Shown: positions 1-64,000 of the stretch, piece after piece
Position numbering within the stretch: position 1 is the first letter of the stretch
Layout: the number at the start of each line of letters is the position of its first letter
Assembly: GCF_036884655.1 (NCBI RefSeq)
Contig: NC_088331.1
Location: 15,705,001 to 15,769,000 of the forward strand
Reading direction: 5' to 3'
Length of the DNA: 64,000 nucleotides
Source of the DNA: Musa acuminata AAA Group
Lineage: Eukaryota; Streptophyta; Magnoliopsida; Zingiberales; Musaceae
Notes under the pieces: generated by a model
What the model was told of the DNA's origin: nothing
Seen by the model: only the letters and a program-made list of their open reading frames with translations
The model's database searches: none
Position numbers and translations under genes: made by a program

Positions 1-861
1 TAAGTAATTTCAAAATAAATTAAGGGGGTTTCGATTACCTCATCATTGAAAGCAGTTAAGGCGTAGTTTGATACCTCATCTTTTTTTATTTTCTCCTCGT
101 CTTCAAAGGAGCTCGATTCATCCCAATTTTTGTTCTTCTTCTTGCGTTCAAAGCAAGTAGTTCCGTTCTTTTTGCTTTTTAATTTTTGTTTCATTTGTAG
201 TTTAAGTTCGCCATCACTTGAGCTTATACTTGAGTGGTCTTTAAATGTTCTATATCCCAAATCCTTCCTGTTCTTTGGAAGGTTGTTCTCGAGTTTCCTT
301 TTTGCCACATTGTTCATTTCATAAGTTATTAGAGACCCAATAAGTTATTCAAGAGGAAATATTTTAAAATCCTTGGCCTCTTGAATGACTGTAATATTTG
401 GATCTCAACTCTTTGGAAGGGATCTTAAAATTTTAGTTACTAGTTCAAAGTTAGAAAAACCTTTACCAAGAGCTTTGAGTCCATTGATGACATCCGTGAA
501 ATGGGTGTGCATGTCTCCGATGGACTCACTTGGTTTCATTCGGAAAATTTTAGTTACTCGGCTAGTGCCTTCATGAGTGATCTCAAGAGTTCTCCAAATA
601 TCAAAAGCCGAATCACAAATCGAAATATGATTAAATTTATTTTTATCAAATGCACAAAACAAGGCATTAATAGCCTTTGCGTTTAAAGCAAAAACCTTCT
701 TCTTCAATTTATCCCATTCGCTTATCGGAAGAGAAGATTTTTGAAATCTATTTTCGATAATATTTCAAAGCTCAAAATCCATGGAAATAAGGAAGATCCT
801 CGTACGAGTCTTCCAATATGTGTAATCCAACCCATTAAACATAGGCGGACGTGTAATAGAG
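1..861 (-). pseudogene. gag: Sirevirus-type gag remnant (shortened form)
   Basis: Structural Gag of a Ty1/copia Sirevirus-type element, read on the minus strand from about 861 down to the window edge. It aligns by eye along the intact Gag at 51209-52792: the N-terminal TRPPMFNGLDYTYWKTR block, the UBN2-type core (DIWRTLEITHEGTSR, PSESIGDMHTHFTDVINGL, KILRSLPKS) and the LPKNRKD spacer. About a dozen residues are missing between SRVTK and IFRMKP. Several stops interrupt it, for example after the DFEL, LPKS and FPLE blocks. The first ten or so residues, the primer site and the LTR tip are missing, so a deletion joins gag to the LTR at about 862-888. The zinc knuckle is broken (CFERKKK) and the frame ends with YFEIT at the window edge, the same ending as in two other elements here. 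It is not functional. Confidence 0.85.
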
Positions 862-887
862 TGACCTTATTGCATGCTGAAGTAAGC

Positions 888-2544
888 TATCTCTCTTGGG
901 GGGGGGGGGGTGAATTAGTACAGTGGATTAAAACTCATAAGTTTGAAATTGATTTCGTAAATATGTAGAGATTTTGATTCGACGAATGATGACTTAGCTA
1001 AAATAGCCCGAGTAAAGGTAGTCAAGAGTAGGGAGATGAAACCGAACGATTTGCAACTAAGTAGAGAAATGGTTTAGAAAATTAAACACTCACACATTCA
1101 AGAAACACACGATGTATAGTGGTTCGGTCAAATGACTTACATCTACTTTCGAAGCCTTCTTCGATGAGGCTTCCAACTTCTACTAGTAAATCACTTTAAA
1201 GGGGAAGGACCAAATACCCCTCTTACAACCTTCTTACAAGTGGTTCAAATTCTTACAGATTTTTTCAAAAAGAAAGAGGGAGGTGAACACTTAAGCTATT
1301 GAAAACAAGACTTTGCTAGAAGCTTTTCTCACTTTCTAAATTATCAAAAAGGTGTTATCTCTGAGAATTGAGGGGTATTTATAGGCCCCAAGAGGATTCA
1401 AATTTGGGCTCCAAATTTGAATTCCTTTTGGGTTTCTCGGTGCTGGCGGTGCCATCGCCTGTTAGTGTTTGACACTGATAGTGTACTGACGGTGCCACCG
1501 CCAGACCTCTCGGGTTCTAGGTGGTGCCACCGCCCAGTCCAACAGTGTACTGGTTGTGCCACCATCGAACCTTTCGAGTTCTGGGCAGTGCCACTACCCA
1601 GTCCGGCGATGCCACCACCCAGTCCAGCGGTGCCACCGCCTAGACTGTTCCAGCTCACTGATTAGCCTCCAAACATAGCCCAAACCAATCCAAACTCGGG
1701 CCCAATTGGCCCCTAACCGGGTTATAGGATTAACCCTTAATCCTAATCCTAATTATATACAAACTACAAAATTAAGACATAGTCCTAAGCAAATGTTTAA
1801 GCGACAATGTCGAGTTTCCTTCCAGCGAGCTTTCTAGTGAACTTCCGACGGACTTCCGATACACCCTCGGATTTCTTCCGACGGACTCCCAGCAGGCTCC
1901 CGATCTTGTGGCGAGTTCAATGCATCTTTGGCAAGTATCTGAACCTTCTCGATGATCTCCACGAACCTCCAATGATCTTTTCGATGGACTTCCGAAAACT
2001 TCGATAAGTCCCCGATTCTTTCTCGGTTGGTTCTTATAGCACTTCCGACGATTCTTCAGACTTTCAGCGGACTCTCGATCACCCATCGAACTTGACCTCG
2101 ATAAACTTGCTTTATATCTTCAAGCTTTCATAGTTAATCCTAAACATATAAAACACACTTCGATCTAGACAATTAATCCTAAGCATCTAATCAAGATGTC
2201 CGGCATGTTATTGGTCCCTCGATGCTTCGTCTGATTCTTCGGCGTATCGTCCTCTCCTGTGGCCTATTGCCCAATCGGCTAGTTGACTCCGTAACTCCAT
2301 TATCCTTGGTGCAATATCCGTTCTTCTTGGTCCGATTGCCGAATCCACGGCTCGAAGCCTTCTGTCGATACGTCGACCGATCCACTGGCCCGACGTCTAA
2401 TCTTCTAGCATGTTCCTCTAGCCCAACATCATTTTCCTGCTTTAATTGTCTCATCCTGATCGAAGCATCCTGCGTCACTCAAAATGTAGATTAAAACATA
2501 AATTCATATTGATTGGTTTCATCATCAAAATCTGAGATTCAACA
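888..2544 (-). mobile_element. 5' LTR (tip missing) of minus-strand Sirevirus-type element
   Basis: The right end reads ...GAGATTCAACA, the reverse complement of the TGTTGAATCTC start shared by all Sirevirus-type LTRs in this window. The left end has the G-run followed by TGAATTAGT, the complement of the C-run near the LTR 3' end, but the outermost 20 or so bases are gone. The interior holds a GC-rich array of GGTGCCACCGCC-like units (about 1430-1650) and a minus-strand TATA-like site near 1376-1382. The LTR was inserted into the integrase region of the Ale-type copia element to its right. The body and 3' LTR of its element lie left of the window, so the TSD cannot be tested. Confidence 0.85.
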
Positions 2545-3539
2545 GAAGTGTGAGCCCAGTTTCTACTATATGCCCATGTTTGCATTCGACGGAGCCAACA
2601 AGTTGAGGAATTTGTGAGGGAGACTTGAGGTGTTGGATACCACAAGCTGAGAGATAGGACACTAGGGCTTGATATTCATCACCACCCAGAGTAAACCGTT
2701 TTGATGGTAGACTGAAAGTAGTTTTTGACCAACTTTCAAAAAGTGGGAAAGATGATCGAAACATCAAATTTATGGTGAAGAGGATATAACCATGTGTACT
2801 TAGTGAAGTGATATACAAAAATGACATAAAATCTAAATTTAGCAAAAGATAGGATTGGGGCAGGGCCCCAAACATCTGTATAAATAATTTTAAATGATTT
2901 AGAGGTGGAAATGGAAGATGGGCCAAATGGCTATCGATGACTTTTATTACTAAGTCATGCATCACAATGCATTATAGAACTATGCGATTTAGAAATAGGA
3001 AGAGAAAAACTAGAAAGTAATTTGTGCTGAATAAGGGACGAGGGATGACCAAGACGACAATGCCACATATCAATTAGAGCCACAACGGAAGAATGAACAA
3101 TGGGTTGGGTTATTTATCTAGCTGACGACCATTCATAAATGTTTCCTCTATTCAAGCCCTGGATCAAGGATACTCCCATGCTCAAGTCCTTAACAAGAAA
3201 GGAATTAGGAAAGAATTTAATTAAAGTATTGTTAGTTTTGCAAAACTGAGAAAGAGAAATGAGGTTGCATTTAATATTAGGGGCACATAAAACATCATCG
3301 AGTGTAAATGTAGTAGTATCAGAAGTAAGCATTGTGGAACCAGTATGAGTTATAGGAAGGCCGTTACCGTCACCGATGATGATATCTTCATCGCCACCAT
3401 AGGGATTATGGAGAGACAGATTCTAAAGATCAGAGGTGATGTGATGGGAGGCGCCAAAGTCCACAATCCAGTTAGGCTAGCTAGTCATCGAAGTAGTGAG
3501 GTGATTTGTTTGAGGCTACTGTGACAAAGAAGGAAGGCA
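2545..3539 (-). pseudogene. pol: Ale/Retrofit-type copia protease to integrase remnant
   Basis: Decayed pol of a Ty1/copia element on the minus strand. In order it shows a protease motif near WIVDFGASHHIT (about 3450-3480; the usual D-S/T-G is DFG), the stretch DVLCAPNIKCNLISLSQ that ends copia protease, a frameshifted GAG-pre-integrase WH..RLGHPS block (about 3040-3060), and an integrase core that ends at 2557 with GSVECKHGHIVETGLTLL. The glutamate of that last motif is kept. The two catalytic aspartates appear to be lost: the region expected to be a GPSP-type block reads MFGALP, and the expected DGGGEY reads LGGDEY. RT and RNase H are absent because the Sirevirus LTR interrupts the integrase at 2545. 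The Ale assignment is from pattern memory. Confidence 0.75.
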
Positions 3540-4535
3540 GCGTTGAGACCGACAAACTTTAGTGGAGTGTTCGATTTTATCACATGACTGGCAGATGATC
3601 CGTTATTGATGGCTTGAAGGGGCACGATACCAAGGTGGACGAGTATTGGAGTTGCCACTTTGCGAGAAGTTAGGAGGATAAGGGGGGTGTTGCATGGGAC
3701 CTATAGGATCAAGAATACCTTTGGTGATGTTCGAAGGGTACCGAGTATTCTTCCTCTTAGACTTATAACTGACTTGAGCTATGATAGACGATCCAGGCAG
3801 TTTGTCCACACACTTTAAATATATCTCATAGTTAGTCAACTTGTCATAGAGTTCTTCAAAGGAGACTGGTGAGTCGCGTGCCTGAATTGCAGTTGCCAAC
3901 TCCTTATAGTCGTCTCCAAGACCATTTAGGGTATGGATGATAATCTCCTGGTCACATAAGGAATGACCTATCAAAGCCAAGTCATCGATGATAACTTTGA
4001 TATTTTGTAGATAATCAGTGATAGTACTTCCCTCTTATTTAGTCACAATCAGCTTAGATAGAAGACTGAGCTTACGAGTACGTGAATGATTCGCCAAGGT
4101 TGTTTGCAATTTAGACCATGCATCAGTAGTAGTCACATATGCAGAAATCAATGGAGTGATAGATCTAGCAACTGAGGCTTGAATAGTTTGGAGGATGAGA
4201 CGATCTTAACACAACCACAGTTTGTAAGCTGGATTAGGTATTGGACTAGATTCTCCGGGGATGTTAAGCATAGCTGGCAGACAATTGTAGGAGTCATCAA
4301 TGTAACCTATCAAGTCATATCCAAATAAGAGATTAGAAAATTGAACCCGTTAGGACGTATAGTTGCCACCCTTTGATAACATGAAAGGGATTAGTGTGGC
4401 TGCATTGATGGAGATAAACCCTATAGGAGAAGAACTGTGAGTCCCTGCAGAAATAGGAATTGAAATATCAGAAGAAGATAATGAAGATATCTCAGCCTCC
4501 TCTTTTTTTTTTTTTTTTTTACTGCAATGCTTCAT
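3540..4535 (-). pseudogene. gag: Ale/Retrofit-type copia gag remnant
   Basis: Minus-strand Gag of the same copia element. It reads through a block with LIPFMLSKGGNYTSWR-like sequence (now with a stop at the W), LLFGYDLIGYIDDS, DAWSKLQTTLANHSR, then LALIGHSLCDQEIIIHTLNGLGDDYKEL, the retrotrans_gag/UBN2 type seen in Ale elements. An intact CCHC knuckle, CQSCDKIEHSTKVC, lies just after a TAA at about 3602. At least four in-frame stops interrupt it. An A/T homopolymer at 4502-4520 near the apparent start gives a run of lysines that is not expected in this family, so the true start is uncertain. Confidence 0.8.
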
Positions 4536-4539
4536 CGTT

Positions 4540-5275
4540 GATGGAGGAAGTGGGGGAGGAAATGAGCGAGAAGAGTAGCTACTGCTACAACTACAGAATG
4601 ATGTGGCTGCTGCTGCTGAAAACTACTGCAGCAGCGATGAGGAAGCTGTAGTGATGCTGTAGCGATGTTAAAGAAATCTGCGACGATGCTGCAGTAGGAG
4701 AAATTTGTGAGAAATCTGCTAAAGCTCCATTGGCCTCAATGTAGGAAGTGGAAGCAATAGTAGATGCAGCGAAAGCTACTGCAGTAGAGGAAGTAAGATG
4801 CAGCAGTAGATGGAAGCGGTGGCTATTGCAAGAACTGCAATCATTCATGCTGCCGCAGGAAAGTAGTGATGGCTGTGTGGCAAGGATGGCGGCAGCAGCA
4901 CTTCTCGCTCGAGCGAGATGCGGGAACGAGGAGGAGAGGTCGCAAGCCCGGGAGCAGTTGCGAGGACGGCGGCCACCATGACAGCGTAGGCGAGGTTCTT
5001 GCGAGGGTCGGAGGTGGCCGAGAGGCAGCGGGTGACAGAGTCGAAGAGGCAGGAAAAGAAGCCCACAGGCATTAGAGGAGAGGTAAGCGGCGGCACTGCC
5101 CTTTCTAGCCAAACAGGAAAGAGGAGGAGGTGGTGGGAGAGGAATCACCAGTATTCTGCAGTGGAGGAAGGAAGTCAACACCAGTCCTTTTGGCTTCCAC
5201 ACTGACACCTAGAGGAGTAGCAAAAGGCTTCGACAGAGCTGCCTACATCTGCAAGGAAGATGGCTGTGATACCCA
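4540..5275 (-). other. Long GC- and trinucleotide-rich leader of Ale copia element
   Basis: Between the copia gag and its primer site are about 735 bases rich in GCAGCA/CTGCTG and GCGGCGG triplets. They contain an uninterrupted minus-strand frame of 205 codons (5208-4591) and a second of 83 codons (5096-4845) that includes a hydrophobic stretch around AYAVMVAAVLATAPGLA. Ale leaders are usually short, so part of this may be captured host sequence or an expanded repeat. I recognise no family. The PBS is at about 5262-5275 (complement of GGGTATCACAGCC, a degenerate initiator-Met match). Confidence 0.45.
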
Positions 5276-5446
5276 TGTTAGAAAAGAGATAGAAAAGAAA
5301 TTACTGAAGAAGCTTGATTGTATTCACATATCCCTCTCCTATTTATACAAGTTAGGAGAGAGGATTTCCCTCAACAGATTATATGATTTCCCTCAATCGA
5401 GTAGAGAGATATCCTTATATAGTTGAGGAAATCTTATCTGCTATCA
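5276..5446 (-). mobile_element. 5' LTR of Ale-type copia element
   Basis: A short LTR reading TGTTAGAAAA... on the plus strand and ending ...TCTGCTATCA; the right end could instead be at 5456 (...CTAAGCA). It lies directly next to the degenerate primer site. The minus-strand TATA box is the complement of CTATTTATAC at 5339-5348. About 170-180 bp is the expected size for Ale-type LTRs. The matching 3' LTR has been removed or lies outside the window, so the boundaries are not confirmed by a partner. Confidence 0.55.
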
Positions 5447-5449
5447 GGA

Positions 5450-5808
5450 CTAAGCATTGCTGTCTCCTTGGAAAAGTATTGGCAGATGGCTTAAGGGGGA
5501 TGAATCCCCCACCGCTTTTGAGGTCACATAGGGAAAGGATATATTTGAGATCACCAAACAAAACCCAGAGTTCAACAGCTTGTTGAAAGTGGGAATGGCC
5601 AGTGATGCTTGGCTCATGGTGCAAGTACTGATAAGGGAGTGTGGCGATGTCTTCCAAGGTCTGCGGTCGTTGGTGGACGTCGGATGGGGACGGGAACGAT
5701 GACCATGGTGATCACCGAGGCCTATCCACAACTCAAATACACTATGTTCGACCTCTCTCACGTGGTGGCTCCATTAGTAGGGAACAACAAGGTATTGGGC
5801 TGACAACC
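5450..5808 (+). pseudogene. Plant O-methyltransferase gene fragment, frameshifted
   Basis: Fragment of a SAM-dependent plant O-methyltransferase (methyltransf_2 family, which methylates phenolics, flavonoids or stilbenes in the cytosol). The frame from about 5459 gives LLSPWKSIGRWLKGDESPTA, then FEVT followed by a stop where the family has a conserved H, then GKDIFEITKQNPEFNSLLK, GMASDAWLMVQVLI and GLRSLVDVG. A one-base loss at about 5688-5692, inside the glycine-rich SAM motif I (VDVGGGTG in the family), shifts the frame. It resumes as GTGTMTMVITEAYPQLKYTMFDLSHVVAPLVGNNKV and ends near 5803, where copia LTR-like sequence starts. The N-terminal dimerisation part and the catalytic His region are missing. 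It is either the remnant of a resident gene broken by insertions or a captured exon. Family call strong, exact substrate unknown. Confidence 0.8.
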
Positions 5809-6365
5809 CACGAGTTCAATCCATAGTAAGTTTTAACAGCCCATAGCCTTCTTCTCTATTAACCTAACTTTAGATCTAATAACAAGAGTGTGGTAGCTGT
5901 AAAAAATAGGGAGAAAACTATAACAATAAGGGAGAAAACTATAGAAACAAGGTAGAAAAATAAGAGAAGGAAAGAAAAAAGGATAAGGACAACATAGAGA
6001 GACTATTCTCAATCATCCAAGTAGTATTCTCATCTCAGGTTAGATTAGATCTACAGTAGATTCTTGCTGTGATTACTTGGGGATATTTTGGATATTGTGT
6101 ATAGTGACATTGTCCTTATATCCTAATTATTCTCTTAAGATTGTAGCTTGAGTTTTAGGCAAAAGACTTTGATATTTATATATTCATTATTCTTATAGTG
6201 GATTTTCTCTGGTTTGCCCCATGCTTTTTACCCTTCACGTTGGAGGGGTTTTCCATGCAAATCTTGGTATCTTATTTGATTGTGATTTTCATTTAATTTC
6301 ATTGTGTGTTATGACCTACTTGTATTTATTAGTATATAAAGTTTGTTCCTCTATTTATCTAAACA
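5801..6365 (+). mobile_element. Probable 5' LTR of Tork-like copia element
   Basis: Sequence between the methyltransferase fragment and a degenerate PBS. The right end ...ATCTAAACA (6365) is followed by AC and TAGTATTAGAGC (6368-6379), a degenerate match to the initiator-Met tRNA 3' end. The left boundary (TGACAACCCA at 5801) is a guess, because the 3' LTR is absent. It contains the GGAGGGGTTTTCCATGCAAATC block (6243-6264), seen near the end of many Tork-like LTRs. Confidence 0.5.
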
Positions 6366-6412
6366 ACTAGTATTAGAGCAAGGTTTTGGTGATTTAATTT
6401 TTATATTAGAAC

Positions 6413-7440
6413 ATGGAGACTAATAGTATTTCTCATATGATTAGCTTGAATGAAAACAATTAGATGATATGAAAACTAAGAATGGAAGATCTCTTGTATT
6501 GTAAAGATTTGTACAGACCTTTATAAGGAGATAGTGCAAAACTCACAACTATGATAGATGATGAGTGAAAGAGGTTAGATCAAAAAATAGTTGGGTTTAT
6601 TTGACAATGGCTTGATGACAATATCTTTCGCCATATTTCTATTGAAAGTTCTACAAATTCTCTTTGGAAAAAGTTGGAAGGTCTCTATGAAAGAAAAATG
6701 GTTGGTAACAAAGCTTTCTGAATCAGAAAACTTGTGAACCTAGAATATAAAGACCGTGCTTCTATTACTGAGCACTTGAATGAAATGCAAAGTATTACTA
6801 ACCAGTTATCCTCTATAAAAATATCTCTTGATGATGAGTTACAACCATTGTTATTTCTCAGTTCATTATTAGAAAGTTAGAAGACACTAGTGGTTTCTTT
6901 TAGTAATTTTGTGTTAAATGGTGTTGTCACAATGAGTTAAGTAATAAATAGTTTGTTAAATGAAGAGTTGAGAAAAAAAAATTTAGCAACATCTCATAAC
7001 GATTCACAGGCACTTATCTTAGAGAACAAAGGAAGGTCATAGTCCAAGAATAGAAGTAGTTCATGCATGGGTAGAAGCAAGTCAAGATTAAGAAAAGATA
7101 TTATTTACTGCAACTACATTGAGAAATGATATTACAAGAATCAATGCAAGCAACCTAATAAGAGTAAGAAAAAGGGAAAATAAATGGAGTCTATAGAGTC
7201 AAAAGATAATATCACAACTATAGTATAGGGCGGTGATTATTTGATTTTGTCTCATTTTGATGATATTTTTTCTTGTGTGTGTTAGGATCTTAAGTGGGTT
7301 ATTGGCACAAGTGCTTCTTAACATGAAACACAACGGGGGGAGTTTTTTGCTACCTACAGGTCTGAAAATTTTGGTGTTGTCAAGATGGGTAACTATGGTA
7401 CGATAGACATCATTGGCATAGGTGATATCGAGGTCGGCAA
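6413..7440 (+). pseudogene. gag: Tork/TNT1-like copia gag-protease remnant
   Basis: The frame opens with ATG at 6413 (METNSISHMISLNENN) just after the degenerate primer site and carries many stops. Recognisable blocks are FRHISIESSTNSLWKKLEGL, LEYKDRASITEHLNEMQSI and LNEELRKKNLATS, all typical of the Gag of Tork-clade copia elements. A degraded zinc knuckle lies at about 7108-7150, where the second Cys and the His are lost. A protease-like stretch follows (WVIGTSAS, with the catalytic Asp changed to Gly, then MGNYGTIDIIGIGDIEV). It stops at 7440 where a minus-strand Sirevirus LTR begins. The rest of pol is missing, also on the far side of the nested block. Confidence 0.7.
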
Positions 7441-7869
7441 TAAGAGGGGGGGGGGGTGAATTAGTGTAGCGGTAAAATCACTTCTTCAAAAACTTCATTG
7501 CGATAAAATCGTTTCTGACGAAAAACCAATTTCGAAAACTTAACTTGAAAGCATAAGTAATGAATTGAAGGCAGTAAGCACTTAAGGAAGTTTGTAGTAA
7601 GGTAATAGTAGGAATGAAATGCAAACCAGAGAACACGGTAGTTTATAGTGGTTCGATCGTCGTGACCTACATCCACTCCTCTGATTCCTCTTCTGTCGAG
7701 GCTTCCAGCGTCCACTAACGGTCTTCCTTCAATAGGCGAAGACCAATCACCTTTTACACCCCTCTTCTCCTTTTACCAGGTTTAGGAGATACCTCTTATA
7801 AGCACTCACTTACTCCTCTCTCAAACTAGTCTAACACTTAGAAGAGGGAGAGGAGATCACACAAGATTT

Positions 7870-9677
7870 TGTTGAATCTCGTATTTTGATGATGAAACCA
7901 ATTGATAATTGTGTTTATATTTTAATCTGTGTTTTGAGTGATGCAAGATGCTTCGATCAGGATGAGACAATTAAAGGAGGAAAAATCATGTTGTGCTAGA
8001 GGAACATGTCAAAATATTCGACGTTGGGTCGATGGATCGGTCGACGTATCGACAGAAGGCTTCGGGCCGTGGACTTGAGCATCGGGCCAAGAAGAGTGGG
8101 TATTGTGCCAAGGATATCGGAGTTGCAAAGTCAACTAGCTGATTGGACAATAGGCCACAAGAGAGGACGATGCGCCGAAGAATCGGACGAAGCGTGAAGA
8201 GACCAATGACATGCCGGACAACTTAGTTAATTGCTTAAGATTAATTGTCTCGATCGAAGTTTTGTTTTAAGTGTGCAGGATTAACTATGATGAAAGAAAG
8301 ACATGCAGTAGGAGTTACGTCGGAGTCAAGACTATGATCACGTTGGGGGTTCGAGAATTCGACGGAAGTTCGGACAGTCGTCGGAGGTTCTACGAGAATA
8401 AATCCGAGAAGTCCAGGAGCTTACCAAAGAAGCTTGTCGGAACTTGCCAAGTGGATCGTCGCAAGTCCAGGAGTTTGCCGGAAGTCTGCAGGAGCATCAC
8501 TGAGGGTTCATCGGATGATCGACGGAAGCTCGCCAGAAGCTCGCTGGAAGAAGCGATTGACGCACCGGAGCAAGTTGCAGTAAATGTCTTAAGAAATTCG
8601 TAGATAGCACAATGATTAAGTTAGAAATGAGAGGTGATCCCATTAACTTAATCTTGGGGCAATTGGGCCCTTGATAGACCCAAATTGGGCTGAATGGATC
8701 AGCCCATTCGGACTCAGATTACTTGGCCAGAGGTGGCACCGCCCAGGCTCAGTCTCCGAGCTCTGGCTGGGTGGTGCAACTGCCTCTGACAAAGGTGCAA
8801 CCACCTAAGCTCGGTCTCCGAGCTCTGGCAGGAGGTGCAACCGCCCCTAACAAGTGGTGGCACCGCCCAAAGGCTTAGTCTTCGAGCCCTGCCAGGCGGT
8901 GCAACCGCCCCAGTCAGGCAGTGCAACCGCCAGACCCTAGAATTCTAGGAGATGACAGTTTTAAGCTTGGAATTCAAACTGGTTTGTGGCCTATAAATAC
9001 CCCACTCTTTCAGCAATGAAAGAGCAACAAAAAACCACTGAAATCCTGATCTTACTCTGTGATTTTTAGAGCTCAAAAGTGTTGTATGAGTTAAAAGTTC
9101 TCCTTCCTCCTTTCTTCCAAGTTTTGATCTATCAAGAGAGGAAAGAAAATTCTGTAAGGGTTGTCTCCTAAGCCCATCAAAAGGAGTGAAACTATAAAAA
9201 GGTGGTTGGCCTTCGCCTATTGAAGGAAGGCCTCTAGTGGACGTCGGTGACCTCGTCGGTGGAGGAAGCCAAAAGTGGATGTAGGTCAAGATTGACCGAA
9301 CCACTCTAAATCTTGGTTTGCATTTACTTTGAGCATATTATCTTTACTGCAGACCTCCTCAATATCTTATTGCCTTCTGCGCATTTACGATCGTGTTTCA
9401 AAGTTCAGTATTTTCCGAATCGGCGTTTAGATGTAAATCATTTTTATCGTACGAACATCATATTTCAGTTTATGCTTACATTCTAATTTCCATCATAACT
9501 GCAAACTGCCTACATAGACTTGCTTTAACTGCATCTTGCTTGATCACAAGTTAAAGTGATTTACAAATCAGCTTTTCTACTGAAATCGCTCTTATCGTAC
9601 GAACGCAGTTTTAATCGTCGAAATTTTTCCACTGCACTAATTCACCCCCCCCCCTCTTAGTGCTCTTAATCCTAACA
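7870..9677 (+). repeat. 5' LTR of element 7870-15090
   Basis: TGTTGAATCTCG...CCTAACA, 1808 bp. It contains the long U3 segment (about 7925-8260) that the youngest subfamily in this window lacks, a GGTGCAACCGCC-type array (about 8713-8935), a TATA box TATAAATA at 8992-8999 and a C-run near 9648-9657. Confidence 0.92.
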
Positions 9678-9727
9678 ATTAGTATCAGAGCCCGGTATTT
9701 CTCTTTTCGGATTTACACCCGAGAAAA

Positions 9728-9877
9728 ATGACTCTTCATGGCTTTAAAGAGGGTTTTTCGGTTGTTCGTCCACCGTTGTTTAACGGATTGGACTACACTT
9801 ATTGGAAAACTCGAATGAGAGTTTTCTTGATTTCTATGAATTTGGATTTATGGAATATTGTTGAATGCTTTAAATGA
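9728..9877 (+). pseudogene. gag: Truncated Sirevirus-type gag (49 codons)
   Basis: ATG at 9728, 37 bases after the primer site. The peptide matches the N-terminus of the intact Gag at 51209: RPPLFNGLDYTYWKTRMR, then FLISMNLDLWNIVE. It ends at a TGA at 9875-9877 that the deletion junction has created. Everything from the UBN2 core onward is missing, so no functional Gag can be made. Confidence 0.9.
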
Positions 9878-11146
9878 TGAATGTTTGGTATCATGATCAA
9901 CATGTTGATAAATGCTTAAAAATTTTAATGTTTGAGTATCATGTATAATATGCCCATTAATGATGATTGATTTATTTTTCGGTATCGTGTATGAAAAATA
10001 AGGTTTTTGAAATTGTGTATGTTTTAATTTGAATATATAATGATGCACAAATAAGATTGATACTTACCTTTATCATAATATGAAAATTAATATATGGGTC
10101 TTCCCTTGTTTTTGACAATAACAAAGGGGGAGCAAGAATTTCTAGCGTAGACATAATAAAAAGAGGCAAACTAGCTAGCTTGCACAATTCAAGATGAAAG
10201 CAAAAATTGCACTTATCAAAAGAGAAGATGCAAATGTAACATTTGCCAAATTGTTTGCTTGCCTCATGTAAAACATTATCTCTTGCTAGTTTGGTATTTT
10301 GCTAGCTTGCACTTTGCAAAAAAAGCAAAAATGGCACTTTTCAAAAGAGAAGAAAGAGCTTGTTATCTTGAACATCACAAGCTTGCCTATCTTAAGAAAC
10401 AAAAATTACAAAAGTGCTATCTTGCCTATCTCAAGAAGCAAAACTTGCAACTTGCACATTACAATAGGAAGTAAGAATCATAAGCTTACACAAGAAAGTT
10501 ATCTGGCATTTTCTTTCGAAATTTTTGCTAGCTTGTATATTGTGAAACATGCATATCGTAAAAATTGCTAGCTTGTAGTCTAAAGAGAAGCAAAAAGTTG
10601 CTATCTCAAAAGAAGAAAATGTGCTATCTTGCCTATCTCAAGAGGCAAAAATGCTAACTTGCATATCTAGCAAAACTTGACAAATTTGCATATTTCAAGA
10701 AGCAAGAGTTGCTTTCTTGAACATCTCAAAACTGCTAGCTTGCATGTTCTAAAATATTATAAAATTTGCTAGCTTGATGTTGTGGAACTTGTTATCTTAC
10801 TACCTTGCATATCTATGATGATAGCAAAATTGTAAGATGATACTATGTTTTTCATGCAATGAGTTGAACTTATATTACAAACACAAGAATAGTTGTACTT
10901 CTCCTTTTTGTTGATAACAAAGGGGGAGAAGTATGTTGATGACATGACATGTTAATGCATAAGTCTGTGCATAAGTTCATGAAGACGTGTTGCAAGTATT
11001 CATAATGAATATTGCAATGACTTGAATGTAGTTTGAATTCAAGGTTCTATCAATATGGCATATTGATAGGGAGAGTTTGTTTAAACTCCGGGAGTTAAGT
11101 TTAACTCTGTCATCAATTGGGTGTCATCATCAAAAAGGGGGAGATT
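9878..11146 (+). repeat. Non-coding 3' internal region with repeats and multiple PPTs
   Basis: No coding frame is credible here. It holds an irregular array of GCTAGCTTGCACAT.. and ..AAAAGAAGCAAAA units (about 10140-10790). The array is bracketed by PPT-like tracts ACAAAGGGGGAGC (10121-10133) and AACAAAGGGGGAGAA (about 10916-10930). The true PPT, AAAAAGGGGGAGAT, directly precedes the LTR (11133-11146). Several PPT-like tracts upstream of the 3' LTR are a reported hallmark of Sireviruses, which is the main reason for this lineage call. Confidence 0.8.
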
Positions 11147-14100
11147 GTTGAGTCTCGTATTTTGATGATGAAACCAATTGATAATTGTGTTTATGTTTTA
11201 ATCTGCATTTTGAGTGATGCAGGATGCTTCGATCAGTCTAAGACATTTAAAGCAGGAAAAATCATGTTGTGCCGGAGGAACATGTTAGAAGATTGGACGT
11301 TGGGCCGATGGATCAGTCGACGTATCGACAGAAGGCTTCAGGCTGTGGACTTGGGCATCGGGCCAAGAAGAGCGGGTATTGCGCTAAGGATATTGGAGTT
11401 GCGGAGTCAACTGGCCAATTGGGCAATAGGCCGCAGGAGAGGACGATGCGCCGAAGAATCGGACAAAGCGTCGAGGGACCAATGATATACCGGACAACTT
11501 GTTGAATCTCATATTTTGATGATGAAACTGCTTGATATATGTTTATGATTTAATCTGCACTTTGAGTGACGCAGGATGCTTCGATCAGGATGAGACAACT
11601 AAAGCAGGAAAATCATGCTGTGCCGAAGGAACATGTCAGAAGATTGGACGTTGGGCCGGTGGATCGGTCGACGTATCGACAAAAGGCTTTGGGCCGTGGA
11701 ATCGGGCATCGGGCCAAGAAGAGCGGGTATTGTGCCAAAGATATCGGAGTTGCAGAGTCAACTGGCCAATTGGGCAATAGGCTACAGGAGAGGACGATGC
11801 GCCGAAGAATCGGACGAAGCGTCGAGGGACCAATGACATGTCGGACAACTTGGTTAATTGCTTAGGATTAATTGTCTCGATCGAAGATTTGTTTTAAGTG
11901 TGCAGGATTAACTACGATGGAAGAAATACATGCAACAGGAGTTGCGCCGGAGTCAAGTCAATGATCACGTTGGGAGTCCGAGAGTTCGACGGAAGTTCGG
12001 ACAGTCGTCGGAGGTTCTGCGGGAATAGATCCGAGAAGTCCAAAAACTTGCCAAGTGAAGCTCGTCGGAACTCGCCAAGTGGATCGTCGCAAGTCCAGGA
12101 GTTTGCCGGAAGTCCGCAGGAGCATCACCGAGGGTTCATCGGATGATCGACGGAAGTTCATCGGAAACTCGCCGGAAGAAGCGATTGACGCACCGAAGCA
12201 AAGCTACAGAAATTGTCTTAGAATTAATCATAGTTAGCATGTTGATTAAGTTAAAAATGGGAGGTGATCCCATTAGCTTAATCTTGGGGCAATTGGGCCC
12301 TTGAAAAACCAAAATTGGGCCGAATGGAGCTAACCATTCGGACCCTGATTGCATCAGGAGGTGCAACTGCCCAAGCCAAGAGGTAGCACCGCCTGGGCTA
12401 AGTCTCCCAGGGAGACTGGGTGGTGCAACCGCCCTAGCCAGGAGGTGGCACCGCCTGGGCTCAGTCTCCGAGCAAGACTGGGCAGTGCAACCTCCCCTGA
12501 CAGAGATGTAGCACCGCCTAAGCTCGATCTTTGAGCTCTGGCAGGAGGTGCAACCGCCTCAATCAGGAGGTGGCACCGCCTAGGGCTCAGTCTCTGAGCC
12601 AGACTCAGGTGGTGCAACTGCCCCTAACAGAGAGGTGCAACCGCCTGGGCTCAGTCTTCGAGCTCTGCCAGGCGGTGCAACTGCTCCAGTCAGGAGGTGC
12701 AACCGCCTGATCCCGGAATTCCGGGATTTGATCGTTTTGAGCTCCAAATTTGAACTGGGTTGGGGCCTATAAATACCCCACCCATTTAGCACAGAAAGAA
12801 CATAGACCTACACCGAAATCTTGATCTTTTCTGTGATTCTAAGAGCTCAAAATTGTTGTAAAGCCTAAAAGTTCTCCTCCTTCTATTCTTCAAAGTTTTG
12901 AGTTGTAAAGAGAGGGGAGAAAGGTTCTGTAAGGGTTGTCTCCTGAGCCCGTCAAAAGGAGTGAAACTGTAAAAGGGCAGTTGGCCTTCGCCTATTGAAG
13001 GAAGGCCTCTAGTTGACGTCGGTGACCTCGTCGGTGGAGGAAGCCAAAAGTGGAGTAGGTCAAGACTGACCGAACCACTCTAAATCTCGGTTTGCATTTA
13101 CTTTGAGCATTTTATCATTACTGCAAACCTCCTAAATAGCAACTGCCTTCTGCGCTTTTACGAACGAGTTTCTAAGTTCAGATCTTTCCGAATCTGCGTT
13201 TAGACGTAAATTGGCGTTTTCGTACGATCATTACATTGCAGTTTACGTTTACGTTTTAACTCCACTTATAACTGCAAACTACTTTCTCTGCATTTATAAA
13301 ACGCATCTCAAAGTTCAGTATCTTCAGAATCAGTATTTAGACGTAAACTACGTTTAGACGTAAAACTGCGTTTAGACGCAAACTACGTTTAGACGTAAAC
13401 TGTGTTTAGACGCAAACTACGTTTAGACGCAAACTACGTTTAGACGTAAACTGTGCTTAATCTTAAGTAATCTTAGAATCGGCTTTTACATCGAAATTGT
13501 TTTTATTGAACGAACGCAGCTTTCAGTTTTAATCGCTGAAAGATTTCCGCTGCACTAATTCACCCCCCCCCCCTCTTAGTGCTCTCGATCCTAACACAAC
13601 TTAGTTAATTGCTTAGGATTAATTGTCTCGATCGAAGTTTTATTTTAAGTGTGTAGGATTAATTACGATGAAAGAAAGACATGCAGTAGGAGTTGCGCCG
13701 GAGTCAAGACTATGATCACGTTGGGGGTTCGAGAATTCAACGGAAGTTCGGACGGTCGTCGGAGGTTCTACGGGAACAAATCCAAGAAGTCCAAGAGCTT
13801 GCCAAAGAAGCTCGTCGGAACTTGCCAAGTGGATCATCGCAAGTCCAGGAGTTTGTCGGAAGTCCGCAAAAGCATCACCGAGGGTTCATCGGATGATCGA
13901 CGGAAGCTTACCAAAAGAAGCGATTGACGCACAGGAGCCAATTGCAGTAAATGTCTTAAGAAATTTATAGTTAGCACGATGATTAAGTTAGAAATGGGAG
14001 GTGATCTCATTAATTTAATCTTGGGGCAATTAGGCCCTTGACAGACCCAAATTAGGCCGAATGGATCAGCCCATTCGGGCCCAGATTACTTGGCCAGAGG

Positions 14101-15090
14101 TGGCACCGCCTAGGTCGGTAGTGGCACCGCCCAGGGCTCAATCTCCGAGCTCTGGCTGGGCGGTGCAACCGCCCAAGTTAGGCGGTGGCACCACCTGAGC
14201 TCGATCTCTGAGCTCTGGCAGGAGGTGCAACCGCCCCTGACAAGCGGTGGCACCGCCCAAAGGCTCAGTCTTCGAGCTTTGTCAAGCAGTGCAACCGCCC
14301 CAATCAGGCAATGCAACTGTCAAACCTCAGAATTCCAGGAGATGATAGTTTTGAGCTCAGAATTTAAACTGGTTTGGGACCTATAAATACCCCACTCTTT
14401 CAGCAATGAAAGAGCAACCAAAAACCACCGAAATCCTATTCTTACTCTATGATTTTTAGAGCTCAAAAGTGTTGTATGAGTTAAAAGTTCTCCTTCCTCT
14501 TTTCTTCCAAATTTTGATCTGTCAAGAGAGGAAAGAAAATTCTATAAGGGTTGTCTCCTAAGCCCATCAAAAGGAGTGAAACTGTAAAAATATGGTTGGC
14601 CTTCGCCTATTGAAGGAAGGCCTCTAGTGGACGTCGGTGACCTCGTCGGTGGAGGAAGCCAAAAGTGGATATAGGTCAAGATTGACCGAACCACTCTAAA
14701 TCTCAGTTTGTATTTACTTTGAGCATATTATCTTTACTGCAAACCTCCTTAATAGCTTACTGCCTTCTGCGCATTTATGATCGTGTTTCAAAGTACAATA
14801 TTTTCTGAATCGGCGTTTAGACGTAAATCAGTTTTATCATACGAACAGCATATTTCAGTTTACGCTTACATTCTAATTTCCATCATAACTGCAAACTGCC
14901 TTCATAGACTTACTCTAACTGCATCTTGCTTGATCATAAGTTAAAGTATTTACGAATCAGCTTTTCTACCGAAATTGCTCTTATCGTATGAACGTAATTT
15001 TAATCGTCGAAAGTTTTCCGCTGCACTAATTCAAACCCACCCTCCCCCCACCCACCCCCCCCCCCCCTCTTAGTGCTCTTGATCCTAACA
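11147..15090 (+). repeat. 3' LTR of element 7870-15090, split by a solo LTR
   Basis: Pieces 11147-11499 and 13602-15090 join into about 1.84 kb that parallels the 5' LTR 7870-9677. TATA box at 14382-14389; GC-rich array at about 14098-14330. The C-tract near its end is unusually long and interrupted (15029-15066). It ends CCTAACA at 15090 followed by the TSD. Confidence 0.9.
11500..13596 (+). mobile_element. Solo LTR, Sirevirus-type, TSD CAACT
   Basis: TGTTGAATCTCA...CCTAACA, 2097 bp, flanked by CAACT at 11495-11499 and 13597-13601, with no internal region. It interrupts the 3' LTR of element 7870-15090, which resumes exactly after the duplication. Features inside are a GC-rich array (about 12355-12715), a TATA box (12768-12775) and about seven units of the TTTAGACGTAAACT-type 18-bp repeat (13329-13450). 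It represents unequal recombination between the two LTRs of a former full element. Confidence 0.95.
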
Positions 15091-15392
15091 GATTTTAGCA
15101 ACGTTTCTTTCTTTTTAAATTCTCTATGCTTGTGTTCTTTAACTAGGGATGAGAGGGGTATTTATAGGCTTCGAGTTTATTCAAACTTAGAGCCTAAAAC
15201 TTTCCCATTCCGGGTTCCCTGGGCAGGGGCGGTACCACCACCTAGTGTCAATCTGGCTAACACTGCCCTAGGCGGTACCACCGCCCAGGTCTGGCAGTAC
15301 CACTGCTTAGGGGGCAGTACCACCGCCCAGACTAGTGGTATTACCGCCTAGACCGACGGTACCACTGCTTGGCACTCTGCTAGGGATGGTAC

Positions 15393-16890
15393 TATTGGGA
15401 AATCCTTGGGGGCGACATCATATGCGCAGCGGAAGAACAAGAAAAAAAAAAATCCCCGATTCCCAAAGAGATGTTCGTCGTCGTGTGAAGATTGGTACGC
15501 AAAAATCCATGAAACATGAAACTGCGTATAGAGTAGATTGTGTTACCTAGGGAGATCGTATATCCCTGTTTCCTTACAGATCCTTAGGAGAGGGTGAAGG
15601 AGGTCAAGCGTCCTCCTCTCTAGCGGTGATCCACACAGCAGGGTTGCGACGACGCTTTTTAAAACTCCAGACCTACTCTGAGGTGGAGATAGAGAGGAGA
15701 ATAGGAAAAGGCAAACAAAAGCTCTCTAGCCCATGGGGCTCTGAATCCCTCCTATTTATAGAGGTCCCCTATCAAACCCTAATGGGTCCTCCCCCAATGG
15801 GTATTGGATCTGCATCCAATAAGACAAGGGCTCTATCGGATATCTCATATCCGAACCTCTATTCATCGCAATGCCTACCATATGTGTGTGACCTTCTAGG
15901 CCCAATATCGAGCTGGCCGTGAGTCATACCTATCAGAACTCCTTCTAACTCAGTGAATTATTATCTCTGTAATAATTCACTCGACTCATCGACTACGGAC
16001 GTACTAGGCCACTACGCCGTAGTCCCCAGACGATATAGGGGAATCCAATCCATTGGACCTGTCTGTCCTCAGTTACTGTGTACCTATAGTCCCTCATCCA
16101 TCTAATATACCAGAGACCGTATATCGAGCATGGTGTTGTCAGACCCACACGGTTTCTACTCGAGTCTCGCTCTAATCGGATTCTCCCGGAGAACTCTTTC
16201 TCTCTCAACCCGAATGACCCTGGCCAGGGATTTGTCTGAGCAAGAACACGGGATATTCCTCTTATGATACCGAGAATGGATGATCCTCTATCGACACTCA
16301 ATAGCCCTCGTAAGGTCGACTACCACTTCCAATGACCAACTGTACTAGATCTGGGACAGCCAAACCTATAAGTTTGGTATCAAAGAGTGGAGCACTCATA
16401 CAGGACATCCTTGGTGTCTCAAGTCTAAGGACCAGATACACCACTAGGACTACAGAATCGCTGTCTAACAATAAGGCATCATCAACCATCCAGCATTCCG
16501 TAAGCGGATCAATCAGTGAACTCATTCTCCATTGAGCACCTGTATTGTATCCCTAGTGTCCCTACACAAGCAACTATGAGACCAGCTGCATCCATCATAT
16601 GGACGGGTATACAGCACACCAGTCTGTCCGGTTATCACGATATCGCTCTCGAGTAACCTATGACCGAGATTATTTAGGATATGTGTTTAAAGGTGAATCG
16701 ATCTCACTATCGTGATCTCATCATGATCCGATTCCTATTGCACAAATCCAAGGACATCACAATATATGTATGCATTTATGTAATAGTTATAAAGTGATAT
16801 ATGCCAAAATATAATAAGCAAAAAGATTCTATATTAAGTCACACGTGCCATCACTCACGTGATTGGCTTGTTGGGCACCTATGACTAGCA
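15393..16890 (-). mobile_element. Solo LTR of Angela/Tork-type copia, TSD GGTAC
   Basis: 1498 bp flanked by GGTAC at 15388-15392 and 16891-16895. On the minus strand it runs TGCTAGTCAT...TTTCCCAATA; the final CA has mutated to TA. The minus-strand TATA box is the complement of CTATTTATAG (about 15750-15759). Its right two thirds (15896-16890) match the partial LTR 46078-47076 of the copia element on the right of the window almost base for base, so both are one family. No internal sequence is present. Confidence 0.92.
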
Positions 16891-17756
16891 GGTACAACCG
16901 CCCAAACTGGCGATACCACTGCTTGACACCGTCTCGAAGACTATGCCACGACGGTGAGACTTCTTGGGGCACTGTTTGGGCCTCTTATTGGGCCCAACAT
17001 AGTTCTTATATGGGCCTAATTAGCCCCTAATTAGGTTGGCCCAAATCCAAGCACAATTACTTGCTAACTATGAAATCCTAAGACATTTGGTAAGCTAAAC
17101 AAGTCCCTATGTTTATTCTTCTGGCGAGCTTTCGGCGAACTTCCGACGATCTCTCAGCAATGTTCCGGCAGACTCCCGGCAAGCTCCTAGACTTCACGAC
17201 GATCTTCTTAGCGAGTTCCGATAAGCTTCTCTGGCAAGCTTCGAGACTCCTTGATTGGTTCCTCCAGAACTTCCGATGAACGTCTGGACTTCCGACGAAC
17301 TCTCGAACTCCCAACGTAATCACGTCCTTGACTCTAAGACTTTATTTTGCTTTATGCCTTACTATCGTAGTTAATCCTACACATGTAAAAACACACTTTG
17401 ATCTAGACAATTAATACTAAGCATTAATCAAGTTGTCCGGCATGTCATTGGTCCCTCGACGCTTCGTCCGATTCTTCGGTACATCGTCCTCTCTTGTAGC
17501 CTATTGCCTAATTGGCCAGTCGACTCCACAACTCCGATATCCTTGGCACAATATCCGCTCTTCTTTGCCCGATGCTCGAATCTACGGCCCAAAGCCTTCT
17601 GTCAATATGTCGATCGATCCACCGGCTTGATGTCCAATCTTCTAACATGTTCCTCCGACCCAACATGATTTTTCCTGCTTTAATTGTCGCATCCTGATCA
17701 AAGCATCCTGTGTCACTCAAAACATAGATTTAAACATAAACACTTATCAATTGGTT

Positions 17757-18626
17757 GCCTTGTTTTGGTCGCTATGAGGAGGGGAGGTCAAACGACTACG
17801 ACTGCGACCCAAGGGGAGGCAGGCGATGGTGGCGAAGGAGAAAGTGAGGGTGATGGTTGAGAGGTGGGCGGCAGTCGTCGCTGGCCGAGGAGTTACGATG
17901 GTGGAGAGGGGAAACAAGGGTGCTCTATTTCTATCGCACCATAGCAGGAGCTACTGGCGATGCTGAAATATCGCAAGCGGTTGAGGAGAAGGCTGGCAAT
18001 GGTGGTGACTCGAGTGGGAGGTGACGGGTGGTGGTGGACTCTGGCCGAGGAGTAGGGCTACAGTGGGAGGGGCGTCATCTCCTAGTAGTAGTGGTCACTC
18101 GGGTGGGAGGCGACGAGCAGTGGTGTACTCTGGTCGGGAAGCGGGGCGATGGTGGTCCGTCGATCGGGAAGCAACGGCGATAGTGATCACTGACCGGAGA
18201 GCAACGACGATAGGTGGGCTGGCCGGAAGTAAGGGAAGCAGGGGTGCATGGCTGCGGCTTTTTCTTCTTCTCTCTCTTTTTTTTTCTTTTTTCTTTTTGA
18301 AAATGAAGATAACTACAACAAGGATTGCTGCTCTAATACCAAATGATAAGACCCTAGGATTTTATCATGAAAGAAATAAGATAAAAGGGGATGATCACTT
18401 CAAGGGGATCAACCTCCTAGGGTTTGTCCACGGACTAAAATAATATTTCATTGTCTACCAAAGAGAAATGGTTACATCACTATTTATAGAGTTCCACCTA
18501 GAGTCCACTAGGACTTAAACTCTAATAATAAATAAATATTAAATAAATCTCTACTCGACTCTAATTGAACTAAACATACTCAATAAATGTTATTCAAAAG
18601 CTAAGAAAATAAAGGGATCCTAATTG
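17757..18626 (-). mobile_element. Leader and partial 5' LTR of a minus-strand gypsy element
   Basis: 17757-18329 is GGTGG/GGCGA-rich sequence without a credible gene. It resembles the leader of the gypsy element at 28200-28400. A PBS complement, GCTCTAATACCA, is at 18330-18341. An LTR then starts TGATAAGACC at 18344 and has a minus-strand TATA complement (CTATTTATAG, about 18482-18491). It is cut at 18626 by the truncated LTR of the next Sirevirus element. The gypsy coding region is gone, replaced on the left by the Sirevirus LTR end at 17756. Confidence 0.6.
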
Positions 18627-19794
18627 AAACATGTCAGAAGATTGGACATCGGGCCAGAGGACTAGTCGATATTTTAGCAAAAAGCTTCATACCATGAGTT
18701 CGGGCGTTAGGCCAAAAGAATTAGAAATTGCACCTAAGAGATCAGATGTTGTAGAGGCCAACATACTGATTGGGCAATACATCGAAGGAGATGATGATGC
18801 CTCGAAAAGTCGGATGAACCATCAAAGGGTTGGATGAAGCACCAGATAAACCAATAACATGCGAGACAATATGTGATTCATACTTGTAATTAATTATGTC
18901 TTGATTGAAACAATCTAGGTTATAATTGAGTTGGTTTTAAATGTAATTAGACCAACTCAATTAGGGGGCTATTGGACTTAATTTGGGATTAATTTGGGCC
19001 TATTGGGAGGCCAATTCAGTGACCCAAAAGTTAAGTTAGGTGGTGGAACTACCGGAGGCTCAGTCTCCAAGAGCCTAGTCTCCGAGGCTATCAAGCAATG
19101 GTATTGCCAGACTGGATAGTAATACCACCCAGACATAGTCTCCCGGACTATGTCAAGTGATGGTACCACCAGATTGGGCAGTGGTACCACCCAATGTCAG
19201 ACTGGCAGGCGGTGGTACCGCCTAATACTAACGGTGGTATCACTAGTACCCCGAAAACCTAAGATGAGACCCTTTTTTGCTCCAATTTTGAAATCATTTA
19301 GGGCCTATAAATAACCCACTCTTTCCTGCTTGGGATAGTAAGAAAAAAAGAGTAGAAAGGGGTTATTATTCTAAGTTGAAAAAGTGCTAAGTGTCCTCCT
19401 CCTCTTTATGTTTCAGGCTTAGTCTAAGAGAGGTATGAGGCTTGTAAATGTTATCTCCTAAACCTGTGAAAAAGAAAAAGAGTTGTAAGAGGGTAGTTGA
19501 TCTTCGTCCATTAAAAGAAGATTGTTAGTGAATATTGGTGGCCATGATAGAAGAGGAACCAGGAGTGGATATAGGTTATGATGACCGAACCACTATAAAA
19601 CTTAGTTTGCATTTCTGTTCTACTTTTTATTGTCATTGTTATTGCTTTAATTGCTTATTGCATTTATTCTAAGTCAAGCATACTTTCAATATTTCTGATA
19701 TAATTTTTTATCGAACGAAAGTTTTTAAATCGTCAAAGTGTTTACGAAAGCACTAATTCACACCCCCCCCCCAAGTACTGATTCGGTCCTAACA
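18627..19794 (+). repeat. Truncated 5' LTR
   Basis: Matches the 3' LTR from 23544 onward and ends CCTAACA at 19794. TATA box TATAAATA at 19306-19313, GC-rich array at about 19036-19240, C-run at 19763-19772. Confidence 0.85.
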
Positions 19795-19843
19795 GTTGGT
19801 ATCAAAGCTATGATTTTCTCGTTTGGTTTAACACCTAAGAGAA

Positions 19844-21761
19844 ATGACTTTTATCGACAATCAAAAGGGTCTTTCTATCATTCGTCCTCCTATATTCAAT
19901 GGGATAAATTGTACATATTGAAAAACTTGAATGAGAGTTTTCTTGCTTTCTATGGATTTTGATTTATAGAATATTTTTTAAAGTAATTTTTAAAAGTATT
20001 CTAAACCAATGAATGAATGGAATGATTTAGAGAAGAAGATTTTTTCTTTAAATACTAGAGCTATGAACGCTCTATTTTGCGCTTTAGACAAAAATGAGTT
20101 TAATCGTATTTCAATTTGTGAAACTACATATGACATTTGACATACTTTTGAAATCATACACAAAGGTACAAGTAGGGTTAAAGAGTAAAAAATTAATCTT
20201 TTTAACTCTTTACCGGCAATCAAGAGGGTCTTTCTATCATTCGTTCTCCTATATTCAATGGGACAGACTATACATATTGGAAAACTCAAATCAGAGTTTT
20301 CTTAGTTTCTATGGATTTTGATTTATGGAATATTATTGAAAGTAATTTTTAAAAGTATTCTAAACCAATGAATGAATGAAATGATTTGAAGAAGAAGATT
20401 TTTTTTTTTAAATACTAGATATATGAATGCTCTATTTTACACTTGAGATAAAAATGAGTTTAATCGTATTTTGATTTGTGAAACTGTATATGATATTTGA
20501 CATACTCTTGAAATCATACATAAAGGCACAAGTAGGGTTAAAGAGTCAAAAATTGATCTTTTAGTTTATAGCTATGAGTTATTTCATATGAAACCAAGTG
20601 AGACCATTGGAGACATGTACACCTATTTTATGGATGTCGTCAATGGTCTAAAAGTACTTAGTAAAAGTATTTCTAATTTTAAACTTATTAACAAGATATT
20701 AAGATCTCTTCTAAAAAGTTGGGATCCTAAAGTAACGCTAATACAAGATGCAAATGACCTAAGTAACTTTCCACTTGAAAAACTTATCTGGTCCTTGATG
20801 ACCTATGAAAAAACGTGTATAGTACATGATGAATTTGAGAACCTTCCAAAGAACAGGAAGGACATAACACTTAGAATCAAAGAAGGCTACTTGGGTGAAA
20901 ACTCAAGTGATGATGATGATAATGATGATTTGGCACTCCTTACAAGAAAGTTTAAAAAATTCTTAAAAAGGAACAAAATAAAACAAGACATTAAAAATAA
21001 AAGTGAACTCAAAAGGGGACCAAATAATATGCTATAAATGTAAGAAACTAGGGAACTTAAAAAATTAATGTCCATAAATGAAGAAGAAACTATCAAATAA
21101 AAAGAAGGCACTCAAGGCAACTTAGGGTAATTTAAGTATATCCAAAGATGAGGAACCAACTAATAAAGAAGAATTTGCTAACTATGCATTAATGGTGTTT
21201 GGCGACAAGGTAAGTGACTCAATCGAAGCTCATTTATCTTTTGATGAATTATTAAGTATTTTTATGATTTATTTGATGAATGTGAATTAGTTAGTAAAAA
21301 ATATAAATTATTGAAAAAGGATTATGCTTATCTTTCTAGTGAACTTGAAAATTAAAATTTGAGCATGATAAGTGTATGTTATTTAAAAAAAAAATTTATT
21401 ACTACAAGAAACATTAGAAAAATTTTAAATAGGTAATAAATCTCTAAACATGGTCCTTCTAATAAAGATTATATTCATAGAAAGAAATGAATTGGCTTTG
21501 TGAGTTGTTACAGATAACAAAAATCAACATCTTCATTAAAGGACCTACATTACATATCTCACCTAGAGAAAAATATAATTTTTTGAAAAATCTGGTCATT
21601 TTGCTTACAAATGTCCATTTAAAAGATATAGTCCACATAAATTAGTTTGGGTTCCTAGAGGAATCATGAATGACTTAATGCCAAAAGATAAGATAGGTAG
21701 ATCTAACTATGAGGGATCCAAAGTTAAATGGGAACCTAGAACAACCCTATCTTTCTTGTAA
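19844..21761 (+). pseudogene. gag: Decayed Sirevirus-type gag with internal duplication
   Basis: ATG at 19844 after the primer site. The first ~350 bases of gag occur twice (about 19853-20210 and 20211-20565), both copies with stops and frameshifts. From 20588 the frame is clean for 149 codons: PSETIGDMYTYFMDVVNGLK, KILRSLLKSWDPKV, LMTYEKTC and LPKNRKD, parallel to residues 131-270 of the intact Gag at 51209. The first knuckle has lost its His (CYKCKKLGN) and holds a stop. Later blocks (LSFDELLS, SPHKLVWVPRG, WEPRTTLSFL then TAA at 21759) follow the intact Gag to its C-terminus, so this element once carried a full-length gag, unlike the shortened group. Confidence 0.85.
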
Positions 21762-21920
21762 ACATATCTACAATTAAAAGCTAGGAGCAAAAAAATGATA
21801 TTTTAATAATAGATGTTCAAGGCTTATGACTCGAGATCCAATACACTTTTCAAAGCTCACTAGCTAAAACAACAAAGAAAAAATCATTAGAATTAGAATT
21901 ATTTATAACAAATCAAACTT
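21762..21920 (+). pseudogene. pol: Copia protease remnant
   Basis: Directly after gag lies a short frame with CSRLMTRDPIHFSKLTS, which corresponds to the C-S-R-H-M-T-G block that follows the catalytic DSG of Sirevirus/copia proteases. The rest of pol is deleted. It shows that the ancestral layout of this family was gag then pol. Confidence 0.6.
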
Positions 21921-23408
21921 TTGATTGATGATGTTTTGTTAGTAGACATAACTCATTAAGCATTTGTGTAACAAGAGATATAAAATTAAATTTAAATCTA
22001 ATGCTTGTATATAAAATAAGAATAATTCTATGAATGCCTAAATGTTTATATTGATGATTGTCGTGATTTGTTTTTTGGTTTTTAAGCAATGATGCATGGT
22101 TTTGACATAAAAAAATAAAGACATGCTTGTATGAAATAAATCACATAAATTAAAAAACATAAAAAAGGAATGCATTTCTTTTTAGAAATTTCTCCATCCT
22201 ATCAAGTTTTTAATAAGAAATTAAAAATTTTATTTATGTCATTTTTGAATCTCTTGAAAGTGATTTTGAAAATTTGATTATTTGAATTTGAATGAGTTTT
22301 ATCCAAATCTTACATTTGATACTTGAAATTTTTTTATGAATCATGAGCTCGATGACTTGAGATTTCTCATGTATGAATCAAGTTCTCCTATGTTTCTCTT
22401 TGCTATAGAAAAGTTTTTATCCTAATCATGATCTTAATTTCTCGATATTTGATACTTGATATTTTTTTGTGACTCACGATCTCGTATTTGTTCTCTTATG
22501 TCTCTTTTTGTCATTTACTAAAAAGAAAAATTATCCAAATGAATCATGATTGTTATTTTGATTACAACTTGAAAGTTTTCTATGAATCAAGATTTTTTCT
22601 TTCATTGAAGAAGAGATTTATCCAAACGAATCTTGATTCTTTCACTTGATATTTATGAATTAAGATTTATTATGAATCAAGATTTGTCCTCCTACGATTC
22701 TTCTTGGTATTTTATAAAGAAGAGATGTATTCAAATTAACCATGATATGTCACTTGACTTCTTGATGTTATGACTTGAATTTTATTATGTACAATTGTCT
22801 TATATTTATGATTTGTATATCTCATGATATGATTGAATCATTGATTTAAAAAAGAAAATAATTACACTATTGTATTATTCCCTTCTCTTTGACAATAACA
22901 AAGGGGGAGAAAGTCTAGCTAGCTTGCATGTCGAAAAAAGAAGCAAAAATTACTAGCTTACACATTTCAAGGAAGGAAAACTTACTAGCTTGTAAAAGGA
23001 AGCAAAAATTGCTAGCTTGTACATTGCAAAAGAAAGCAAAATTGCTAGGTTGCACATTTCAAAGAAGTAGAAACTTGCTATCTTGCACATCTCAAGAGAA
23101 AAGTGCTAGCTTACTCATTTTAAGAGAAATAAAACTTCTTAGCCTTCATACTTTTTGTTGATGATAAAGGGAGAGAAGTTACGATGATGATCATGCATGG
23201 TATACTTTGATTATGCATGAAATACTCGTGATTTTAAGATGCATGCAATGATGTGATTAATTGGTTCTTTCAATATTCATGATATATACAATGATTAAAT
23301 AGGCATGATTTTTTGAATTCAAAGTTTCTATCAATATGACATCTTGATAGGGGGAGTTTAGTTTAAACTCCATCATCAATTTGTTATCATCATAAAAAAG
23401 GAGGAGAT
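21921..23408 (+). repeat. AT-rich 3' internal region with repeats and multiple PPTs
   Basis: No gene seen. Blocks of ATGAATCAAGAT..TTTATCCAAA-type sequence (22260-22800) are followed by a PPT-like tract AACAAAGGGGGAGAAA (about 22899-22914), then GCTAGCTTGCACATTTCAAAGA-type repeats (22915-23150), a second tract GATAAAGGGAGAGAAG (about 23162-23177) and the terminal PPT AAAAAAGGAGGAGAT (about 23394-23408). Confidence 0.75.
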
Positions 23409-24439
23409 TGTTGAATCCCAGATTTTGATGATGAAATCAATTGATGAGTTATGATCTAATATGCATTTAAGTGACATAGGACTAGCCTCAATTAAGGAAA
23501 AACAAATCGATTAAAGTAGTGGAAATAAAGGTTGAGTAAGAATGGAACATGTCAAAAGATTGGACGTTGGACCGAAGGACTAGTTAACGTTTTGGTAAAA
23601 GGCTTCGTGCCATGAGTTCGGGCATTTGACTAGAATGATCAAACATTGTACCAAGAAGATTAGATATTGCAGAGGCCAACATGCCGATTGAGCAATACAC
23701 CGAAGGTGAGGATGATGCATCAAAAAGTCGGACGAAGCGCCAAGGGTTAGATGAAGCGTCAGATGAACCAATGACATACCGGTCAATATATGATTTTTAC
23801 TTGTAATCAATTGTGTCTTGATTGAAGTAGTTTGTAATTGAATTGGTTTTGAATGTAATTAGACCAACTTAATTAGGGGCCCATTGGGCTATATTTGGGG
23901 TTGATTTAGGCCCATTGAGAGGCCAATTTAGTGACCCAAAAGTTAGGTTAGGCGATGGCACCGCCAAACCAGGCGGTGGAACTACTGGAGGCTTAGTCTC
24001 CAAGAGCCTAGTCTCCGAGGCTGTTAGGTGGTGGTACTATGATAGAACCCCAGAAGAATTCTATGTAGATTGATCTTTGAGGGAGATCACTCCTTGGAAT
24101 GCTATAGGGGTTCCACTCTCCTAGAAGTCGGCAAAATGGCTGTAATTATAGATAGATATTATTCTTAAAGATATGGAGGCTACATGCTTATATAGAGCTC
24201 CAAACCCTAGCCCTAGGGGCTACTTCCTAAGTGAGTTACCCCTTTTGCCCTCAACCCTAACCAACCAACCCAATAAAAGGGGTCGACGGTTAGAAAGCCC
24301 AAAAGTCCAAATATAAACCCTAGCCACTCTTTTTTATAGGATAGAGGTGGCTATGTGGGGTTTATTACAATCTCATAGGGTTTTATTAGCTACTTCTTGG
24401 TTGAGTAGGACCCAACCCTGCTAGGGTCCTATCAAGCCC

Positions 24440-26062
24440 ACCCTCTCCAAATCAACCTTGTCCTCAAGGTTGATGTTCCATGAACTCAGGGAACTAGGTC
24501 TTCGGCTCCTCATGTGATTCCTATGTGGCGTCTTTAAGTGGTAAATTATTTCAATACACTAGTACTTCAATAGAGGGACATCGGCGACGTATCACGATTT
24601 TACGATCGAGGATGGCTTGTGGTTGGGCTTGAATATCTCCATCATCAGTGGTGTTAGGCAAATGGATCTGGGGTGACTCCTGTTCTCCCAACTTGGGCTT
24701 TAGGCATGACACATAAAAGTCAAGGTGAATTTTGGCATCTTCAAGCAATTTAAGTCTATATGCCATGGCTCCAATACGCTTTGTGATTTGATAGGGCCCA
24801 TAAAAATGTGTTGATAGCTTCATGAAGGCTCATATGTTAATGGAGAGTTGCTTGTATAGCTGTAGGCAAAGATAAACCCAATCTCCAACTGAAAATTCTC
24901 TTTCGCTTCGTCGTGTGTCAGCTTGCTACTTCATTCTAGCTTGAGCAGTAGAGAGATTATCCTTTAGCAGTTGTAGGAGTTTATCCCTGTCAATCAATTC
25001 TTAGTCGACTTGATCTACCTTGGCCGAGCCAATTAGATACTTTGAAATCACAATGGTCGACCAACCATACAGTGCTTCATAAGGGGCATATTTTGTAGAT
25101 GAATGATATATAGTATTATACCACCATTTAGCCCAGGGAAGCCATTTCGCCCACTTCTTTGATCGGTCACTAGCAAAACACTGAAGGTACATCTCTAAAC
25201 ACCTGTTCACCACCTTTGTTTAGCCGTCAGTTTGTAGATGATATGATGTGCTCATCTTGAGTTTGGTGCCCTATAATTGAAATAACTTGGTCCAAAATTT
25301 ACTAGTGAAGATCCTTTCATGATCACTTATAATGGACCTTGGCATCCCATGCAGTTTAATAATATATTCTATGAAAATCTAGGCAATACTAGCAGTAGTG
25401 TAGGGATTTCGCATAGTACAAAAATGAGCATATTTCGTAAGTCGATCAACCACCATGAGAATTGTGCTTTTACCTTTGGAAGGTGGCATCCCTTCGATGA
25501 AGTCCATAGAGATGTCAGTCCACACCAAGTCTGATATAGGTAGTGGTTGTAGCTTCCCTGGACTTGCTATTGTTTCACCCTTGTGCTGTTGACATATATC
25601 ACATTGTGTCACATATTCAGAAATAATTTTTTTCATCCCTCTCCAATAAAAATTTTGCTTCACTCTTTTATAGGTTCTCAGAAATTTAGAGTGCCCTGCT
25701 GAAGGTGTGGAGTGCATTTTATGCAGGATGATTTTGATGCTAGGGGAGTCAGGTATAAGCACAATGCGACCTTTGTAGCGTAGATCCCTCGAATCCCAAG
25801 TGTAGTAGGCTATTGCACTTGGATCCTATAATTTTCTTATGATGTTGTTGATCTCTGGATCCTTCTTCCATTCTTCCCTAATGTCCTCGAGGAAGCTAGT
25901 GGTTCAGCAAAAATGTCAGCAAATTCAGCAAGCAATTGGGCGAGATTTTGATCTTCAATTTCTATTTTCTTCCCCTTTGGTTGCTGCTAGAGATGCATCA
26001 AAATGCCATAATTTACCTTGTGTAAAACTTTTTCCATTTATTGGGTCGAAACGGTGGTTACA
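24440..26062 (-). pseudogene. pol: Gypsy RT stub, integrase and chromodomain remnant
   Basis: Minus-strand order: a stub of the RT N-terminal region (reading PIAC, stop, then a block matching LLAEFADIFAEP in the family, about 25900-25985). It jumps directly to the linker before integrase (LEDIREEWKKDPEINNI), so the RT catalytic core and RNase H are deleted. Integrase zinc region HKMHSTPSAGHSKFLRTYKR and CDICQQHKG; core motifs WTDISMDFIEG, VVDRLTKYAHF, SDHERIFTSKFW and NRCLEMYLQCF. The chromodomain-like end holds RRRCPSIEVLVYWNNLPLKD and a FPEF block (about 24490-24620). Several stops interrupt it. Chromodomains steer such elements to marked chromatin. Confidence 0.8.
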
Positions 26063-26269
26063 TTGCTTCTGCGCTTCCTGCATAGGATGATCTGTTTGCT
26101 TTTGCAATAGAATTTCATAATTAACTTGGAAAAGTTCTAAGAGACATCACCCAATGTAGTCAGCTATTCTATAACAAGCATGGCCTCATAGTCATCAATT
26201 GGTAGGAGGAAGAAGTCGGTGATAATTTCTTGGTCTTGCAGTAATAGTTTCACCTGTGGGCATCTTTGG

Positions 26270-27445
26270 TCACACTTTAGGATTTACCGTCAGTGACCTT
26301 TACATCGAATTTGCTGCAACCTTCAATGTGGAGCACCATCCAAGTAGCAACCTTATTGTTTGGGAAGTTATTAGTGCTGCCCATGTCGATGAGAACATTG
26401 ATTGGTTTTGTTTAAGAAGGCCTCCAACTTTTATCGTTTGTGGGTTTGAGTAGCCGGCTAGCGCATGTACCATAAAGTATGTCGGTTGTGGTTCTTCTTC
26501 TACATTTTCTTCTTCATAGTCAAGACTCTCTTCTAGATGTTTAATGACCTCTTCTTCTATTAGTTTAATCACAAGAAGTCTCCTTTTTTTACAGCGATGC
26601 TCGTGGCTCCATGGCTCGTCACAATGCCAACATAACCCCTTCGTAGATCGCTCCCGAAGCTCTTCTCTTGTCAACCTTTTTGGTGCAGGGGCTTGGCTAA
26701 TAGTAGAGGGTGCTAAGGGCTTTGGTATTGCTATTCGGGGAGCGACCATAGTCCTCTGGGCTTCATGGTTCAATCGCTCCTCTTAAAGTCATGCGAAAGA
26801 GATGGCTGCCATAAGCGTGTACGGTTGTCGCACTTTAACTTCTCCTCAGATCTTTGGCTTCAAGCCCTCAATGAAGGTCTCTAATAGCTGTTTTTCATAC
26901 CAATCATGAGTTTGATTAGATAATCTTTCAAACTTGGTTTAGTACTCCTAAATGGTCGAGGTTTGTCGGATCTTTGCTAGTTGTCCGTCAATGTTCTCGT
27001 AATTGGTTGGTCCAAAGCGGATAAGTAGTCCATGTTTGAATTATCACTATCAGAGTACTCCATGAGTGTGTTCAAACTAGTCAAATCATTGTATGACATC
27101 CCCCTCAAGATGTATAGCTGTAATCTTCACCATAGATGCGTCCGTGGTTTTGTGGTACCGAAAATATCGCTCCTCGCGCGAGATCCAACTAATCGGGTCT
27201 CATTCTTCCCATCTAGGGAAGTCCACCCTCATGCGTGGATAGTAGGGATCAGTTATAAAGCCTCCCCTTTCTTAGAAATCATCTCTTTGGGCTTAGTGTG
27301 ATTGGTCAAAGCTCTCTCCTTGATGTGATTTCTTCGACCTTGGTGGTCGGCCCAAACTGAGTTCGATAAAGAGAATCTGAATCTTATCCTTCATTCACAT
27401 CTCGAAGGCTTTGAATTTAGCATTGATTGTCTCCTCAGATGTCAT
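26270..27445 (-). pseudogene. gag: Gypsy gag-protease remnant
   Basis: The frame begins near 27445 (MTSEETINAKFKAFEM, then a stop). It shows VDFPRWEE, a block of the type DPISWISREERYF, then RLNHEAQRT and a zinc knuckle CWHCDEPWSHEHRC (about 26590-26635). An acidic linker and a frameshift precede the protease motif VLIDMGSTNNF (about 26365-26400), where the usual DSG or DTG is DMG. Multiple stops; not functional. Confidence 0.75.
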
Positions 27446-28400
27446 AGTATATGCCTCCAAATCTATAATGTTAAGATCTCTTTTTTTTTATCGAGTTAAA
27501 GGCATGTATCAGTTGAGAGAAGTGGTGGTTGAAAGGGTTGTTGGATTGGTGGATGTAGGCTACGGTTTAGGCTTGTTTTGTAGCTATTTTGGGAGCAATT
27601 TGAGGGTGTAGTTTGGTGGAGTTTTAGGGTTGTGATGGTAGTGGATAAAGGTTAGGGAAAAAAGTTTTAGATCTGTGGTAGATGGTAGTAAAGGTTTGAT
27701 AGAAATCGATGGAAGTTGCTATAGATAGGTATTATCTTATAAGAGCAGAATTATCGTTGAAGAAATAGTGATTTCTCGATAATCCAACAAAAACTAAGAG
27801 ATTTGAGGAGGTAATTTGAGAGCAAAATCTCAATTTAGATTACAGCAATGATGACCAATTTAATCAAGAAAATTTTGGCAGTAGAATAGTAAGAAAATTG
27901 GTGCAAGTTGCGATAGCAGAATTCTCATTGAAAAATTCCAACGACTTGCGATGAAAATTTACAGCAATACAAGAATATTTTTAGAGATGGATTCCTCAAT
28001 AGATAAATCTTATATAGAAGCCAAGATAATCTATGAAGTATATAAGAAATTTCATTCAAAAAGGAATGCAAATAGATCAGTTAAAAGTAACAATATGCGG
28101 TTGAAATTTTCTACAGTAATCCTTCATTCGGAAAGATGATAACTTTTGCAACGAAAGGAATTCACAGCATTAGATAGATAAGAAGACTTCTTCTTAGTAT
28201 TTTGAATGGAAAATTATAGTAGCAAAATGTATTAGTGATAGGAGAATACCAGATCTCTGATGCAATTAGAGGTGATGGTAGTAGATTGATTTGATCTACG
28301 GCAGAAGATGATGGTGGAGATGGCGACGTCAAGAGCAATTGTAGGAATTGCTTGGCTGGTGGTGGACGGTAGGGATGGCAGCAAAAGCAATAAGATTGCT
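27446..28400 (-). other. Non-coding leader of the gypsy element
   Basis: About 950 bases between the gag start and the primer site. I see no gene, only AT-rich sequence and a GGTGGTGG/GATGGTGG-rich stretch near 28270-28380 that resembles the leader at 17757-18320. Confidence 0.7.
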
Positions 28401-29467
28401 GCTCTGATACCAGATGATTGAACCCTAAAGGAATTCTATGTAGATTGATCTTTGAGGGAGATCACTCCTTAGAATACTATAGGGGTTCCACCCACCTAGA
28501 AGTCGGCCAAATGGTTGTAATTGTAGATAGATCTTATTCTCAAATAAATGAAGGCTACATGCTTATATAGGGCTCCAAACCCTAGCCCTAAGGGCTGCTT
28601 CCTAAGTGAGTTACCCCTTTTGCCCTCAACCATAACCAACAAACCCAATAAAAGGGGGCGACGACTAGGAAGCCCAAAGGTCCAAATCTAAACCCTAGCC
28701 ACACTTTTTTATAGGATAGAGGTGGCTAGGTGGGGTTTATTATAATCTCATAGGGTTTTATTTGTTGTTTCTTAGTTGAGTAGGATCGAACCCTGCTAGG
28801 GTCCTTTCATACCATCGAGTGCTAGGGGGTGGTACCACTCAGACATAGTCTCCCAAACTATGTCATGTGGTGGAACCGCCCAATGTTAGATTACTAGGTG
28901 GTGATACCGCTAGTACTGTAAAATCCTAGGATGAGACCCTTTTTTGCTCCAATTTTAAAACCATTTGGAGCTTATAATTACCCCACTCTTTCCTGTATAG
29001 GATAGTAAGAAAAAAAGAGTAGAAATGGGTTGTTATTCTGAGTTGAAAAAGTGCTAAGTGTCCTCCTCCTCTTTAAGTTTTAGACTTAGTCTAAGAAAGG
29101 TGTAAGGCTTGTAAAGGTTGTCTCCTAAACCTGTGAAAGAGAGAAAGAGTTGTAAGAGGGTAGTTGATCTTTGCTCATTGAAAGAAGATCGTTAATAAAC
29201 ACCGATGACCTCGATGGAAGAGGAATCAGGAGTAGATGTAAGTCGCAACAACCAAACTATTATAAAACTTGGTTTGCATTTATATTCTACTTTTCATTGT
29301 TATTGATATTGCTTTAATTGCTTATTGCATTTATTCTATGTTAAGCACACTTTCAACATTTCTGATATAGTTTTTTATTGCACGAAATTTTTTGAATCAT
29401 CGAGGTCTTTACGAAAACACTAATTCAACCCCTCCCACCCCCTCTTAGTGCCGATTCGATCATAATA

Positions 29468-30299
29468 AAAGGCCTACTAATCTAAGAGGCTTGAGTAGTT
29501 TGATGAATTTTCAATACTCAATATAGTAGGATCTATTAGAGTTAAGTTGATAGGGAGCATCTATAAATAGGAGAGAACCGAAGGGTCATAGACTAGATTA
29601 GCTTGGCTACCACTTCCTATTCTCCTCTCCCCTTCTCCTACTTAGCCAACAAGGGGGCAGGGGGGCATGTGTAGATTTAGGTAGTGATACGATGGGGAGG
29701 GGGGGGGGGTGTGGTTGGGTAATACAAAATAGACTTCGAAATAAAGTTGATAGTAGGAAAGGAACGAACTCACGATAACACTTTGATAAAATTGAAAAAG
29801 AGCTCACCACCAAGTTTAAAATCACAAAGGGATATAGAAAGTTCACCACCCCAAGGATAATAAACAATGATATAGGATTAAAAATAAAAGACTCACCACT
29901 CAAGGAAGCTTCCAAGAAATATAGAGTTTAAGAAAGAACTCCGAGAGGGCTTCTGCCAATATCATTAGTTTCTTAAACCCTCTCTAAGCCTAAAACACCA
30001 AAATAAGTACTAGTACATGAAACAACCCTTCATGTATAGGGAATTATGAGATTAAGTGTTTTACAGCTGGTAACTAACTCCTTTAATGCATTCCTTAGTC
30101 ATGAAGAAAAGTATCTTGAAACAGCTTTAACTTTATATAAGGAATATGCTTTTGAGATGACATATTTGAGTGGGCTAAATTGAAAACTATGAGGCAATAT
30201 TATGGGCTAAAAAAAACACCATAGCATCAGCAGGGTTCATATGAGTAGATTGTAGTAACTTAGGCACTCCCGTGTCAATCTCTATTGGTTAAAAAAGAC
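29468..30299. other. Unassigned repeat-like sequence
   Basis: No coding region recognised. A plus-strand TATAAATAGGAGAG at 29561-29574 suggests a promoter of another LTR fragment. A G-run occurs at 29697-29709, and AT-rich sequence after 29740 may hold the 3' LTR of the minus-strand gypsy element to the right. I could not fix any boundary. Confidence 0.35.
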
Positions 30300-32640
30300 T
30301 TGTTATCAAGTCTTTGTTTGTTTTATCAACATGATTATGATAAGGACTTAAATATTAAGGAGACTCCATAATCTTCAAGTAGCTCAATCTCATAAATATT
30401 TTTATCAATTCTCTTAAGTACCTTGAATGGACCATCAGCCTTTAATTTCAATTTTTCAAATTTACCCAATGGAAACCTCTCATTCCTTGGATGAATTTAG
30501 ACCAAATCACCTACATTAAACTCCATATATTTTTTGTGTTTATTGGCAGCTTGCATGTACCTTTCATTTTGCTTTTCTATGGTTGCTTTAACATCACATA
30601 GCTTCTTTACCTGCTTAACTCTCTCATCAGCATCTCTACTAAATTGCCTAGTTATCGAATGAAGGACAAAGTACAAAGAACCAGTATGATTAGCATCATA
30701 AATAATCTAAAAAGGACTCTTACCAATGCTATGATACATGGAACAATTGTAGACAAACTTAATTTATAAAAGAATAAGATCCTATTGCTTAATGTTCTTA
30801 CATACATAGCTTTTAAGTTTCTCAAGCTTCTATCCGTTACCTCAGTTTGCCCATTGGTTTATGGATGATGCAAGATGCTGAAATTCAAAGAATATCCAGC
30901 TTCCTCTAAAGAGTTCTCAAAAAATGACTAAGAAATTTTGAATCTTGACCATACACCATGGTTCTTAGAATACCATGCAATTTAACAATCTCCTTAAAAT
31001 ATAAATCAGCAATATGAAATGCATCATTCGACTTATTGCAGGGAACAAAGCGAGATATTTTTAAAAATCTATTAACAACAGCCATAATAGAATCCTTGTT
31101 CCATTGAGTTCTTAGCAGTCCCAAAATGAAATCAAAACTCACTTCCTATAATGGAGCATTTGACACTAGCAATGAAGTGTACAAACTAGAATTTTGACTT
31201 CTTAGTTTTGCCAAATGACATACTGGTATTGCTTTACATATCTCTCCCCATCTCTAAATATCTTATGCCAATAAAAATTTGATTGAATAAGAGCTACAGT
31301 CTTGTCCCTATCGAAATATCCTCGTAAAATACTACCATGAGCTTCAGCTAAAATTACTTGTCTCAAAGAACAAGTTGGAACACATAATACATTAGCTCGA
31401 AAAAGAAAACCATCAAAGATAGAAAATTGTTGAAAGGAACTTGATTTGTAATTTTGGCATATTGAGCCAAAATCCATATCATTCTTGTAGAGATCTTTAA
31501 ATGTCTTAAATCCAATCACTTTTACTTCCATTGCAGATAATAAATAATGCTTTCTGTTTAATGCATCAGTAATGACATTTTGAACATATGATTTGTACTT
31601 GATAGTAAAGTTATAAAATTGCAAGAACTCCACCCAAGTTGCATGCCTCTTGTTTAGCTTATGCTAGTGATTAATGTCATGATAAGAATATAGGACAAAT
31701 GGCTTGGCAAAAAATTACTAACTCTAATGAGATAAAACTCGATAAATGACATAAAACTCCTTACCGGAGGTAGAATATTCCTTCTTGTATCATTCAGTTT
31801 TTCACTAAAAAATGCAATGGGCTTTCCGTCTTAACTCAAAATAGTACCGATTCTCACATTAGATGCATCGCATTCAACTTCAAACACCTTGTCAAAATTA
31901 GGTAGGACTAAGATAGGGGTTTCGATCACCTTTCTTTTTAAAAGCTCAAAAGCATCATTAGCCTCACTAGTCTATTTGAATTTATCACATTTTAGGCATT
32001 CGGTGATTGAACCGACAATATAGCTAAAACCCTTGATGAATCTTTTGTAAAAGAAAGTTAAGCCATGGAAACTCCTAAAATCATGCAATAAAGCAGGTAT
32101 TAGCCGATTGAGAATAGTTTCTACCTTGCTTTGATCAATCATGATTTCATTATTTAAAACAACATACCCCAAAAACACCACACTATGAATAAAAAAATCA
32201 TACTTCTTCGTAGCATAAAGCATTTACTATCTCAAAATAAAAAAGATCTCTTTAAGATGATTCATATGCTCATCTTCACTCTTGTTGTATACCAATATAT
32301 CATCAAAGTAAACCACAATAAAAGTTTCAATGCAAGGCTTAAGCATATGATTTATAAATCTCATAAAAGTATTATGAGCATTAGATAGCTCAAATGGCAT
32401 AACCAACGATTCATATAAGCCTTCTCTAGTTTTAAATTTATTTTTCACGCATCTCTAAGCCTTATTCTTATTTGGTGATAGCCACTCCTTAAATCAATTT
32501 TAGAGAAAATAGAAGCGTAATATAATTGATCAAGTAAATTATCTAACCTTGAAGTAAAAAAATGATAGTCCACTATGATTTTGTTGATGGTATGGCTATC
32601 CACACACATTCTCCAAGAACCATCCTTCTTAGGCACAAAC
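30300..32640 (-). pseudogene. pol: Ty3/gypsy pol remnant (RT, RNase H, integrase)
   Basis: Minus-strand order: RT starts within [15 protein letters not shown] at 32640, has [17 protein letters not shown], shifts frame near 32446, then LVMPFELSNAHNTFMRFI and the catalytic YFDD box (VVYFDDILVYNKS, about 32292-32330). RT thumb and RNase H follow (VVFLGYVVLNN; VLPNFDKVFEVECDASN). The integrase zinc region is degraded (GYFDRDKT has lost a His; the CxxC pair is gone), with core blocks MSFDFILGL, VVNRFLKISRFVPC and DLYFKEIVKLHGI. The C-terminal tail reads WVIWSKFIQGMRGF-like sequence with stops. The N-terminal half of the element is absent because a Sirevirus element begins at 32641. Lineage not decided. 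Confidence 0.85.
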
Positions 32641-33113
32641 TGTTGAATCTCAAATTTTGATGATGAAACCAATTGATATGTGTTTATATTTTAATTTATG
32701 TTTTGAGTGACGCAGGATGCTTTGATCAGGATGAGACAATTAAGGTAGGAAAAATCATGTTGTGCCAGGGGAAAACATGTCAAAAGATTGGACATCGGGC
32801 CGGAGGAACGGTCGACGTATCGACAGAAGGCTTCAGGCCATAGATTCAGGTATCAAGATAAGAAGAGTGGATATTGCACTAAAGATATTGGAGTTGCGGA
32901 GTCAACTGGCTGATTGGACAATAGGCTGCAAGAGACGATGATGCACCGAAGAATCAGACGAAGCGTCGAAGGACCAATGACATGCTAGACAAATTGATAA
33001 ATGCTTAGTATTAATTGTCTAAATCGAAGTATGTTTTACATGTGCAGGATTAACTACAATAGCAAGGCATGAAGCAAAATTAAGTCCTGGAGTCAAGGAC
33101 ATGACTTCGTTGG

Positions 33114-34725
33114 TGTTAGGATCGGAGCGGCACTAAGAGGGGGGGTGAATTAGTGCAGCGGATTAAAACTTCAGTTTTGGAAAAATCTTTCGTACGATAA
33201 AAACCAATATCGATGAAAATCGATTTGGAAGCTTGATAACTTAGAAGCGTATGGAAGCGTAGTGAGTAAGTAAAGAAGTTTGCAGTATGTAAATGACAAG
33301 AGTAGAATGCAAACCAGATAACATAGTGGTTTTAAAGTGGTTCGGTCAAAATGACCTACATCCACTTGCGAAGCCTTCTTCGAAGAGGCTCCTAACTTCC
33401 ACTAGCAAAATCTCTTTGTAGGGGAAGGACTAATACCCCTCTTACAACCTTTACAAGTGGTTCACACTCTTACAATTCTTTTCAACAAGATGGGAGGAGG
33501 TGAACACTCAAGCAATTTGAAAAACAAGACTTGCTAAGACTTTTCTAAGGCTCTTATCTCAAACTATTGCTTTGCCAAAGGTTATGATATTAGCTGAGAA
33601 TTGAGGGGTGTTTATAGGCCCCAAGAGGATTCGAATTTTGGCTCCAAAATTTGAATTCTCTTGAGTTTCCGTGGCTGGCGATGCCACCGCTTGTCGATGG
33701 CGGTGCCACCGCCGGATCTCTCAGGTGCTGGACGGTGCCACCGCTCAGTCCAGCGGTGCCACCACTCGGATCTTGGGTTCTAGGCGGTGCCACCGCCTAA
33801 TCTCATGGTGCCATCGCCTATACTATTTCAGCTCACTGGTTGGGCTCCAAACTTGGTCCGAACCAGTCCGAACTCGGGCCCAATTGGCCCCTACTTGGGT
33901 TATAGGATTAACACCTAATCCTAACCCTAATTAACGTACTAACTATGAATTTAAAGACATTTCCTAAGCTATTACAAAGTCCGCAAGTTAAGACTTCTTT
34001 CGGTGAGCTTTCGGCGAACTTCTGGCGGTCTTCCGATAAACTCTTGGAAACCATTCTGCGGACTCCAAGTAAGCTCCTAGACTTCACGATTTGATCTTGG
34101 TGAGTTCCAACGAGCTTCTTCGGCAAGCTTCGATCTTTCTCAGCGAGCTCCGCGAACTTCCAACGAACCTTCCGGCGAGCTTTCGAAAAACCCCTCGGCA
34201 AGCTCCCTACTCATTCTTGGCTAGTTCCGACAGCATTCCCGACGAACCTTCGAACTTCCGTCGAACTCTCGAACTCCCAACGAATCCTTCACGCTTGACT
34301 CCGACACTTTGTTTCGCTTTATGTCTTTGTCGTTATCGTAGTTATTCCTGCACACACAAACGAAAACTCAACTTCGATTTAGACAATTATTATAATGCGA
34401 ATTGACATTCTGTTGCCCGGCACGTCATTGGTTGGCGCTTCATCCGATTCTTCAGCACATCGTCCTCTCTTCTGGCTTGTTGCCCAATTGATGGTTGACC
34501 TCCGCAACCCCGATATCCTTGGCGCAATTCAGCTTTCCTTGGCCCGATGCCCAACGTCCGAAGCCTTCTGCCGTCCAATATCCTGACGTGATCTCCTCCG
34601 GTGTAACGTTTATTCCTCCTGCGTCAACTGTCTAATCCTGATCGAGTAGACCTGCATTACTCAAAATGCAGTTAAACATCTAAACACAATCAATTAGTTT
34701 CATCATCAAAATCCGAGATTCAACA
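33114..34725 (-). repeat. 3' LTR of element 33114-39991
   Basis: Ends TGTTAGGATC (33114) and GATTCAACA (34725). It carries additional GGTGCCACCGCC units at about 33675-33830 compared with the other LTR. Confidence 0.93.
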
Positions 34726-37477
34726 ATCTCCCCCTTTTTTATGATGACAACTAATTGATGACTAACGGAGTTAACCTTAACTCCCCGAAGTTTAACCAAA
34801 CTCCCCCTATCAATATGCCATTTATAGAACACTTGGATGATCTCAAATCCAAGTAACATTCATCACATGTTATGAAAAACATTTAAACCATCTTACAAAT
34901 ATTAATAAAATATTCAATTCAATGCATGAAGTCATCAATATACTTCTCCCCCTATGTCATCAACAAAAAGAAGTAGCTCTAGCTATTTTAAAAGATATGT
35001 AAGTTTTTGCAACATGAAGCTAGATTTTCATCACAACATATAAGCACAAAAATATAACAAGATTCTTAAGTTTAATCATGGAAATTCAACACTTGCTTCT
35101 TATGCAAGATTGCATTTTGCTTTTCTTTACATGTTCTAACTAGCAAAAGCTTTCTCCCCTTTATTTTTGTCGAAAAGAAGGGAAGAGTACAAGCTAGCCA
35201 ACATTTGCCTTGAGCTAGCAATCTTTCTCCCCCTATGTCATTGCCGAAAAGAAGGAGAGGAACCAATGATTTAGACTTTTACATAAATTATGAATTTGCA
35301 TCAATCAATATTTCAATCATCACATGATACATACAAGACAAAAATGCAAAGAAATCATGTCATGAAAGACATCAATTGTTAAACATAATAGTCTCAAAAA
35401 TTTCAATTTGCGATACATGTGATACATTGCAATACTAAAAAACTTTAATGCGATGCTTTTAAGGATATCAACCTATTTTTGATACAAAGCATGGCAAGAG
35501 CAAATATATTACAAGTTTTCTAAGTTTTGCATTTTTTGCTTCTTTCAAGATAGCAATTCTTTGCTTCTCTATAAGCTAGCAACTTTTACGATATGCAAGT
35601 TTTACTACATACAAGCTAGCAAATTTAAAGATGTGCAAGTTGGCATATTTGCTTTTCTTTGCAATGTGCATGATAGTATTTCTTTGTAATGTTCAAGATA
35701 GCAAATTGTACATCATGCTAGCTAGCAAATTAAAGATGTTTAAGAAAGCAAGCTCTTTTTTCTCTTTTGAGAAGTGTCATTTTTGCTTCCTTAGAAAAAT
35801 GCCAACCTAGCAAGGGACAATGTTTTACATGAGGCAAGCAAACAATTTGGCAAGTGTTACATTTGCATCTTCTCTTTAGATGTGCAAGAAAGTAAGCAAG
35901 TTTTTGCATTTTCTTGACTTGTGCAAGCTAGCTAATTTCTTTTTGAGATAACCCTTTACATCAATTCAAGATAGCACATTAGTAACTCTTTCTCCCCCTT
36001 TGTGGCAAAAGGAAAGGAAGATTCAAGTCATGAATATCAAAATAATAATTTTATCATGAATATTTCATCATTGCGTGCATCATTATCATACGTTAAAGTA
36101 TTGCATACATAATACCAAATCATCATATATATTTTTAAAACATATAAACTCATCATTATATGCATGATTCTAAATCATCAATCATATTATTTCAATCATT
36201 GTTTCAATCATCACTATAACTCATCATGCACAAAATGTAAAATCATCTAACATGAAACAAACATTTATTTTCAAAATATTTATCACTATTTTCATGTATG
36301 ATAATAAAGTATTCATGATACACATTATATGCATATATCATCACAATAAAAAGTAATTGTATGCATAATTTCAAATCATAAATGTTTCAAATCATGATGG
36401 TATTAACTTGTCAAATTTCAACCTACCATTCATGATCATAACTTTTCATCAAAACAAATTAATGAATATTTCATGTATTCATATCATCACATAAGGAATA
36501 TCAAGGAGAAAATAATTGGGTGATGAGATAAACATTTCATGAATACAAGGAATTACATAAAAATCATACCATAAAATATTAGAATATGTGAATGCCAAAA
36601 GACATGATTTCTTTTTGAAAAGCCACCTCATAAATAATCAAAGGAAAATCTTAGGAGATCAAATAATAAGAGATTTTTAAATAAAATTTTAAGTTAAGAA
36701 TTTTCAAAAAGGATATTCTCTTTAGTAAATCACAAAAGGAAACTTGGGAGAAAAAGATTTCAATTCATGCATAAGAACACTTATGATTCATATTGAAAAT
36801 TTTCTCAAAATGTAAGAGAATAAAGAGTAAGAAATCTTGATTCATAAAGGATTTCATGTTATAAATTTCAAGAGATCAAGATCATGATTTCGATAAAAAT
36901 TTATTCAAATTTAAATCATCAAAATCATTATCAAAATCCAAGAGATTCACAAAGATAATACAAATGGATTCATCAAAATAAATAAGATTGAGCAAAATAA
37001 TTTTCAAGAATGGTTTCCTCTTTTCGGTTGTTTCAAAACGTATGATTTTGTTTTATTTATGCCAAATAAAAACATATATCATGTTTAAAACCGAAAGTGT
37101 AAGATTTGTTACAACAAAAATTAATAAGGCACTTTCATTATGATAAAAATCAATAATCCATAAATCACAAGATTCATCATGCATAATTTCGAAATTTATT
37201 AAGCATGATCATTATGCATGACATAAAATCATCAAGATACACATGCATGGATTAATCTAAGCATTATCACATATTATATAATTATCATCCCTAATGTTGC
37301 ATACATCATTCAACATTTCAAAACATAACATGCATGAAACCTTAGCAATATACTTTTCATGATCAAATTTTTAATTTTTCAAAGATACTAAAAAGGAAAA
37401 AAAATATGATATAATTTTTAAAAAATAATTTTTTATTTCCTATTCCTACTATCTAAATTAAGCACTCATGAAAGACT
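34726..37477 (-). repeat. Non-coding 3' region with multiple PPTs and repeats
   Basis: About 2.75 kb without a credible gene. From the LTR inward: PPT complement at 34726; further tracts CTTCTCCCCCT at 34943, CTTTCTCCCCCT at 35223 and CTTTCTCCCCCTTTG at 35988. Between them lie complements of the GCTAGCTTGCACAT repeat family (about 35090-35960). Beyond is AT-rich sequence with recurring ATCATGCAT..AATCATCA words (36000-37400). Confidence 0.8.
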
Positions 37478-38422
37478 TCAAGTAATTTCAAAATAATTTA
37501 AGAGAGTTGAGTTACTTACCTTGTAGTCGAAGCCCGTCAAAGCCCAATTCGTTGTTTCACCTTTGGAAGTTCTTGATTCATCCTTGGGTGCCTTCCTTTT
37601 CTTTGGCCTCTTCCTCCGTTCAAGTTCACTGTTTATTTTAGATTTTTGTTTAATGAACTTATTAAGATTTAGTGTTCGAAGTTCAAGTTCATCATTGTCC
37701 TCATCACTTGAGTCATCGCTCAAGTGGTATTCATTTGTCTGGAGTTCCAAATCCTTCCTATTCTTTGGAAGGTGGTTCAAGTGTTCATCGTGTTCATCAT
37801 GTGCATTGCGCACCATTTCATATGTCATCAATGAGCCGATAAGTTCTTCAAGTGGAAAAATATTTAAATCTTTTGTTTCTTGTATTGCGGTTATTTTAGG
37901 ATCCCACCTTTTTGGAAGGGATCTTAAGATCTTGCTTACGAGATCAAAAGTTGAAAAAGATTTACCAAGAACTCTTAGATTATTGACGACATCCGTGAAA
38001 CGGGTGTACATGTCGCCAATAGTCTCGCTTGGTTGCATTCGAAAAAGCTCAAAATCATGTAATAAAATATTAACTTTCGAGTCTTTGACTCTACTAGTTC
38101 CCTCGTGTGTGATTTCAAGTGTTTGCCAAATATCAAAAGCCGTTTCGCACGTAGAAATCTGATTGAACTCATCTTTGTCCAAAACGCAAAATAAGGCATT
38201 CATAGCCTTTGCGTTTAAAGAAAAATACTTCTTCTCCAAATCCGACCATTCGTTCATCGGTTTAGAGGGAAGTTAAAAACCGTTTTCAATGATATTCCAT
38301 AAATCCAAATTCATAGAAATCAAGAAAACTCTCATTCGAGTTTTCCAATAAGTGTAGTCCAATCCGTTAAACAACGGTGGACGAACAACCGATAAGCCCT
38401 CTTGAAAGCCATGAAGAGTCAT
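37478..38422 (-). pseudogene. gag: Shortened Sirevirus-type gag with premature stops
   Basis: ATG at 38422 (minus), 36 bases from the primer site. It runs RPPLFNGLDYTYWKTRMR and reaches an in-frame TAA at about 38270. From 38257 there are 259 clean codons: WSDLEKKYFSLNAKAMNALF, THEGTSRV, PSETIGDMYTRFTDVVNNLR, KILRSLPKRWDPK and LPKNRKDLELQT, the equivalent of residues 58-255 of the intact Gag. The zinc knuckle region is missing; the protein instead continues through a lysine-rich stretch to NYFEIT and stops. Except for the early stop this is a well preserved UBN2 core. Confidence 0.88.
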
Positions 38423-38472
38423 TTCTCTCGAGTGTAAATCTGAAATGAGAAATACCGAGCTCTGATACCAAT

Positions 38473-39991
38473 TGTTAGGATCAGAGTGACACTAAGAGGG
38501 GGGGGGGTGAATTAGTGCAGCGGATTAAAACTTCAGTTTTGGAAAAATCTTTCGTACGATAAAAACTAATATCGATGAAAACCAATTTGGAAGCTTGATA
38601 ACTTAGAAGCGTATGGAAGCGTAGTGACTAAGTAAAGAAGTTTGCAGTATCTAAATGGCAAGGGTAGAATGCAAACCAGATAACACAGCGGTTTTAATGT
38701 GGTTCGGTCAAAATGACCTGCATCCACTTGCAAAGCCTTCTTCAAAGAGGCTCCCAACTTCCACTAGCAAAATCTCTTTATAGGGGAAGGACTAATACCC
38801 CTCTTACAACCTTTACAAGTGGTTCACACTCTTACAATTCTATTCAACAAGATGGGAGGAGGTGAACACTTAAGCAATTTGAAAAACAAGACTTGCTAAG
38901 ACTTTTCTAAGGCTCTTATCTCAAACTATTGCTTTGCCAAAGGTTATGATCTTAGCTGAGAATTGAGGGGTATTTATAGGCCCCAAGAGGATTCAAATTT
39001 GGGCTCCAAAATTTGAATTCTCTTGGGTTTCCGAGGCTGGCGGTGCCACTGCTCAGATCTCGGGTTCTAGGCGGTGCCACCGCCTACATTATTTCAGCTC
39101 ACTGGTTGGGCTCCAAACTTGGCCCGAACCAGTCCGAACTCGGGCCCAATTGGCCCCTACTTGGGTTATAGGATTAACACCTAATCCTAACCCTAATTAA
39201 CATGCTAACTATGAATTTAAAGACATTTCCTAAGCTATTACAAAGTCAGCAAGTCAAGACTTCTTTCGGCGAGCTTTCGGCGAACTTCCGGCGGTCTTCC
39301 GATAAACTCTTGGAAACCATTCTGCGGACTCCCGGCAAGCTCCTAGACTTCATGATTTAATCTTGGTGAGTTCCAACAAGCTTCTTCGGCAAGCTTCGAT
39401 CTTTCTCGGTAAGCTCCACGAACTTCTAACGAACCTTCCGGCGAGCTTCCGAAAAACCCTTCGGCAAGCTCCCTACTCATTCTTGGCTAGTTCCGGCAGC
39501 ATTCCCGACGAACCTTCGAACTTCCGTCGAACTCTCGAACTCCCAACGAATCCTTCACGCTTGACTCTAACACTTTGTTTCGCTTTATGTCTTTGTGGTT
39601 ATCGTAGTTATTCCTGCACACACAAACTAAAACTCTACTCCAATCTAGACAATTATTACAACGCGAATTGACATTCTATTGCCCGACATGTCATTTGTTG
39701 GCGCTTCGTCCGATTCTTCAGCGCATCGTCCTCTCTTGCGGCTTGTTGCCCAATTGATGGTTGACCTCTGCAACCCCGATATCCTTGGTGCAATTTCGCT
39801 TTCCTTGGCCTGATGCCCAACGTCCGAAGCCTTCTGTCGTCCAATATCATGACGTGATCTCCTCTGGTGCAACGTCAATTCCTCCTGCGTCAACTGTCTA
39901 ATCCTGATTGAGTAGACTTGCATTACTCAAAATGCAATTAAACATCTAAACACAATCAATTAGTTTCATCATCAAAATCCGAGATTCAACA
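38473..39991 (-). repeat. 5' LTR of element 33114-39991
   Basis: Plus-strand ends TGTTAGGATC at 38473 and GATTCAACA at 39991. It has a shorter GC-rich array than its partner (39040-39085) and a G-run at 38499-38507. Confidence 0.93.
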
Positions 39992-41257
39992 GTTGGGAGT
40001 TCGAGAGTTCATCGAAAGTCCGGACGTTCGTCAGAAGTTCTAGCGGAACCAACCGAGAAGTCTCAGAGCTTGCTAGAGAAGCTCATCGGAACTCACCAAG
40101 AAGACTATCATAAAGTCCAAGATCTTGTTGGGAGTCTATCAAAATAATGCTGAGAGATCGTCGGAAGTTCACCGGAAGCTCGCCGGAAGAAACCAAGACA
40201 TAGGGACTTATTTAGCTTAGCAAATATCTTAGGAATCATAGTTAGCACGTAATTGGGTTTAGATTTGGGCCAACCCAATTAGGGGTCAGCTAAGCCCATG
40301 TAAGGACTGTGTTAGGCCCAATAATTGGCCCAAGTAGTACCACGAGAGGTCTCACCATCGTGGCATAATCTTTGAGACTATGTCAAGCGGTGGTATCACT
40401 AGTCTGGGCGGTTGTACCACCCCTGGTAAGGTGCCAGGCGGTGGTGCCACCCCTGACAAGGTGCCAGGCGGTGGTACTACCCAGCACTACCTCCCAAGTG
40501 GTGGTACCGCCTAGGACAATGTTAGTGTTGACTGACATTGGGTGGTGGTACCGCCCAATGTAGGCGGTGGTACCGCCCGTGCCCAGGGAACCCAAGATGG
40601 GAAAGTTTTAGGCTGCAAGTTTGAATCAACTTGAAGCTTATAAATATCCCTCTCATCCCTGGTTAAAGCATACAAGCACAGAGAGATTAAAAGAGAGAAA
40701 ACATTGCTGTGATCATAAGTGTATTCCCTCCTCTAGCTTAAAAGAGAGATTAAAAGAGAGAAAACGTTGCACTCACTCTCCTCTCTAAACATTGCTGTTT
40801 AGAGAGGAGAGTGAGTGCTTATAAGGGTTATCTCCTAAATTTAATAAAAAGAGAAGAGGGGTGTAAAAAGTGATTGGCCTTTGTCTATTGAAGGAAGACC
40901 TCTAGCGGACACCAGTGACTCATCATCGGAGGAAACTGAAAGTGGATGTAGGTCACGTTGACCGAACCACTCTAAAACTACCATGTTCTCTGATTTGTAT
41001 TTTATTCTTACTATTACCTTACTATAAACCTCTTTAAGTGCTTACTGTCTTCAATTCATTACGTACGCTTTCAAGTTAAGTTTCTGAAATCAGTTTTTTG
41101 TCGGAAATGGTTTTATCGCAACGAAGTTTTTGAAGATGTAATTTTTACCACTGCACTAATTCAACCCCCCCCCCTCTTAGTGCCGACCCTGACCTCTGAT
41201 CCTAACAATTGGTATCAGAGCCATGGTTTTCTAATTTAGTTTAATGCCCAAATAGAA

Positions 41258-42179
41258 ATGGCTCTTTTTGGCTTTCAAGAGGGTCACTCTCTCAATCGTC
41301 CTCCCTTTCTAAATGGGACGGACTACACTTATTGGAAAACTTGAATGAGAGTTTATTTTTATTGAATCTCGATTTATGGCACATAGTCGAATTTGGTTTT
41401 AAAAGGTCTTCTCTTCCGATGAAAGATTGGAATGATTTGGAGAAGAAGACTTTTTCTTTAAATGCTAGAGCTAGAAATGCTCTATTTTGCACCTTAGATA
41501 AAACGGAATTTAATCGGATTTCTCTATGTGAAACGGCCTTCGATATTTGGTATATTCTTAAAATCACACATGAAGGCACAAGTAGTGTAAAAAGTTCTAA
41601 AGTAATTTTTTTGATGCACGATTTTGAGATATTTTGTATGGAACCAAGAGAGGCTATTGGAGATATGTACACCCGTTTTACGGATGTCGTCAATAGTCTA
41701 AAAGCACCTAGTAAAATCTTTTCAAATTTTGAACTCGTTAAGATTTTGTACTCACTTTCTAAAACTTGGGATTCAAAAGTAATTGCTATTCAAGAATCAA
41801 AAAATTTAAATACTTTTCTAATCAAAAAACTAATAGGATCTTTGATGACCTATGAAATGATGTACAATGCACGTGAAGAACTCGAGAACCACCTTCCAAA
41901 GAACAAGAAAGATTTCGAACTTAGAACATTTGAAGACCACTTGAGCATAAGCTCAAGTGATGGTGAACATGAACTACTCACTAAGAAATTTAAAAAGTTC
42001 ATGAAACAAGAATTAAAGAACAAGAATAAAAAGAACGCAACTACTTGCTTTGAATGCAAAAAAAAGAACACAAAGTAGGATGAATCAAGCTCCTCTGAAG
42101 ACGAAGAGAAAATCAAAAAATGCAAGGTGGCAAACTATGCCTTATCGGCTTTCGACGTTGAGGTAATCAAAATGCCTTT
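41258..42179 (+). pseudogene. gag: Shortened Sirevirus-type gag, frameshifted
   Basis: ATG at 41258, 36 bases after the PBS; RPPFLNGTDYTYWKT then a stop and a frameshift near 41340. From about 41350 the frame is open to 42076: WNDLEKKTFSLNARARNALF, EAIGDMYTRFTDVVNSLK and LPKNKKDFELRT. The knuckle starts as CFECKK but its GHxxxxC half is missing: after a stop (42076-42078) the frame goes directly to DESSSSEDEE and on to a YFEIT ending. This ending is shared with the gags at 1-861 and 37478-38422. The protein would lack nucleic-acid-binding CCHC fingers. Confidence 0.87.
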
Positions 42180-44585
42180 AGTTTATTTTGAAATTACATA
42201 ATATTTTTCATGAGTTATTTTTAATTTAGTTTAGTTGTTTTTCTTGAAAATTACATGTTTAATAATGTTTAATAATGAAAATGCAAAAATTAAGAATCAT
42301 GCTTATCATGCTAGTAATTTTGAAAATAATCATAAAAATTACATATGATAAAGAAACAAAAAATTAGACTTAAATCATGCTAGATGTTTTTTTTTATGTG
42401 ATAAAGTGATAATATGTATCTTGATAATCTTTGTATTTAATTGAAAATACTTTATGAAATCATGCTTGATGAAATAATGTAATGATGATTTGATATCATG
42501 CTTAATGATGATGCATGGATTTTGTATCAAAAACTAAGCTTGAAAAGTTATATTCACCTAAAAAGAAAAATACATATTTTATGATAAATAAACAAAATGA
42601 TTCTAATTGAAAATATGAGATCATACTTGATGAAATAATGTAATTTAAGATCATGCTTAATAAATTTAAAATTTAAAATTATGCATGATGATTTTTAAGT
42701 AATTTATGGTTTATTGATCTTGATGATTTTTGTGATTATTGAACTTTGCAATTTTTTGAAAGTTCTTTTTCGACATTAATGAATGATGCATGGATTTAGC
42801 ATAAAAGAAAAGAACATGCATGTATAAAATCAATCAATAAGTTGAAACAAAAAGCGAAATGCATTTCTTTTGAAAATTGCTTTTTCTCTATCTTATCAAT
42901 TTTTCACTAAGAGATTGATAACGTTGTTTGTGTCTTTTTGAATCTCTTGAAAGTAATGTTGAGATTTTGATGATTTTGTTGATTTGAATTTGAATGAGCT
43001 TTATCTTGATTTCTTGCAATTATAATTTGAATTCTCTATTGAATGAATCAAGATTGTTTTCTATTTAAAAGGAGATTTATCGGAATGGTTCATGGTCTTT
43101 TAGTATTCATGATCTTGATAATTATGTTTTTAAGACTTTATGTAAATCAAGATTGTTAATCATGATTCTCTCGTTTAATCAAAGAGAATATTTTTCAAAA
43201 TGAATTGTAAGTTGTTTTCTCTTGATATTTTGATACCCACAATTTGAGAAAATGTACCTTGATGCTTGGAACATTTTATGTATAAATTAATTTTTTTATT
43301 CAATACTCCTTTGTAATTATGATTTGTTTATCACATGATATGATTGAATCACTATTATAAAAGAAAAAGGAAATTGTAAGCTTACACATTGCAAATGAGA
43401 ACAAAAATATATGCTAACTTGATTGATAAAACATGAGATTGTCTATACTGCAAATTTATTGTTCTCATATAGATTGAAATAATAATTGGAATATTGATGT
43501 AATTATAAATGATGATTTGGTATTATGCATACAATACTTTAACTTATGATAATGATGCAAGTAATGATGAAATATTCATGATAAAATAATTATTTTGACA
43601 TTCATGACTTGAATTTTCATCTATGCTATTTTCCTTTGTCATGATTTGAAAATTGATGTAAAGGGTCTTCCCTTCTTTTTGACAATGATAAAGGGGGAAC
43701 AAAACTTACTAGAAAGCAAATTTGCTAGCTTGCATAATTCGAAAAGAGGCAAACTTGCTAACTTGCTAATCTAAAAAAGGAAGCAAGAAGTGTTATCTTG
43801 TAAATCTCAAGAAAAGCAATGTTTGCCAAGTTACACATTTCAAAAAGAGGCAAAATAGTCCATCTTGCACATCTCAAAAGATGTAAAATTTTGCTAAATT
43901 TTTTGTGTAAAATTTGATAGCTTTCATATTATAAATTTGATACCAAAAGTGCTATCTTGCTTATCTCAAGATGCAAAACATGCTAATTTATACTTTGCAA
44001 CGGAAGCAAAATTGCTAGCTCAAACATTGCAAAGGAAGCAAAAATTTGCTAGCTTGCAACTTGCATATTTCAAGAAGCAAAAGTTGCTTTCTTAGACATC
44101 TCTAATTTGCTAGCTAACATGATGTAGAACTTGCTATCTTGAACATTATAAAGAAATGCTATCTTGCACATCACAAAGAAAAGCAAATATGCCAACTTGC
44201 ACATCTTTAAATTTGCTAGCTTGTATGTTGTACTACCTTGCATATCTATAACTTGATAGCTTGAATGTTCTAAGCATGATGTAATACTTGCTAAATTTTC
44301 TAACTTCAAATTGCATGATGATAAAACTTGATATTATATTTTTCATGCAATAAATTGAACTTATATGTCCAAACACATGAATAGTGGACTTCTCCTTTTT
44401 GTTGATGATAAAGGGGGAGAAGTATGTTGATATCATGCATGATTTGATCATGACATGTTTGGTTAGATTTTTTAATCTAAGAGTTTCTATCAATAAGGCA
44501 TATTGATAGGGTGAGTTTGTTTAAACTCCAGGAGTTAAGGTTAACTCCATCGTCGATTGGTTGTCATCATAAAAAAGGGGGAGAT
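42180..44585 (+). repeat. Non-coding 3' region with multiple PPTs and repeats
   Basis: No gene seen in 2.4 kb. 42190-43660 is AT-rich with recurring ATCATGCTTGATGA/AATAATGTAATGATG words. PPT-like GATAAAGGGGGAACA (about 43687-43701), GCTAGCTTGCACAT-type repeats (43705-44300), GATAAAGGGGGAGAAG (about 44408-44423) and the terminal PPT at 44571-44585 follow. The layout is the same as in the other Sirevirus-type elements. Confidence 0.8.
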
Positions 44586-46077
44586 TGTTGAATCTCGAAT
44601 TTTGATGATGAAACCAATCGATATGTGTTTATGTTTTAATCTACATTTTGAGTGACATAGGATGCTTTGATCAGGATGAGACAATTAAAGCAAAAAAAAT
44701 CATGTTGTGCCAGGGGAAAATATGTCAGAAGATTAGACGTCGGGCCGGAGGAATGGTCGACGTATCGACAGAAGGCTTCGGGCCATAGATTCAGGCATTA
44801 GGCCAAGAAGAGTGGATATTGCGCTAAGGATATCGAAGTTGTGGAGTCAACTGGCTGATTGGGCAATAGGCCGCAAAAGAGGATGATGCACCGAAGAATC
44901 GAACAAAGTGTCGAGGGACCAATGACATACCAAACAACTTGGTAAATGCTTAGTATTAATTGTCTAGATCGAAGTATGTTTTACATGTGCAGGATTAACT
45001 ACAATAGCAAGACATAAAACAAAATGAAGTCCCGGAGTCAAGGACGCGACTTCGTTGGGAGTTCGAGAGTTCGTCGGAAGTCAAGACTTTCATCGGAAGT
45101 TCTAGTGGAACCAACCGAGAAGTATCAGAGCTTACTAGAGAAGCTCATCAAAACTCGCCAAGAAGATCGTCGTGAAGTCCAAAGCTTGCCGGAAGTCTGT
45201 CAGAACATTGTTGAGAGATTGTCGGGAGTTCACCGGAAGATCGTCGGAAGCTCGCCGAAAGAAACCAAGATATAAGGACTTATTTAGCTTAGCAAATGTC
45301 TTAGGAATCATAGATAGCATATAATTGGATTTGGATTTGGGTCAACCCAATTAGGGGTCAGCTAGACCCATGTAAGGACTATGTTGGGCCTAATAAGTGG
45401 CCTAAATAGTGCCCCAAGAAGTCTCACCGTCATGGCACACTCTTCGAGACTATATCAGGCTGTGGTACCACCAAGGCGATTGTACTGCCCCTAGCAGAGT
45501 GCTTGGTGGTAGTACCGCTAGTCTGGGTGGTGGTACCACCCAGCACTACCCCCCAGACAGTGGTACCGCTAGACCTGGGCAGTGGTACCACCCAAGATAG
45601 TGTTAGTGTCGATTGACACTAGGCAGTGGTACCACCCATCGTAGGCGGTGGTACCACCCGTACTCGGGGAACTCGGGATGGAAAAGTTTTAGGCTCCAAG
45701 TTTGAATCAACTTGAAACCTATAAATACCCCTCTCATCCCTGGTTAAAGCATACAAGCACACAGAGATTAAAAGAGAGAAAACGCTACTTCGATTATAAG
45801 TATATTCCCTCCTCTAACTTAAACTAGAGGAGAGTGAGTGCTTGTAAGGGTTATCTTCTAAACCCAATAAAAGAAGAAGAGGGGTGTAAAAGGTGATTGG
45901 CCTTTGCCTATTGAAGGAAGACCTCTAGTGGACACCGATGACCTGGTCGGAGGAGGAAGCCGAAAGTGGATGTAGGTCACGTTGACCGAACACGTTGATC
46001 GAACCACTCTAAAACTGTCATGTTCTCTAGTTTGCATTTTATTCTTGCTATAACATTACTAAAACCTCTTTAAGTAC
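44586..46077 (+). repeat. Truncated 3' LTR
   Basis: Starts TGTTGAATCTCG, parallels the 5' LTR 32641-41207 and has a GC-rich array at 45460-45660 and a TATA box at 45720-45727. It stops in the middle of the 3' third at ...TTTAAGTACCT; the expected continuation with the C-run is missing and copia LTR sequence starts. Confidence 0.88.
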
Positions 46078-47076
46078 CTCTAGGCCCAATATCGAGCTGG
46101 CCGTGAGTCATACCTATCAGAACTCCTTCTAACTCAGTGAATTATTATCTCTGTAATAATTCACTCGACTCATCGACTACGGACGTACTAGGCCACTACG
46201 CCGTAGTCCCCAGACGATACAGGGGAATCCAATCCATTGGACCTGTCTGTCCTCAGTTACCGTGTACCTATAGTCCCTCATCCATCTAATATCCCATAGA
46301 CCGTATATCGAGCATGGTGCTGTCAGACCCATACGGTTTCTACTCGAGTCTTGCTCTAATCGGATTCTCCCAGAGAACTCTTTCTCTCTCAACCCGAATG
46401 ACCCTGGCCAGGGATTTGTCTGAGTAAGAACACATGGGATATTCCTCTCATGACGCCGAGAGTGGATGATCCTCTATCGACACTCAATAACCCTCGTAAG
46501 GTCGACTACCACTCCCAATGACCAGCTGTACTAGATCTGGGACAGCCAAACCTATAAGTCTGGTATCAAAGAGTGGAGCGCTCATACAGGACATCCTTGG
46601 TGTCTCAAGTCTAAGGACCAGATACACCACTAGGACTATGGAATCGCTGTCTGACAATAAGGCATCATCAACCATCCAGCATTCCGTAAGCGGATCAATC
46701 AGTGAACTCATTCTCCAATGAGCACCTGTACTGTATCCCTAGTGTCCCTACACGAGCAACTATGAGACCAGCTGCATCCATCATATGGACAGGTATACAG
46801 CACACCAGTCTGTCCGGTTATCACGATGTCCCCCTCGAGTAACCTATGACCGGGATTATTTAGGATATATGTTTAAAGGTGAATCGATCTCATTATCGTG
46901 ATCTCATCACGATCCGATTCCCATTGCACAAATCCAAGGAAATCACAATATATATATGCACATATACAATAGTTATAAAGTGATATACGCCAAAATATAA
47001 TAAGCAAAAAGATTCTGTATCAAGTCACACGTGCCATCACTCACGTGATTGGCTTGCTGGGCACCTATGACTAGCA
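46078..47076 (-). repeat. Partial 3' LTR of the copia element
   Basis: Matches 15896-16890 of the solo LTR closely. It ends CTAGCA at 47076, directly followed by the PPT complement. About 500 bases at its outer end are missing; the join to Sirevirus LTR sequence occurs within ACCTCTAGG, present in both partners. Confidence 0.92.
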
Positions 47077-47088
47077 ATCTCCCACTTG
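47077..47088 (-). promoter_or_regulatory. Polypurine tract of copia element
   Basis: Complement reads CAAGTGGGAGAT next to the TGCTAGTC LTR start; a classic copia plus-strand primer. Confidence 0.85.
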
Positions 47089-47650
47089 ACCTAAAGCCAA
47101 TCACATATGTGTCTGATCCCCATCAGATCCCTGTGACGTTCAAAGACAAAATGAGACAACGGCTTTGTCAATGGATCTGCAATGTTATCTTCGGATGGAA
47201 CTCTTTCCACTGCTACATCTCCTCGGGTTACGATCTCTCTGATAAGTTGGAACCTCCTCAGAACACTTCTGATGAGACCCGGGTTCCCTTATTTGAGTAA
47301 TCGCCCCATAGTTGTCGTAATATAAGGAAGTCAACTTCTCCCTATTCGGATCGACTCCCAAATCTGTGATGAACTTCTTCATCCAGACTCCCTCCTTTGC
47401 TGCATCTGATGCAGCAATGTACTCCGCCTTTGTGGTCGAGTCAGTAGTAGTATCTTGCTTGGAACTCTTCCAGCACACTGCTCCTCCATTCAAGGTGTAC
47501 ACATACCTTGAATTCGACTTGCTATCATCGACATCAGACTGAAAACTTGAGTCAGTGTAGCCTTCAACCTTAAGGCTATTACCTCCATATACTAGTCAAA
47601 GATCCTTAGTCCTTCTCAAGTACTTAAGGATACACTTTACTGCTTTCCAG
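47089..47650 (-). pseudogene. pol: Copia RNase H remnant
   Basis: C-terminal RNase H of the copia polyprotein. Blocks: ILKYLRRTKD, EGYTDSSFQSDVDD (first catalytic Asp), VCWKSSKQDTTTDSTTKAEYIA (catalytic Glu), then ITDLGVDP and LYYDNYGAI. After EPGSHQK the frame shifts and the usual end of the domain (HIxxRYHxIRE type) is scrambled. Stops occur near 47597 and 47672. Confidence 0.85.
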
Positions 47651-48803
47651 TGCTCCAAGCCTGGATCCGCCTAATACCTGCTCGTGACACTCAGAGCATG
47701 CGCTATATCAGGCCTAGTACATAGCATGGCATACATGATAGACCCTATTGCTGAGGCATAAGGTATCATATTCATGTTCGCCCTTTCTTCTGGAGTCTTT
47801 GGGGCCATACTTGTAGAAAGCGATATCCCATGTCTCATCGGTATGAGACCTCTCTTGGAATTTTCCATGCCAAACCTTTTGACAATGGTTTCTATGTACC
47901 TGGACTGGGACAAGCCAAGCATCCTCTTGGATCTATCTCTATAGATTCTAATCCCCAAAATATAGGATGCTTCCCCTAAGTCCTTCATGGAGTAGTGTCT
48001 AGATAACCAAGCCTTTACTGTGGATAGCATTCCTACATCATTCCCAATGATGAGGATGTCATCCACATATAACACCAAAAAGGTGATAGCGCTCCCACTT
48101 ATCTTTCTGTACACACAAGGCTCATCTTCGTTCTTAACGAAATCATAAGATTTGATTGCCTCATCAAATCTTATGTTCCAACTTCGGGAAGCTTACTTTA
48201 GTCCATAAATGGATCTAAGCAACCTACACACCTTATTTGGGCAGTTCTTGGACACGTATCCCTCAGGTTGCATCATATACACCTCATCCTCGAGGTTCCC
48301 ATTGAGGAATGCAGTTTTCACATCCATCTGCCAGATCTCATAATCATAGTGTGCTGCAATAGCCAATAGAATTCTGATGGATTTTAGCATTGCTACGGGT
48401 GAGTAGGTTTCGTCATAGTCAACACCTTGCCTTTGACGATACCCCTTAGCCACTAGCCTTGCTTTATAGGTCTCTACCTTTCCATCTACTCCGATATTTT
48501 TCTTAAAAATCCACTTGCAACCGATGGGTACAATACCTTCGGGCGCATCAACTAGGTTCCAAACCTTATTGGAGTACATAGAATCCATCTCAGAATTCAT
48601 GGCTTCTTGCCATTTCCCGGAGTCTATACTCATAATAGCCTCCTCGTAGGTCTGAGGATCAATATCCTCTATATCCTCTCCTCTAATATGTCCCACATAT
48701 CTCTCAGGAGGATGGGATACTCTATCAGACCTGCGTAAAGTTGAAACTTGTGTATTAGGTACCTGAACAGACTCGGGCTGTAGAGTGGTGCTTGAGCTTG
48801 GTT
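47651..48803 (-). pseudogene. pol: Copia reverse transcriptase remnant
   Basis: Reverse transcriptase, which copies element RNA into cDNA in virus-like particles. From 48803: a linker with SDRVSHPPERYVG, then WQEAMNSEMDSMYSNKVWNL, CKWIFKKNIGVDGKVETYKA, RQRQGVDYDETYSPVAMLKS, WQMDVKTAFLNG, SIYGLK. A stop replaces the Gln that usually follows (about 48193). The catalytic YVDD box is intact in LYVDDILIIGND (about 48045-48080), followed by LGEASYILGIRIYRDR and CTRPDIAHALSVTSRY. A second stop follows. N-terminal sequence is separated from integrase by the 9.5-kb insertion at 48809. Confidence 0.92.
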
Positions 48804-48808
48804 CTCCA
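48804..48808. repeat. Target-site duplication CTCCA (left)
   Basis: Identical to 58313-58317; defines the insertion of element 48809-58312. Confidence 0.95.
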
Positions 48809-49977
48809 TGTTGAATCTCGGATTTTGATGATGAAGTCAATTGTCATTTGTTATCTAATCTATGTGTTGAGATAAGTGTGCAGGATTAACTACGATGAGA
48901 TTAAGACAAGCAGCAGGAGTTGCGCCGGAGTCAAGATCATGATCACGTTGGGAGTTCGAGAGTTCGACGGAAGTTCGGACGGTCGTCGGAGGTTCAGAGA
49001 GAACAGATCCGAGAAGTCCAGAAGCTTGCCAAGCGAAGCTCGTCGGAACTCGCCAAGTGGATCGTCGCAAAGTCCAGGAGTATACCGGATGTCCGCAGGA
49101 GGATCACCGAGGGTTATCGGTTGATCGACGGAAGTTGGCCGGAAACTCGCCGGAAGAAGCGATTGACGCATCGGAGCAAGCTGCAGGAGTTGTCTTAGAG
49201 ATAATCGTAGTTAGCACGATGATTAAGCATGAAAATGGGAGGTGATCCCATTAGCTTAATCTTGGGGCAATTGGGCCCCTGAAAAGATTCAAAGTGGGTC
49301 GAATGGAGTGAACCATTCGGACCCTGATTGCACCAGGAGGTGCAACCGCCCCAGCCAGGAGGTGCAACCGCCTGGGCTGTGGGGCTGGGAGGTGCAACCG
49401 CCCCAGCCAGGAGGTGCAACCGCCAGGGGTGCACGGCTGGGAGGTGCAACCGCCCCAGCCAGGAGGTGCAACCGCCAGGGTTGCAAGGCTGGGAGGTGCA
49501 ACCGCTCCAGCCAAGAGGTTGCACCGCCAGAGCTCAAGTTCCGAGCTCTGCCAGGCGATGCAACCACCAAGCTCAGTCTTCGAGCTTTGGCAGTGTGGTG
49601 CATCAGCCTGAGCTCAGTCTCGAGCTTTGCCAGGTGATGCATTCACCAAGCTCAGTCTTCGAGCTATGGCAGAATGGTGCATCAGCTTGAGCTCAGTTTG
49701 GAGCTCTGCCAAGTGATGCAACCACCGAGCTCAGATTTCGAGCTCTGCCAGGTGATGCAACCACCAAGCTCAGTCTTCGAGCTCTGCCAGGTGATGCAAC
49801 CATTGAGCTCAGTCTTCGAGCTCTGGCAGAGAAGAAGCAATCGGCAGAGCTCAGTCTTCGAGCTCTGCCAGGCGGTGCCACCTCTCCAGTTGAGAGGTGC
49901 AACCGCCTGATCCCAGAAATTCTGGGATTAGATCGATTTGATCGTTTTGAGCTCGAATTTTGAATTGGGTTGGGGCC

Positions 49978-49985
49978 TATAAATA
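49978..49985 (+). promoter_or_regulatory. TATA box of 5' LTR
   Basis: TATAAATA within GGCCTATAAATACCCCACCC, the block conserved at the same place in most Sirevirus-type LTRs in the window. It is likely the pol II promoter that drives genomic RNA, gag and possibly ORF2. Confidence 0.85.
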
Positions 49986-50701
49986 CCCCACCCATTCAGC
50001 ACTGAAAAGACACAGACCTATACCGAAATTGTGATCTTTTCTGTGATTCTAAAGAGCTCAAAAGTGTTGTAAATCCTTGAGTCTCCTCCTTCTGTTCTTC
50101 AAGTTTTCAACTGTAAAGTGAGGAGAGAAAGGTCTGTAAAGGTTGTCTCCTAAGCCTGTCAAAAGGAGAGAAACTGTAAGAGGGAAGTTTGGCCTTCGCC
50201 CATTGAAGGAAGGCAGCTAGTTGACGTCGGCAACCTCATCGGTGGAGGAAGCCAAAAGTGGAGTAGGTCAAGGCTGACCGAACCACTCTAAATCTCTGGT
50301 TTGCGTTTAATTTCGAGCACTCTATCATTACTGCAAACCTCCCTCATCACTACTGCTCTCTGCGCTTTCACGAACAAGTTCTAAGTGCTGTTCTTCCAAA
50401 TCTGCATTCAGACGTAAACTTGTATTTTCGTACATTACAGTTTACGTTTACGTTTGATTCTGCAGAACTGTTTTCCGCGCTTTTACGAACGAGCTTCCTT
50501 GCAGTTTACGCTTACATTTTAATCCTATTAATAACTGCAATCTGTCCTCTACGATTTTACGAACGAGTTTCAACATTTAGACGTAAAACTGCATTCGGAC
50601 GTAAATCGGCTTTCTTCGCTCAATCATCAGATTTCAGTTTACGTTTACGTCTTGATTTCAACTGCATACTGCCTTCTGCGAATATACAAACGAGTTTCAA
50701 A

Positions 50702-51040
50702 GTTTAGATGTAAATATGCGTTTAGACGTAAAACTGCGTTTAAACGTAAAACTGCGTTTAGACGTAAATCTGCGTTTAGACGTAAAACTACGTTCAGACG
50801 TAAAACTGCGTTTAAACGTAAAACTGCGTTTAGACGTAAATCTGCGTTTAGACGTAAAACTACGTTTAGACGTAAAACTGCGTTTAGACGCAAATCTGCG
50901 TTTAGACGTAAATCTGCATTTAGACGCAAAACTGCGCTTAGACGCAAAACTGCGCTTAGACGCAATCTGCGCTTAGACGCAAAACTGCGCTTAGACGCAA
51001 TCTGCGCTTAGACGCAAACTGCACTTAGATACAAACTGAG
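50702..51040 (+). repeat. 18-bp minisatellite, about 19 units (left LTR)
   Basis: Units of the form TTTAGACGTAAAACTGCG; the last few are 17 bp and begin CTTAGACGCAA. Units 2-5 and 6-9 repeat as a 72-bp higher-order block. The period is six codons, which explains the long but meaningless open frames over it on both strands. Each unit has an ACGT or ACGC core. Confidence 0.93.
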
Positions 51041-51160
51041 AATTTGCTTTTGCATCATAATCGTTTTTGAACGAACGCAGCTTTTTGTTTTTAAATTATT
51101 ATAAGATTTCCGCTGCACTAATTCACCCCCCCCCCTCTTAGTGCTCTTGATCCTAACAAT

Positions 51161-51172
51161 TGGTATCAGAGT
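51161..51172 (+). promoter_or_regulatory. Primer binding site (initiator-Met tRNA)
   Basis: TGGTATCAGAGT, two bases after the LTR; 11 of 12 match the usual TGGTATCAGAGC site complementary to plant initiator-Met tRNA 3' ends. Confidence 0.88.
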
Positions 51173-51208
51173 AAGGTTAACTCTCTAAAGGATTAAAACC
51201 CAAGAGAG

Positions 51209-52792
51209 ATGGCATACGCCGGAAACCAAGAGGGGCATTCGATTACACGTCCACCCATGTTCAGTGGAACGGACTACACTTACTGGAAGACCCGAATGAG
51301 GATCTTTCTTATTTCTATGGATTTTGAACTATGGAACCTTGTTGAAAATGGATTTTCAAAATCTTCTCTTCCAATGATCGATTGGAACGATTTGGAAAAG
51401 AAGGCTTTCGCTCTTAATGCAAAGGCTATGAATGCCTTATTTTGCGCACTAGATAAAAACGAATTTAATCGTGTTTCAACTTGCGAAACTGCTTTTGATA
51501 TTTGGCACACACTTGAAGTGACCCACGAGGGCACAAGTAGAGTGAAAGAGTCAAAAATCAATCTGTTGCTGCATTCTTTTGAACTTTTTCGAATGAAACC
51601 GAGTGAAACCATTGGCGACATGTTTACCCGTTTCACGGATGTCGTCAACGGTTTAAAAGGTCTCGGAAAGAGCTTTTCGGATTTTGAGCTTGTTAATAAG
51701 ATACTAAGATCCCTTCCTAAGAGTTGGGATCCTAAAGTCACCGCCATTCAAGAGGCAAAAGATCTGCAAAATTTCCCTCTTGAAGAACTAATCGGGTCAT
51801 TAATGACCTACGAAATGACCTGCAAAGCTCATGAAGAGCAAGAAGACATCCTTCCAAAGAACAGGAAGGATATGGCACTTAAAACTTCTGAATGCCACTT
51901 GAGAGAAAACTCAAGTGATGAGGATTGTGACGATGACTTGGCACTGTTGACAAGAAAGTTTAAAAAATTCTTCAAAAGAAACAAGTTTAAAAACGATATG
52001 AAAAATAAACTTGAACCTAAGAAGGACCAAGTGATCTGCTATGAATGTAAAAAGCCGGGACATTACAAAAGTGATTGTCCCCAAGTCAAGAAAAGAACAA
52101 CAAAGAAGAAGGCGCTCCAAGCAACATGGGATGATTCAAGCGCATCCGAGGAAGAAGAATCCAACACCGAGCAAGTTGCTCATTACGCCTTTATGGCCAT
52201 CGAAGGGGAGGTAACGGATTTATTAGATGCTGATTTATCTTTCGATGAATTATTAAATGCCTTCCATGATTTATTTGATGAATGCAAAGTTATAAATAGA
52301 AAATATAAGTTGCTAAAAAGGGTACATGATAATCTTACTTGTGAGTTTGATAAATTAAAAGTCAAACATCATGATAGTTTAAACTCATGTATCAAATGTC
52401 ATGATTTAGAAACTATACAAAATGAAAACTTGCTGCTTAAGGACACCTTGAAGAAATTCGAGGTTGGTAGCAAGTCATTAAACATGATCCTTACAAACAA
52501 GGGTCATGCTCCCAAAAGAAGTGGGATTGGATTTGTGAGGAGTCCTCACCGAAATCCAACTACCTTTGTAAAAGGCCCCATCTTACACGTTCAACACCAA
52601 ACAAAGTGCAATTTTTGTTGCAAATCTGGACACAAGACACATTGTTGTCCATTCAAGAAAATAAGTCCAAACAAATTAATTTGGGTTCCTAAAGGAACCA
52701 TGATAAACTCTATGCAACATGATAGAAAATATAGATCTGTTTATGAGGCACCCAAAAGCAAATGGGTTCCTAAAGATCATCCGTTCCTATAA
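51209..52792 (+). CDS. gag: Sirevirus-type Gag, intact, 527 residues
   Basis: Capsid/nucleocapsid protein expected to package element RNA into cytoplasmic virus-like particles. ATG at 51209 is 36 bases after the PBS, the same spacing as in its relatives. Residues 14-49 hold the TRPPMFSGTDYTYWKTRMR block seen at the start of Sirevirus and related Gags. Residues about 60-210 form the UBN2-type core (NALFCALDKNEFNRVSTCET, PSETIGDMFTRFTDVVNGLK, KILRSLPKSWDPKV). A basic stretch at 249-272 is followed by a first CCHC finger C277-C280-H285-C290, an acidic linker at 308-320, a probable coiled coil at 355-420, and a second CCHC finger C467-C470-H475-C480. The end WVPKDHPFL is shared with the decayed gag at 19844-21761. 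No stop or frameshift. Unlike the shortened gags elsewhere here, both fingers are intact. Not fused to protease. Confidence 0.95.
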   Translation: MAYAGNQEGHSITRPPMFSGTDYTYWKTRMRIFLISMDFELWNLVENGFSKSSLPMIDWNDLEKKAFALNAKAMNALFCALDKNEFNRVSTCETAFDIWHTLEVTHEGTSRVKESKINLLLHSFELFRMKPSETIGDMFTRFTDVVNGLKGLGKSFSDFELVNKILRSLPKSWDPKVTAIQEAKDLQNFPLEELIGSLMTYEMTCKAHEEQEDILPKNRKDMALKTSECHLRENSSDEDCDDDLALLTRKFKKFFKRNKFKNDMKNKLEPKKDQVICYECKKPGHYKSDCPQVKKRTTKKKALQATWDDSSASEEEESNTEQVAHYAFMAIEGEVTDLLDADLSFDELLNAFHDLFDECKVINRKYKLLKRVHDNLTCEFDKLKVKHHDSLNSCIKCHDLETIQNENLLLKDTLKKFEVGSKSLNMILTNKGHAPKRSGIGFVRSPHRNPTTFVKGPILHVQHQTKCNFCCKSGHKTHCCPFKKISPNKLIWVPKGTMINSMQHDRKYRSVYEAPKSKWVPKDHPFL

Positions 52793-53526
52793 AAACATTA
52801 AAAGTCTAGGCCGGAGCAAGAAATAATATTCTGCTCCTTGACTCTCAATGGTCATAAAATCAAAAAGGAACTCGCAACGCTTAAGTAACAAGTAATACAA
52901 TACAATTAGAAACATATGATATCCAAATTCACATACCCCTGATCTTCAAAACCTGTTCATCTACGAATCAATTCTTGTAGAAACTAAACATGTCATAAAA
53001 GGGACACCAAACAAACATTCGTATACACCTTAAAAGATCTATCTTACGAAGAGCTTCTTCCTTAAATGAAAATTCACACGAAATCATGTGACAAACATCA
53101 ATTGCTCTGAAACTCTCCTCAAGGCAAAGGCTCCCTAAATCAAAACATCCTAAAATGCTCACCTGCTGCAGGCGGTGGCACCTCTCCAGCTGGCGGTTGC
53201 ACCTCCAGCCTTCACGGGTTGCCAGAGGTTGCACCGCTCCAGCCAGAGGTGCAACCGCCAGCAGCTCTGCCCCCTTAAAATCACGCTAGGGCCGGCTAAG
53301 GAACCGACCCCAACTCACCCCCATTCCCTCCTCTACTCTTCCAAGACTCCTCCATTCCCACTTCACTCCTCTAAGCCTTCCAAATACCTCCCATTTCGGA
53401 GCAAAACATCAAGAATCCTTCCTTCTCTTGAAGATTTCACAAAGGTATTCTCTAAGAAGCTCTTAAATTCTGTTTTGTTCTTCATTTTCTTTAGCTCATC
53501 ATCATCCCTTTAAAACAGCAGTAGTA
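52793..53526 (+). other. Spacer between gag and second ORF with LTR-like segment
   Basis: No pol domain in any frame. 53160-53270 carries GGCGGTGGCACCTCTCCAGC and GAGGTGCAACCGCCAGCAGC, which closely resemble the LTR U3 array just upstream of the TATA box (compare 49870-49910). After it comes a pyrimidine-rich leader-like stretch (53300-53500) and a TTCATTTTCTTTAG segment just before the ORF2 start, which looks like a splice acceptor. There is no clear TATA box; CCTTAAAATC at 53273 is the nearest candidate. Confidence 0.6.
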
Positions 53527-54642
53527 ATGGGATCTAGAAGATCCTCAAGGGACAAGGGAAAGAGGAGAGTAGTAGAAGAGTTTGATCTCACTCTTTTTGA
53601 TTCCAAAAACCATGCTGAAAAATTTCTCTCCTTCGAACTAAGAAGCATCAATAAGGGAAAATATGTAGATCTGAATGAACTAAGAGATGTAGAGACTATA
53701 CATTGGTTTGCAAACCTAAATCTACTTCCCATTTTGCAGATCAACGAACCCATTTATCCTAGACTAGTTCGATTGTTTTACAACAACATGCAAAAAGATG
53801 ATGAAGAAAGGATATCAACCTATCTCTTAGGACAACACATTTCAATCACTGATAGATTCATTTGTGATATAATAGGTATCCCCATGAAAAGCATAGGACT
53901 TTACTTCAAAGGATCATGGGATGAAAACACTATTGGAACATCTTACGTTGACGCCTTAGGAACAATCCTTGCCAATCCTAACATAGAATCTATTTCTAAA
54001 AGTTGTGAACATCTAATGCCTTTTAACACTAAGATACTTCATCATATCATGACTAGTATAATTCTTCCTAAGCAATATCATCATGATGAAGTAAGTCAAT
54101 TGGAATTAGGAATTATGTACCTAATTATGAAAGAACGTGACATTTGTCTTGGCTATCTGATCCAACAAAACATGTTGGAATTATCTACAAAAGATATGAT
54201 GCTCCCATATGGTGGAATTATTACTAGAATAATGAAAGCTTACGACATTCAAATACCACTAGAAGAAGAAGTAATGAAATCAGATAGATACAGCATAATA
54301 AACAAAAATCTACTTCACCGACTGAGATGTCACTATAGAAGCGGAAACTGGGTAAGAATGCCTAGAAGAACTAATCCCCCTGAACCTGAACCTGAACCAG
54401 AGCCAGAAACCCCAGTCTTTATGAGTACCCACTCTCCTCCAATCTGTCCCTTTGAGGAAACACATCCGGTTGAGCAGACTCACACATCATCCATCGAAGA
54501 TATCGGGATTCGGATGGACCGATTTGAGCAACGACAAGAACGGCTTGAACTTCAACAAGATCAAATCCTAACCGAGCTACAACAAATCCATCGACAATTT
54601 GACTCTTTATTTAGGCACTTTAATCTTCCACCTCATGAATAA
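53527..54642 (+). CDS. ORF2: PF20167-like putative plant transposon protein, 371 residues
   Basis: Intact ORF in the place of pol. The N-terminus is short and very basic (RRSSRDKGKRR, residues 4-14), a possible nuclear signal. Residues about 28-245 follow the pattern I associate with the putative plant transposon protein domain (PF20167, Transposase_32): NHAEKFLSFELRSINKGKYV, YPRLVRLFYNNM (77-88), TYLLGQHISITDRFICDIIG (98-117) with following IP, and MYLIMKERDICLGYLIQQNM (197-216). Then a Pro-Glu repeat (285-294) and a Gln/Glu-rich coiled coil (about 325-363). No signal peptide or membrane helix, so not envelope-like. The biochemical function of this family is unknown; despite its name I see no catalytic motif. 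Conservation of an open frame in a young element suggests use by the element. Confidence 0.85.
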   Translation: MGSRRSSRDKGKRRVVEEFDLTLFDSKNHAEKFLSFELRSINKGKYVDLNELRDVETIHWFANLNLLPILQINEPIYPRLVRLFYNNMQKDDEERISTYLLGQHISITDRFICDIIGIPMKSIGLYFKGSWDENTIGTSYVDALGTILANPNIESISKSCEHLMPFNTKILHHIMTSIILPKQYHHDEVSQLELGIMYLIMKERDICLGYLIQQNMLELSTKDMMLPYGGIITRIMKAYDIQIPLEEEVMKSDRYSIINKNLLHRLRCHYRSGNWVRMPRRTNPPEPEPEPEPETPVFMSTHSPPICPFEETHPVEQTHTSSIEDIGIRMDRFEQRQERLELQQDQILTELQQIHRQFDSLFRHFNLPPHE

Positions 54643-55895
54643 GCTTGTATAAACATCTGATGTTTTTGATATGACATGTTGTAAACTCCTTATGTTATTC
54701 ATGAAGGACTTTGTCTTTATGGTTACCTGATATGCTGTACATATGTTACCCTGATATGGTTATCTTTGTCTGTGTAAGCATATTTTGCAAACATCTCTTG
54801 TTGTTTATCTCGGTTTTTGCACTGAAACTAAAAAGGTTTAAAAACCTATGCCTTGAAAATATGAAGCAACATACCAATGTAAGTTGATAAGTCAGTAGTA
54901 TGACATTGATATGGTAGCTATTGCTAATATGATTGCTATCATGCCATGTATCAAACAAAAATTTGCATCATACGAGCTGATATCTTACCATGTGATGCAA
55001 TGCTACACTTGCTGAAATAAAAATCCTGCTATGCAATATGATATAATGCTGCACTTGAAATAATTGTGTTACTACAATTATTCGAATGCTATTACTACTA
55101 CATGCCTTGACAACGCTTGATCAAATAACATGTTGCAAATTATGTGACAAATACTTGAGTTATTACTATTACATGCCTTGACAACGCTTGATCAAATAAC
55201 ATGTTGCAAATTATGTGACAAATATTCTTAACCAAATGCATGTAAAAAGTTCATTTTTCGGGTTGTATGCTAAAAATGGGATGTTCCCGTACACTCTTAT
55301 GAAAACTCGTTGGAAAATGACTTTCCTCCGTCAAGCAAAAACAATAAAGTGATATATGTGTCATGACTTCCTTTATATGCTTGATCATGCTTTTTGTTGA
55401 TGACAAAGGGGGAGAAAAATATGAATTGATAAACACTATGTCATAAGCTGAACTGCCATAATCAAATCTATGTCATAGTTACAAATACTTGAGTGATGCT
55501 ATAAACAATGTTATGCCATCCTTGCATCACCAAGAGATATGTGAACATGTACTATAGTTTGCATCATATCTTGATTTGATATTGTGAAGATAATGCAAAC
55601 TTGCTAGAAAATCTCAAATGTAAGCATCATGTAAGAAGTCCTTCGTTGCTTTATGTGATTACATGATGATTAGTTACAAACACCATCATACAAACTTGTT
55701 GATGTATGTCATGCCTTGACATAATTCTTGAAGAGATACATCATGATAGGCATCATGATGGGAGCATTGATAAGTTTAACTGATCTAACTTATCAATGCG
55801 TCACTTGAATTCAAAGGTCTTGAATTCAAGGTTGACTATGGCATATAGATAGGGGGAGTTAAGGATAACTCCTTTATCAATTGATTGTCATCATC
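54643..55895 (+). other. Non-coding 3' region of the young element
   Basis: No gene seen. Contains two tandem 71-bp copies (about 55091-55232) built on CATGCCTTGACAACGCTTGA, a PPT-like tract GACAAAGGGGGAGAAAA (about 55402-55418) preceded by TTTTTGTTGAT, and the CAATTGATTGTCATCATC lead-in to the PPT. The GCTAGCTTGCA repeats common in its relatives are almost absent. Confidence 0.8.
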
Positions 55896-55909
55896 AAAAA
55901 GGGGGAGAT
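55896..55909 (+). promoter_or_regulatory. Polypurine tract of the young element
   Basis: AAAAAGGGGGAGAT directly before the TGTTGAATC start of the 3' LTR; plus-strand primer site. Confidence 0.92.
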
Positions 55910-58312
55910 TGTTGAATCTCGGATTTTGATGATGAAGTCAATTGTCATTTGTTATCTAATCTATGTGTTGAGATAAGTGTGCAGGATTAACTACGATGAG
56001 ATTAAGACAAGCAGCAGGAGTTGCGCCGGAGTCAAGATCATGATCACGTTGGGAGTTCGAGAGTTCGACGGAAGTTCGGACGGTCGTCGGAGGTTCAGAG
56101 AGAACAGATCCGAGAAGTCCAGAAGCTTGCCAAGCGAAGCTCGTCGGAACTCGCCAAGTGGATCGTCGCAAAGTCCAGGAGTATACCGGATGTCCGCAGG
56201 AGGATCACCGAGGGTTATCGGTTGATCGACGGAAGTTGGCCGGAAACTCGCCGGAAGAAGCGATTGACGCATCGGAGCAAGCTGCAGGAGTTGTCTTAGA
56301 GATAATCGTAGTTAGCACGATGATTAAGCATGAAAATGGGAGGTGATCCCATTAGCTTAATCTTGGGGCAATTGGGCCCCTGAAAAGATTCAAAGTGGGT
56401 CGAATGGAGTGAACCATTCGGACCCTGATTGCACCAGGAGGTGCAACCGCCCCAGCCAGGAGGTGCAACCGCCTGGGCTGTGGGGCTGGGAGGTGCAACC
56501 GCCCCAGCCAGGAGGTGCAACCGCCAGGGGTGCACGGCTGGGAGGTGCAACCGCCCCAGCCAGGAGGTGCAACCGCCAGGGGTGCACGGCTGGGAGGTGC
56601 AACCGCCCCAGCCAGGAGGTGCAACCGCCAGGGTTGCAAGGCTGGGAGGTGCAACCGCTCCAGCCAAGAGGTTGCACCGCCAGAGCTCAAGTTCCGAGCT
56701 CTGCTAGGCGATGCAACCACCAAGCTCAGTCTTCGAGCTTTGGCAGTGTGGTGCATCAGCCTGAGCTCAGTCTCGAGCTTTGCCAGGTGATGCATTCACC
56801 AAGCTCAGTCTTCGAGCTATGGCAGAATGGTGCATCAGCTTGAGCTCAGTTTGGAGCTCTGCCAAGTGATGCAACCACCGAGCTCAGATTTCGAGCTCTG
56901 CCAGGTGATGCAACCACCAAGCTCAGTCTTCGAGCTCTGCCAGGTGATGCAACCATTGAGCTCAGTCTTCGAGCTCTGGCAGAGAAGAAGCAATCGGCAG
57001 AGCTCAGTCTTCGAGCTCTGCCAGGCGGTGCCACCTCTCCAGTTGAGAGGTGCAACCGCCTGATCCCAGAAATTCTGGGATTAGATCGATTTGATCGTTT
57101 TGAGCTCGAATTTTGAATTGGGTTGGGGCCTATAAATACCTCACCCATTCAGCACTGAAAAGACACAGACCTATACCGAAATTGTGATCTTTTCTGTGAT
57201 TCTAAAGAGCTCAAAAGTGTTGTAAATCCTTGAGTCTCCTCCTTCTGTTCTTCAAGTTTTCAACTGTAAAGTGAGGAGAGAAAGGTCTGTAAAGGTTGTC
57301 TCCTAAGCCTGTCAAAAGGAGAGAAACTGTAAGAGGGAAGTTTGGCCTTCGCCCATTGAAGGAAGGCAGCTAGTTGACGTCGGCAACCTCATCGGTGGAG
57401 GAAGCCAAAAGTGGAGTAGGTCAAGGCTGACCGAACCACTCTAAATCTCTGGTTTGCGTTTAATTTCGAGCACTCTATCATTACTGCAAACCTCCCTCAT
57501 CACTACTGCTCTCTGCGCTTTCACGAACAAGTTCTAAGTGCTGTTCTTCCAAATCTGCATTCAGACGTAAACTTGTATTTTCGTACATTACAGTTTACGT
57601 TTACGTTTGATTCTGCAGAACTGTTTTCCGCGCTTTTACGAACGAGCTTCCTTGCAGTTTACGCTTACATTTTAATCCTATTAATAACTGCAATCTGTCC
57701 TCTACGATTTTACGAACGAGTTTCAACATTTAGACGTAAAACTGCATTCGGACGTAAATCGGCTTTCTTCGCTCAATCATCAGATTTCAGTTTACGTTTA
57801 CGTCTTGATTTCAACTGCATACTGCCTTCTGCGAATATACAAACGAGTTTCAAAGTTTAGACGTAAATCTGCGTTTAGACGTAAAACTGCGTTTAAACGT
57901 AAAACTGCGTTTAGACGTAAATCTGCGTTTAGACGTAAAACTACGTTCAGACGTAAAACTGCGTTTAAACGTAAAACTGCGTTTAGACGTAAATCTGCGT
58001 TTAGACGTAAAACTACGTTTAGACGTAAAACTGCGTTTAGACGCAAATCTGCGTTTAGACGTAAATCTGCATTTAGACGCAAAACTGCGCTTAGACGCAA
58101 AACTGCGCTTAGACGCAATCTGCGCTTAGACGCAAAACTGCGCTTAGACGCAATCTGCGCTTAGACGCAAACTGCACTTAGATACAAACTGAGAATTTGC
58201 TTTTGCATCATAATCGTTTTTGAACGAACGCAGCTTTTTGTTTTTAAATTATTATAAGATTTCCGCTGCACTAATTCACCCCCCCCCCCTCTTAGTGCTC
58301 TTGATCCTAACA
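55910..58312 (+). repeat. 3' LTR of the young element
   Basis: 2403 bp; TATA box 57131-57138; 18-bp array at 57855-58193; eleven C at 58279-58289. Compared with the 5' LTR it has one more 52-bp unit (GGGGTGCACGGCTGGGAGG at its start) in the GC-rich array near 56530-56635. Confidence 0.95.
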
Positions 58313-58317
58313 CTCCA
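58313..58317. repeat. Target-site duplication CTCCA (right)
   Basis: Identical to 48804-48808. Confidence 0.95.
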
Positions 58318-58506
58318 ACCTCGCTCAATTCTATCATTCTCCCACTGTCTCCGTCAAGAATGTGTTCCTTCTCAAGGAACACTGCTCTCTTAGCTACAAA
58401 GACTTTTTGGTCCTCGAGATGATAGAAATAATACCCACAAGTTTCCTTGGGGTATCCCACAAATTTGCATCGCCCTATCCTTGATTCTAACTTATCGGAG
58501 TTGTGT
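58318..58506 (-). pseudogene. pol: Copia integrase C-terminal piece between two insertions
   Basis: A 189-base island of the host copia element reading KRHNSDKLESRIGRCKFVGY, PKETCGYYFYHLEDQKVFV and AKRAVFLEKEHILD. This is the integrase C-terminal/linker region with the GYP..KGY-like motif of copia elements. It is isolated between the TSD of the young element (CTCCA, 58313-58317) and that of the solo LTR (CTTTT, 58507-58511). Confidence 0.92.
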
Positions 58507-58511
58507 CTTTT

Positions 58512-60546
58512 TGTTGAATCTCGGATTTTAATGATGAAGTCAATTGTCATTTGTTGTCTAATCTATGTGTTGAGATAAGTGTGCAGGATTAACTACGATG
58601 AAAGTTAGACAAGCAGCAGGAGTTGCGCCGGAGTCAAGTTCATGATCACGTTGGGAGTTCGAGAGTTCGACGGAAGTTCGGACGGTCATCGGAGGTTCTG
58701 CGAGAACAGATCCAAGAAGTCCAGAAGCTTGCCAAGCGAAGCTCGTCGGAACTCGCCAAGTGGATCGTCGTAAAGTCCAGGAGTTTGCCGGAAGTCCGCA
58801 GAAGAATCACCGAGGGTTCATCGGATGATCGACGGAAGTTCGCCGGAAACTCGCCGGAAGAAGCAATTGACGCATCGGAGCAAAGCTGCAGAAATTGTCT
58901 TAGATTTAATCGTAGTTAGCATGTTGATTAAGTTGGAAAATGGGAGGTGATCCCATTAGCTTAATCTTGGGGTAATTGGGCCCCTGAAAAGATTGAAATT
59001 GGGCCGAATGGAGCTAACCATTCGGACCCTGATTGCACTAGGAGGTGCAACCGCCTAGGCTAGGAGGTGGCACCGCCTGGGCTAAGCCTCCCAGCGAGAC
59101 TGGGCGGTGCAACCTCCCCAGCCAGGAGGTGGCACCGCCTGAGCTCAGTCTTCGAGCTAGACTGGGCGGTGCAACCTCCCTGACAGAGAGGTGGCACCGC
59201 CTGAGCTCAGTCTTCGAGCAAGACTGGGCGGTGCAACTTCCCTGATAGAGAGGTGGCACCGCCTGAGCTCGGTCTTCGAGCTCTGCCAGGCAATGCAACC
59301 TCTCCAGTCAAGAGGTGCAACCGCCTGATCCCGAAATTTCGGGATTTGATCGTTTTGAGCTCCAAATTTGAATTGGGTTGGGGCCTATAAATACCCCACC
59401 CATTCAGCACTGAAGGGATATAGATCCACACCGAATTCTTGATCTTTTCAGTGATTCTAAGAGCTCAAATTTGTGTAAAGTCCAAAAGTTCTCCTCTTTT
59501 CTGTTCTTCAAGTCTTGAGTTGTAAAGAGAGGAGAGAAAGGATCTGTAAGGGTTGTCTCCTGAGCCCGTCAAAAGGAGAGAAACTGTAAAAGGGCAGTTG
59601 GCCTTCGCCTATTGAAGGAAGGCCCCTAGTTGACGTCGGTGACCTCGCCGGTGGAGGAAGCCAAAAGTGGAGTAGGTCAAGACTGACCGAACCACTCTAA
59701 ATCTCTGGTTTGCGTTTATTTTGAGCACTTTATCATTACTGCAAACCTCCTACATAGCTACTGCTCTCTGCGCTTTTACGAACAAGTTTCTAAGTTCTAA
59801 TCATTCCGAATCTGCATTCAGACGTCAAAAGGTGTTTTCGTACCATCTTTACATTGCAGCTTACATTTACGTCTTGAATCTGTTTATAACTGCGAACTGT
59901 CTTCTGCGCTTTTACGAACGAGTTTCTTTGCAGCTTACATTTACATTTTGATTCTATTTATAACTACAAACTGTCTTCTGCAATTTTACGAACGAGTTTC
60001 AACATTTAGACGTAAAACTGCATTTAGAAGTAAATCGGCTTTCCTCGCACAATCATCAGATTTCAGTTTACATTTACGTCTTGATTTCAACTGTATACTG
60101 CCTTCTGCGAGTATACAAACGAGTTTCAAAGTTCAGACGTAAATCTGCGTTTAAGACGTAAATCTGCATTTAGACGTAAATCTGCGTTTAGACGTAAATC
60201 TGCTTTTTGCAGATTACTTTTTGAGCTGTACAATAGCAGCACATTGTCTTTATACTTCTGCTTAAACTGCGCTTAGACGCAAACTGTGTTTAGACGCAAT
60301 CTGCGCTTAGACGCAAACTGCGCTTAGACGCAATCTGAGTTTAGACGCAATCTGCATTTAGACGCAAACTGCGTTTAGACGCTAACTGTGTTTAAACGTA
60401 AACTACACTTAATCATAAGTAATCTTAGAATCGGCTTTTGCATCAAAATAGTTTTTATCGAACGAACGCAGCTTTCGTTTTTAATCGCTGAAAGATTTCC
60501 GCTGCAATAATTCACCCCCCCCCTCTTAGTGCTCTCGATCCTAACA
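58512..60546 (+). mobile_element. Solo LTR of the young element's subfamily, TSD CTTTT
   Basis: TGTTGAATCTCG...CCTAACA, 2035 bp, flanked by CTTTT at 58507-58511 and 60547-60551. Like the young element it lacks the ~290-base U3 block. GC-rich array at 59040-59320, TATA box 59386-59393, a shorter and more irregular ACGT/ACGC array at 60140-60400, C-run at 60517-60523. It interrupts the integrase of the minus-strand copia element, only 194 bases from the other insertion. Confidence 0.95.
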
Positions 60547-60551
60547 CTTTT

Positions 60552-61202
60552 AACATGGGCAGGACAGCCCCAAATCTTAACAACCTTAAGATCAGGCTTC
60601 TTCCCTTTCCATATCTCATATGGTGTAGACACTACCAACTTAGTTGGAACTCTGTTCAGAAGGTAAGCTACGGTTTCTAGGGCATATCCCCAGAATGAGA
60701 TGGGTAGGTCAGCGAAACTCATCATGGATCGTACCATATCTAATAATGTATGATTTCTCCTTTTAGAGACACCATTGAGCTGAGGTGTATAAGGAGGTGT
60801 CCATTGGGATAATATCCCTTGGTCATTGAGAAACTGAGTAAACTTTGTACTTAAGTACTCACCTCCTCGATCTGATCGAAGAGTTTTGATACTCTTTCCA
60901 GTCTGGTTCTCCATCTCATTCTTATACTCTCTGAATTTCTCAAAGGCCTCGAACTTGTACTTCATTAAGTACACATATCCATACCTTGAGAAATCATCAG
61001 TAAATGTAATGAAGTAGGAGTAACCTCCAATGGCATGAGTTAACATGGGTCCACATACATCACTATGTATGAGTTCCAACAACTCAGTGGCTCTCTCTCC
61101 AGTTCCACTAAATGGAGAGTTGGTCAGTTTTCCACGAATGCAAGGCTCACAAGTTGCATATGACACATAGTCGAATGGATCTAGATATCCATCATTTAGC
61201 AA
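60552..61202 (-). pseudogene. pol: Copia integrase core remnant
   Basis: Integrase catalytic core, which inserts cDNA into the chromosome. Zinc-region C-pair CEPCIRGK; first Asp in IHSDVCGPM; GGYSYFITFTDDFSRYGYVYL; second Asp in LRSDRGGEY. The conserved ERRN motif after QLNGV reads SKRRN, so the catalytic Glu is Lys. Then HTLLDMVRSMM and RVPTKLVVSTPYEIW. The ORF is otherwise open for over 200 codons to the insertion at 60551. Confidence 0.93.
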
Positions 61203-61759
61203 CTTTTAAATCCTTCTTTCATGGATGTGACCTAGCCTACAATGCCACAGGTATGCACTGTTCAACTCATCTCATTTCCTTCTGGACACATTTACATTCA
61301 TGATATGTGGAGTGGTGTCTAACATAAATAAACCATTATGCAATGTTCCTTTCGTGATGATCTTATCATCTAATAAAATCGAACAACCATTGTTCTCAAA
61401 AACAAATTTATATCCACTAACTGTTAATCATGAAATGGAGATAATGTTTTTGATAATAGAAGGAACAAATTAACATGCATCTAATGCAATAAAAGCTCCA
61501 CTATGCAGATGTAGGGCGACCTCGCCAACAGCTAATACAGCAACTTTTGCTCCATTACCCATCTTGAGTCCATCTCGCCTCTCTCTAGTCTCTTAGGCCT
61601 TGTCAGAACCTGCAACAAATTGCATATATGATAAGCACTACCGGTATCTAATACCCATGTGTTATCATAAGAGTCTGACAAATGGAGACTGATCATGAAT
61701 GTACTTGAAGCTTCATCAAGCTTTTGTTTCGCCCTTTCTGCAAGGTACTCTTTGCAATT
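61203..61759 (-). pseudogene. pol: Copia protease and GAG-pre-integrase remnant
   Basis: Starts at a TGA that interrupts the gag zinc knuckle after GHWK (61757-61759). The remaining NC completes the knuckle, then AERAKQKLDEASS and the aspartic protease motif WVLDTGSAYHICN (about 61630-61670, catalytic DTG intact). Farther on is the GAG-pre-integrase block LWHCRLGHIHERRI followed by a TAA (about 61208). Several other stops lie between. Confidence 0.85.
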
Positions 61760-62524
61760 TCACTTCCAGTGCCCATCTTTACCACAGTGGAAGCACTGAC
61801 CTTTGTCCTTTGTTGGGTCTTTCTTAGCAACCTTTGCTTTACCTGGTTTGCCCTTGCCCTTTCCCTTCTTAAGAGACCTTTCTGCTTTCCTTTCCTTTCT
61901 GGTCTCACCAGTGTAGAGAACTGGCTTCTCTTTCTTAATAGTACTCTCTGCCTCCCTCAACATATTGAGGAGCTCTGGGAGAGTCACCTCAAGCTTGTTC
62001 ATATTAAAATTCATTATGAACTGTGAAAAGGAATCTGGTAGGGACTGAAGCACAATGTCCACACACAAGTTATCCTCTAGGACCATTCCTAGACCTGTGA
62101 GTTTCTCTATCCACTCAATCATCTTTAGGACATGATTCTGAACCGGTATCCCCTCAGTCATCCTAGCGCGGAAGAGGCTCTTGGATATCTCATATCGCTG
62201 AGTCCTTCCCTGTTCCTCAAACAATTTACGGACATGTAGGAGAATGGATCTGGCATCCATCTTTTCATGTTGTCTCTGTAACTCAGGAGTCATAGAGGCC
62301 AACATATAGCACTGAGTAAGAGTGGAGTCATCAATGTACTTCACGTAGCGAGCGATCTCATCCTCGCTTGCCCCTTCTTCGGGCGTAGGCATCACTGTAT
62401 CAAGGACGTACACAATTTTCTCCGTTGTGAGAACAATTCTCAAGTTACGGAGCCAATCCGTATAATTTGGACCAGTGAGGCGGTTGACATCAAGTATGCC
62501 ACGTAAGGGATTTGAAAGCGACAT
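61760..62524 (-). pseudogene. gag: Copia Gag, nearly intact, stopped inside the zinc knuckle
   Basis: Capsid/nucleocapsid precursor that assembles virus-like particles. [20 protein letters not shown] (start at 62524), then the UBN2/retrotrans_gag core: [77 protein letters not shown] and [13 protein letters not shown] strongly basic [17 protein letters not shown] region precedes [11 protein letters not shown], where a TGA replaces the codon before the last NC of the CCHC finger. 254 codons open. Best preserved part of this element. Confidence 0.92.
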
Positions 62525-64000
62525 TTTCTGAAAATAAAGATGTAGTAGAAATGAATAACATGCAGATTTTGCAAGAAATAAACTATCAAGATATGGACTT
62601 CTATCTTAATATGCTCCCACTATTTTACTAACGAGTCACGCGACACCCTCAGCACGTGAAACGGAAGTCTCCGACAGACTTCTAGTGGGGATCAGGATCC
62701 AATCAGCGTCTTAGTGTAACCTCGAGGGATTCGACCAATCACACTAAGCCTAAAAGGTAGGCAACTCTTGCCGGTCACAACTCCTTGTGATTCCCGTCCT
62801 GTTCAGCCTCCGAATCACCATGGCCTTGAGGGACTCGACCAACCATGATGCTCGGTTAAGTCAACACCTTCGTTACAAGATGAGTCTGATTTGATGATAT
62901 ACCCTCGAGGGACTCGACCAAGTATACCATGCCCTCAAGTCACCGGTGACATCTCTATGTCGTAAGCAAGATAGCGAATCACGATATAGGTGAGTCTCGA
63001 GGGACTCGACCAACTCAACCTACACCGGGAATCGGTTCCTACTCATAACGATGGAAGGCCACGTGGGTCAATCTAATTGCCTCACGTTTACCGACTTAAT
63101 ATTATCGAGAGATGTTTCTAAGATTTGGTCTCCTAATATGACATGTCATACATATACATATTTAATATATATCTACATCGCATGCAAATATATATACTTA
63201 TCTAGTATGTGTATAATCAATTACACCAGATGATCATGAACCACAACCTAATGTGATTAGGCCCGAGCCAGTAGGCCTAATCACTCACATTAAGATCTAT
63301 GTGTGCAACGGTGCATCTCCATGCATTATGATCGTCCATCTCGTCCTCGTTGGTTCCGTCGACATCTTGATGCATCTTCATACATCGTGATCATCCGTCT
63401 CGTGGGTCCCGCTATCGCATCCATGCTCCCGCTACGCCTCCTCATGTGATTACAACTTAATCATAGGCACGTAGGCCCGACAATAAACGAGAAATATAAT
63501 GGAGGCTTGCAGACCTCAATAATAATAATCACAAGTACACACATCACACGGTCCATGATCATCCGTCCACACATCATACATCACATGTATAAATAATCAT
63601 CATCATCATGTAGGACTACTAGATAATAATAAAAATAATAATCAATTAAATATTTTAATTAATTAATATTTTCTGAAATAAGGGACATGTAGGGAATTTC
63701 TCAATTCCTAAGGGTATTTTCATAATTTGAACAAAAGATAGAAATTGGAATTTCTCAAATTCACAGGGGCAAAACTATCCTTTTGCCCAAAACCCTAATT
63801 CCCTCTATTGTTGCCACCGCCGCCACCCTGCCGGCGGCGCCTGTGCGGCGGGGCGAGGGCACTGCCCTCGCCTGCAGGCGGCACGCTTGCTGGCGGCGAC
63901 GCCGCTGCGGGTGGGCGCCCCCTTCGGGCGTTGCTGCCTCCGCAGGCAGTGCTGTCCCGCCAGGCGGCCGCCCCTGTGGGGGGGGGGTTTCGCCCGCGGG
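62525..64000 (-). other. Leader of the copia element, repeat-bearing and GC-rich at the edge
   Basis: Upstream (on the minus strand) of copia gag, no gene seen. It contains four degenerate copies of a block centred on CTCGAGGGACTCGACCAA at about 62722, 62825, 62902 and 62996, spaced roughly 75-105 bases. AT-rich sequence follows (63110-63760), then a very GC-rich segment at 63800-64000 (GCCGGCGGCG, GGCGGCC and a G-run). Neither a primer site nor the 5' LTR is reached. Confidence 0.65.

What the first reader, a model, noticed from the sequence alone, without database searches (positions are those of the whole stretch)
48809..58312. Recently mobile two-gene element without pol: Sirevirus-type Gag plus a PF20167-like protein
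Seen: perfect TSD, near-identical LTRs, PBS, PPT, two intact ORFs (527 and 371 residues) and no protease, integrase, RT or RNase H motif in the internal 4.75 kb. Known: gag-only terminal-repeat elements (TR-GAG) exist in plants, and PF20167 proteins are abundant in plant genomes with no known function. Inference: the element moves with pol supplied by an autonomous relative. The second protein may be a cargo or helper for this non-autonomous lifestyle, for example RNA or cDNA targeting. A young element of this layout with both frames intact gives a specific lead on what PF20167 proteins do.
Basis: partly seen in the sequence, partly recalled or inferred. Interest (0 to 1): 0.88.

Follow-up and report, generated by a model that had tools for sequence, protein, structure and literature searches.

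The report
Pol-less jumping gene carrying unsilencing protein
This plant genome holds many near-identical copies of a jumping gene that lacks its own copying enzymes but keeps two intact genes, a coat-type protein and a second protein predicted to fold like a known transposon 'unsilencing' factor, so the second protein would likely help these elements escape the plant's silencing while related elements likely lend the missing enzymes.

Summary
In detail: a young LTR element with a 5-bp TSD, 4 LTR substitutions, intact Gag (527 aa) and PF20167 ORF (371 aa, E 2e-16), and no pol. It is a family: 110 of 110 scored ORF2 copies are 97-100% identical (10,694 first-look candidates), and ORF2 and Gag are under similar purifying selection (dN/dS 0.16-0.21).

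Pol-bearing Sirevirus relatives in the same genome run gag-TAG-pol-PF20167. So ORF2 is the 3' 'envelope-slot' gene of Sireviruses, not a cargo special to the non-autonomous lifestyle. A relic of the pol start follows gag; in one sister copy a relic of the pol end lies beyond ORF2.

The parts
48804..48808 (.). left target-site duplication CTCCA
48809..51158 (+). 5' LTR (2350 bp), TG...CA, with tandem-repeat arrays and a poly-C tract near its 3' end
49339..49904 (+). 10 GGTNNNACC-type palindromic boxes (GGTGCAACC/GGTTGCACC and one GGTGCCACC) in the 5' LTR; expected 0.01; candidate binding sites
   Evidence: 12 such boxes in the 3' LTR
51159..51172 (+). LTR/PBS junction ATTGGTATCAGAGT, Sirevirus type
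   Evidence: motif from PMC2829016
51209..52792 (+). ORF1, Gag, 527 aa, ends in TAA where pol-bearing relatives L026 and L027 have TAG then pol in frame
52793..52848 (+). decayed relic of the start of pol (homology to the QARSKRWYL stretch of L026/L027)
53165..53526 (+). conserved upstream region of ORF2 with 4 GGTNNNACC boxes (53174, 53195, 53227, 53248); likely internal promoter/leader
53527..54642 (+). ORF2, PF20167 protein, 371 aa; basic N-terminus, predicted VANC21-like domain (residues 24-250), predicted long C-terminal helix (323-364)
55405..55909 (+). three PPT-like GGGGGAG tracts (55405, 55851, 55896), the last abutting the 3' LTR
55910..58312 (+). 3' LTR (2403 bp)
58313..58317 (.). 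right target-site duplication CTCCA

Best explanation
This is one young copy of a many-copy pol-less Sirevirus (Ty1/copia) family that encodes an intact Gag and a PF20167 protein predicted to fold like the transposon anti-silencing protein VANC21, and this protein would likely bind and unsilence the family's own promoters while pol-bearing relatives likely supply the missing enzymes. Shown by sequence: the family, its layout, selection on both proteins, the pol-bearing relatives with the same 3' gene, and repeated boxes in the LTRs and upstream of ORF2. Predicted: the fold. Inferred: ORF2 enters the nucleus (basic N-terminus), binds the repeated boxes as an oligomer (C-terminal helix), removes or blocks DNA methylation at LTR and internal promoter, Gag packages the RNA, and pol acts in trans. 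Selection on ORF2 in a pol-less lineage then means that a copy gains from its own family-specific unsilencing even though it borrows pol.
Confidence: 0.5

Rival explanations
1. ORF2 is the Sirevirus 'envelope-like' gene in the literal sense: a membrane, movement or particle-surface protein, kept because particles need it.
For: It sits in the envelope slot downstream of pol in pol-bearing relatives, with repeated boxes upstream as described for envelope-containing Sireviruses (PMC2829016 sections 9 and 20).
Against: No transmembrane-like stretch in ORF2 or in 9 homologs checked (19-residue mean hydropathy at most 1.42); basic N-terminus; predicted nuclear location of a PF20167 Athila protein; best structural match is a DNA-binding protein. 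The envelope function itself is unproven.
Confidence: 0.12
2. ORF2 is a particle or nucleic-acid helper (RNA packaging, cDNA import, integration targeting) that acts in cis with Gag, so both are kept while pol is supplied in trans.
For: Gag and ORF2 are constrained to a similar degree and both survive in two pol-less families; the long C-terminal helix could bind Gag; a basic N-terminus could bind nucleic acid.
Against: It does not explain the boxes upstream of ORF2 or the match to a silencing antagonist; many plant Gag-only elements (TR-GAG, named in papers) have no ORF2.
Confidence: 0.25
3. The element is an ordinary deletion derivative and ORF2 is a passenger still intact only because copies are young.
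For: Very low LTR divergence in 14 of 15 measured copies (K2P 0-0.0085); relatives carry pol between gag and ORF2.
Against: dN/dS 0.15-0.21 in copies and between two pol-less families at dS 0.67; codon-position-3 excess of variable sites; coding parts 97-99% identical while linker, 3'UTR and LTR mostly drop to about 89-97%.
Confidence: 0.08

Closest known systems
Envelope-containing Sireviruses (SIRE/Maximus lineage, Ty1/copia)
   Same: CA/ATTGGTATCAGAG junction, poly-C tract at the LTR end, several PPTs, palindromic boxes in LTR and upstream of the 3' gene, Copia-type Gag, 3' gene in the envelope slot.
   Different: No pol; internal region 4.75 kb; gag stop is TAA in 17 of 17 intact gags against TAG in L026 and L027.
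TR-GAG elements
   Same: LTR element with Gag and no pol (definition recalled, and passages).
   Different: Carries a second, selected gene (PF20167).
VANC21 of Arabidopsis VANDAL21 (MULE) transposons
   Same: Predicted fold of ORF2 residues 24-250; transposon-encoded; repeated short motifs in the element's non-coding DNA.
   Different: LTR retrotransposon, not a DNA transposon; no detectable sequence similarity or DUF1985 hit; activity untested.
PF20167 3' ORF of sunflower Athila (Ty3/gypsy)
   Same: PF20167 domain, 3' additional ORF, predicted nuclear (PMC11728184).
   Different: Other superfamily, with its own pol; 487 aa.

Membership tests
Sirevirus (Ty1/copia) | 5'LTR/PBS junction CA/ATTGG + TATCAGAGC | tested here: met
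   CA/ATTGGTATCAGAGT, 15 of 16 bases (motif from PMC2829016)
Sirevirus (Ty1/copia) | poly-C integrase signal at LTR 3' end and multiple PPTs | tested here: met
   CACCCCCCCCCCTC near the LTR end; three GGGGGAG tracts
Sirevirus (Ty1/copia) | monophyly of RT/RNase H with Sireviruses | not testable with these tools
   the element has no pol; relatives L026, L027, L029 have Copia-type integrase/RT by homology and Pfam, no tree was made
TR-GAG | terminal repeats, Gag, no other gene | tested here: not met
   Gag without pol, but a second conserved gene is present
PF20167 (Transposase_32) | profile match above curated cut-off | tested here: met
   60.8 bits against 45; relatives L026, L027, L028, L029 also above it
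VANC anti-silencing proteins | VANC21 fold of the DNA-bound chain | tested here: inconclusive
VANC anti-silencing proteins | DUF1985 domain by sequence | tested here: not met
   no match at E up to 10 among 18 PF20167 proteins
VANC anti-silencing proteins | short target motif repeated in non-coding DNA of the element | tested here: inconclusive
   repeated boxes exist in LTRs and upstream of ORF2 but binding is unknown
VANC anti-silencing proteins | sequence-specific DNA binding and loss of methylation | not testable with these tools
   needs experiments
Retroviral-type envelope | transmembrane segment | tested here: not met
   19-residue hydropathy maximum 1.09 (simple scan only)

The most novel reading that the evidence does not exclude
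PF20167 proteins are a VANC-like family of sequence-specific anti-silencing factors encoded by plant LTR retrotransposons (Sirevirus and Athila), and the so-called envelope gene of many Sireviruses is really this unsilencing gene, with the palindromic LTR boxes as its co-evolving target; a pol-less lineage has kept just Gag plus this factor as its minimal kit.
Probability: 0.42. Interest if true: 0.92.

Novelty: new variant of a known kind. Interest (0 to 1): 0.74.

Why it matters
Sirevirus elements make up 18-24% of banana genome assemblies (PMC11754795, passage), and the role of their envelope-slot gene has been open and disputed (PMC2829016). If PF20167 proteins are VANC-like, that gene gets a testable function (unsilencing), a named abundant orphan family gets a mechanism, and anti-silencing extends from DNA transposons to LTR retrotransposons. 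The pol-less family is a natural experiment: it shows that Gag and ORF2 are both kept when pol is gone.

Tried and rejected
Passenger ORF2: rejected by dN/dS in two samples. The first ORF2 sample was picked by protein score and so leans to low dN; a second was picked by 3'UTR DNA, and of its 40 places 20 were fetched: 17 that were not in the list and 3 that were. ORF2 as a novelty of the pol-less lineage: rejected, since pol-bearing relatives have it. Simple deletion of pol from gag-pol-ORF2: doubtful, because in L028 about 40 codons of the RNase H end lie downstream of ORF2 (63% identity, E 2e-12), while the pol start lies after gag; one locus only. The window family shares the flanks of that piece but not the codons. 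Literal envelope: no membrane-type stretch. CpG depletion as support for unsilencing: it failed for the box array (o/e 0.41); the high LTR value (0.96) comes from an 18-bp repeat array (2.22) and other LTR parts. Fold searches of the viral library and plain Foldseek gave nothing significant. VIA compares only chains Foldseek ranks (453 of 454 and 327), so other folds are not excluded. Short 5'UTR intron upstream of ORF2: a GT donor-like site is shared, acceptors are not clear; left open. A pol-bearing copy with this exact gag end: pattern did not complete.

Literature: no paper linking PF20167 or a Sirevirus envelope-slot gene to VANC was seen in searches; of the 21 papers I read passages of four (PMC12844716, PMC11728184, PMC12859917, PMC13317346). 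PMC2829016: passages plus sections 9 and 20; PMC3599292, PMC7264820, PMC5735166, PMC10398659, PMC11754795: passages. PMC9016345 is not held. PMC12844716 says that whether ORFs of Tork and Athila lineages shape methylation remains to be investigated.

Full report
OBSERVATION. The element stands as described: TSD CTCCA, LTRs 48809-51158 and 55910-58312 with 4 substitutions in 2350 aligned bases and a 52-nt indel, PBS, PPT, Gag 527 aa (PF14223, zf-CCHC) and ORF2 371 aa (PF20167). At a recalled grass rate of 1.3e-8 the LTR divergence means about 66,000 years, a rough figure. It lies within an older minus-strand Copia element (RT-like ORFs on the minus strand next to it). No pol is detectable inside.

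A FAMILY. The window is C5:15705001-15769000 of a 1.53-Gb, 1,060-contig assembly. A search with ORF2 had 10,694 first-look candidates; 110 were scored, all 97-100% identical, 109 of 110 without a stop. Some copies may be alleles, since the assembly may hold several haplotypes. I fetched 20 stretches of 10 kb. In 19 of 20, gag (whole or in part) lies directly upstream of ORF2 with a linker of about 0.7-0.8 kb; L016 lacks gag in the stretch. Fifteen of the 20 could be measured: interiors 4,674-4,847 bp, LTR K2P 0-0.0085 in 14, and one (L019) with only 80 bp aligned; TSDs were seen by script in L021 and L022. Three of 20 have pol-like DNA, in each case outside the element unit. Gag was recovered over its full span 19 times including the window: 17 intact, 2 (same tandem array) frame-shifted. 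All these loci were picked by ORF2 score.

SELECTION. Pooled pairwise dN/dS (Nei-Gojobori) is 0.166 for Gag and 0.156 for ORF2, 17 distinct copies each; variable sites favour third positions (70 of 116 in Gag, 39 of 69 in ORF2). Because ORF2 ranked the first sample, I searched again with 391 bp of 3'UTR DNA (40 scored of 1,585) and fetched ORF2 at 20 of the 40 places: 18 of 20 have no stop, one has a stop (L037), one is truncated (L041); dN/dS over 13 distinct full-length copies is 0.21 (four copies with in-frame indels left out). Between the window and the pol-less sister copy L028, ORF2 has dN/dS 0.151 at dS 0.669, and two Gag pieces 0.075 and 0.215. Selection has therefore acted in a lineage that has no pol.

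RELATIVES WITH POL. A PF20167 family search scored 150 of 6,482 candidates. Of these I fetched four. L027 has gag, an in-frame TAG, pol with Pol_BBD, gag-pre-integrase, rve, SH3 and RVT_2 domains (its 3' part in another frame), then a PF20167 ORF at 53% identity to ORF2, then LTR ends and PPT like ours. L029 (62%) and L026 (52%) show the same order with broken or partial pol. L028 (79%) is pol-less. In the protein database two Citrus predictions (P0102, P0106) join Copia Gag, RT and PF20167 in that order. A pattern for gag end, stop and pol start has 2,790 plus 2,845 matches in the genome, reversed control 0; most of those listed read TAG, a few TAA. Intact pol-less Gags read TAA in 17 of 17. 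So PF20167 is the envelope-slot gene of autonomous Sireviruses here.

HOW POL WENT. After the gag stop both pol-less families keep a decayed stretch alignable to the start of pol. In L028 about 40 codons of the RNase H end plus stop and post-pol linker lie downstream of ORF2. This suggests that the ORF2 cassette took the place of pol's interior, perhaps by template switching, but it rests on one locus.

PROMOTER REGION. Palindromic GGTNNNACC boxes occur 10 times in the 5' LTR, 12 in the 3' LTR, 4 times in the linker before ORF2 and not in gag, ORF2 or 3'UTR; expectation is about 0.01 per region. Pol-bearing L026 and L027 have their own variants upstream of ORF2 (GGTGACACC three times); L028 shares ours; L029 has none there. 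The 36 box sites are unchanged in 17 distinct linkers, neighbours vary at 1.6%, and the linker further upstream at 3-4%, but slid placements do as well in 8 of 69. This fits the published account that envelope-containing Sireviruses carry extra boxes just upstream of that gene (PMC2829016), where an internal promoter was proposed.

VERDICT. Non-autonomous Sirevirus family: secure. ORF2 as inherited envelope-slot gene under selection: well supported. ORF2 as VANC-like anti-silencing factor: the best single mechanism, about even odds.

Noticed in passing
G000:C26:20681766-21145702 and G000:C29:15936208-15951659; L006, L007, L008, L009, L018: Head-to-tail arrays of this element sharing single LTRs, period about 7.1 kb, with identical ORF2 scores over more than 20 copies on C26: the retrotransposon is becoming a long satellite, possibly near a centromere.
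   Followed up: partly
L028 3681-3803 (minus): RNase H C-terminal relic downstream of ORF2, inside a pol-less element.
   Followed up: partly
gag/pol junction of L026, L027 and 5,635 pattern matches: Gag and pol lie in one frame split by a single stop, mostly TAG in the listed matches: candidate stop-codon read-through for pol expression.
   Followed up: partly
window 58512-60550: A second, about 82-95% similar LTR of the same family lies right downstream, apparently a solo LTR inside another Copia element.
   Followed up: no
window 19750-23460, 34691-38524, 41145-44629, 9626-11188: Older Sirevirus Gag relics with matching PBS and PPT ends only 1.5-3.8 kb apart; no Sirevirus pol or ORF2 is found in the window outside, so pol-less or deleted kin are common here.
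   Followed up: partly
window 50570-51060 and 57720-58210: 18-bp CpG-rich tandem repeat array in both LTRs (CpG o/e 2.22 in the 5' copy); an alternative candidate target for ORF2.
   Followed up: partly
P0009 (Musa acuminata var. zebrina): Predicted host gene that joins pieces of this Gag and ORF2 to an alpha-galactosidase-like part (by eye and its Pfam label); chimera or annotation error.
   Followed up: no
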